DNA of 39,555 bases from an uncultured Lachnospiraceae bacterium (GTDB lineage Bacteria > Bacillota > Clostridia > Lachnospirales > Lachnospiraceae). Of this stretch, positions 1 through 39,555 are shown in pieces. The notes beneath the pieces are model-generated. The model searched no databases. It saw only the letters and a program-made list of their open reading frames with translations, and had not been told where the DNA came from. The DNA lies in the NCBI GenBank assembly GCA_947173945.1, contig CAMWGV010000025.1, forward strand, positions 1-39,555, written 5' to 3'. The position numbers and the translations under genes are program-made. How positions within the stretch are numbered: position 1 is the stretch's first letter; every line of letters begins with the position of its first letter.

Positions 1-3000
1 CTGTAATATCATCATTATACTTATCAATAACTAAATTACAATACCCCTTTGCCCCTTCATCTTCGTTAAATAAAAGTGACACCCAAGAGTAGTCTTTAAT
101 CCCAAAGAAATTCTGCAAATCTTTAGGGACAATATTTAACAAATAATTACGCAAATTTTCTGGATGCATATTTAAAAATTCATGTAATCTTTTAAAGCCA
201 TCACATTCAATAAATTCTCCAATCGTTTCTTTGTATAATTCTTGATAAATTTTCCAGAAGAATGAAAACGCTGATGCAAAAATATGTCTTAACACGATCT
301 TGTCATTACTCACATTAAAGAATGGAGGATTGATACTTCCCTTAATCATGGAAACCGGATTTTTATAATAATTCAGATCGTGGGAACTATTAGGACAAAA
401 TGTAATGGCATATGCAGCCGATTTCAAACTTCGACCTGCTCGACCCGCTCTTTGTGCATAGTTTGCAGGAGATGGCGGCATATTACGCATAAATACTGTC
501 TCTAAAGAACCAACATCCACCCCCATTTCAAATGTGGTTGAACAACTAAGGACATTTATCTTTTTATCTTTAAACTCTTTCTGATATTCATATGCTCTGT
601 CACTTGATAGTTGTGCAGTATGTTCATGCACAGACATCGGTGAGATATCAAGATTTGTAAACAAATTATAGTAATGATTATCCTTAAGAACAGATATATA
701 GTCGTATTCTTCAAGATGACCATTACACTTTGGATTATCGCATACCTCCCTAACACTATATGGTGTTATATTCTTACATTCGGGACAAATAAATAATTTT
801 TTTACAGTTTTAGCCTTAATCTTTTTGCTATTTAATACATATGCTTTTCTTTTACCAAACGACTGCAATAATACATATTCCTTATTTACCATATATCTCC
901 AAACATTTGCTAATAGCTTTCTGGCTGTTTCTTCATCTCCCCCCAACACTTTAGTAACATATTTTAAACGCTTATTGGTTTTACCTTGTTCTGGACACCA
1001 GCCCTCAATATATGATAAGCTAGAAGATATCTGATCATATCCTTTTTGAAATCCTGTTACTGTAAATTTCCCAACATCCGCTTTAGTCAATGTTGTTTCT
1101 ATACTTAATGCAGCATCTTTCATCATTGATTTGGTTAAATTCTTAAATAATATGATGGTTTCCTCTGCAGACAATCCAAGATTTTTTGGTGCCGGAACGC
1201 TAAAATCTACATCAAACATCATAATGCCTGTCTTCATTAATGAATTTCTAGCTTTAAAATTAGAAATCTCTTTTAATGTATGAATCCATGCTTCTTTAAT
1301 AACTGTATCTTCACTCTCTTTGGGGAAAAGCAGATACTTCTGAAATTTTGCTTCTAATAATGATATAAAATAACTTAAACTGATTCCATTATCCACTTGT
1401 TCCTTATTCTCATCTACAATTTCTTTAATAATACGTTTTATAAGACTGTCTTGATATGTACTCTGCAAATATGTTGCAAAAAAAGCTGCTGTTTGTCTAT
1501 TATCGGAAAATGCTAAAAACTGCTTTACCAGACTATCTTTGTGATCAACAATCTGTTCTCCGTCATCTCCAAAAAAATCGTCCTCAATAGTTGTAACTTC
1601 TATGTGATGTTCTTCTCCTGGTAATTCATTATATAACGCTGTTGCAATAACAGCTGTTGCCGCTTCAGTACCCAAAAAATAAGGACGCAAAATACTTCTT
1701 TGACCATTAACACTATGACAGCATGGACAACTATGGAGCTTTTCTCCTCTTTTCTTGATTTTTATCAATTTGTTAATATATTTTGTGCCATGACCACACT
1801 GCAAGCCATTAACAGAAGTTGCACGTTTTATTGCACCACATTTTGAACAAATCTGATATGAATTTTCATCACTATCATCATCTTCATCAAAATCACCGCT
1901 CAACAAATATACCTCTGGATTATAATCATCATTGAATTTTGATTTTTGTACCAGATACCCCTCTATTTCTTCTCCAGTAATATAAAGTGCATTACAGTTA
2001 TTGCAGAAAGAAATCTCGAACACCTTATACCCAATATCTGATTCATCATACGGTTTTTCCTTATATGTCTCCATACGATTCACAAACAATTTATATGATG
2101 GATTAAGGGTAACATATACACCTTCTATTCCTCGTAAGAACATATGGTATTTTGCTTCAAACAACCTCTCATTGTATTTCAAGGCATTAGATGCTACAGC
2201 AATAAAATCCGTTAAATCATCTACTGTAATTTGCAATTCAAATGCCACCTCAGTTACTGTTTTTATCTGATTAAATAATGCTCTACGAACGTCAAAATAA
2301 AAACTATCATGGAGAATTATATCAAACAATATTTCCGACAACTCTTTATTATTTTCAATTTCCACCCCATATTTCTTGATGGTTTCCACTATTTTGGAAT
2401 CCATATAATGATCCCGGATCATGGTAGCCAGTTCTTTATATAACCCAAAGTTTATTTTCGTTACATCATGTTCAGGCTTAGCCTCAACTGTATGAGAACG
2501 CACTATGCCTGAACTTTCAAATTTTGCCGTACATAACGCTTCTCCAAAATGTATTATTTCATTATTTAATTTTTCATCACCTAGAGTCGCGCTAGTAAGA
2601 ATAAATTTAATATCATCTCTTCTAAGCATAGCTTTAACTCGCTTAACAAGAGATGCAACTTCTATTCCCTTTGAACCACTGTACGAATGAGCTTCATCAA
2701 AAACTATGTATTGCCATTTTCTAGAATTTTCTTCACTAAAAATAATATTGTCTCCTGGACGAAGCAACATATACTCTAACATGGCATAGTTTGTAATTAA
2801 AATATTAGGTGGTGTTGCCCGCATTTGTTCTCTACTTATAAGCTCATTTTCACAGAGCGGATTGACTGAAATATCTTCTACTTCTTCATATTTTGCTTTT
2901 GCCTCTCTAAACGTCTCTTTGGTTTCTCCTGTAAACCGGCCAAAAGTAATCTTTGGTTCACCTTCCATACCTGCCAATAGTTCTCTCAACCTACGAATCT

Positions 3001-3463
3001 GATCATTAACCAACGCATTCATAGGGTATATTATTAATGTTCTTACTCCTGGACCAAGAGTTCCTGCCTCTTTTTCTTTCAGCAACTGATTAATAACTGG
3101 AATCAAGAAAGATTCCGTTTTACCAGAACCAGTACCAGTTGTAACAATCAAATTCTTTCCCTCAATAGATTTCCTAACTGCTTCTTCTTGATGCCGATAT
3201 AAACTGCGCTCAGGATGAAATCCTTGAATATTTAGTATGTCTTTTGAAAGCAATCCCTCATCAACCAACTCTTTCAAAGACCTTCCTTTTTCGTAAGGGT
3301 CTGACATACTTAAATATGGTCCTTCGGCTATAGCGCCTTCCTTTTCCAACGCTTCTTTTAACTGAGCATTATACTTTTCATTATTTGTACTGAATGTTGT
3401 CAACATATATCTTCTATAAAAATCTACTATTTTTTTAGAACTCTCTGACGGTCTAAACAACAT
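1..3463 (-). CDS. Large DEAD/DEAH helicase with cysteine clusters, DruE-like (C-terminus outside window)
   Basis: Open from an ATG at 3463 to the left edge, so about 1154 N-terminal residues are visible. It shows a full superfamily 2 helicase set: a Q-motif-like YRHQ near residue 89, Walker A TGTGSGKTE near 109-117, a YPMNALVNDQ Ia-like motif, a DEAH box (FDEAHSYSG), LTSAT, and late motifs FEMGVDVGS and QRAGRAGR. Between the helicase lobes are CxxC pairs (FCNNC, CSKC, CPCC, later CPEC) that look like zinc ribbons, as in DUF1998-type defence helicases such as DruE and DrmB-associated enzymes. The start is supported by an AAGGAGGA site. The gene overlaps the stop of the upstream 948-residue gene by one base (TAATG), so the two are translationally coupled. 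Family knowledge suggests ATP-driven translocation on DNA in anti-phage defence. The exact subfamily (DruE versus other) is inferred, and the C-terminal domain cannot be seen. Confidence 0.88.
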   Translation of the reverse strand, partial: MLFRPSESSKKIVDFYRRYMLTTFSTNNEKYNAQLKEALEKEGAIAEGPYLSMSDPYEKGRSLKELVDEGLLSKDILNIQGFHPERSLYRHQEEAVRKSIEGKNLIVTTGTGSGKTESFLIPVINQLLKEKEAGTLGPGVRTLIIYPMNALVNDQIRRLRELLAGMEGEPKITFGRFTGETKETFREAKAKYEEVEDISVNPLCENELISREQMRATPPNILITNYAMLEYMLLRPGDNIIFSEENSRKWQYIVFDEAHSYSGSKGIEVASLVKRVKAMLRRDDIKFILTSATLGDEKLNNEIIHFGEALCTAKFESSGIVRSHTVEAKPEHDVTKINFGLYKELATMIRDHYMDSKIVETIKKYGVEIENNKELSEILFDIILHDSFYFDVRRALFNQIKTVTEVAFELQITVDDLTDFIAVASNALKYNERLFEAKYHMFLRGIEGVYVTLNPSYKLFVNRMETYKEKPYDESDIGYKVFEISFCNNCNALYITGEEIEGYLVQKSKFNDDYNPEVYLLSGDFDEDDDSDENSYQICSKCGAIKRATSVNGLQCGHGTKYINKLIKIKKRGEKLHSCPCCHSVNGQRSILRPYFLGTEAATAVIATALYNELPGEEHHIEVTTIEDDFFGDDGEQIVDHKDSLVKQFLAFSDNRQTAAFFATYLQSTYQDSLIKRIIKEIVDENKEQVDNGISLSYFISLLEAKFQKYLLFPKESEDTVIKEAWIHTLKEISNFKARNSLMKTGIMMFDVDFSVPAPKNLGLSAEETIILFKNLTKSMMKDAALSIETTLTKADVGKFTVTGFQKGYDQISSSLSYIEGWCPEQGKTNKRLKYVTKVLGGDEETARKLLANVWRYMVNKEYVLLQSFGKRKAYVLNSKKIKAKTVKKLFICPECKNITPYSVREVCDNPKCNGHLEEYDYISVLKDNHYYNLFTNLDISPMSVHEHTAQLSSDRAYEYQKEFKDKKINVLSCSTTFEMGVDVGSLETVFMRNMPPSPANYAQRAGRAGRSLKSAAYAITFCPNSSHDLNYYKNPVSMIKGSINPPFFNVSNDKIVLRHIFASAFSFFWKIYQELYKETIGEFIECDGFKRLHEFLNMHPENLRNYLLNIVPKDLQNFFGIKDYSWVSLLFNEDEGAKGYCNLVIDKYNDDIT

Positions 3464-6309
3464 TACCTTGTCCTCCTTAGTCTTTTTCTATCAAATATAA
3501 ATTCTGTTATCTCTGAATCCAATAAAATAAATCGGGAGACATCTTGTATCGTATCTAATAATGGATCATTGCAACTAATAATCATATCTCTTTCTACATC
3601 ATAATACGGATCCATCCATATTTCTTCGTTGTATGAAAATAACTGCATAGTAGCCTTAATTTCTTCTTCTATTTGATACAACTCTATACGTATTCTGCCA
3701 AATTTCTTCAAAGTATCTTTTTTCCCAGAATTCATATGACCTAAATATGTATTTTCAGCCTCCTTTTCTGTAAGATATATGCGATATTCATATTCTAATG
3801 GGAGCACCTCTTCATCGCATACAAGCATTTTTACTATTAGCATACAATTAGTAATATTATTTATATCAATAGCGCCAACACCCTTCTTAATTTTTAATGG
3901 AGTTTCTATTACATCAAAACAAAACTCATCAGATTCTTCCATTGACGGATACAAATCATAATATCCCTCTTTGGTTAATTCAGGAAATAAATTTTTTCCT
4001 TCATAACATTCTCTATGATTAATCAAAATATTATCTGTTTGATAATCCTTTACTGTCAGATAAGGTATCGCCTTTCCCTTTAAATTAACAGTTGTATACA
4101 CTCCTTCTTTTTCTGAATATTCCAGTTCAAAAAACGGTTCTACTAACAAATTTCTTAAAATTCGCGGTAATGGAACTTTTCTTTTTTTATTATCAACATA
4201 ACATATAACTATCTCCTGATCTTTCTTCTTATATTCGTCTCTAATATTTCTAATAAATTCGGAAATATTTATTCTAAATAAGCCGGGCTCCAATTCCTCT
4301 CCATCTAAAATATGTTCTTCCTTTCTCCTCAAATAAGCCCCTGCCGAAACTGCCCCTGGAATCTTTATATAAAGAATTTCGTTTAAATCTCCATACCATA
4401 AATACTCCGGTTTATCAATTCTCATTTCTGGTAGTGAAAATCCATACATAAATACTTTTAATGGCATGCTTAATGTAAACACTTCATCCATATAAAAATC
4501 AAATTTTATCTCCTCCATTTCCGATGATAATGGAATAGTATAAGTTGTACTAAAATTTTCCACAGCATCTAATTGTATCCAATTTTTCGGAATATTCATG
4601 AGTACTGTATTATAATGAACAATTGTAAAATCCGCATATTCATCATACATAAATCTGGCCTTGTTAAACTTGCAACTAAACTTTTTTAATGCCAAGTATT
4701 CGCAAAGAAGTTTGTTTTGTTCACCAGGAATATCCAGTTCTATGGTAAAGAATCCTTGAGCATGCCCCAATACATCTTCTAATGCCATAGTTACAGCAAC
4801 CTTAGTCTTATCTTCTGGCCAAACGCAATAAGTTTTCTCATGTATATCCAATAACATATATAATCTTCCATTTACTTTCAAAGAAGTTCCACCCATTTTC
4901 ACTTCTGGAACCACAAAAGAAATTGTCGGATGGAAAGGTGATGCTAAAACCTTCTTATCTCCTCTTGTAATAGTATACTTTTCTATAACAGAATCAAATA
5001 TTGGTTCAACAGAAAATTCACCAAGTATAGATAAGGGATGTTTATCAACGTAGCAAACACTCTCTTCTCCAATTATTACAGAATAATAATCCCAAAATTT
5101 ACAACCGTCATACAAATCAATTATGTCATTCTCATTATCCCAATTGACATTTGCTGTTTTTTTTGTGAGTAAATAGTTATGACCTTTTGTAAATTTTCCA
5201 ATATTATTCCATTTTCTATCAAATATGCGATATGAGCTTTCTGAAATTTTATAATTCTTTTTGACTATAGATTTTATACAAATATCAATTCTCGTAAAAA
5301 TATCTGGTATCTGAATCATTATTTGATCTGAGATGAATATACCAAAAGATGTATACAACTCTAATCTCCTAGTTTCCATACAGCCATTTATGGTAATTTC
5401 CACAACTGCATTTCCATCACAATCATCACTTCGAAACTTTTGGGCCGGTATTATTAAAAAAGCCTTTTCGCTCCCATCATCCACATGAATATATGGCTTA
5501 TGACTTATAGTCGTTCTCTCAATTATTACATTTCCTCTAACCTCATTTTTTTCATTTTCACGTTTTTTCAGCCAATTCACAAATGCTTTTTCATACCTAT
5601 TTGTTACAATCTCTGGAATTTCTCCTTCATAAAAATATCTATCAATCATCTCCAAAATAGGGTAAAACATTTTTTGCAGATTTTCTGATGTACATTGAGC
5701 AAATATAGCTCGTGTAGATTTTAATAATTTATATGTTTTTGCAGCCCTAACTCCACTTTCTCCCGATATAATAGCATCATTATTGTTTTTAAGTGTTTCT
5801 GCCATAAAACTTGATAAGTCTTCCAAATCTTCGGAAATATCGTCCTGTAATTGTCTAAATAAATTATTTTCATAATATGCATACGAAAAGTCTAAAAAGC
5901 CATGCATATAAGAATCTGTAACAAAAGCATGTGCCTTAACATTTTCTACATACATAGCTGTATTACCATCCTCCCTACTCAACTCAAAAAGACGGTATTC
6001 CCTTATGGTTTTCAAAAAAATTCGTCCTATATAATTTTGTTTTGCAACAGAAATATCTGTTCCAATCTGTTCATTAAATACTTTCCAATACTTTCCGTTC
6101 CTAAAATGACGTATTGCAACTTGAACCATCGTCAGTGATAAAATGATATCAGGTCTTGGCAAACTCTGCACAAATAAATGATTAATCTTCCAATTCGCAT
6201 TTTCAAGAAGTTCTCGATACATATCTTCAGACACCTGAATTTGACCAAGCAATATTAAACTATTATCTCTAATTGTTGATTCTATCTCAGATACATTAAT
6301 AAACTTCAT
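3463..6309 (-). CDS. 948-aa protein of unknown fold, partner of the helicase (DruH-like candidate)
   Basis: The start ATG at 6309 has an AGAAGGAA site. I recognise no catalytic motif. Residues 1-250 are mostly helical (for example RPDIILSLTMVQVAIRHF, then a GRIFLKTIREYRLFEL stretch and an AHAFV...MHGFLDFSYAYY patch). From about residue 260 on, short alternating hydrophobic strands dominate, as in tandem Ig-like or beta-sandwich domains. No signal peptide or membrane segment is present. It is coupled to the helicase by a TAATG overlap, so the two products probably act together. The arrangement of a large unknown protein followed by a giant helicase is that of Druantia type III (druH-druE), which is why DruH is proposed; I could not align it to DruH, so this rests on context plus a helical N-terminal resemblance. 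Alternative: the partner of another helicase-based defence system. Confidence 0.8.
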   Translation of the reverse strand: MKFINVSEIESTIRDNSLILLGQIQVSEDMYRELLENANWKINHLFVQSLPRPDIILSLTMVQVAIRHFRNGKYWKVFNEQIGTDISVAKQNYIGRIFLKTIREYRLFELSREDGNTAMYVENVKAHAFVTDSYMHGFLDFSYAYYENNLFRQLQDDISEDLEDLSSFMAETLKNNNDAIISGESGVRAAKTYKLLKSTRAIFAQCTSENLQKMFYPILEMIDRYFYEGEIPEIVTNRYEKAFVNWLKKRENEKNEVRGNVIIERTTISHKPYIHVDDGSEKAFLIIPAQKFRSDDCDGNAVVEITINGCMETRRLELYTSFGIFISDQIMIQIPDIFTRIDICIKSIVKKNYKISESSYRIFDRKWNNIGKFTKGHNYLLTKKTANVNWDNENDIIDLYDGCKFWDYYSVIIGEESVCYVDKHPLSILGEFSVEPIFDSVIEKYTITRGDKKVLASPFHPTISFVVPEVKMGGTSLKVNGRLYMLLDIHEKTYCVWPEDKTKVAVTMALEDVLGHAQGFFTIELDIPGEQNKLLCEYLALKKFSCKFNKARFMYDEYADFTIVHYNTVLMNIPKNWIQLDAVENFSTTYTIPLSSEMEEIKFDFYMDEVFTLSMPLKVFMYGFSLPEMRIDKPEYLWYGDLNEILYIKIPGAVSAGAYLRRKEEHILDGEELEPGLFRINISEFIRNIRDEYKKKDQEIVICYVDNKKRKVPLPRILRNLLVEPFFELEYSEKEGVYTTVNLKGKAIPYLTVKDYQTDNILINHRECYEGKNLFPELTKEGYYDLYPSMEESDEFCFDVIETPLKIKKGVGAIDINNITNCMLIVKMLVCDEEVLPLEYEYRIYLTEKEAENTYLGHMNSGKKDTLKKFGRIRIELYQIEEEIKATMQLFSYNEEIWMDPYYDVERDMIISCNDPLLDTIQDVSRFILLDSEITEFIFDRKRLRRTR

Positions 6310-6466
6310 AAAGCTATTTTCCTTCTCGTATATCGTTCTTTTATCTTCTTAAGCAATTTTACCTTTTCAATAATATTATTTTATTAGTAGTGACCGAATA
6401 CTGGATACTATGTTTTTGGGGTAATAAATAACTAAAAATATTTCCAAATAATATCTCGTATACACT

Positions 6467-6646
6467 CTAATACTTAAGATTTTCTATTTCCACAATATCA
6501 TCCAAACCACAATTTAATGCTATGCAAATACGAACTAATACATCTAATGATACATTTTCGTTATTTGCCATCTTTGTAAACGTACTCGCTGCTATCTTAG
6601 TTTCTCTTCGCAAATTCTATTTTTATTTTCCTTGTAAATAATACAT
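6467..6646 (-). pseudogene. Decayed XRE/Cro-type repressor fragment
   Basis: In one minus-strand frame ending at the stop at 6467-6469, about 49 codons read as the C-terminal two thirds of a small Cro/C1-type HTH protein: LRRETKIAASTFTKMANNE, then VSLDVLVRICIALNCGLDD. This matches the usual layout of the ~68-residue Firmicutes regulators (R/K-rich helix 2, recognition helix, then 'LDVLxxICxALNCxxxDI'). The N-terminal part is broken by two in-frame stops (6617-6619 and just beyond). An ATG follows the Argonaute stop directly, so the gene once started there. It sits in the 337-base gap between the Argonaute and the 948-aa/helicase pair and may once have controlled one of them. Confidence 0.6.
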
Positions 6647-9600
6647 CTAGATAAAATATCTATAATCATAAATTATCCCTTCATATTGTGATAACAGCCA
6701 TCCAATTCGTGCAATTTCATTTGAAGACTCAATCGTGCAAGGTAATTTGGAATACAAGCCGAAACTATTCCAATTCATTTTTGACAATCCCAAAATCTCC
6801 ATTGCAATTTGTTTCATTGTCCCATTACCATAATGTTTCACAATTTTAAGTGGCAAAGGAATTGTTTTCCCACCTTGAATATATTTATAATTCGGATTTC
6901 TAACAGATGGTGCTATTCCATGTGTAAATAAAAACATTGTGTTCAAATTCAATGGAAAACACAACCCTCTCCGAACGGGAAAACCATCGATTTCCGACAT
7001 ATATTTATTATACTCAAAGCATCTTAACTCATCTGCATAAGTTATTTCTAACAACTCAACATCCTGTATCCCTGCACTTATAAGACTTTCTGTGATACCC
7101 TTTATTTCTTCTTCTTTAAATGGTGTCCTTTTATGTACAACAACTCTTTTGGGTAATTCAGCAAACGATTTATAAAATAGTTCCTTAATATTTAAACCAA
7201 TTCTAAATGCTTCATTTTCCGAAAGGAACGGATTTTTCTTTCTATCAAAAGTTACTTCACTAATTTTAGAAAGCTTATATTTCATTGCTTGTCCATCAGA
7301 AGAATATATATGACTACATCCCACAACAATATTTTCTCCACCCAAAGAATTATTAACACTATATCCTATTCCTGCAAAGGCGGTATCTTGCTGCACCCCT
7401 GATATAGTCCAAGGAATTCTGCCAGACTTTACATATATTGCTAATGAAACAGCCCACATAATTTGGCATCGCATATTACTCTCAATTGTCTTCTCACGTA
7501 TAAATTGTGTTGCTATACTTTTTTGTGCAGCATACGCTTTAACAAAATCATGTAAGTCATACTTTTCATTATCTTCAGAGTATTCTGTTAAAAATTCATA
7601 TTCTTTAGGTATATATATAATTGTCACGTCAGTGGCATTAGAATTTACTTGATCTAATTTTTGAGTTAATATATTTCCTAACTCTATTGTATCCTTTTTG
7701 ATATTCATAGTATTTTTCGGTAAATAACTTACCCACTTGTTTTCATCAGGTGTGGGAATATTTAATCCCGTTTTAAATGCTTGATGAAAACCCGGGAAAG
7801 GAATAACAAAATCAATATTATAACTTACATTCTGAAAATAATTCAACTGATTTAAAAATTCAGACAATTGTTTTTCATAGCCATTAGGACATATAATGCC
7901 CAATGAAATAGATGTCCTAAGTACCCTCTCATTCAACAAATAATCATAAGGTGCATTCTTTACTAAACCCCGCATAGGATGAAAATCCGTTATCATGCAA
8001 TTTTTCTGAGCATTATAAAATTTTAATTCTGAATCCCGACATTCAACGCCCTTAAAAATAATCCTTTTTTTGATTTCAGTCGATAACTGAATTTGCGTAT
8101 GAACCCCAGTATTTATTCCAATAATAGCAGTATTTCTTATTATTTGAAATACAAAATCCGTTTCACTACCTAATGGATAAGAAAACTGTATACCAGCCTT
8201 TCCAAATAATTTATCTGCCCATTCCTTAATATAAGCATGTATGTTGTAATTAGGTTTTCCTAAATTAATTGATTGACTAAAATCATCAGCAAATTGCTTC
8301 ATTTCATCATGCGTTATTTTTATGTCTTTATCCAAAACAAATGTAGGTTCTAACGTAATATAACTATATTTACTATCAAACAGCAATGAAACTTTAATAC
8401 CCCTATAGGCTATCACTAATTTATCACTAATCCATTTCTTTATCGGCTTACTTACATCCCATATTTTATTTTTAGAATACATAAGTGAATACTGTTTCCC
8501 TAATAAACAAGTAATAGTCTTTATCAATAATTCCTTAAATTGGCTCCTAAATATTAGTGCTTCCCTCGTAAATGGAGTCAATATCATTCCACTTTTTATC
8601 TTGTCGCCACAAATATTCTGAATATTTTCCCTTTCACCCCACACATATAATAGATTTTTATATGGTACAGCCATAATATCATTTTCGTAAAGCATTTTAC
8701 AGTATTCCCACGGTTTTTCACTATCTCCATATAAAATTTCTAATTGATAGCAATTTTTTGCAAATGATATCGGAAAAACATTCGTATCTGCTATTTTATT
8801 TATAATAATATCGCCGGAAACAAATCCATTTGTCGAAATATCAATTTTTGAGCCTAACTTTTGTTTCAACTTTTCAATGTTTTGCATAAAAATCTTATCC
8901 TCACTCATACAATGCCGAGCCAAACTATAGATAGTCTTATCAAATCCATCGGTAGGAACATAATAAGCCACTCGTCCCACTTCATTTACATATTCGATTA
9001 ATTCTTTTACCTCTTCGTTAGGATTATCTCCATATCCACACCAAAACAGTCTTCCAGTTCCTCTACTTTCATATGCATTTCTTAATGCTTTCATCAATGA
9101 CTTGTCACGTCCACTATATCCTACTACCATCAGATCATGATTAACCAATTCATGATTTATCGCTTCAGCAAAGACATCATTTTGAGCATCCAATTCCTCT
9201 GCTGTATTTTTCAATTTTCCATATTTATAATCTCCATGCAAAGCAACACATAATAGTTCACTTTTTACATCATTACGATATATTCGCCCCACTGATTCTA
9301 ATGTAATTTCTATCGGGGTTATATCATACTGATGAGCACACTTTACCATCAAACCATCAAAGTTCGTTGTCCACGCACTCTTAAACAAATTTTTTTCCGC
9401 TAGCATGGATATCAAATGGTATCCTAAACTAGGCTTTTTTCCATCAATCAAATGCTGAAAATATTTTCTGCGATCATCATCTATAGGATATGCCTTCTGG
9501 GCATAAAATGAATATTCTTCATCAGAATTTAAAGCTGGATATATATTTTGATTGTCCAGCCACTTCTGAATTACAAAACGGACACTATCAAGTTTAATAT

Positions 9601-9787
9601 TAGTATAATTATCAACTAGCACTGGATTTTGCGATAAAAAGATTTCTTTTTTCCAATCCCAAATACAATCTGCAGCTGATGGAATACCTGATTCTACAGA
9701 AGCGCCTGCACCCAAGAGAAGCACATGTGGTGTATCAATATTTTGTTTCATAGACCTTAAAAATTGATCAAAAGTTATAATATCCAT
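6647..9787 (-). CDS. Single-chain SIR2-APAZ-PIWI short Argonaute
   Basis: A 1046-residue protein with a GGAGGGGAG site before the ATG. Residues about 20-290 are a SIR2 domain: nucleotide-binding LLLGAGASVESGIP (24-36), WTTNFDG (139-145) with the conserved Asn/Asp, LHGD (183-186) with the catalytic-type His, and MVVGYSGRD (220-228). Residues about 320-600 are the APAZ region, ending with the HPMRGLVKNAPYDYL motif (603-617) typical of the APAZ/MID entry. MID and PIWI follow: KAYAAQKSIATQFIREKT (750-767) and GRIPWTI...TAFAGIGYSV (789-810). The first catalytic Asp of PIWI is Gly (GIG, ~807), so slicing is not expected, as in other short Argonautes. Known SIR2-APAZ/Ago (SPARSA) complexes use guide-directed target recognition to switch on NAD+ depletion and abort infection; here both halves are in one chain. 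A TATAAT hexamer lies about 40-50 bases upstream of the start, but without a clear -35. Confidence 0.9.
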   Translation of the reverse strand: MDIITFDQFLRSMKQNIDTPHVLLLGAGASVESGIPSAADCIWDWKKEIFLSQNPVLVDNYTNIKLDSVRFVIQKWLDNQNIYPALNSDEEYSFYAQKAYPIDDDRRKYFQHLIDGKKPSLGYHLISMLAEKNLFKSAWTTNFDGLMVKCAHQYDITPIEITLESVGRIYRNDVKSELLCVALHGDYKYGKLKNTAEELDAQNDVFAEAINHELVNHDLMVVGYSGRDKSLMKALRNAYESRGTGRLFWCGYGDNPNEEVKELIEYVNEVGRVAYYVPTDGFDKTIYSLARHCMSEDKIFMQNIEKLKQKLGSKIDISTNGFVSGDIIINKIADTNVFPISFAKNCYQLEILYGDSEKPWEYCKMLYENDIMAVPYKNLLYVWGERENIQNICGDKIKSGMILTPFTREALIFRSQFKELLIKTITCLLGKQYSLMYSKNKIWDVSKPIKKWISDKLVIAYRGIKVSLLFDSKYSYITLEPTFVLDKDIKITHDEMKQFADDFSQSINLGKPNYNIHAYIKEWADKLFGKAGIQFSYPLGSETDFVFQIIRNTAIIGINTGVHTQIQLSTEIKKRIIFKGVECRDSELKFYNAQKNCMITDFHPMRGLVKNAPYDYLLNERVLRTSISLGIICPNGYEKQLSEFLNQLNYFQNVSYNIDFVIPFPGFHQAFKTGLNIPTPDENKWVSYLPKNTMNIKKDTIELGNILTQKLDQVNSNATDVTIIYIPKEYEFLTEYSEDNEKYDLHDFVKAYAAQKSIATQFIREKTIESNMRCQIMWAVSLAIYVKSGRIPWTISGVQQDTAFAGIGYSVNNSLGGENIVVGCSHIYSSDGQAMKYKLSKISEVTFDRKKNPFLSENEAFRIGLNIKELFYKSFAELPKRVVVHKRTPFKEEEIKGITESLISAGIQDVELLEITYADELRCFEYNKYMSEIDGFPVRRGLCFPLNLNTMFLFTHGIAPSVRNPNYKYIQGGKTIPLPLKIVKHYGNGTMKQIAMEILGLSKMNWNSFGLYSKLPCTIESSNEIARIGWLLSQYEGIIYDYRYFI

Positions 9788-9946
9788 TTTCTCCCCTCCA
9801 AAAAAATCGACAATATATTATTAATTATAACATATTGCCAATACTATTTCTACTTAAACAGAAACAAAGGTTCGAATATTTTATTTAATATATAACCTAT
9901 TTCTTGTTATTATCAATTTTTTTGTTGTATTTCATATTTTTGAGCA

Positions 9947-9990
9947 TAAAAAAGGTCCACATACTTATCTTTTACATAAGTACATGAACT
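9947..9990 (-). terminator. Factor-independent terminator in repeat copy A
   Basis: Arms at 9954-9967 and 9977-9989 pair over 13 bases with some G-U pairs, with a 9-base loop, and are followed on the minus strand by a run of T (9953-9948). It lies downstream of the 10983-10144 gene and would end that transcript before the Argonaute gene. Confidence 0.75.
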
Positions 9991-10108
9991 CTCTTTTGTC
10001 CTATGTCATAGCTTGCTCTTCATGTGTCATAAATGTGTCATATAATATGTTTCATACGTTCTGTAATCGGTGTATTTTCAGGGATTTGCAAAATACAGGT
10101 AAGTTCCT
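9948..10108 (-). repeat. Dispersed ~150-bp repeat, copy A
   Basis: This shares long identical runs with 12121-12274 and 18382-18527, including the blocks 'atgtcatagcttg', 'tcttcatgtgtcata' and 'gtattttcagggatttg'. Read on the minus strand it begins with a short coding-like remnant (ACCTGTAT...GAAAATACA, readable as IPENT-ITERMKHII in copy B) and ends in a terminator hairpin. No transposase or integrase is attached. It separates the Argonaute from the 279-aa membrane-protein gene. Confidence 0.85.
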
Positions 10109-10143
10109 CCCCTAGAGGTCATTACATATTGTCTAGTAACATA

Positions 10144-10983
10144 CTAATTATTTCCCGAAATATATCCAAATAGCAAAATTATATAATAGATGCCATATAA
10201 CTCAAAAAAAACTCCTAAAAAACGTAATGCTGTATGTACTATTCCTAATATGCCATCTTTAAATATTTCCCTTACATTATAGTTTTCAACGCTTATTCTC
10301 AAATGATTAAACATTGAAATAACAACCACAATGCCTGTAACCACACTAACTGCTAAAGGTACATCATCCTTACAAAGATTATTATACAATACTACAAAAA
10401 TAACACTTTCTAAAAAATAGATAAGTGTAAAAACACAATCTTTCATATTCGCTTTACGTTGATGTGTCACAATTAATTCAATCCAAGCTGGTATAAATAT
10501 ATATACCATCATAAAATCATTAAAATAATCTATAAATGTAGATGGTTGTGAATATGAGTTTGAACCCTTAGAGCTAGTATCAGTGATGTTTGTTAACGCA
10601 TCCCTCTTCTGTTTTTTTTCATCAAGTGCATCATTTAACTTATCAAAAAAAACAATGGCTGCTGCAGCAGCACCAACCATATCACTACCATCGTATGTCC
10701 CTAACATACCATCTGAATAATTAAAATGTCCCAAATCATCAGTTATACTATGATGATACGAATTGATTTTTCCTAGTTTTTTCTTGTATATATCATAAAA
10801 GCATCCTTTTTCATCAACATAACCATACACTTCCCCAGAATTAATATTCTTTACTACTCGTAAACCATTTTCGATTCTATTATATTCCGCTATATCTTGC
10901 CCCCACATACTATTTGGAATATTTATTTTTCCATTATTGAACACCGCTAATACTTTCTTATTTCTATCAAATAATGTACCCAT
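10144..10983 (-). CDS. Predicted membrane protein with soluble N-terminal half
   Basis: A 279-residue protein; the ATG follows a GAAGGAG site. The first ~150 residues are soluble. They begin with short beta repeats (GTLFDRNKKVLAVFNNGKI, later VYGYVDEKGCFYD) reminiscent of WG-type or 'DxxG' strands, then carry an Ala run AAAAAIVFF and a Ser/Asn-rich linker. The C-terminal half has four hydrophobic segments at roughly 158-176, 181-202, 206-226 and 250-274, so it is probably an inner-membrane protein with its N-terminus in the cytoplasm. It follows the 93-aa gene by 26 bases and likely shares its transcript; the terminator in repeat A follows. I do not recognise the family. In a defence-rich neighbourhood a membrane-pore effector is possible, but nothing in the sequence shows it. 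Confidence 0.8.
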   Translation of the reverse strand: MGTLFDRNKKVLAVFNNGKINIPNSMWGQDIAEYNRIENGLRVVKNINSGEVYGYVDEKGCFYDIYKKKLGKINSYHHSITDDLGHFNYSDGMLGTYDGSDMVGAAAAAIVFFDKLNDALDEKKQKRDALTNITDTSSKGSNSYSQPSTFIDYFNDFMMVYIFIPAWIELIVTHQRKANMKDCVFTLIYFLESVIFVVLYNNLCKDDVPLAVSVVTGIVVVISMFNHLRISVENYNVREIFKDGILGIVHTALRFLGVFFELYGIYYIILLFGYISGNN

Positions 10984-11009
10984 AACAACTCCTTCTTTCT
11001 AATATCTAT

Positions 11010-11291
11010 TTAATGTTTACAAAGAAATGCACATGGAATAAAATAATATGTTACTACATCTTGTCCTCTGTCTTTTACAATACCTTGGTAAAGGAATCTT
11101 GCGGAGTTTAAGTAATCTGATGCCATATTTGAAAGAACTTGTGACGAATAGAATCTATCATCATTAAATTCTTCACCTACTTTTATTGTTCTTAAACATT
11201 TCATTACACCAACATATGATAAATCATATATCTTATCTTCCAATATGACTTTTTGAATCTGATAATCATCTGGTATATTGTCAAATATCAT
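11010..11291 (-). CDS. Small hypothetical protein (93 aa)
   Basis: Acidic, globular-looking protein without signal peptide or membrane segment (MIFDNIPDDYQIQKVI...YYFIPCAFLCKH). The C-terminus carries two Cys in CAFLC. Its ATG overlaps the stop of an upstream 24-codon reading frame (ATGA), which suggests coupled translation. It precedes the 279-aa membrane protein by 26 bases and is probably its operon partner. Not recognised. Confidence 0.65.
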   Translation of the reverse strand: MIFDNIPDDYQIQKVILEDKIYDLSYVGVMKCLRTIKVGEEFNDDRFYSSQVLSNMASDYLNSARFLYQGIVKDRGQDVVTYYFIPCAFLCKH

Positions 11292-11362
11292 ATTAGATAT
11301 CCCTTTAAAGTTCCATTCTCATCATATCGTTCACGCATTCCCATAAGATCACTCCAAACCAT
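11288..11362 (-). other. Short leader-like reading frame (24 codons) overlapping the 93-aa gene
   Basis: From ATG at 11362 (or a GGAG-preceded ATG at 11344) the frame reads MVWSDLMGMRERYDENG and ends in a TGA that overlaps the next ATG. It could be a coupled leader peptide or the last codons of a lost gene. The sequence upstream shows no larger open frame. Confidence 0.3.
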
Positions 11363-11378
11363 ATATTAAGATTTCACC

Positions 11379-11780
11379 TTACTTATTGTTCAATTCTTCC
11401 ATATCCCTAAATTCTGATACATTTACACACTGGGGATGTTCCATATCTAGACACAGGAAATCCTTGTCGCCTGTGAGGATTATATCAACATCTGCTATGA
11501 TTGCTGCATTTAATATGGGCTGATCTTTTGCATCACGAATGAATTTTTCAGCATGATAAGCCGCCGGAATCAATTCATAGGATAATTCAGCCAAAAGCAC
11601 CTCAGCATCCGGAAGTTTCTCCGGTTTTTTGCACCCTATGACTTCTCTAAGTTCATAAATATTAGTATCACAAAGTACCATATTGTGATGCTCGGTAATA
11701 TACAATAGCGTCTGTGCAACCTGCGACTTCAGAAAAAGTATTGCGGATATCAGAATGTTGGTATCTACAAGTATTTTCAT
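11379..11780 (-). CDS. PIN-domain ribonuclease toxin (VapC-like)
   Basis: A 133-residue protein with the PIN layout: first acidic residue in ILVDTNILISA (Asp6), a central Glu in YELREVIG, and the C-terminal acidic pair in RDAKDQPILNAAIIADVDIILTGDKDFL, where D-x-P-x-L-N-A and TGDKDF are typical. Family members are Mg2+-dependent endoribonucleases that cut RNA unless held by a cognate antitoxin. Its ATG overlaps the stop of the AbrB-type gene by 4 bases, the standard antitoxin-first order. It belongs to the 'putative toxin, PIN family' group paired with AbrB proteins rather than to the classical short VapC; full length, no defects. Confidence 0.88.
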   Translation of the reverse strand: MKILVDTNILISAILFLKSQVAQTLLYITEHHNMVLCDTNIYELREVIGCKKPEKLPDAEVLLAELSYELIPAAYHAEKFIRDAKDQPILNAAIIADVDIILTGDKDFLCLDMEHPQCVNVSEFRDMEELNNK

Positions 11781-12040
11781 CTGCTTCCTCCATATCTTAC
11801 TTCATTTACCAAATTCTGCACATCATCTTCATTATATACACCCATATCCTCCGAAACTCCCGAAAACGCTCTCTGTGCCTTGTAAATTGCCTGTGCAGAA
11901 GCGTTGTTGATAACAATCTCTCCATTATCCTTCTGTACAAACAAAATCTTGTCTCCCGAACGGAGTCCCAGCAACTTTCTTATCTCAACAGGAACTGTAA
12001 TCTGACCATTTGCTGATACTTTAGCTAAGTTCATATTCAT
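11777..12040 (-). CDS. AbrB/MazE-type (SpoVT-AbrB fold) antitoxin
   Basis: 87 residues. The N-terminal swapped-hairpin barrel is clear: AKVSANGQITVPVEIRKLLGL followed by GDKILFVQKDNGEIVI. The C-terminal ~35 residues (from AIYKAQRAFSG, with a VYNEDDVQNLVNEVRYG tail) are the likely toxin-binding arm. It should bind its own promoter and neutralise the PIN toxin encoded 4 bases overlapping downstream. The start ATG is preceded by AAAGGG. Confidence 0.9.
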   Translation of the reverse strand: MNMNLAKVSANGQITVPVEIRKLLGLRSGDKILFVQKDNGEIVINNASAQAIYKAQRAFSGVSEDMGVYNEDDVQNLVNEVRYGGSR

Positions 12041-12081
12041 CGCCCTTTCTTTTCTTGAAATCTCAAGTTTTCTTTGTGATT

Positions 12082-12110
12082 ATTATAACATGAAACACAA
12101 AATAATATAA
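12082..12110 (-). promoter_or_regulatory. Probable promoter of the antitoxin-toxin pair
   Basis: On the minus strand a TATAAT (12087-12082) lies 17 bases after a weak -35 (TTATAT, 12110-12105), about 42 bases before the antitoxin ATG. The -10 is a perfect match and the -35 is poor, so confidence is moderate. Confidence 0.5.
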
Positions 12111-12118
12111 TCATAAAT

Positions 12119-12158
12119 TAAAAAGCCCATATACCTGTTTTTATACGGGTACATGAAC
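12119..12158 (-). terminator. Factor-independent terminator in repeat copy B
   Basis: Arms 12125-12135 and 12148-12158 pair over 11 bases (several G-U), loop about 12, followed on the minus strand by TTTTT. The stem sequence differs from copies A and C while pairing is kept. Confidence 0.65.
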
Positions 12159-12274
12159 CCTCTTTTTCCTATGTCATAGCTTGCTCTTCATGTGTCATAA
12201 ATGTGTCATATAATGTGTTTCATACGTTCTGTAATCGCTGTATTTTCAGGGATTTGCGGGATACAGGTAAGCTC
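12121..12274 (-). repeat. Dispersed ~150-bp repeat, copy B
   Basis: Same orientation and order as copies A (9948-10108) and C (18382-18527). Read on the minus strand it encodes a remnant LTCIPQIPENTAITERMKHII, then a stop, then the hairpin. Its right end abuts a plus-strand gene fragment at 12280, which marks a recombination junction. Confidence 0.85.
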
Positions 12275-12279
12275 ATGCC

Positions 12280-12534
12280 GTGAAATGCGAAGGGTGTCCG
12301 CATAACACTTTCGATAAGAAGGACTACAGCACTATCACCTTTAGCTTCCTTGACAAAGATGATAAAGAAGATATAGGTTTTGAGCCTGCTACATCTCCTA
12401 ACTATTATAGTGGAGATAGGTACGAAAGAATGTGTATCGAGTGGAAGGCTTTCATCAAGGCAAGAAAGCCGGGGTTGCCCCAACTCGCAGGTCTGCTTGC
12501 ACAAGAATACCTCCGCATTGAAGCGGCAGTGTAA
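12280..12534 (+). CDS. Orphan plus-strand gene fragment (84 codons)
   Basis: The only plausible plus-strand coding stretch in the first 33 kb. It opens with a GTG at 12280, without a good ribosome site and directly at the edge of repeat B, and reads VKCEGCPHNTFDKKD... to ...QEYLRIEAAV. The CxxC near the start and even composition look like a real protein, probably the C-terminal part of a mobile-element gene truncated by the repeat junction. I do not recognise the family. Confidence 0.4.
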   Translation: MKCEGCPHNTFDKKDYSTITFSFLDKDDKEDIGFEPATSPNYYSGDRYERMCIEWKAFIKARKPGLPQLAGLLAQEYLRIEAAV

Positions 12535-12638
12535 CTCGACAAGCCCGCAAGTACAGTCAAGAGTCAGGGGAATACCCTCAAGTAACTTGTAACCGAGTTT
12601 TTGGACAATTTCATTGATTTACCTTAACAAGCAGGGAA

Positions 12639-12670
12639 CTGGGCAACTTTTAGGTTGTCCAGCTCTTTCT
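12639..12670 (+). terminator. Stem-loop downstream of the orphan fragment
   Basis: CTGGGCAAC (12639-12647) pairs with GTTGTCCAG (12654-12662) across a 6-base loop, followed on the plus strand by CTCTTTCT. The T-tract is interrupted, so it may be a weak terminator. On the minus strand no T run follows. Confidence 0.5.
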
Positions 12671-12709
12671 CATTAAATATTTTCCTTCCTATTAATCTTA
12701 AATAAATAC

Positions 12710-13393
12710 TTACAGTGAACCCTTTTTCTTAAGTTTCTGCACATCCCTCAAATCTTTTACAATATGCATCTTTCTGTGACAATTCGGACATAATGCCACC
12801 GTATTTTCCACAGAATCCTCACCTCCCTCCGAAAGCTCTACAATGTGATGGGATTCAAGGTAAGGCACACCTTTTTCGTTCATGAACGGTGCAGGGTTTT
12901 CACATAACTGGCAGATGCCCTTTGCCCGTCGCTTTGCATACTCTGCAAGATATGGATCCCGATCTCTTTGAGTAACGGTCGATTCTCGCAATTTTGGTTT
13001 CTCAATACTGTGTTGTTTCGCAATCTTCTCAAGCAGTTCGTCCTCTATATCCTCAATCGGAATATCTTCAATGTTTAATTCTTCTTCCTGCGGCATTTCA
13101 TAGCCAAACGCAAGCAGGTTCTTTTTACACATCGCCCGCTCTTCTTCAGAAAACAACGATTTATACTCTGAGCGCAACACAATAGCCTCCACTGACAAAT
13201 CAAGCCGTTTTAATCTCCACAATTTTGTAAAGCCCTCTGTCACTGTCGACTTAGATATTACCTTCTTAGCTGCACCAAGTGCACCATAATCACCTATCAT
13301 CTGAAGGAACTGCGATGGGCGATAGCCTAATTTCCCCGCCTCCTCGCAACCATCTATTATTGCTTTATGAAACCGCTTTTCCAATTCTTCCAT
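12710..13393 (-). CDS. HNH endonuclease (McrA-like) with conserved N-terminal helical domain
   Basis: 227 residues. The C-terminal HNH domain is complete: ICQLC (~160), the ESHHIVELSEGGEDSVENTV core with the catalytic His pair, and the CPNCHRKMH zinc/His end. The N-terminal ~120 residues (a GDYGALGAAKKVIS segment, then FTKLWRLKRLDLSVEAIVL) match a domain often found ahead of HNH modules in restriction-like proteins, which may read the DNA target. Such enzymes cleave DNA, some of them only modified DNA; the specificity cannot be told here. It lies in the group bracketed by repeats B and C. The ATG has only a distant G-rich site (GGGGGATG), so the exact start is a little uncertain. Confidence 0.88.
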   Translation of the reverse strand: MEELEKRFHKAIIDGCEEAGKLGYRPSQFLQMIGDYGALGAAKKVISKSTVTEGFTKLWRLKRLDLSVEAIVLRSEYKSLFSEEERAMCKKNLLAFGYEMPQEEELNIEDIPIEDIEDELLEKIAKQHSIEKPKLRESTVTQRDRDPYLAEYAKRRAKGICQLCENPAPFMNEKGVPYLESHHIVELSEGGEDSVENTVALCPNCHRKMHIVKDLRDVQKLKKKGSL

Positions 13394-13476
13394 TATATTC
13401 GTTCATCCCCCGTTCAGTTTCTTTTTACTATTTCTCCGTCAGTATTGTACACAAATTCATCAACCAATCCGGTAGC

Positions 13477-13620
13477 TTATTTCATCCAGAACCGCTCTCT
13501 GATGTAAAAATAATGGTTGCAGTATTTTCTGCTTTTTGTTACCGTAGGACACAAAGATTTTTCCACAATGTTTACATTGGAGCGAATAAAACGATGTCTC
13601 CTTCCGTCACACCATTTCCG
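13477..13620 (-). pseudogene. Frameshifted zinc-ribbon fragment
   Basis: In one minus-strand frame 13576-13520 reads CKHCGKIFVSYGNKK. After a shift by one base the next frame reads RKYCNHYFYIRERFWMK and stops at 13479-13477. Joined, these make a C-x2-C...C-x2-H/C ribbon of the type found in small Firmicutes mobile-element proteins. The frameshift and a stop just upstream show it is dead. It fills most of the gap between the 284-aa and HNH genes. Confidence 0.45.
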
Positions 13621-13640
13621 GATGTAATTTCCACCACTTT

Positions 13641-14495
13641 CTACGTCAATCCACCAATTTTTAATACCTCTTTTATTTTTTCATTCTCTTGCAAATTGAT
13701 ATTCATTTTAAGTAGTGCTGAAATGTTCTCCGTAGTGTTATCGTCCATTAATGCTGGATACTCGCTTACCAAAGAGTCTAATTGCGCAATGACGTCTTCA
13801 GCATTCAATTCTATTCTTTGCCCATTGTCTATATTTGCGTTGGCGAGTCTATTAATGTCCCTTTTCAAGCTCACATATTTCAACAAAACGTTCAAAACCA
13901 ATGCTCGTGCCTCTTCAATACTTAAGTTCTCCCTCTCAATCTGCGAAGTTTCACTATTTTCAGCAATAATTTCATTGCTGGCAGTAACTGCCAATGACGT
14001 ATCCACTAGTTTCTGTTTTGGTGCTGATTTTTGTGTGGATTTTTTGCTCTTTTGTTTTCCTTTATCTCCTTTAACCGCAGTGACTATTTTGTCTTTTGCA
14101 CTGATAACACCATTTTTTGCCTTTATCCCCAATTTATAGGCTGTCTCTAAGATCTCTGGATGTTCATTTATGAATTCCAAAATATTATTTATGAAGTCCA
14201 AGGTAGCTGTTATAGTATCAGCCGTGGATTGCTTACCTTGTATTTCAGCCATCCGCTCCTCGTGTACCATCAATTCAAGCTGATACTCCAACTCTTCCCT
14301 TGAGGGACCATCATCCTCAATCGGTCGGAAATCATATGCCATGCCCGAAAAGGTCCCATCGCCACGATGCCTGCCACCCTTTCCAAGTTTATCACTTGTG
14401 ATGTCGTTTCCCTCTTTGTCTTGCTTTGGAACCTTTACTCTATACTCATCATAATCGAGTTCACTGTTTTTGTCTCTATTTTGTTTCACACCCAT
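13641..14495 (-). CDS. Hypothetical 284-aa protein with Lys/Ser-rich linker
   Basis: The ATG follows AGGTGGTGG. The N-terminal ~70 residues are polar (GKGGRHRGDGTFSGMAYDF), then come a charged helix around SREELEYQLELMVHEERMAEI and an amphipathic stretch IKAKNGVISAKDKIVTAVKG. A Lys/Ser/Gln-rich linker (KGKQKSKKSTQKSAPKQK) leads into a C-terminal helical region with an EARALVLNVLLKYVSLKRDI segment. There is no signal peptide and no obvious catalytic motif. It lies between the HNH nuclease and the cysteine-cluster protein, all on one strand, and probably belongs to the same module. It may be a substrate-like, adaptor or toxin-carrier protein; the sequence does not decide. Confidence 0.75.
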   Translation of the reverse strand: MGVKQNRDKNSELDYDEYRVKVPKQDKEGNDITSDKLGKGGRHRGDGTFSGMAYDFRPIEDDGPSREELEYQLELMVHEERMAEIQGKQSTADTITATLDFINNILEFINEHPEILETAYKLGIKAKNGVISAKDKIVTAVKGDKGKQKSKKSTQKSAPKQKLVDTSLAVTASNEIIAENSETSQIERENLSIEEARALVLNVLLKYVSLKRDINRLANANIDNGQRIELNAEDVIAQLDSLVSEYPALMDDNTTENISALLKMNINLQENEKIKEVLKIGGLT

Positions 14496-14874
14496 AAGAC
14501 CACCACCTTTTTGTTCTTATATGATTTCCACTAATGCTCATAGTCATAAGAACTTCGATACTTCCTCGCCTCCGGTTTCTTACCCAGCATCGCCGTTTCG
14601 GCTTTTTTCTTCGTGACAAAGGATCTATACTCCTTGATCCAGATTCCTCCTCCATTCAAAAAATTGATGAGATACATCCCTCCGGAACATAACGGTATTA
14701 TCGTTAAAGAGTTTCAGATTGTGGCTATCGTTTAAAGAGTTATCTCCTTTTCTTTGATAAGATCAGTCCAACACACAATGTGTCATAAAAAACGGACTTA
14801 TTTTCTGCCGTTCATCTGGAAACTGGATATTCAAAGAGTTCAAAGACACAGTTTCTTCGACCTCTTTGTGTTCC
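14496..14874. other. Gap without a confident gene
   Basis: 379 bases between two minus-strand genes. A minus-strand frame of 48 codons (14677-14531, beginning MYLINFLNGGG) has a GGAGGG site that is too close to its ATG and looks like a remnant. Near 14702-14745 the motif 'cgttaaagagtt / cgtttaaagagtt' occurs twice. I see no promoter or terminator that I would defend. Confidence 0.35.
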
Positions 14875-15534
14875 CTATTTACTACCCTTTACGGCATCGA
14901 ACATTGAATTTCTCATGCCGTCCAACCATTCCTTGTTTACTATACACATTCCTCCATAGCAATTATCACGAAACATACAAACCTCACAGATAATCTGATT
15001 AACGCACTGGCGAAGCAGGTCATCATCAGACGGTAACTTGTACGAATCAACTTTTTTTATGCCCGATGGATTTCTTAATCCAAAATCTATCTGTTTTCCA
15101 TTGCTCGTTTTTAGATATCGATATGTTTCTGCAAAAAACTCTAAGCAATCACCAACTTGATAATTCTCAAATCTCTGAATTGACATCCAAACGTGGTCTT
15201 CCTTCCCATCGAAGCACTCCCCATCCATGTACATACCACTTACATATATGCGTTTGAAACAGATATTCTTTTGGGTTATCCTCTCAATCTGTCCGGCAAA
15301 GCCAAGCGGTACTTCATGGTGGCATAAAAAGAACCACCCTCTTATATCCCTTCCTATTGCCATCTGTGCATCAAGATATTCTTCATAGGTAAGTTTCTCG
15401 CCACCAAAAACTTCGTTCATGCCTTGTGGTGAAAAATCAATGTAACCCCACTCCTGGGTGTCCACAATGACATTCTGCTCCCAATACTCCTTCTTCAGTT
15501 TCTTCCACTCTGCGTTTCCTTTTCTTTTACTCAT
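14875..15534 (-). CDS. 219-aa protein with OB-like core and C-terminal Cys cluster
   Basis: The ATG follows a GGAGGTG site. The middle (GQIERITQKNICFKRIYVSG, then DGKEDHVWM, then GDCLEFFAETYRYLKTSNGK) has the alternating strands and glycines of a beta-barrel, perhaps an OB fold. It is followed by a conserved-looking DFGLRNPSGIKKV segment and a Cys cluster CEVCMFRDNCYGGMC that may bind zinc or an iron-sulfur cluster. I recall similar unnamed proteins in bacterial defence neighbourhoods but cannot name the family. It sits between the HNH/284-aa genes and the DUF4062 pair on the same strand. Confidence 0.75.
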   Translation of the reverse strand: MSKRKGNAEWKKLKKEYWEQNVIVDTQEWGYIDFSPQGMNEVFGGEKLTYEEYLDAQMAIGRDIRGWFFLCHHEVPLGFAGQIERITQKNICFKRIYVSGMYMDGECFDGKEDHVWMSIQRFENYQVGDCLEFFAETYRYLKTSNGKQIDFGLRNPSGIKKVDSYKLPSDDDLLRQCVNQIICEVCMFRDNCYGGMCIVNKEWLDGMRNSMFDAVKGSK

Positions 15535-15692
15535 ATTCTCGCACCTCCGATTAAAAGTGTCACTTTACAGTGACCTAACAATTTAATCTACGAATATGAG
15601 AAAATCCATAATGCCAAATATGATTTTCCCCATTAAGGCATAGTTTAAATGCCATCAAACAGACCATCAGGTTGAAATCCAATCTAAATATT

Positions 15693-15941
15693 CTATAATT
15701 TACGTTCCTCTTCTCCTTCACGAATAAAGTAGCGTGCTTCGCTTGGGCGCAAATCCCAATATTTGCACAGGAGTCTTTCGCTAGTCTCTTCTTCGACATT
15801 CGCATCGAGCAAGGCTGCTGCCGCCCTCGTTATATCCATTGTTTGAATTCGAGAAACTTCATCATCTATTCGCCCTTGTACAACTTCCTGAACATCACTC
15901 CGTATTTCACCTAATAATTCTCTTCCCTCTACTGATGACAT
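15693..15941 (-). CDS. Small acidic protein (82 aa) downstream of the DUF4062 gene
   Basis: The ATG has an AGGGGA site 7 bases upstream and starts 29 bases after the DUF4062 stop, so the two are likely one operon. The protein is mostly helical and acidic (EGRELLGEIRSDVQEVVQG, then a RAAAALLDANVEEETSERLL helix) and ends in RPSEARYFIREGEEERKL. It resembles small accessory or antitoxin-like proteins in size and charge. Not recognised. Confidence 0.65.
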   Translation of the reverse strand: MSSVEGRELLGEIRSDVQEVVQGRIDDEVSRIQTMDITRAAAALLDANVEEETSERLLCKYWDLRPSEARYFIREGEEERKL

Positions 15942-15970
15942 ATGTATTCCCCTATTTCACTATTATTTCC

Positions 15971-17296
15971 CTACAATGTGTTTTGATTATTGATTGTTTT
16001 TATCTCTTGTAATTTTGTATTCAAAAAATCAATTAGTTTCATAATTTTTGAAAGATTAAAAATAGGATCAAAAGTACTCATCTCTACTCTTTCACTTTCA
16101 AATGCTTCATTTAGTATATCTTCGATTTCTTTTTGTGCAATTTCGACTTGTTCCTTATCCCATTCAGTTTGGTTACCCAAAAACACTCTTAAACCAAGCA
16201 AAGTTTCTCCAATATAATCTGTTGCCTCTGGATTCGAATTAAAATTCGATAGCCGCCTTATATACTCGGAGATTTCTTTGTTCGATTTTTGAGGAATATT
16301 ACCCAATACCTCCATTACTTGTGTATGAATTGTATCAAGTTCTTTATCAACAGAACCCCTTATTGTATGCAAACCTTGCTTTCCTGCTTTAGTTAATGTA
16401 ACTTTATCTTGAGCAATATCTATTATTCCATATTTCAAAAATTCTGCTATTATTAACTGAAATTCCACATCAGGGACACAAAAGTAAGGCTCATGGTCTA
16501 AAAACAGTGCATGATTAAGAGCATAGTGAACTAAGCTGGTACTGTTTTCAACCAATAAAATAGGACCTAAGATTGAAAATATTTGTGACCACGTCAGAGA
16601 CACTGGTATGGAAATATTCTTGTAATCATCCCACTTCGAATAACCCATAAAAGCGTGAGTTTCACTCCATGGAAACTGCATAATGAGTTGTTCATGTTTC
16701 TCTGATTGCCTTTCGCTATCAAGCAGAACTTTCATTCTATCATTTTCAATTCTCAAATCATTTATTTGATTCAGTAAATCTGAATTTTCATATGATACAA
16801 CTCTCTCCCAACCGGGTCTTGGATAATCATTGATAGTATTTACTAAAGCAACAACAACCTCGGCAGAAAGATCTGATGGATTATCCCAACTAAAATAACT
16901 CACCATTCTATGATGCATTACCTTATTTCTAAAATCATTGAGTTTCTGTTTTGCATCTGGTTCGATATCAGATTTGTTAACTGGAAGAGAATCTGGATTG
17001 CTATGAATGCATGCAATTACTGGAATCCCTAAATGCACAGCATAATCAAACTCTTTTTCAGTATAACTAATGCCATCATCAGCTTGTGATCCATATCTAT
17101 TTCCTATGATAATAATATAGTAATCTGTTTCATCAAGAAGTCGCTTAATATAATTAAATTGTTCTTCGTTTGTTGAAACAAAATGCTCCATACCAACAGG
17201 TATATGCCGAAGTTTAAGGACACTCTCCAAGACTGCTTGCCTTTCTAACTGTAAATCCGTATATGTAGAACTAATAAATACTTGATATCGTTTCAT
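15971..17296 (-). CDS. DUF4062 (TIR-like) domain protein
   Basis: 441 residues; ATG preceded by AAGGAAGAAGG. The N-terminus is a canonical DUF4062 domain: YQVFISSTYTDLQLERQAVL (4-23), DYYIIIIGNRYGS (~57-69), SYTEKEFDYAV (~76-86) and GIPVIACIH. This fold is related to TIR/SLOG-type nucleotide-handling domains and occurs as the sensor or effector part of NLR-like and other defence proteins. Residues ~174-205 form a short coiled coil (NQINDLRIENDRMKVLLDSE). The remaining half is helical, with a winged-helix-like stretch (IAEFLKYGIIDIAQDKVTLTKAGK). No STAND NTPase follows, so this is a short, stand-alone version. It heads a small operon with the 82-aa gene. Enzymatic activity is not evident. Confidence 0.85.
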   Translation of the reverse strand: MKRYQVFISSTYTDLQLERQAVLESVLKLRHIPVGMEHFVSTNEEQFNYIKRLLDETDYYIIIIGNRYGSQADDGISYTEKEFDYAVHLGIPVIACIHSNPDSLPVNKSDIEPDAKQKLNDFRNKVMHHRMVSYFSWDNPSDLSAEVVVALVNTINDYPRPGWERVVSYENSDLLNQINDLRIENDRMKVLLDSERQSEKHEQLIMQFPWSETHAFMGYSKWDDYKNISIPVSLTWSQIFSILGPILLVENSTSLVHYALNHALFLDHEPYFCVPDVEFQLIIAEFLKYGIIDIAQDKVTLTKAGKQGLHTIRGSVDKELDTIHTQVMEVLGNIPQKSNKEISEYIRRLSNFNSNPEATDYIGETLLGLRVFLGNQTEWDKEQVEIAQKEIEDILNEAFESERVEMSTFDPIFNLSKIMKLIDFLNTKLQEIKTINNQNTL

Positions 17297-17477
17297 GATT
17301 ACCTTCTTCCTTAAATTTTAATTATATATTTTAATTTTTCAAGACTCATAATAATACTTTGATTTTTTTAATTTTAATTGGATTTAACATATTACTTATC
17401 CCCTTTTACATTTAGTAATTATTTATGCATAAATTTCTCCCTTTTCATAAAGCTATTATTTTAAACTTTAATCAAAA

Positions 17478-17714
17478 TCAACTTACAATTTCAATTAATT
17501 CTTCCATATCATAACCATGCGCTTTTGCCATTCTTCTAGCAACTTCTTTATCATTTTCATCACCACATTTATATATCATTCCAATTGCAAATTTATTCCT
17601 CAATTCATACTTTTCTCTACTTATTCTATCATAATCATATTCACTTTGAGCCTCTCTCTTTTCCCTATACCAATCTCCAACTCCCACAAACATTCCTCCA
17701 TTCCAACAAATCAA
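17478..17714 (-). CDS. Small hypothetical protein, possibly truncated
   Basis: The frame from 17714 lacks a good site. A GGAGG just before ATG 17693 and 7 bases before a GTG at 17687 makes a shorter product (GVGDWYREKREAQSEYDYD...MEELIEIVS, about 70 residues) more likely. It is charged and helical with no recognised domain. It is the first open frame downstream of the conserved promoter block at 17.97-18.04 kb, so it may be the residue of cargo inserted there. Confidence 0.4.
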   Translation of the reverse strand: MICWNGGMFVGVGDWYREKREAQSEYDYDRISREKYELRNKFAIGMIYKCGDENDKEVARRMAKAHGYDMEELIEIVS

Positions 17715-17964
17715 TTTATTACCAAATTACATTCTTACTTGATAGTTTCATTGTATCCAACTTCTAAGGTAAATTCAACCTGAGAAATTTGTTGTTGCCT
17801 CTTCCTAATTACCTAATGATAAAATCAAATGCACTGTTCCCAGTCTCTTATCATTAACAGTATACTTTTATATTGGTTCTTATAAATATTCTTTAAAAAT
17901 GCTAATAACATTCCCCAAGGGCTATATTTATAATTATCCATTCTTTATATGTCCTACCACATTA

Positions 17965-18045
17965 ATCCACATTTCGATTATACTCTACATGTTTCGAAAA
18001 ATCACCAAGCTCATTGTCCTAGGCGCCAATGACATTGTCCTACCT
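17965..18045 (-). promoter_or_regulatory. Conserved promoter/operator block, copy 1
   Basis: On the minus strand: two 10-bp direct repeats TAGGACAATG (18042-18033 and 18021-18012), exactly 21 bp apart, then a weak -35 (GTGATT, 18005-18000) and TATAAT (17982-17977) 17 bases later. The same arrangement recurs at 26.1 kb. Direct repeats two helical turns apart next to a weak -35 suggest an activator or dimeric regulator site. Confidence 0.55.
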
Positions 18046-18396
18046 CATATCTTTCTCCTCTATAATTTTTCCTTCTGCCGTACACACTTTTCCATTGTAT
18101 CCTTCACATTCTCCTGCCATCATGACTAGTTCCACCTGCCACCATAAAGGCAGAATTCTCCCTTGGTGGCAGATGGTTGTTTTATCAGAGTGGAACATAT
18201 AGAAGGCTACTCTTACCCCCCCACTGTCCCTATACCTCTGTTCCGTCCTTATCAGCCCTGCCTTCCACAAATCTTTGATGGTCCGTCTGACAGTGGTCTC
18301 GGACAGTTTCAGTTCCCATGCAATGGTAGGGACTGCCGGCCAGCACTTTCCTTTCTGGTCTGCCCATTCGGCAAGACAAATAAAAAAGGCCCACAT
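18040..18396 (-). pseudogene. Truncated helix-turn-helix (HTH_36-like) mobile-element protein, copy 1
   Basis: The frame reads FFICLAEWADQKGKCWPAVP, then TIAWELKLSETTVRRTIKDL and WKAGLIRTEQRYRDSGG: the helix-turn-helix core of the replication/transcription initiators carried by clostridial mobile elements. The first codons come from the terminator stem of repeat C, so the native N-terminus (seen in the second copy as KRYNFIYQMDLPHRAVSVYIYL) has been replaced. The tail past residue ~70 is unrelated out-of-frame sequence. Confidence 0.65.
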
Positions 18397-18423
18397 ACTT
18401 ATCTTTACATAAGTATATGGACC
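18381..18423 (-). terminator. Factor-independent terminator in repeat copy C
   Basis: Arms 18388-18401 and 18410-18423 pair over 14 bases with only two G-U pairs, 8-base loop, then TTTTTT on the minus strand. It is the strongest of the three related hairpins. Confidence 0.8.
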
Positions 18424-18527
18424 CTCCGTCCTAATGTCATAGCTTGTTCTTCATGTGTCATATAATGTGCTTCATACATTCCGTAACCGCTGTATTTTCA
18501 GGGATTTGCGAGATACAGGTAAGCTCC
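18382..18527 (-). repeat. Dispersed ~150-bp repeat, copy C
   Basis: Same order and orientation as copies A and B, with an internal deletion of about 14 bases where A and B have the second 'gtgtcataaat' unit. Its hairpin end fuses into the helix-turn-helix gene. At the corresponding place in the second segment copy (26.37 kb) the repeat is absent, so it either inserted here or marks a recombination point. Confidence 0.85.
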
Positions 18528-18574
18528 TGCTGTGAACTATCCAAGTTGGTCAAGTGTGTGCTGTATTGGTCAAA

Positions 18575-18667
18575 TTATATTTGATGCTCTAACAGCCATT
18601 GTAGGACATCCTCATACTGCTTTTTATCCGCTGCTACATCCAGTATTAAATCTGTTTCTTTGTCAGT
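18575..18667 (-). pseudogene. Short coding remnant between repeat C and the DUF6985-like gene
   Basis: An open stretch of about 30 codons reads KETDLILDVAADKKQYEDV then LQWLLEHQI and stops at 18577-18575. It has protein-like composition but no start or ribosome site, and a stop directly upstream, so it looks like the end of a lost gene. Confidence 0.35.
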
Positions 18668-19193
18668 CTAATCATTTTACCAGTACCTCATAGGTCTCTC
18701 TGTTCTGCTCCACCAACCTTCAAATGGAATCAATCCAACCAAACACAATCAACAATATCACGATCAACCTTAACAAATTTTTCATCTATAAAAACAGCAG
18801 CCCAACCATGTTCTTCGTCCCATGGACAATTAAGCACCAATATGACACATACAGCAACATTTTGCGACTCATATGGGGGATTACCTGTTTTGCTTCTGGC
18901 ATAAACTGCATCTTCCAAAGCATAAAGCGTAACATCTGTGCCAGTGTGTTTTACAAGATCTGCAGGCGATTTTATTTCCGGCCAATATTCTTTACTTTCT
19001 TCCTCGTCATCAGGTCCCCACTGTTCATACATCTCATCATAATAAAGACGTATAAAGGCTTCCAGCATCTCGGTCTCCAGTTGGGGCGTCCATTTTTCTA
19101 TCAGTCTCTTACAGTAAATGACACCTTCCCCTTCATCTTCGCCCAGATCATCTATTTCAAATTCCTTTGGATTTAGTAGTAAATTATTTATCA
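18662..19193. repeat. Duplicated segment, copy 1
   Basis: From the 'gtcagtctaatcatttt' block through the DUF6985-like gene start this matches 26550-27082 almost base for base. Identity ends sharply at the start codon, where this copy continues into the zinc-ribbon gene. The helix-turn-helix and promoter blocks further left are also shared but more diverged. Confidence 0.9.
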
Positions 19194-19194
19194 T
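18730..19194 (-). CDS. DUF6985-like protein, copy 1 (possible immunity-type protein)
   Basis: 154 acidic residues without signal peptide. The layout (LIEKWTPQLETEMLEAFIRL, WPEIKSPADL, then CPWDEEHGWAAVFIDEKFV near the C-terminus) matches the DUF6985 type, a family often found as single or tandem genes in polymorphic-toxin and immunity neighbourhoods. Its ATG overlaps the stop of the zinc-ribbon gene (ATGA), so the two are co-translated. A second copy at 26619-27083 differs at about 7 of 465 bases and one residue (Ile2/Leu2). Function not established. Confidence 0.75.
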   Translation of the reverse strand: MINNLLLNPKEFEIDDLGEDEGEGVIYCKRLIEKWTPQLETEMLEAFIRLYYDEMYEQWGPDDEEESKEYWPEIKSPADLVKHTGTDVTLYALEDAVYARSKTGNPPYESQNVAVCVILVLNCPWDEEHGWAAVFIDEKFVKVDRDIVDCVWLD

Positions 19195-19445
19195 TTTATT
19201 ACGTTAGATTTCCCACAGTAATCACAAGTATATGTATTTAAATATTTGTTTGTACAATGAATGGCTCTTCCATTATTATAAATAACTTTATTACAATACC
19301 AACAACGAACCTCTCCATCTGCACTTGAACCACTTGACGACCCACCAGTACATGATCCAAGTGCATAAAGCAAAACAAAAATAATTATAACAATAATTAC
19401 CCCTGTTCCTTTCCCTCCATTATTACTATTGTTGTTATTTGTCAT
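19191..19445 (-). CDS. Small membrane protein with C-terminal zinc ribbon
   Basis: 84 residues: an Asn-rich start, one membrane segment (GVIIVIIIFVLLYALGSC, ~15-32), a Gly/Ser linker (GGSSSGSSADGE) and a four-Cys ribbon CWYC...CDYC. The single Cys after the membrane segment could also make it a lipoprotein-like peptide, but the start is not a typical signal. The ATG follows GGGAGGATG. A TATAAT at about 19484-19479 may be its -10. It is translationally coupled to the DUF6985-like gene. Confidence 0.75.
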   Translation of the reverse strand: MTNNNNSNNGGKGTGVIIVIIIFVLLYALGSCTGGSSSGSSADGEVRCWYCNKVIYNNGRAIHCTNKYLNTYTCDYCGKSNVIK

Positions 19446-19560
19446 AAAATCATCCTCCCATAAAATATTTTTTAAAATTATACCTTATAAATGCACCAAA
19501 TTCCACAATTTTATGGATTATTATAAAATGGCCCTCTTCTCTTTTTGCCAAACTGTTATA

Positions 19561-19779
19561 TTAAATTGCATCCATATATTCATTAACATATTGTTCAAAC
19601 ATGGTACGCTTAATCTATGCTCTTGTTCCATTCCATAAAATAAACTTCTCATCCTTGTGTTCATCCACAAATTTTGCCAATTTCTTATATCCAATTCCCA
19701 AATACTCCGCTGATTAAGTAAGACTAAGTGTATATTTCTGCCACCAAGGAAGTTGTAATCTATTTTCTGTCCTTATTAT
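19561..19779 (-). pseudogene. xis: Dead Tn916-type excisionase (xis)
   Basis: One minus-strand frame reads PWWQKYTLSLT-stop-SAEYLGIGYKKLAKFVDEH, KDEKFILWNGTRA-stop-IKRTMFEQYVNEYMDAI-stop. This follows the Tn916 Xis pattern (W-x-KYTL-x-EEA, YF-IG, N-x-K-L, ....NG-x-x-x-IKR-x-x-FE-x-x-x-D-x-x-x-x-I) nearly position by position. Two sense codons are stops (a Glu codon to TAA, a Gln-type codon to TAG) and the expected start is ATA after a GGAGG site, so the gene is inactive. No integrase follows downstream. Confidence 0.8.
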
Positions 19780-19844
19780 TGGTTCCTCCGTTTCACTTTA
19801 AAATTCCAAAACAAAAAATCGATAAACTATGATTGCTCTCAAGT

Positions 19845-20033
19845 TTATCGGCTCTGCATCTGTGTGTCTGGCTCTTTGATAATAGACATATTCATTTGTT
19901 GAACATTTATAAGAGTTTCCTGCTTGCACTTTGGACAATATAAAGGGAAATTTTCAAGTATTGTATCTTCACGCAGTTTTAATCTTGTCTTGTTTCCACA
20001 TACAGGACACAATAACCATTTTTCCTGCTTCAT
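19845..20033 (-). CDS. Cysteine-rich KTR-domain protein
   Basis: 62 residues from the ATG at 20033: LLCPVCGNKTRLKLREDT, LYCPKCKQETLINVQ, the four-Cys KTR pattern of small proteins linked to Tn916-like conjugative elements. The ATG overlaps the MFS stop (ATGA), so it is the third gene of the TetR-MFS operon. A longer frame begins at 20129 inside the MFS gene but has no site. Probably a zinc-binding element-encoded accessory; function unknown. Confidence 0.85.
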   Translation of the reverse strand: MKQEKWLLCPVCGNKTRLKLREDTILENFPLYCPKCKQETLINVQQMNMSIIKEPDTQMQSR

Positions 20034-21283
20034 GCTGAAACCTCCTGTTGTTCTTTTTCCATTTTTCCGAAAACTCCCATTGCAGACACCCCAACAGCAA
20101 ATACAATTATGCCCGTCGGTATTAAACATAAATAAATCATATTGCTAAATCTATCAAATAGAAAACCGTACACGATCTGTCCTATGGGTTGAACGCACAA
20201 TGTAACCGTAGATGTATAAGCCATCACTTTTCCAATCAGATGATTGGGTGTCCTTTGCTGTATAAGGGAAACTGCAAAAATAGAAAAAATACTAATTGCA
20301 ATCTGCATGCCGCAAAAAGAAGCAAGGGTGATAACATATTTTATAATGGAATCAACCGGACACAGGAAAACAATTCCCGCAGGAATAATAAAAACTCCCA
20401 TCGAAGCAAGCAGGATAGCTAATCTATGTATTTTCAATTTCTCTGCAAGAAGTCCTGCAGCAACACTTCCTAAAATTGTGGCAATCGCTAACGCACTTTC
20501 CGCTGCACCATAATACTGTGCATTTAATCCAAGTACGGTACGCACAATAAAAGGAAGTCCAACTATGGTAGTACCCATCACAAAAAATCTTGAAACTGCG
20601 GTCAAAAGCAGCATTTTTGCAATATTCGTCTGTTCTTTTGAAATATATTGCATACTTGATAGGAAGTCCTGTTTAACAACTGACAATATACCGCCTTCGT
20701 TCTGTGAACGTTGATAATTTAATTTTATAAAACATTCAAACAGCGCTGTAATAAAAAAGCAAACAACACTTGCATACATAATCGGCTTTAAACCAAATAC
20801 CGCATACAGTACACCACCCAACATTGGAGCCACTAAATAAGACAAGGAAGCTACCTGATTTACAACAGCATTCCCCTTCATTATGTTATCGCCTTGTAAC
20901 ATAGTCGGAATACACGCCTGTACCGTAGGCGTTTCAAATGCCCCCAAAATAGAAAGTATGACAAGCAGCACAGTGATTACAGTAAGGGCATTGTTTTCAG
21001 ACAAAAGAAGTGTCGCACATAAAACCAACACACCTGTTAATCCGTCCAATGCAACCATAATATTCCGCCTGTCTGCCCTATCTGCAAGAATACCGCCTAA
21101 TGGAGAAAGAACAATAGTCGGGATTGCGGCAATAGATAATATCCCGGCGAATATAGCGGCTGAACCAGTTACTTCCAGTACATACATAGACAATACGAGC
21201 TTCAAGATGAAATTTCCAAACAATGATGTTAACTGTCCTAAGATAAGAAGCACAAAATTCTTTGTAAATAATTTTTGTGTCAC
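20030..21283 (-). CDS. MFS efflux transporter
   Basis: 417 residues with about 12 hydrophobic helices. The loop 2-3 signature is present (LSPLGGILADRADRRNIM), and a second half-repeat has GSVAAGLLAEKLKIHRL. It resembles the MFS drug exporters of Firmicutes that carry cargo next to TetR regulators, likely proton-driven export of an antimicrobial or metabolite. It overlaps the TetR gene by 4 bases upstream and the KTR gene by 4 bases downstream, so all three share one message from the operator-controlled promoter at 22.0 kb. Substrate not predictable from sequence. Confidence 0.9.
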   Translation of the reverse strand: MTQKLFTKNFVLLILGQLTSLFGNFILKLVLSMYVLEVTGSAAIFAGILSIAAIPTIVLSPLGGILADRADRRNIMVALDGLTGVLVLCATLLLSENNALTVITVLLVILSILGAFETPTVQACIPTMLQGDNIMKGNAVVNQVASLSYLVAPMLGGVLYAVFGLKPIMYASVVCFFITALFECFIKLNYQRSQNEGGILSVVKQDFLSSMQYISKEQTNIAKMLLLTAVSRFFVMGTTIVGLPFIVRTVLGLNAQYYGAAESALAIATILGSVAAGLLAEKLKIHRLAILLASMGVFIIPAGIVFLCPVDSIIKYVITLASFCGMQIAISIFSIFAVSLIQQRTPNHLIGKVMAYTSTVTLCVQPIGQIVYGFLFDRFSNMIYLCLIPTGIIVFAVGVSAMGVFGKMEKEQQEVSA

Positions 21284-21939
21284 AACTCATTTCCTCCCTT
21301 TTCTGAAATATCAGAGATAAATTTTTTCGTAAATGATACGGCTTCATCATCAAAAATCGGCAGTCCCATATGCTCTAATACATCCATTACGAAGCGGTAT
21401 TTATGATGTATCTCTTCCTCCGTTGCCGGAAATACCGTTGGCATCAGCCAGAAGTTAATGAGTGGCAAAAGTTCGGAAAGTTCTTTTGTATATTCCGTTT
21501 TGATTGAACCGTCATTTTTTCCTTCCTCCAACAACTCCAACCACAAAGGAGTCAATACACGCCTATTCTCCTCTACTGCCACGGCTAAGATATGTGGATC
21601 TTTTAGAATAGGAATTGCCTGCATATTCAATTGATTACGTTCTACATCCGATTGATTCAATACTAGCAGCGACTTAATTTTTTGTAATCCGTTCAGGTCA
21701 TTCCGTTCCTTGATTGCATCAAAAGGATTATTTTCAAAAAACATTTGATTACCTAATGCGTGCATAACATCTTCTTTGCTTTGAAAAAAACGGTAAAACA
21801 TTCCTTTTGCTCCTCCCACCATGTCCATAATATCGGAAACCAAGGTTTCCTCATATCCTTTGGAAGCAAATAGCTTTTGCGCGGCATTAAGAATTTCTCT
21901 TCTCCATTCATCTGGTGTTTTTTTAACAGGTCTAGCCAA
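21280..21939 (-). CDS. TetR-family repressor of the efflux operon
   Basis: 219 residues. The N-terminal HTH is clear: EILNAAQKLFASKGYEETLVSDIMDMVGGAKGMFYRFFQSKEDV (split as AAQKLFASKGYEETLV, DIMDMVGGAKGMFYRFF). The C-terminal ligand domain is generic. The start codon is TTG (21939-21937), 11 bases after a GGAGG; no ATG fits the MARPVKK start. Gene order TetR-MFS-KTR with 4-base overlaps means it represses its own operon, through the palindrome at 21965-21989. Confidence 0.9.
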   Translation of the reverse strand: MARPVKKTPDEWRREILNAAQKLFASKGYEETLVSDIMDMVGGAKGMFYRFFQSKEDVMHALGNQMFFENNPFDAIKERNDLNGLQKIKSLLVLNQSDVERNQLNMQAIPILKDPHILAVAVEENRRVLTPLWLELLEEGKNDGSIKTEYTKELSELLPLINFWLMPTVFPATEEEIHHKYRFVMDVLEHMGLPIFDDEAVSFTKKFISDISEKGGNEL

Positions 21940-21964
21940 TGTTTAGTGTACCTCCTTTGTTAAC

Positions 21965-22018
21965 AGTTATTGACTTTAAGTCAATAACTATTTTATCACT
22001 ATTCCAAAATTTTTGCAA
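21965..22018 (-). promoter_or_regulatory. TetR-controlled promoter with 25-bp palindromic operator
   Basis: Minus strand: -35 TTGCAA (22018-22013), 17-base spacer, -10 TAAAAT (21995-21990). Directly downstream lies a perfect inverted repeat of 12+1+12 bases (21965-21989; arm AGTTATTGACTT). The operator covers the expected transcription start, so bound repressor would block initiation. The TetR start follows 26 bases on. Confidence 0.8.
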
Positions 22019-22146
22019 TAGCTACAGATTTTTCCCATTTATTCTGTTCTTATTTGCTCTAAACCACCGTGGCTTGCCATCTTCCACAGCAACAGAAGCG
22101 ATATGTCTGATATATTAGATATTTAGTTTTCAAGGTTCAATGGGAA

Positions 22147-22187
22147 TAAAAAAATCCCCTCACCTTTCATGCCGAGAAGGTGAGGGG
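22147..22187 (-). terminator. Strong factor-independent terminator of the FRG operon
   Basis: Arms 22156-22166 and 22177-22187 pair over 11 bases (CCCCTCACCTT), 10-base loop, then TTTTTTT on the minus strand. It lies 36 bases past the FRG gene stop. Confidence 0.9.
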
Positions 22188-22222
22188 TGTACAACCGAGA
22201 ATATTCACATTACATATAGGAT

Positions 22223-23311
22223 TTACACAAAAAATTTGTCTGCCTCAAGAGTATGCACATAATATTCATTTTCAGGATATAGCTCTGTTTTGCGTTCTCC
22301 TGAAACAATAAGATTTCTTGCTATTTCATTTGGATTAAGCAATCTTATTTCAAAAAGGTACTCTTCACTTCCACACAAATTTTCTAACGCACGGCAATCA
22401 AATCCCATTTTCTTTATATTTTGTACAGATGAATCACATATATAATTAGGAAATACTGTAAAAACACCTCTCTGAGCTCGTATTCTCTCACTTTGATACT
22501 GGTGCAATATAGCTAATGGCGGCAACGGTACATTCATATAGTTTTCAATCTTCACTGGAAGTGCATCAACATAATATCTCAAACAAAGATAAAAAAAAGG
22601 ATTAAATTCATGTTGTTTTAACAAACCAACAATTTCCCCAGCATGATTATTACGATACTCATCAATTAACCCCAAGTTTAATATACCATCTAATTCTATA
22701 TCTTTCTTTCCATATTTACTTATTTCAAAATACAAATTGCTGTCAGAAAATTCTTTTACAAAATCCAATGCTATATTATCCAAACCAACTATCTTTAATG
22801 CATCCTTTACAAGTTTTTCTGAAAAATGTTTATAAACTTGCTCATTTAACTTTTTAGGATTCAAAATCCAAACAGATGGATGTATGGTATGACGAAGATT
22901 TGTCAAATCTTCCCTCCTACGAGGGTCTAAAAATGGTTCTAAGGCAAAAGATAACGCTGTTCTAGCCGACTCAGACCAATCCAACAATCTTGTTTTTCCA
23001 AAATTGTGCTGATAAAGAGCCTGCCACTCCAAACGATTATTAGGTTTCGCTTGTGTAATATGATACACTCTTGCTTTATAATTTTGTATACGATAATCTT
23101 CTCTCAATCGTTCAGTATTATAATTTCCAAATACATTAATCTCTTCTTCTTCCTTTGCCCTTAATATCGTTGGAAGCAAAGTATAGTCATCCGACGAATG
23201 TCCTCTAAACCAAAGCGGTTGCCCTAATGTTTCACCAACATCCTTAGCTATTTCAGCGACTTTTTGATAAAATTCTGCCAAGTTGTATACCGTATATGAT
23301 TTTAATCTCAT
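22223..23311 (-). CDS. FRG-domain protein
   Basis: 362 residues. The N-terminal half is an FRG domain: QPLWFRGHSSDDYTLLPTI (31-49) with the name-giving F-R-G, then WQALYQHNFGKTRLLDWSES (~101-120) with the usual H-x-x-x-x-TRLLDW signature and ALSFAL. FRG proteins are widespread in phage-defence and toxin settings and their biochemical activity is poorly known; a link to ADP-ribosyl chemistry has been proposed. The rest of the protein (to EADKFFV) has no known motif. Its ATG overlaps the stop of the HExxH protein by 4 bases, so it is the third gene of a coupled operon. Confidence 0.88.
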   Translation of the reverse strand: MRLKSYTVYNLAEFYQKVAEIAKDVGETLGQPLWFRGHSSDDYTLLPTILRAKEEEEINVFGNYNTERLREDYRIQNYKARVYHITQAKPNNRLEWQALYQHNFGKTRLLDWSESARTALSFALEPFLDPRRREDLTNLRHTIHPSVWILNPKKLNEQVYKHFSEKLVKDALKIVGLDNIALDFVKEFSDSNLYFEISKYGKKDIELDGILNLGLIDEYRNNHAGEIVGLLKQHEFNPFFYLCLRYYVDALPVKIENYMNVPLPPLAILHQYQSERIRAQRGVFTVFPNYICDSSVQNIKKMGFDCRALENLCGSEEYLFEIRLLNPNEIARNLIVSGERKTELYPENEYYVHTLEADKFFV

Positions 23312-25587
23312 GTAATTAAATCCTCCAACATCACTTCAATCGGATTCATTTCAGGCTTCTCTTCTCGTAATTTTTCTCTCTTACGTGATATATCTAAAAG
23401 CTTATTTTTAAAATATTCTTTTTCTGACTGTTCATGATTTCCCCTTAATATTTCATCCATTGAATTAGTATTATAATATTGTCCAATTAACTTAATGGTG
23501 GCATCATTTGAAAATTTTTTAACCCATGATTTATGCTTTATTCCATCTTTGTAAACATCTATATAATGCTTTTTATCTTCTAAAGAATTTGAAGAACTAA
23601 TATTTCGTTCTTTAAACCCCCAAAAAATATTATCCCACGATGGGTTCCAAAATTCTTCTCTCTCTTGAATCTCTTCTGCAAATTGACAACCATTACCATC
23701 GTTTTCCAAAACGCACATTACCGTCCGTATTCGTTCTCTAGCTTGATTTCTTGAAATGCTCTCCACACTACTTCGAGTATATCGAAATTGTTGAGTAATA
23801 TATCGAAAATATCCCTTGGAGTTTAAATTAAATATTGCACACATACTTAAATCTGCAAAAATTTCTCGATACACATTTAAAGTCTGATTCAAGAAAGCAT
23901 ATACCCTTTCTTTATTCCAATTGTTAAATATTTTCATATAATTGCTAACAAACTGATCAGCACTATGCTCTTCCTTTAGAAATCCTAATCTGATGAGATT
24001 ATTATGAATTTCCCGAGTAGAGTACACAATGTTTGTCTTTGATGATTGCTCAAAATTTATACATTCTTTCACTTTTCTATATATTTTTTCTGCAAGTTTT
24101 TTTTCATATACTTTATGCTTTATAATAATCTCGCCAGAAAGATGAAATATATAGTTCAGCTTCTCTACATTTGTTCTAATTGTCATAACTTCATCAGCAA
24201 CTTGCCTTGCTGCCTGTTGATTATTCTCCATAATCATCTCAATACAATCATTATAATCCCTCTCAAATTCATTATTTGAACCGCTCAAAGAATATAACAT
24301 TCTATCCAAACAAGCTGTCTCTACATATATATCTTTTCTTTTGATTATTTCACATCGTAATTTATAAACAATATCTAAAATCAATTCATCAAAGGCAAAA
24401 GTCAGAGCCTCCAATGTTACAAATGGTTCTTTCAATCCATTTCTATTTGTTATTAAATAATTTGCAATATTTAATAAATTGCTATCTTTGAATTCAATAT
24501 CTTTATACTTTTCCCGTATCTTATCCATATCTTCATATACAAAAATATCTGAGACCATGCTTAATATCTTTTGCGCATCTGAATAAATATTTTCATCTAT
24601 CAAACCCGATAAGTACCACCCCATTGAAGACACCTTAGTAAGATTAATAAATGATTGTCTTACAACATCATATTTGGTAACACTTTCTTTTAAAAAACCA
24701 TGTAATTCCTCAACATCTTCTGAGTCCACAAAAAAAATAGATAAAATGGTCGATGGAATTTCATCTAAATGTCCATACTCCAATAATTCAGGATACCCCT
24801 CTGTTATCTCATCCTGCAAAACCTTTTTTATTGCTTCTGCTAATTTATCTTCCCCGTCCCCTATAAACCTACTATATTGATTGCCCGATACTTGAAAGAA
24901 TAATTCCCTAATCATTATTCTACATATTGCATCAAGAAGATATCCCAAAACAAATTCATTTCTATCTTTGGTTTCTGAATATTTAAACCCATGAGAGACC
25001 TCATGAGTCAATTTAGGCAAATATGTATATATATTATCAATATTTGAATCTGTGGGAATAAACACCGAACAAAAGACATTATTTTTATTCGTAAATGGTA
25101 CATCAGATATATATTCCTCAGAGAAGAGAACATTCATCTTGGTTTCTGCTTGCATCAAATTAACACCAAGAGAATAAACAATCCCAAACTTTTTGCTACT
25201 ATCAGCATACTCATGTCTAAATGCATTATATAAACTTTGCAAATATTCCCGATATACACACAGCCATTCACTATTTCTATCATTTTGAGTATCATGATTG
25301 CAACTTATATTTTTTTCACTTAGAATTGCATATACGCTAATATTCAAGCTAGCTACGAGTTTATGACAAATCAATTTTTTTTCTTTATCATCAGACAACG
25401 ATGCCAATACATCTAAATAGTATTGTACTCCTTGAAATACTACTGTTATCGCCACATAATCTTGAAATGATACTTTATCTACAGGTAATTGCTTTAACTT
25501 TTTTAATATCCTTAAAAGTTCCTGAAATCTATCATCCAAATAAGGAATTCTTTGCCCAAATTCAATTTCATTGTTTTCAAGCTTCAT
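23308..25587 (-). CDS. Large HExxH metallopeptidase-like protein paired with FRG
   Basis: 759 residues from ATG 25587, which has a GGGGAGA site; an in-frame ATG at 25620 has none. A zinc-peptidase motif LTHEVSHGF (193-201; HEVSH) is followed far downstream by NVYREIFADLSMCAIF (571-586), where an E-x-x-AD turn supplies a plausible third zinc ligand, as in gluzincins. The rest is helical; no signal peptide, so a cytoplasmic enzyme. It is coupled to the downstream FRG gene (ATGA) and follows a 65-aa gene. The trio may be a protease-gated defence or toxin system. Peptidase activity is inferred from two motifs only. Confidence 0.8.
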   Translation of the reverse strand: MKLENNEIEFGQRIPYLDDRFQELLRILKKLKQLPVDKVSFQDYVAITVVFQGVQYYLDVLASLSDDKEKKLICHKLVASLNISVYAILSEKNISCNHDTQNDRNSEWLCVYREYLQSLYNAFRHEYADSSKKFGIVYSLGVNLMQAETKMNVLFSEEYISDVPFTNKNNVFCSVFIPTDSNIDNIYTYLPKLTHEVSHGFKYSETKDRNEFVLGYLLDAICRIMIRELFFQVSGNQYSRFIGDGEDKLAEAIKKVLQDEITEGYPELLEYGHLDEIPSTILSIFFVDSEDVEELHGFLKESVTKYDVVRQSFINLTKVSSMGWYLSGLIDENIYSDAQKILSMVSDIFVYEDMDKIREKYKDIEFKDSNLLNIANYLITNRNGLKEPFVTLEALTFAFDELILDIVYKLRCEIIKRKDIYVETACLDRMLYSLSGSNNEFERDYNDCIEMIMENNQQAARQVADEVMTIRTNVEKLNYIFHLSGEIIIKHKVYEKKLAEKIYRKVKECINFEQSSKTNIVYSTREIHNNLIRLGFLKEEHSADQFVSNYMKIFNNWNKERVYAFLNQTLNVYREIFADLSMCAIFNLNSKGYFRYITQQFRYTRSSVESISRNQARERIRTVMCVLENDGNGCQFAEEIQEREEFWNPSWDNIFWGFKERNISSSNSLEDKKHYIDVYKDGIKHKSWVKKFSNDATIKLIGQYYNTNSMDEILRGNHEQSEKEYFKNKLLDISRKREKLREEKPEMNPIEVMLEDLIT

Positions 25588-25621
25588 ACGTTCTCCCCTA
25601 TCCCTCTGCCTATAAAACATC

Positions 25622-25819
25622 CTATAACTCTTCTATGTTACTCTCATGAAACCGTGCTTTCATTTTATTCACAAGTTCCTCTTGATTTATTGCTCCTAAA
25701 AAATGACCAATATCCCCAACAACTGCTTCCGTGTAATCATCATTAACAAATTTTTCTGTTTGGGTTATTGGTCTCATATCAACAAATTTAAATCTTGTGC
25801 TACGAACTGCCCTGTCCAT
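25622..25819 (-). CDS. Small protein (65 aa), first gene of the metallopeptidase-FRG operon
   Basis: The ATG has a TGGAGGT site, and the stop lies 34 bases before the next preferred start. Sequence DRAVRSTRFKFVDMRPITQT...NKMKARFHESNIEEL; no membrane segment. It is polar, mixed strand and helix, and could be a regulator, inhibitor or substrate of the peptidase-like protein. Not recognised. Confidence 0.65.
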   Translation of the reverse strand: MDRAVRSTRFKFVDMRPITQTEKFVNDDYTEAVVGDIGHFLGAINQEELVNKMKARFHESNIEEL

Positions 25820-26090
25820 TGCTTACCTCCATTTACTAGTTCATTCCAATTATGACCGACATTAATATATATTTTATGATGTTTGTAAAAACAACACGTT
25901 AGTATCTTATCAAACTAGCCCGTGTGTGTCAATTTGAAATACCAACTTTTTTCATGAAACATATTAATGCATGTATATATATTATAGATAACTATAATTT
26001 ATGCAGTCCTTCTGAATCTTATCAAATAAGTCCCATTCAAATTTTCATTTAATATATGATAGTTTTACATCACACGACGCCATCTAGCTC
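25820..26090. other. AT-rich gap between conserved promoter block 2 and the FRG operon
   Basis: About 270 bases of AT-rich DNA with no convincing reading frame, hairpin or repeat. It probably forms a long leader of the FRG operon if transcription starts at the block 2 promoter. Confidence 0.4.
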
Positions 26091-26094
26091 ATTA

Positions 26095-26175
26095 AACCAC
26101 ATTTCGATTATACTCTACATCTTTCGAGAAGTCACTAAGCTCATTGTCCTAGTCGCCAATGACATTGTCCTACCT
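26095..26175 (-). promoter_or_regulatory. Conserved promoter/operator block, copy 2
   Basis: Minus strand: direct repeats TAGGACAATG at 26172-26163 and 26151-26142 (21 bp apart), -35 GTGACT (26135-26130), 17-base spacer, TATAAT (26112-26107). The layout is identical to 17.97-18.04 kb. The first gene downstream is the 65-aa/metallopeptidase/FRG operon. Confidence 0.6.
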
Positions 26176-26234
26176 CATATTCTTTTCACTCTATATTTTT
26201 TCTTTCTGCCGTATATACTTTTCCATTGTATCCT

Positions 26235-26570
26235 TCACATTCTCCTGCCATCATGACCGGTACCACCTGCCACCATAAAGGCAGAATTCCCCTTCCTTAC
26301 TATGGTCGGAACTGCCAGCCAGCACTTTCCTTCCTTGGCTGTCCGTTCGGCAAGATAAATGTAAACCGAGACTGCTCGATGCGGCAAATCCATCTGATAG
26401 ATAAAATTATATCTCTTCATCCTGTTTTCCATACTCCTCTCTTCCTCTGTGTCCGTGATGACCTGTTTGGCTTCCTGCCGTCCCTTCGCCTCGGTGTGGT
26501 TCTTACCATTCCTTTTCTGCTCTGTGACAGCTTTTAAAATCTATTCCTTCGTCAGTCTAATCATTTTGCC
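26235..26570 (-). pseudogene. Broken helix-turn-helix mobile-element gene, copy 2
   Basis: The frame begins MIRLTKE-stop and continues KAVTEQKRNGKNHTEAKG, then MKRYNFIYQMDLPHRAVSVY and IYLAERTAKEGKCWLAVPTI, after which the recognition helix seen in copy 1 (KLSETTVRRTIKDLWKAGLI) is deleted and the frame ends in VAGGTGHDGRRM. The upstream stop and the deletion both kill it. Together with copy 1 it shows the intact ancestor, a HTH_36-like initiator of a mobile element. Confidence 0.65.
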
Positions 26571-27082
26571 AGTACTTCATAGGCCTCTCTGTTCTGCTCC
26601 ACCAACCTTAAAATGCAATCAATCCAGCCAAACACAATCAACAATATCACGATCAACCTTAACAAATTTTTCATCTATAAAAACAGCAGCCCAACCATGT
26701 TCTTCGTCCCATGGACAATTAAGCACCAATATGACACATACAGCAACATTTTGCGACTCATATGGGGGATTACCTGTTTTGCTTCTGGCATAAACTGCAT
26801 CTTCCAAAGCATAAAGCGTAACATCTGTGCCAGTGTGTTTTACAAGATCTGCAGGCGATTTTATTTCCGGCCAATATTCTTTACTTTCTTCCTCGTCATC
26901 AGGTCCCCACTGTTCATACATCTCATCATAATAAAGACGTATAAAGGCTTCCAGCATCTCGGTCTCCAGTTGGGGTGTCCATTTTTCTATCAGTCTCTTA
27001 CAATAAATGACACCTTCCCCTTCATCTTCGCCCAAATCATCAATTTCAAATTCTTTTGGATTTAGTAGTAAATTATTTAGCA
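26550..27082. repeat. Duplicated segment, copy 2
   Basis: Near-identical to 18662-19193 over about 530 bases; see that entry for the boundaries. It lies 7.9 kb away in the same orientation, so recombination between the copies would delete the efflux and FRG operons. Confidence 0.9.
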
Positions 27083-27083
27083 T
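26619..27083 (-). CDS. DUF6985-like protein, copy 2
   Basis: 154 residues, identical to the 18730-19194 protein except Leu2 for Ile2. Unlike copy 1 it has its own ribosome site (AGGAGGAATAAAA) and no zinc-ribbon gene in front. About 7 base changes, all but one silent, suggest recent duplication or gene conversion under selection for the protein. Same CPWDEEHGW motif and tentative immunity-type assignment. Confidence 0.75.
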   Translation of the reverse strand: MLNNLLLNPKEFEIDDLGEDEGEGVIYCKRLIEKWTPQLETEMLEAFIRLYYDEMYEQWGPDDEEESKEYWPEIKSPADLVKHTGTDVTLYALEDAVYARSKTGNPPYESQNVAVCVILVLNCPWDEEHGWAAVFIDEKFVKVDRDIVDCVWLD

Positions 27084-27194
27084 TTTTATTCCTCCTGTTT
27101 ATTTTTCAGTGCGTATTATCCGCTAAAAATACATTTTAAGCATCATACAATCCATACAAAACATCTCTCATGTCTTTTATTATATTACTTCTTT

Positions 27195-28703
27195 TTAGAA
27201 AGCACTATCCTGAGAAATCCCCACTTGCACCTCCAAATATGCCCCACAAACCCTTTCCATGGCGGCATCTTCTTTGTCATTACCCACAGCCAGAACGTCC
27301 CCTACGGAAATCCCAAGCCAGTCGCACATTTCTTCAATGCCCACACCCTTGTCCCGACCTTCACTTACGATTTGCAGACAATTGCCTTCAATATAGAAAC
27401 GGCAGTTTGACGCTTTCAGAAGTTCTACCATCCTGTCATATTCCGTATCTTTCCAAACGCTGTGATGTCCTTTGAGCAATGTTACCTTATACGCCGCTCC
27501 ATTCTTCATGGAAACAGCACATTTTGCTTTTATGCTTTCTCCAAATTCAATTGCTTCAGATAAACCGCTTATATCGATCGGATAAACTTTTTCCTTTTGA
27601 CCATTTTCTTCCCTCAAGCATAAATGACCGCCTGATGCAAATATGAACCCCTGAAATAAATCCATATCCGCCTTTAATCTTCTCTTTACATCCGCCTCCG
27701 GCATGGTTGTCGCAAGAAAAATCGGGCACACTTCTCTAAGTGCAGCCAGCTTCTCACGCACCTGAACCGAAAGTTCTCGTCCATGCTGGTTCCCGGTTGA
27801 CATTCTGCGTTCAGGAATCAATGTGCCATCCAAGTCGAAAAAGATTGCTCTGAATTTCTCAGGGATGCGGTAAATCGGATACTCTCCAAAAATATTTCTT
27901 AAGGCGAAATCTGCTCTCCCACCATAAGCAAGATAACAGGTGCATCTCTTCCGGCTGCACACAGGCTCAAATATGTCCTCCTCGCTGCCATCATACCAAT
28001 TAATGTCCTTCGTCCTGCTAATATTGCAGGTATGTATTTTCCCGTCTGCCTCAACAAAACACCTGTCTGCACACATTTGTACAGCAGCATTAGGATTTTT
28101 CAGCTCATATTTAAAAAATGGATCTAATTGGACAAAGGCTTCTATTTCATCCGGACTGTAATTCCTTTTCAATCCATCCATTTTATTAATCCACAGATAA
28201 ATGTCCGGGGAAAGCTTTTTCCTTAATTCTCTTAACAACTGTATATTCTCCGGTACTCCGACTGCCCCTGTGCACACCTTGATATTATTTTTGACCAGCT
28301 TATGGCACTTGGATACAAACTCGTCAACTGTTGTCATCTCGGGATGAAAGGTTGCCCATATGCAAAGTTTATGAGCAAAATCAAACCCTTTCAGGCACTC
28401 CTCGACGGAAAAGCTGAGATTCGTCTGCATTCCCACCCTATCAATTTCAGGAATCTCAGCCAAACGCAAAAGTCCCTCCCAATACCAACGGTGTATGGAG
28501 ACTTCCCCGTATGGCGTAATGAAAACTGCTCCTATAGAAAAAGTCTTCGCCCTTTTTTCAATGCTGTCGCAGAACCTTACAAAGCTCTGCCTGTCTTTCT
28601 CCATTTCCATCGGCAAAGCTCTGTGCTTTGCAAAAGGACAGTAGGAACAGCTATAATTACAACTTTTCAGATTTCCTCTGTAAATAATGGTTCTCTTATG
28701 CAT
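27195..28703 (-). CDS. STM4011-family radical SAM protein fused to a HAD phosphatase
   Basis: 502 residues. The N-terminus has a radical SAM cluster motif CNYSCSYC (Cys15, 19, 22). Residues ~210-257 add a SPASM-like Cys group (C211, C215, C226, C249, C254, C256). From ~285 a HAD hydrolase begins: IFFDLDGTLIPE (nucleophile Asp290), LATTMP and a C-terminal GVGIEEM...GNDKEDAAM with the acidic metal loop. Members of this family sit with the STM4012-4015 genes in many bacteria; the HAD half is not part of the basic family. The start overlaps the STM4012 stop by 8 bases. Likely the terminal modifying step of an unknown pathway; substrate unknown. Confidence 0.88.
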   Translation of the reverse strand: MHKRTIIYRGNLKSCNYSCSYCPFAKHRALPMEMEKDRQSFVRFCDSIEKRAKTFSIGAVFITPYGEVSIHRWYWEGLLRLAEIPEIDRVGMQTNLSFSVEECLKGFDFAHKLCIWATFHPEMTTVDEFVSKCHKLVKNNIKVCTGAVGVPENIQLLRELRKKLSPDIYLWINKMDGLKRNYSPDEIEAFVQLDPFFKYELKNPNAAVQMCADRCFVEADGKIHTCNISRTKDINWYDGSEEDIFEPVCSRKRCTCYLAYGGRADFALRNIFGEYPIYRIPEKFRAIFFDLDGTLIPERRMSTGNQHGRELSVQVREKLAALREVCPIFLATTMPEADVKRRLKADMDLFQGFIFASGGHLCLREENGQKEKVYPIDISGLSEAIEFGESIKAKCAVSMKNGAAYKVTLLKGHHSVWKDTEYDRMVELLKASNCRFYIEGNCLQIVSEGRDKGVGIEEMCDWLGISVGDVLAVGNDKEDAAMERVCGAYLEVQVGISQDSAF

Positions 28704-30063
28704 TTTCCTGCTCCCATTCCTTCATTTTTTTCACAATCTCCTCTGAGATCAGCTGCGGTCCGATATAGTCAGAAAGTCCCAAACCTTCGGGGGTGAGACC
28801 GATATAGTCATGACCGCTATCGTGTTCTTCCAGCCAGCCCTGATCCATCCAATCCTTTATGATTGGAAAGTCCTCCAATAAATCAGCCTGAAAAGCCTTT
28901 CTATATGCCTGCTTTGAGATTCCGGGAAGAATCAATAAATGCTTTATCACATATCTCCTCTTAATCTCATCATCCGAAAGCAATATTCCGTTGGTAACGA
29001 AAGAGAAATCTTCCGTCCGCTGATAGCGCTCAATTTCTTTCAGCGCATCACGTCTTGTCGTCCTGTAGGGCGTACAGGCGTGAAGCCTTCCCAGATAACT
29101 TCTTCCGCCGCATCCCAATGACAGTGCACTTTTAAATCCGCACTCGTTAAATTCCGGAAGCATATTTGTTGGAAATTCTTTTCCTTGAACCTCTTTTCCT
29201 AAAGCCCCATTCCCCTGAGACAGGCTCCCCAAACTCTTTTTCACAAATCGCCGCATGGATATCTGAACATACCCGTTCTCTCTCAAATACTCCGAGCCGC
29301 ACTGGTATAAAGCATACGCATAATCAGAATCCAGCAGTTCCTTTCTGCCTTCCTGCTCAAGCCGGACGCCATGCTTTATATATAGGGGATAAAGAAATAT
29401 TTCATCCGGCGCATAGGAAAGCGCCATCCTCAGAGAACGGATCAGACTTTCCTCTGTCTGTCCGGGCAGCCCATATATAAAGTCAAAATTGACACACTCA
29501 AAGCCCATATTTGATAAGATCTGCACTGCCTCTCTGGCACGCTCACTGTCATGATTCCTCCCAAGCCATCGAAGCTCCTCGTTTTCAAAGCTCTGAATCC
29601 CCATACTGACCCTTGTAACTCCAAGCTCCTTAAGCAGCTTTGTTTTCTCCTGATTGGTCTGATTAGGGGCCGTCTCTATGATAACCTTGTGGTCAGCATC
29701 CATCGGCATATATGTATTCACCGCCTCAAAGATGCGTACTATCTGCTCACTTTCCAACAGTAAGGGGGTCCCTCCGCCAATAACAAATTCAACAAAAGAC
29801 GAACTGTGCGGCAGCATTTCTTTGTATTGTTTCACCTGTCGCAATACAGCGTCAATATAGTCGTCCATCTGTATCTGATTGCAGCCTGTGACTGAAAACA
29901 GATTACAATAACCACATTTACTTTCACAAAAGGGAAGGTGAAGGTATAAACTGTGCCCTTCACCTTCAAGATTGAAAAAGTAATCCCTTAAATTGACATT
30001 CTCTAACGCTCTGTACGCTGTCTTATGAGGATAGCTGTACATATATTGAATATATCTGTTCAT
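28696..30063 (-). CDS. STM4012-family radical SAM protein (HemN-like)
   Basis: 455 residues from ATG 30063, which has a GAGGTGAG site; a GTG two codons upstream is the alternative. Radical SAM motif CESKCGYCNLF (Cys48, 52, 55), followed by VIGGGTPLL, a YLIET-like strand and MGIQSFENEELRWLGR, the series typical of coproporphyrinogen dehydrogenase-like HemN/HemW enzymes. A C-terminal winged region (IKHLLILPGISKQAYRKAF) is also HemN-like. The setting between STM4013 and STM4011 homologues argues against haem synthesis and for the STM4012 group. Starts 8 bases after the STM4013 stop. Confidence 0.9.
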   Translation of the reverse strand: MNRYIQYMYSYPHKTAYRALENVNLRDYFFNLEGEGHSLYLHLPFCESKCGYCNLFSVTGCNQIQMDDYIDAVLRQVKQYKEMLPHSSSFVEFVIGGGTPLLLESEQIVRIFEAVNTYMPMDADHKVIIETAPNQTNQEKTKLLKELGVTRVSMGIQSFENEELRWLGRNHDSERAREAVQILSNMGFECVNFDFIYGLPGQTEESLIRSLRMALSYAPDEIFLYPLYIKHGVRLEQEGRKELLDSDYAYALYQCGSEYLRENGYVQISMRRFVKKSLGSLSQGNGALGKEVQGKEFPTNMLPEFNECGFKSALSLGCGGRSYLGRLHACTPYRTTRRDALKEIERYQRTEDFSFVTNGILLSDDEIKRRYVIKHLLILPGISKQAYRKAFQADLLEDFPIIKDWMDQGWLEEHDSGHDYIGLTPEGLGLSDYIGPQLISEEIVKKMKEWEQENA

Positions 30064-30071
30064 TCTCACCT

Positions 30072-30929
30072 CTACAGAAAAAAGTGCTTATATGGCACTG
30101 TATTCACCACCGGATGATTCACACCATGGAAAATATACCCATCCTCGCCGTAGCAGGTACCATGGTCGGAAAAGCATACCACAAAGGTTTCACCTCTCTT
30201 GCTCTTCCAGTGTTCAAAAAGCCTGCCAAGCTCACTGTCCGCATATCGCAGTGCTGCCCTGTGGGTCAGAATGCTGTCATTCTTTTCATTTTCCACATAG
30301 AAATTATTTGGATAATGAATGGAGCAGACATTTAAATAAAGGAATATCTTCCGGTCATCTTCATTTTTATCCAGCCTGTTTATAATAAAATCGACCTGAT
30401 TTTTCGTGCTGTCTTTTACCGGACAGGCAAATGACGGATTCCAATAACTCTTTTCAAAAAAGGACGGGAATACTTTCCCCATATCAGAACGCTTATCAAA
30501 AAAGCCCACTCCGCCCACACACCATGTATCATAGCCGTCATTATGAAGTCCCTGCACCAAATTGCTGGTCTCAAAGCCGTATGCGCCCTTGGGAACTTTG
30601 TTTCCCAGCCCCATACTTTTAGGGAAGAAAAGCATTTCCTGCTCCGCAAGACTTCTAGCCTCCTCCCTGAGCGGAAGGAACCCCGAAAAGATGGCGTGAT
30701 GAGAGGGGTATGTAAAGTTTCCGGGAGCTTGACGCTTCTCCCACGCGCCATACCTGTTCAAAATGGGAGTACCACCGCTTTTCTCCTCCTCTATGGCAGC
30801 GTCGTATCTCAAAGTATCCAGACACACAAACAAAATATCGCATTTCCCCACAACCTGCATCATATCCACCGTATTTTCCTTTTGCCCCATGCTGGACTTA
30901 AATGCCGCAAATGGTACTTCACCTGTCAT
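30072..30929 (-). CDS. STM4013/SEN3800-family hydrolase (alkaline phosphatase superfamily)
   Basis: 285 residues. Metal-binding FVCLDTLRYDA, a nucleophile-type Thr in APGNFTYPSH, and FSDHGTCYGEDGYIFHGVNH with the DHG and His metal ligands, the order found in the sulfatase/phosphatase superfamily. Such enzymes hydrolyse phosphate, phosphonate or sulfate esters. GGAGG lies 10 bases before the ATG. It is the third gene of the STM4015-4011 operon. Substrate unknown. Confidence 0.88.
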   Translation of the reverse strand: MTGEVPFAAFKSSMGQKENTVDMMQVVGKCDILFVCLDTLRYDAAIEEEKSGGTPILNRYGAWEKRQAPGNFTYPSHHAIFSGFLPLREEARSLAEQEMLFFPKSMGLGNKVPKGAYGFETSNLVQGLHNDGYDTWCVGGVGFFDKRSDMGKVFPSFFEKSYWNPSFACPVKDSTKNQVDFIINRLDKNEDDRKIFLYLNVCSIHYPNNFYVENEKNDSILTHRAALRYADSELGRLFEHWKSKRGETFVVCFSDHGTCYGEDGYIFHGVNHPVVNTVPYKHFFL

Positions 30930-31005
30930 TTCTATTGAACCTCCTATGATAATTGTAAATTATGTTCCCTACACGCTTAGGAATCATTTCCTGAGCAACT
31001 TAATT

Positions 31006-32064
31006 CTATATAAATCCCTCGGACATCATCGCCCTCATAATCTCAACCTGCCGCCTGTAAATCCGATTCTCTCCATAGATGTCCCTGTGCAGCAGGTCGC
31101 CCTGGGCATTCATCTCAATAATATAAGGCTTCCGGCGCCCCTTCTCCAAAAGCACATCTATCCCGATGCTCTTTAACCCGGGATAACAGTCCGCCGCCCT
31201 GAGGCAGGTCTCCGAAATATTTTCTATAACGGCTCTGTCCAGATTCAATTTTTCAAACTCCATGGAATGGTTGTTCAGATGCAGATTGGTAATCGGTCCC
31301 TTTGACAGCCGGGGTAAAATATAGTCAATACTCCTGTCCTGTACGATTACACGGAGGTCATAGCAATACTCCTGAAAAGTGTCTTTGCTATGCCATTTTT
31401 CCACAACACAATCCAGTTCCAAAAGTTTGTCCAGAAATTCTGCTGCATCCTCTCCCTCAAGCCTGTACAGTCTTTTCGTATTGACGACCTCACCTTGTTC
31501 AAGAGCCGCACAGGTGTAAAGAACAATTTTCCCCCTTACCGGTGAAAACCGAACTGCCGTTACCCCTGCCGCTCCCGACCCTCTCATTGGCTTTAAAAAG
31601 ATTTGATGAACCCTGTTCTCCCTCATAAAGTCCAGCAGTTCTTCCCTACAGGAAAAGCGGTCATCATACATCTCAGTCACAGCAATGCCGTTTCCAGCAA
31701 GTGTCTGCTTGCATTTTCGCTTGTCAAGCACCTCCACGATATCATCGGGATGATTAAAGAATCCGCCAAAGGGCATCCGTGCAAGCCTAAGCAGCTGCTC
31801 CCTGTACTGACCGGTAAGTTCATCCAGATCTTTCAAGCGACAGCTATCCCATTCAGGCGCATCTATCTTTACAATACTATTTTCTATGTCCCGGATTCCT
31901 TCTACAAACGGAAAATCCTTCCAATCATAAAAAGCAACACGGACACCCGCATCGGCAGCTGCCTTCTCGAAATACACCTTCCTTTTGCTGCCTTCCGAAT
32001 CCTTGCCGCCCTTCGAGCCAATCAAAATAATTCCGCTTATTCCGTCAACATTGCGTTGTACCAT
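31006..32064 (-). CDS. STM4014-family protein (ATP-grasp-like)
   Basis: About 352 residues from ATG 32064 (GGAG 4 bases before); an ATG at 32079 is possible. It shows an early Rossmann-like GIILIGSKGG, a lid/triphosphate-type loop IFLKPMRGSGAAGVTAVRF and a C-terminal IDVLLEKGRRKPYIIEMNAQ with the Glu-x-Asn metal pair, as in ATP-grasp ligases. It probably forms an amide or related bond in the pathway. It overlaps the STM4015 gene by about 28 bases. Confidence 0.85.
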   Translation of the reverse strand: MVQRNVDGISGIILIGSKGGKDSEGSKRKVYFEKAAADAGVRVAFYDWKDFPFVEGIRDIENSIVKIDAPEWDSCRLKDLDELTGQYREQLLRLARMPFGGFFNHPDDIVEVLDKRKCKQTLAGNGIAVTEMYDDRFSCREELLDFMRENRVHQIFLKPMRGSGAAGVTAVRFSPVRGKIVLYTCAALEQGEVVNTKRLYRLEGEDAAEFLDKLLELDCVVEKWHSKDTFQEYCYDLRVIVQDRSIDYILPRLSKGPITNLHLNNHSMEFEKLNLDRAVIENISETCLRAADCYPGLKSIGIDVLLEKGRRKPYIIEMNAQGDLLHRDIYGENRIYRRQVEIMRAMMSEGFI

Positions 32065-32894
32065 ATTTCTCCGTCCCATTCCTCTGCCTCTTCCTGCTCG
32101 GATACATCAACTTCAGGGGACAACTTTCCTATCTTATCCATCATCTCATCAGACAAATAGTGATGATGCACATCCAGCTTTTTGATATTCGAAAGCTCCG
32201 GCAGCTTCTCCAAAAGCAGGCTTCCGCCCTTGTCTGTCAAGGTTCCGCATGACAAATCCAAAGTTTCAATCTGACGGATATACTTACATTCCAGCACCAC
32301 CTGTGCCAATTCATCCTGAATCTCACTGTCCACAATGCCAAGATAGGTGAGATTTGGAAAATCAGAATTCGCCAGCAGTTCCTTTATAGTGCCTGCATCG
32401 CCGTCAAATCCATAGTCCTCCACACCAATATAAAGAAGAAGCTTTTTCAAGCTGGGCAGCTTAGCTTTCTCAATTTGCTTGATAACATTTGTTCCCAAGC
32501 CGCCGCAGATAATGGTCAAAGACTCCAAATTCTCATGCTCAATCTCTCCCAGCGTCAAGTCCATACTGCCCTTTATGGTCAGCTCCTTCAGTTGAGGCAT
32601 AGCCTTCCAAATCCGGCTGTAATCCCCCTGCATAATCCATGAGACCTCGCACTCCTCATAGTCCATATCGCCCACAAAAAGCTTTGTGATATGACTGAAC
32701 CTGTCAGCATTCTCAACGATAGCATCTATAACCGGCTGGCAATCCTCCTCATATGGGCCACCCCAGCTGCCGATAATAAGCTCATCCAGTCCGGTAAAAT
32801 CCGAATCCGCCAGGATATCCATCACCATGGTCTCCGCTTTTTTCCCGCTTTCATACTCATCGTAATTGTAAGAATATGTTTTGCTTTTTCCCAT
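32037..32894 (-). CDS. STM4015-family leucine-rich-repeat-like protein
   Basis: 285 residues of repeating strand-helix units: LKELTIKGSMDLTLG, LESLTIICGGLG, LKKLLLYIG, LTYLGIVDSEI, IETLDLSCGTLT, IKKLDVHHHYLS. This is a leucine-rich-repeat-like solenoid, the usual first gene of the STM4015-4011 set. It may act as a scaffold or specificity factor. AAGGAGG site before the ATG; promoter 40-70 bases upstream. Confidence 0.88.
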   Translation of the reverse strand: MGKSKTYSYNYDEYESGKKAETMVMDILADSDFTGLDELIIGSWGGPYEEDCQPVIDAIVENADRFSHITKLFVGDMDYEECEVSWIMQGDYSRIWKAMPQLKELTIKGSMDLTLGEIEHENLESLTIICGGLGTNVIKQIEKAKLPSLKKLLLYIGVEDYGFDGDAGTIKELLANSDFPNLTYLGIVDSEIQDELAQVVLECKYIRQIETLDLSCGTLTDKGGSLLLEKLPELSNIKKLDVHHHYLSDEMMDKIGKLSPEVDVSEQEEAEEWDGEIWYNAMLTE

Positions 32895-32932
32895 TTTTGC
32901 TGTTTGCCTCCTTCTTAATTGTTACCATTTCC

Positions 32933-32961
32933 ATTATACAAAGCGTGAGGAAAATGTTCAA
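32933..32961 (-). promoter_or_regulatory. Promoter of the STM4015-4011 operon
   Basis: Minus strand: TTGAAC (32961-32956), 17-base spacer, perfect TATAAT (32938-32933), 39 bases before the ATG of the first gene. It faces the divergent diguanylate cyclase gene. Confidence 0.8.
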
Positions 32962-33200
32962 TATATTTTGCATGGTTTGCGAACGCCATCTATTTAATGG
33001 TGTAATAAGCGCCTTGTTTTGCCATAAAACTACTGATTCTACAGACTTTTCCGGAACTTTTCAAGATACTGCCATGTCAGACAATATCTACACGAGTCAC
33101 ATGATAATAAAGAATATTTTAGGGAAATGCAGATTAATTCAAGCATTTTCTCTCAATATGTGTTACAATACAGTTATCAACTAAAAGTGATGTAGAAGGG

Positions 33201-34274
33201 ATGAGAATAACGATGATACAAGACCTTATTGAAATAAATTATGCATCCGTTGTTATTCTGTTGTTTTTTTTGGTTTTCATATTTACAAATGATTACTTTG
33301 CCCAAAGGATTCGGACATTGTTTCTATTGGCAGACGTTCTTTTGTTGTGCTTGGTTGTGGTAGATTCCATAGAATATTGGACTGCATCACTTGATACATT
33401 GACTTCCCTTCGAATCCTGATGTCTGCTATAGGATACAGCATAAGACCGATAATTATTTATGTTGTAATTTTATTGTTGGGAAATGCAAAAGGCAAAAAA
33501 TATGCATGGCTCTCAATCCCTCTTGTCGTGAATACTCTCATTGCTTTTTCGGCATTTTTTGTTGATTATGCATATTCATATACGATGGATAACCAGTTTG
33601 TGCGAGGTCCACTTGGCTATTTTGCTTTCGTAACAAGTGGTTTTTATGAGATTGTTCTATTGATTTGCACGATAAAATTGTACAAGTCGGTTAAAATTTC
33701 GGAAACGATTATTTCTGTTGTAGTTCTTTTTACATTTATGATTGCTATATTTATGGAATCAGTATGGAAATATGAAGGGATTATTAATGTATCAGGTGCG
33801 ATTGCATTAACTTTTTATTATCTCTATCTGAATACCCAGCAATTCAAACGTGACCCACTGACAAACGTACTGAATCGGCGATGTTTTTACATGGATGCCG
33901 AGAAACACAAAGCAAATCTGAGTGCTGTTTTATCAATTGACCTGAATGATTTGAAAAAGTGGAACGACGAGTATGGACATGCGAAGGGCGATGAGGCAAT
34001 CTGCACGATAGTTTGCTGTGTGGAAGCAGTACTTCCATCGAATTGTTATCTGTATCGTGTCGGTGGCGATGAGTTTATGCTTCTTTGCTTTAATCAAGAA
34101 AAAACAATCATCCAACAGTTGAAAAATCAAATAAAAGAAAAAGCATCGCAAACCCCTTTTTCTTGTGCAATTGGTGTTGCATACAACGATGAACAGATTG
34201 ATTTTAATAAGCTGTGTTCGCAAGCGGACAAGGATATGTACGAGGATAAACAGCAGATGAAGCATACAGAATAG
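33201..34274 (+). CDS. Membrane-bound diguanylate cyclase (GGDEF)
   Basis: 357 residues (an ATG at 33213 is an alternative start; AAGGG abuts the first ATG). Residues 15-210 hold about six or seven hydrophobic helices. The cytoplasmic C-terminal GGDEF domain begins DPLTNVLNRRCF and has an intact active site YRVGGDEF (GGDEF 288-292). The inhibitory I-site position five residues before is PSNC instead of RxxD, so product inhibition through this site is not expected. It makes cyclic di-GMP from two GTP; the sensor part may read a membrane or small-molecule signal. It is the only full plus-strand gene before 37 kb. Confidence 0.92.
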   Translation: MRITMIQDLIEINYASVVILLFFLVFIFTNDYFAQRIRTLFLLADVLLLCLVVVDSIEYWTASLDTLTSLRILMSAIGYSIRPIIIYVVILLLGNAKGKKYAWLSIPLVVNTLIAFSAFFVDYAYSYTMDNQFVRGPLGYFAFVTSGFYEIVLLICTIKLYKSVKISETIISVVVLFTFMIAIFMESVWKYEGIINVSGAIALTFYYLYLNTQQFKRDPLTNVLNRRCFYMDAEKHKANLSAVLSIDLNDLKKWNDEYGHAKGDEAICTIVCCVEAVLPSNCYLYRVGGDEFMLLCFNQEKTIIQQLKNQIKEKASQTPFSCAIGVAYNDEQIDFNKLCSQADKDMYEDKQQMKHTE

Positions 34275-34423
34275 CAATGCATTACTATCTTTTAAAGCAT
34301 ATTCTAGTCTGCCGAATCATTATGCCGTAAAATATCACGCAGAACATCCTTGCTTTCTTGCCTCCCAAAGGACAAGGAGCGAATAAAGATTTCTGATTTT
34401 ATCCACTCCCTATAACCATCCCA

Positions 34424-34942
34424 TTAAGAAATCACTGTATTCTGCCGCCTGTATGTATCGTTATCCTTTTGGCTCAGCTCGGCTTCTACCTGAGATAATT
34501 TCTTCTCCAGCTCCTTTACCTTTTCTTCATCTCCGGAAGCTGCTTTTATCTGCTGTTCCAACTGCTGTTTCTGTTCTTTCAGTTTTTTAATCTCCCTGTC
34601 AACCTTATCAGTATTTGTTGTGCATTTCTCCGCATCCTTCTCCGGGCTGTCTGCTCCAACTTCTGGCTGTCCATTATAATCTGCACCACCCGCTTTTTTC
34701 GGGTCATCATATAGCACTTTCGGATTGCCGTTTTCATCCTGTCCCATACGATACATTCCGCTTGGCTTGCTGCCGGAAAGCTCGCTACGGATGTACTCAT
34801 CCTTTGGAACTGGAATGCTTTCACTTTTATTTTCCGCGCCCTGCTCTTTTCCAATTTCCTTTGTCTTTTCCCTCTCTTCCTGCAGCCTTTCTAAATAGTC
34901 ATTTTTGTAATCCTTATAATTACCGCTTACTTCCATTGACAT
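34424..34942 (-). CDS. Hypothetical coiled-coil protein (172 aa)
   Basis: The ATG follows AAAAGGAGGAC. The first 100 residues are polar, Gly/Pro/Asp-rich and probably disordered (SELSGSKPSGMYRMGQDENG). Residues ~108-165 form a strong heptad coiled coil (REIKKLKEQKQQLEQQIK, VKELEKKLSQVEAELSQKD). No membrane segment or signal peptide. Similar small proteins occur in Lachnospiraceae; function unknown. Confidence 0.8.
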   Translation of the reverse strand: MSMEVSGNYKDYKNDYLERLQEEREKTKEIGKEQGAENKSESIPVPKDEYIRSELSGSKPSGMYRMGQDENGNPKVLYDDPKKAGGADYNGQPEVGADSPEKDAEKCTTNTDKVDREIKKLKEQKQQLEQQIKAASGDEEKVKELEKKLSQVEAELSQKDNDTYRRQNTVIS

Positions 34943-35020
34943 AATTTTGTCCTCCTTTTCTCTGACAGCATTTTCATATTCCCTGCCTTTATCTGTTATT
35001 CGTCATTACTTTGGCGGCAT

Positions 35021-36343
35021 TTAACGCACCTGTTGTGGAATGCTCGTTGACTGCTGTGGAATGATTATAAGGATGCTTAGCACAAATTTTTCTCCCTCTG
35101 TCCGTATCTCCATCGCTCCCTGATATTTTTCTACCGACGCTCTGATATTTGCAAGCCCTGTTCCTCTTTGGCTCATTCTCCTTCCGGAATAACTGTTTTC
35201 GATTTCCATAAGCAGGAAGTCTCCCTGCACCTTCCCTGCCACATGGATATATTTTTGTTTATCACTACTAACCCGGTCACAGGCAGAAATAGCATTATCC
35301 AGTGCATTCCCTAAAATGATGCAGAAATCGATATCACTGATTCCACAAGGGTATGGGACAACCAGAGAACACTGTACCTCTATTTGGTTTTCTTCCGCAA
35401 TCCCCAGTTTATTCCCCAGCAGAATATCAAGCACCGGATGGTTGGTACTGACCGGAAATGATATATCTGCTGTCAGTTCTTCCATCCCATCCACATACTG
35501 TAATGCTGCCTGCATCTTTTGGTTTTCAAGCAGTTCCTTCACGACCGTGATATGGTTTTTTATGTCATGCCGGAACGATTTTGTCTTTTCATAACGTAAT
35601 TTTGCTTCTTCCACATACTGCTGTAAGGAATGGGCCTGCATCTCTAACAGCTCCGCCTCTTTCTCCCGTTTGAAACTTTCTGCCAATTTTTTATAGGAAA
35701 ACATTATACAAAACAGGCTGGCTACCCCCAATGCCTGCATCAATAACATCTGATACGGACTCGCACCAAACAGCATTCCCTCTTTTTCTATCGTAACCGT
35801 ATTTCCATAAACATTCTCATTGATATATTCACTTGCCAAAAAGATCAGTAAAACCGGCATCAGTATCATAAATACACATTTTTGGCAGGCTGTCTCATCA
35901 CATGCGCAGCATTGCTGTATAACCCGATAACATAAGACCGCCAGAATAAGGGAAAAAATGTTCCCTGCCCACTCAAAGATAAAACCATAAATCCTTGGAT
36001 TTTTTTCAAAAACCATGGGACACAAAATATAAGATAATGAATTAAATAGTCCAAAGCATAAATTCATAATTTCAACTGTTACAACGGCATACAAAGCCGC
36101 CGAAAGAAAATCAGCCCTGTAAAACAGCTTTCCCGCCACTATAAGAAGCAGGATAAATACAAGAAATGCCCAAATTCCTTGTAAGTTAAAGATCACCAGA
36201 ACGGTCATTCCAAAGACCGCAAACAATATCTTGTATATGGAGTTACATTTTTTCTGCAAAAACTCTGTGAAGAACCAAATCCCCATGAGCATTTCAAGGC
36301 TTGTCATGACGTATATACTAAAAAAATCTAACCATTCAATCAT
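35021..36343 (-). CDS. Sensor histidine kinase, AgrC/GHKL type
   Basis: 440 residues. Six or seven membrane helices fill residues 1-215. A coiled stretch leads to the His box FRHDIKNHITVVKELL (His259), followed by the N box ILGNALDNAISACD and G box RGTGLANIRASV, the GHKL layout of AgrC, VirS and BlpH, which usually sense peptides. The ATG lies two bases after the regulator stop, with GGAGG inside the regulator's end. Phosphate goes to the LytTR regulator encoded upstream. No peptide-precursor (AgrD-type) gene was seen nearby. Confidence 0.9.
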   Translation of the reverse strand: MIEWLDFFSIYVMTSLEMLMGIWFFTEFLQKKCNSIYKILFAVFGMTVLVIFNLQGIWAFLVFILLLIVAGKLFYRADFLSAALYAVVTVEIMNLCFGLFNSLSYILCPMVFEKNPRIYGFIFEWAGNIFSLILAVLCYRVIQQCCACDETACQKCVFMILMPVLLIFLASEYINENVYGNTVTIEKEGMLFGASPYQMLLMQALGVASLFCIMFSYKKLAESFKREKEAELLEMQAHSLQQYVEEAKLRYEKTKSFRHDIKNHITVVKELLENQKMQAALQYVDGMEELTADISFPVSTNHPVLDILLGNKLGIAEENQIEVQCSLVVPYPCGISDIDFCIILGNALDNAISACDRVSSDKQKYIHVAGKVQGDFLLMEIENSYSGRRMSQRGTGLANIRASVEKYQGAMEIRTEGEKFVLSILIIIPQQSTSIPQQVR

Positions 36344-36344
36344 T

Positions 36345-37064
36345 TCACAACCTCCATTCCATCATATACTGTAAGATTACTTTCGAGAATTCCTTACTTC
36401 TAAGGCGTGACACAGGTATTTCCTTTCCATTCGCCATATACGCAGTATTGTTGCTGTAGCTTTTCAGATGGTTTAGGTTAATCAGGTAGCTTCTGTGACA
36501 TCTGAAAAATCTCCCATCTAGCTTCTTTTCCAGATTTTCAATCCTTTCATAGTAGTTAATGACCTCTCCCGATGCAAGATACAGATATACTTTCCTGTCT
36601 ATGATTTCACAACAGATAATATCCTGAAAAGAAATAATAATGCTTTCGCATCCCTTCTGAACTAACAAATTTGCTTTTTCCGGTGACAGCCTGTTTTGCA
36701 AGGAAACAAAAAGCCTTTCCATTGTCTTCTCGAAATGCTCCTCTTGAACCGGTTTCACCAAATAATCAAAGGGCTGTACCTCAAAAGACTGGAATACCAT
36801 TTCTTTTAAAACGGTTATAAAGACTAAAAAGCCATTATACCCATGCGCCCTTAACCTTTTGGCAGTTTCTATTCCATCCATCCCGTGCATCCCAATATCA
36901 AGAAAAAGGATATCTATTTTTTCATTGCTTTTTAGCAATTCTTCTCCCGAAGAGTACTCCACGATGGAGATATCTGTATTTTTCATTCTGAAAAAATCTT
37001 CTGCCATCTTTTCAATTTTTTCTGACATACATTTTTCATCATCGCAGACAGCAATGTTAATCAT
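36345..37064 (-). CDS. LytTR-family response regulator
   Basis: 239 residues. Receiver domain with Asp9/Asp10, phospho-acceptor Asp56 in ILFLDIGMHGMDG and the Lys switch in FDYLVKPV. C-terminal LytTR DNA-binding domain from ~140 (IISFQDIICCEIIDRKVYLY, then FRCHRSYLINLNHL...SNNTAYMANGKEIPVSR). It is the AgrA/VirR type that binds paired direct repeats. It is the first gene of the operon with the kinase and probably autoactivates through the repeats at 37124-37155. Confidence 0.92.
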   Translation of the reverse strand: MINIAVCDDEKCMSEKIEKMAEDFFRMKNTDISIVEYSSGEELLKSNEKIDILFLDIGMHGMDGIETAKRLRAHGYNGFLVFITVLKEMVFQSFEVQPFDYLVKPVQEEHFEKTMERLFVSLQNRLSPEKANLLVQKGCESIIISFQDIICCEIIDRKVYLYLASGEVINYYERIENLEKKLDGRFFRCHRSYLINLNHLKSYSNNTAYMANGKEIPVSRLRSKEFSKVILQYMMEWRL

Positions 37065-37088
37065 AGAATCACCTTCCTTAAACCAAAC

Positions 37089-37155
37089 ATTATACTACCC
37101 ATTATCCAGTTACGCCATAATAATGATGCCGAATGTATTTGCAGTGATGCGAAAT
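37089..37155 (-). promoter_or_regulatory. Predicted LytTR-activated promoter of the two-component operon
   Basis: Plus-strand direct repeats tgatgccgaat (37124) and tgatgcgaaat (37145) are 21 bp apart, the usual centre distance for LytTR sites. On the minus strand they lie just upstream of a weak -35 (TGGCGT, 37117-37112) and a perfect TATAAT (37094-37089), 17 bases apart. A weak -35 next to paired repeats fits activation by the regulator itself. Confidence 0.55.
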
Positions 37156-37288
37156 GATTTCGTCTTCCATTTTTAGATTTATCGGTTCTATTTCCTGTTG
37201 ATATTATCTGATAAAAAAAGTTGTATTTACTGTTTGATATGCAAACTATATCTATTCCCTATTAAAGAAAAAACATGATTTTCTTTAG

Positions 37289-37317
37289 TTGAATTTTGTC
37301 TCTTAAATTGCTAAAAT
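37289..37317 (+). promoter_or_regulatory. Promoter of the FIST-EAL gene
   Basis: TTGAAT (37289-37294), 17-base spacer, TAAAAT (37312-37317), 44 bases before the ATG; ribosome site AAGGAGT lies before the start. Confidence 0.7.
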
Positions 37318-37361
37318 AAGAAGAGATTTGAACGATACATTTTGAATAAGGAGTAAAGGAT

Positions 37362-39555
37362 ATGAAAACATACAATCACTTATTTGAATCATTGGATAAT
37401 TTTAATGTTTTTTTGGATGGAATTGAGTTGGACAGAAACAGGCAGGTATTATTGCGGATTCACAGCAATATACATACTGCTGATATGATGGAAGAACTGA
37501 CAGCAGAATTAAAAGAGCTATTGCCGAATGCCGTGATGATTGGATGTAGCGCATCCCATGTAATTTGTGAAGGAAAAATTTTACAAGGTGTGTGCCTTAT
37601 TTCTCTCACAGTGTTTGAGCAGTGTGAAATCCGGATTGGAATGTTTAGCTGTGAGCAGGAACCGGGAGTTGAAAAGGCCGGAGAGGCCTTGGGTAAGGAA
37701 GTATCCAATGAGCTTGTAAAAGGTGATAAAGGGATGATGCTGACCTTTTTCCCTTTATCTTATTATAAAACGGCAAAATTTGTAGAACGTATGGACCGAT
37801 TAAATAAAGGCCTGAATATGATAGGCGGTGTGGCTTATGTGGCAGAAGGCGCCCATAGCGAAGCGGGAGAAAAAGCTTATGTTATAGGGCAGACAGAAGC
37901 TTCTGTCAATAAAATGGTGGCGGTTATGCTTGTGTCTCCAAAGCTTTTTATCTATGAAAATGTTATCTGTGGTGCGGAAGGCGTAGGAAGAAGCTACGAG
38001 GTAACAAAGGTTCACGAGCACTTTGTTGATGAAATAGAGGGTGATGATGCAGCTAAATGGTATCAGGGTATCCTTGGCAGAGAAGAACTGGAAAAGGACC
38101 CTACTCTTGCCAGCCTGTTTCCTCTTATATTGGAGGAGACTCAGACTGCCTACAATGTAGTTTATGAATTGGCGGATACATTGCCGGAACCTTGGAAATC
38201 AGAAAAACGGGACAGAATCAATGTTTTCAGTGAAATATCCGAGGGCATGAAGTTTGGTCTGGGATATTTTGCACCTCAGAGAATCGTAGACCAGTTAAGC
38301 AGCGCCTATGAAGAACTGGGGGAAGCACCAGTAGAAACACTGTTTGCCTACGAGTGCCTTTCCAGAATGTGGATGCTTCATGACTGTGCCACATGGGAAA
38401 TCGGACAATTCTACACCACTAATATCAGCGGTGCCATTTTGGCAGGAGAAATCGGTAATTTAAGAGGGAAAAATATATATGGTAATGCTACTCTGATGCT
38501 GGCAGGATTATCGGAAAATGAGAATGCTCGCCTGATTTTGAAGGAAAAAGGATTAAAGGATGTTTCCGGACTGCAGCATGAAAATATGCAGATTATTAAT
38601 TATCTGCTGATGACGGGAAACAGACAGTTGAGTAAACAGCTGAGCCTGCAGAGGGATAAAATGAAGCAGGCGATGTTTTATCAGGAAATGTTAGGGCTGG
38701 ACAACCAGGCAAAATATATTTACGACAAAGATAGACACCATTTAGATAAGCTGGCAGTATTTTCCCTGAAAAACGAACGGATGATTCGTCTCTTCCTTGG
38801 ACAGGATGATTTCTGGTCGGAATTAAAGACCATTTATGGAAATTTAAGAGAGCATTTAGCTGAGAAAGCAAAGGATTTTGCAGATGTGCTCCATTTTTAC
38901 AGTTATGGGGATAACGGGCTTTTGATTGCAGCAGAAGATACCCTGACAGATGACAATGACTTTGTGGAATGCATCAAGACAGCCTATGAGTATATGAACG
39001 GAGCTATATGCAGGGACTTCAGGCTTTCTTATGAATGCGCAGTAATCATGCATGAAGAAGATGCCCTTCAAAAAGCTGATACTGCCCTTCAATACGGGGC
39101 AAAGAGTAAGAATCCTTTTGTCATATACAATCAGGTTCAGGAAGAGGTAGCGGATATGAAGGAAGACATCCGCATTCTTCAGGTTGTAAGGGAAGCTCTT
39201 GTTCAGGACGGCATTGCACCTTATTTTCAGGGAATTTATGATAACCGCAAAGGCAAGATAGAAATGTATGAGGCCTTAATCCGTATCAGAGATGCTCAGG
39301 GAAATCTGTATTATCCCGGCCAGTTCCTTTCCATTGCCAAGGAATATGACCTTTATGAAGCCCTGTCCATTATTATGGTAAAAAAAGTAATGAGCATGTT
39401 TCTCCACAAGGATGTTAAGGTAACCATTAATCTGAATGTGCAGGATATCTATGATGAGGACATGATTGAGATGATTTTCCATTACTTAAAGCTGGCGGAC
39501 CATCCGGAGAATTTTGTGTTTGAACTGGTGGAAAGCGAGGAGGTAACGGACTATC
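37362..39555 (+). CDS. FIST sensor - degenerate GGDEF - EAL phosphodiesterase (cut by right edge)
   Basis: 731 residues visible. The N-terminal ~380 residues match FIST sensory domains (a LLPNAVMIGCSASHVICEG block, then GLNMIGGVAY, later ...LFAYECLSRMWML, GEIGN). A GGDEF-like domain at ~455-600 has lost its motif (SYGDNGLLI where GGDEF is expected), so it is probably non-catalytic. From ~605 the EAL domain begins: FQGIYDNRKGKIEMYEALIRI (Glu637-Ala-Leu), INLNVQDI and FELVESE, all key EAL positions visible up to the edge. So it likely hydrolyses cyclic di-GMP in response to a small ligand, opposite to the cyclase at 33.2 kb. The C-terminal part of the EAL domain lies outside. Confidence 0.92.
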   Translation, partial: MKTYNHLFESLDNFNVFLDGIELDRNRQVLLRIHSNIHTADMMEELTAELKELLPNAVMIGCSASHVICEGKILQGVCLISLTVFEQCEIRIGMFSCEQEPGVEKAGEALGKEVSNELVKGDKGMMLTFFPLSYYKTAKFVERMDRLNKGLNMIGGVAYVAEGAHSEAGEKAYVIGQTEASVNKMVAVMLVSPKLFIYENVICGAEGVGRSYEVTKVHEHFVDEIEGDDAAKWYQGILGREELEKDPTLASLFPLILEETQTAYNVVYELADTLPEPWKSEKRDRINVFSEISEGMKFGLGYFAPQRIVDQLSSAYEELGEAPVETLFAYECLSRMWMLHDCATWEIGQFYTTNISGAILAGEIGNLRGKNIYGNATLMLAGLSENENARLILKEKGLKDVSGLQHENMQIINYLLMTGNRQLSKQLSLQRDKMKQAMFYQEMLGLDNQAKYIYDKDRHHLDKLAVFSLKNERMIRLFLGQDDFWSELKTIYGNLREHLAEKAKDFADVLHFYSYGDNGLLIAAEDTLTDDNDFVECIKTAYEYMNGAICRDFRLSYECAVIMHEEDALQKADTALQYGAKSKNPFVIYNQVQEEVADMKEDIRILQVVREALVQDGIAPYFQGIYDNRKGKIEMYEALIRIRDAQGNLYYPGQFLSIAKEYDLYEALSIIMVKKVMSMFLHKDVKVTINLNVQDIYDEDMIEMIFHYLKLADHPENFVFELVESEEVTDY

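What the first reader, a model, noticed from the sequence alone, without database searches (positions are those of the whole stretch)
1..9787. Single-chain SIR2-APAZ-Argonaute beside a Druantia-like helicase pair
The sequence shows a SIR2-APAZ-PIWI fusion followed on the same strand by an unknown 948-aa protein and a giant DEAH helicase with zinc-ribbon cysteines. SPARSA-type systems (SIR2-APAZ/Ago) and Druantia-type systems (DruH/DruE) are each known as separate defences. Their adjacency could be two stacked systems or a composite in which the helicase supplies or clears nucleic acid for the Argonaute. The 337-base gap with a dead repressor argues that they once had separate control.
Basis: partly seen in the sequence, partly recalled or inferred. 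Interest (0 to 1): 0.8.

Follow-up and report, generated by a model that had tools for sequence, protein, structure and literature searches.

The report
Argonaute defence gene beside helicase operon
Two separate bacterial anti-virus systems, a one-piece guide-directed Argonaute and a giant-helicase operon, appear to have been joined end to end by a recombination that cut off the helicase operon's own switch; in almost all relatives examined the two halves live apart.

Summary
The genes described are present. A 1046-aa single-chain SIR2-APAZ-MID-PIWI Argonaute (6647-9787, minus) is followed by a 948-aa unknown protein and a DruE-like DEAH helicase. The helicase is cut by the contig end; it continues on contig C10 to 1705 aa and is followed by a NERD-UvrD-type helicase, so the unit has three genes. 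The composite reading is not supported. None of 8 named Argonaute relatives has the helicase operon in its fetched flanks. Of 38 other helicase loci one has an Argonaute beside it, of a different (long) type. A 94%-identical copy of the operon in another genus has no Argonaute nearby and an intact 74-aa HTH regulator upstream. In the window this identity stops inside the regulator (6615), and Argonaute homology starts at 6644: the dead repressor belonged to the helicase operon. Side finding: a C-terminal helicase tail and a downstream SF1 helicase gene (seven NERD-type, one other) occur together in 8 of 8 tailed loci; none was seen in 28 tail-less ones. The 948-aa protein fails sequence tests for DruH. 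Verdict: two stacked systems; the helicase half is a new variant of a known kind.

The parts
6647..9787 (-). single-chain SIR2-APAZ-MID-PIWI short Argonaute (SPARSA-like), 1046 aa; SIR2 residues N142 and H184 correspond to the GsSir2 dyad N142/H186
6616..6643 (.). junction: helicase-operon identity to G268 ends at 6615; Argonaute homology to L004 begins at 6644
6470..6616 (-). remnant of an HTH_26 (Cro/C1-type) regulator that lost its 5' end; the intact 74-aa homologue heads the same operon in G268
3463..6309 (-). 948-aa protein of unknown fold in the position of DruH; divergent partner of the helicase in relatives; start of helicase overlaps its stop
2..3463 (-). first 1154 aa of a 1705-aa DruE/YprA-like DEAH helicase; the remainder lies on contig C10 (L023:2-1675), followed there by a NERD-UvrD-type helicase (L023:1680-3398)
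9955..9989 (-). terminator-like hairpin (14 pairs) upstream of the Argonaute, separating it from the 279-aa protein; a consensus match only

Best explanation
Two independent anti-phage modules lie next to each other because of a recombination. Module 1 is a single-chain SPARSA. By analogy with GsSPARSA it would load a guide RNA, recognise invading DNA, open its SIR2 pocket and deplete NAD+, so that the cell stops growing or dies. Module 2 is a Druantia-III-like operon: HTH regulator, P948 (inferred infection sensor, in DruH's place), DruE-like helicase (inferred to load on single-strand-containing phage DNA) and a NERD-UvrD-type helicase (inferred to supply the nuclease in trans, docked on the degenerate helicase tail). 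Shown here: the gene content, the separate occurrence of the modules in nearly all loci examined, and that the identity of the operon to its G268 copy ends inside the regulator where the Argonaute unit begins. Inferred: the enzymatic steps, that neither module needs the other, and that the helicase operon may now be transcribed from the Argonaute side.
For: Window 1-6615 is 94.2% identical over 6647 aligned bases to G268 (another genus of the family), and C10:1-3492 is 93.1% identical. G268 has no Argonaute in the 26 kb fetched, ParA/ParB-like genes by eye, and an intact regulator. Argonaute homology to L004 covers 6644-9848. None of 8 named Argonaute relatives has P948 or the helicase in its fetched flanks (4.3-10 kb upstream, 10 kb downstream); by eye they sit in ICE-like, phage-like and restriction-rich surroundings. 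Of 38 other helicase loci, 37 have no adjacent Argonaute. In 299 genomes of the family the helicase set (6, E up to 1e-60) and the Argonaute-query set (7, E up to 1e-3, some partial) share only the window's genome. The pAgo profile is found in 1 of 37 helicase genomes (G484 not given) and in 5 of 249 of a phylum sample that itself holds G000 and G718.
Against: One other helicase locus, G718, has an Argonaute about 230 bases downstream: a long pAgo followed by a protein with weak Helical-REase accessory matches. So of the genomes searched, the two that carry both genes both have them adjacent, although one was the starting case. No terminator-like site was found between Argonaute and P948, so co-transcription is possible. 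No expression data exist.
Confidence: 0.82

Rival explanations
1. Composite system: the helicase and NERD nuclease-helicase expose or produce single strands that feed guides or targets to the Argonaute, whose SIR2 then kills the cell.
For: Same strand, 337-base gap, no terminator-like site between them; a second Argonaute-helicase adjacency in G718.
Against: 37 of 38 other helicase loci and 8 of 8 named Argonaute loci lack the partner in the fetched flanks. The second case has a different Argonaute type on the other side. The junction in the window is a truncation scar, not a conserved operon border.
Confidence: 0.07
2. The helicase operon is silent here: losing its promoter region and the regulator's 5' end switched it off, and only the Argonaute is active.
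For: The stretch upstream of the operon that exists in G268 has no match here, and the regulator lacks its N-terminal part. Promoter-like matches in 6100-11800 are no more than chance (36 against a mean of 39.0 in shuffles).
Against: P948 and the joined helicase frame remain open. P948 is 90% identical to G268; the helicase is 97% identical over its first 968 residues and 86% over the next 194, where the G268 sequence has undetermined bases. Read-through from the Argonaute gene is possible.
Confidence: 0.2
3. The junction at 6616-6643 is a chimeric assembly join and the two modules are not adjacent in the cell.
For: The genome is fragmented (108 contigs), and a contig end does break this operon.
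Against: The junction lies inside a contig, not at an end, and both sides share the low G+C of this region (29.8-34.2% in 1-kb steps over 1-11000). No reads were available.
Confidence: 0.05

Closest known systems
GsSPARSA (SIR2-APAZ/Ago; PDB 8in8, 8jkz, 8y80; PMC10781750 and PMC10474274, passages seen)
   Same: SIR2 with the N/H dyad, APAZ, MID-PIWI; fold match over nearly the whole SIR2-APAZ chain
   Different: one polypeptide here, two chains in GsSPARSA
Short pAgos fused to SIR2-APAZ (group Ia, PMC6299218, passages seen)
   Same: same architecture; that paper says the majority of 117 SIR2-APAZ proteins also carry MID-PIWI
   Different: nothing tested here separates it; PADLOC PDLC02384 already models the full-length chain
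Druantia type III (DruH-DruE; PMC13192584 sections 9 and 13 read; PMC13316683 abstract only)
   Same: large upstream partner plus DruE-family helicase in that order, DEAH and MrfA-type zinc module
   Different: partner does not match DruH by sequence; no PLD nuclease domains found at the helicase C-terminus; regulator and NERD-UvrD-type gene present
Druantia III-like branch (III-B) of the YprA survey (PMC12458937, sections named in the report read)
   Same: that branch is said to carry a Vsr nuclease, PLD domains or mostly no nuclease, which fits the tail and no-tail helicases seen here
   Different: no NERD-UvrD-type gene is mentioned for it in the sections and passages read; placement not tested
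ARMADA type II (PMC12458937)
   Same: YprA-like helicase with Vsr-type C-terminus accompanied by a UvrD-family helicase fused to a small nuclease domain
   Different: no BrxHII-like or PglX-like gene recognised beside the operon (ORF lists, by eye)

Membership tests
SPARSA / SIR2-APAZ short pAgo | SIR2 NADase domain with Asn-His dyad | tested here: met
   N142 and H184 align with GsSir2 N142/H186 (dyad from PMC10781750 passages); both invariant in the 9 aligned sequences, window included
SPARSA / SIR2-APAZ short pAgo | APAZ domain between SIR2 and MID-PIWI | tested here: met
SPARSA / SIR2-APAZ short pAgo | MID-PIWI related to short pAgo | tested here: met
   182 bits to 8in8_C over 600-1046
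SPARSA / SIR2-APAZ short pAgo | PIWI without slicer tetrad | not tested
   no tetrad alignment was made
SPARSA / SIR2-APAZ short pAgo | guide- and target-triggered NAD+ hydrolysis | not testable with these tools
   needs biochemistry
Druantia type III | DruE-family (YprA) helicase | tested here: met
   PADLOC DruE3 442 bits, E 1.4e-132 for the cut protein; DruE1, DruE2 and DruE4 models also match (420, 351 and 304 bits), so the subtype is not fixed by this
Druantia type III | DruH partner | tested here: not met
   no PADLOC DruH match for P948 and two kin at E 0.01 or for three kin at E 1, while E. coli DruH matches 11 DruH models; hhalign 0.2%; fold level untested because the P948 model is unusable (pLDDT 29)
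Druantia type III | two C-terminal PLD domains in DruE | tested here: not met
   after the zinc motif only 174 aa follow; Pfam finds MZB and no PLD in the G268 C-part and in the G116, G568 and G701 helicases; the window genome's own C-part was not scanned with Pfam
Druantia type III-B branch (PMC12458937) | position on the YprA tree | not testable with these tools
   the reference tree and sequences are not held
[quoted passage not shown]
   none recognised by eye in ORF lists around the operon in window, C10 and G268; those neighbours were not scanned with profiles

The most novel reading that the evidence does not exclude
The recombination fused two defence modules into one transcription unit, and the fusion was kept because it helps: the DruE-like helicase with its in-trans NERD nuclease produces single-stranded phage DNA that the Argonaute senses, so a non-suicidal first layer triggers an NAD+-depleting second layer. 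G718, with a long pAgo beside a relative of the same operon, would be a second, independent instance of helicase-Argonaute pairing.
Probability: 0.08. Interest if true: 0.8.

Novelty: new variant of a known kind. Interest (0 to 1): 0.45.

Why it matters
It shows at base resolution how a defence island can grow: an Argonaute unit takes the place of the switch of a neighbouring operon, so two immune systems may come under one control without having evolved together. It also points to a helicase-defence variant in which a degenerate tail on the giant helicase and an SF1 helicase gene, mostly of NERD type, appear and disappear together. This suggests that the nuclease was moved out of the giant helicase into a partner, which a pull-down could test directly.

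Tried and rejected
Composite Argonaute-helicase system: rejected as the main reading after the neighbourhood surveys and the junction analysis.

P948 as DruH: no useful PADLOC, Pfam, NCBIfam or PDB sequence match. The weak hits were taken as chance: Pfam Citrate_ly_lig at E 0.086, an NCBIfam sigma-factor model at E 0.0033 far under its cut-off, and a designed helix bundle in PDB at E 0.0061. The structure prediction from the single sequence is useless (mean pLDDT 29), so no fold search was made for it. No relative was found in plasmids, phages or viral contigs, and no near DNA match in E. coli genomes.

Tail as a solved nuclease fold: a profile search against PDB gave only two hits at E 0.76-0.78. 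The Vsr-like label rests on the YprA paper's description of that position and on my reading of the pattern, not on a match.

Tail and SF1-helicase statistics: 39 loci were measured. Three were left out before counting: G484 (distant helicase, tail 113 aa, other neighbours), G814 (gene cut, no motif) and G791 (gene at a contig end). Of the 36 left, 8 have a tail of at least 111 aa and 28 have 39 aa or less. The neighbours of the 28 were screened with a NERD profile only, so another kind of SF1 helicase could be missed there; the G970 gene scored just 34 bits with it and was recognised by PADLOC and Pfam. One 18-bit match lies 2.6 kb downstream of a tail-less helicase in G1015 and was not followed up. 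In the pair test the second trait was entered as a copy of the first, because the states seen coincide in all 36 rows. It gives 5 of 5 supported pairs, p 0.0625, which does not reach 0.05. Counting G970 as not NERD gives 4 of 5. The tree carries long-branch warnings for the outgroup and G484.

Helicase loci: of 34 other genomes, 25 were fetched, one place each; 9 with partial or weaker matches were not, nor was a second, partial copy in G718 (contig C22). Several loci are cut by contig ends. L016-L021 (weaker family Argonaute matches) have short flanks and were not counted as neighbourhoods. The blast search for Argonautes beside helicases (E 1e-4) could miss a very divergent pAgo; the pAgo profile over 37 genomes found only G718. 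Four plasmid relatives of the Argonaute in two-chain form were also read: no DEAD/DEAH helicase is annotated in the stretches shown, but that gene table is incomplete.

Full report
What is there. On the minus strand the window holds an Argonaute gene (6647-9787, 1046 aa), a 948-aa gene (P948, 3463-6309) and a helicase gene open at the window edge (2-3463). The window is the whole of contig C25 in a 2.84-Mb, 108-contig genome. A search with the G268 copy of the gene after the helicase found a 93%-identical protein on contig C10 at 1680-3395. C10 begins with the missing end of the helicase: the contig ends share an exact 20-base overlap, the frame runs through, and the joined protein is 1705 aa. 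The unit is therefore P948, a 1705-aa helicase and a 572-aa helicase of the NERD-UvrD type. The G268 copy of the last gene matches PADLOC RTasNERD-Hel (168 bits) over its length, and the G116 relative has Pfam NERD (43 bits); the window genome's own copy gave no Pfam NERD match and is placed by homology. P948 and helicase overlap in TAATG, which fits coupled translation.

Is the pairing conserved? From the Argonaute side, 8 named relatives (41-78% identity) were fetched with 4.3-10 kb upstream and 10 kb downstream. None has P948 or the helicase (tblastn, E 1e-4). Their neighbours look like those of conjugative elements, phages and restriction islands (ORF lists read by eye, not scanned with profiles). 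From the helicase side, 38 other loci were examined: 5 from 299 genomes of the family, 8 more from 392 of the order (its other three were already in hand) and 25 of 34 others from 398 of the phylum. One, G718, has an Argonaute beside it, about 230 bases downstream: a 758-aa long pAgo (PADLOC pAgo_II, 799 bits) followed by a protein with weak Helical-REase accessory matches (best 28 bits). The other 37 have none in the fetched stretches. By genome, the pAgo profile rings in 1 of 37 helicase genomes (G484 not given) and in 5 of 249 of a phylum sample that includes the window genome and G718. In the family sample the two sets share only the window's genome. This is what two separate defence modules would give. 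G718 is the one result that points the other way and cannot be weighed without a larger survey.

How they became neighbours. G268, of another genus in the same family, carries P948 at 90% amino-acid identity and the helicase at 97% over its first 968 residues. DNA alignment gives 94.2% over window 1-6615 (6647 columns) and 93.1% over C10:1-3492, and nothing beyond in the 26 kb of G268 held. In G268 the operon is headed by an intact 74-aa HTH_26 regulator (Pfam 62 bits), with ParA/ParB-like genes (by eye) further upstream and no Argonaute. The G268 helicase frame is itself broken and its sequence has many undetermined bases. In the window the identity ends within the regulator, leaving only profile positions 16-61. 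On the other side of a 28-base junction, identity to L004 covers 6644-9848, that is the Argonaute and about 60 bases before it. An HTH relative (44%) also precedes the partner gene in G247. The direction of events (insertion of the Argonaute or deletion between two neighbours) is not known. No terminator-like site lies between Argonaute and P948, and promoter-like matches are at chance level, so read-through is possible but unproven.

The helicase operon compared with Druantia III. The helicase is of the DruE kind. A Druantia III locus was fetched for comparison (L037, E. coli plasmid, beside Zorya II); its first protein is DruH by PADLOC (2539 bits). P948 and its kin do not match PADLOC's DruH models, the E. 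coli DruH finds nothing in the 39 loci scanned, and profile comparison gives 0.2%. The partners do look like a remote family of their own: a profile from 12 of them matches the protein just upstream of the helicase in 20 of 25 loci not used to build it, with 9 to 484 bits, several under 40. Of the five others, L063, L070 and L071 are cut by the contig end, and L062 and L073 have a large unmatched protein. DruH is reported to be a diverging infection sensor with Ig-like domains, and DruE a helicase that loads on 3' tails and carries PLD nucleases (PMC13192584, sections 13 and 9 read). The helicase here shows no PLD domains: 174 aa follow the zinc motif, and Pfam shows none in four relatives. 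Whether P948 shares the DruH fold is open.

A linked tail and nuclease. Of 36 usable helicases, 8 have a C-terminal tail of at least 111 aa and 28 end within 39 aa of the zinc motif. All 8 are followed by an SF1 helicase gene: seven of the NERD-UvrD type, and one (G970) a UvrD helicase split in two frames whose start looks RelE-like to me. None of the 28 shows one at more than 18 bits with the NERD profile, though other SF1 types were not screened for. On the tree the tail changes state at least 5 times on well-supported branches, and the downstream gene goes the same way in 5 of 5 independent pairs (p 0.0625). The NERD residues D54, E68 and K70 are invariant in seven copies, while the tail has no invariant acidic residue. 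The simplest reading is that the tail is a dead nuclease-like domain that docks the NERD nuclease-helicase; that is inference. The YprA survey (PMC12458937; abstract, sections 5, 7, 8, 9, 26 and passages read) reports Vsr, PLD or no nuclease in its Druantia III-like branch, a NERD nuclease in TALON, and a RelE-UvrD helicase in ARMADA II. I found no mention there of a NERD-UvrD gene with a Druantia-like pair, and its main text does not contain the word Argonaute. A text search for Druantia, NERD and UvrD together returned two papers; the second was seen only in the listing. A search for Argonaute with Druantia or YprA returned 23 papers, not checked for this pairing.

Verdict. The anatomy is confirmed; the composite is not supported. 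Two stacked systems were joined by a recombination that removed the head of the helicase operon. The Argonaute is a known kind. The helicase operon is a variant of a known kind with a possibly new nuclease arrangement.

Noticed in passing
L056:10716-13966 (G718:C4): A long pAgo (758 aa, PADLOC pAgo_II 799 bits) with a weakly Helical-REase-like neighbour lies directly downstream of another partner-helicase pair.
   Followed up: partly
L023:1680-3398, L013:17880-19733, L044:5045-6775, L045:12753-14477, L052:10834-12612, L053:8739-10508, L012:1782-3500: NERD-UvrD-type helicase gene follows those DruE-like helicases that have a C-terminal tail; it was not seen after tail-less ones.
   Followed up: partly
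L073:2865-4981 (G970): UvrD helicase, split in two frames and with a RelE-like start by eye, behind a tailed Druantia-like helicase, recalling ArmD of ARMADA II.
   Followed up: partly
window 22223-25620: FRG-domain protein (Pfam FRG 65 bits, PADLOC PDC-S15 84 bits) overlapping a 770-aa protein without Pfam or PADLOC match: possibly another two-gene defence module.
   Followed up: partly
window 17954-18947 and 26084-26836: Direct repeats (300 nt 97%, 112 nt 90%, 104 nt 89%) flank an about 8-kb stretch with a transporter and the FRG pair; the ORF 18730-19194 in one copy matches DUF6985.
   Followed up: partly
window 11379-11780: PIN-domain protein (Pfam PIN_3, 46 bits), possibly a toxin; no antitoxin identified.
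   Followed up: no
L058:433-5755 (G863): The large partner gene of the helicase seems interrupted by two ORFs that look like transposase genes by eye.
   Followed up: no
L013:7716-9464 (G116): A PADLOC HEC-05 candidate defence protein (744 bits; HNH/GmrSD-like to my eye) sits directly upstream of the partner-helicase-NERD operon, after a WYL-like regulator by eye.
   Followed up: no
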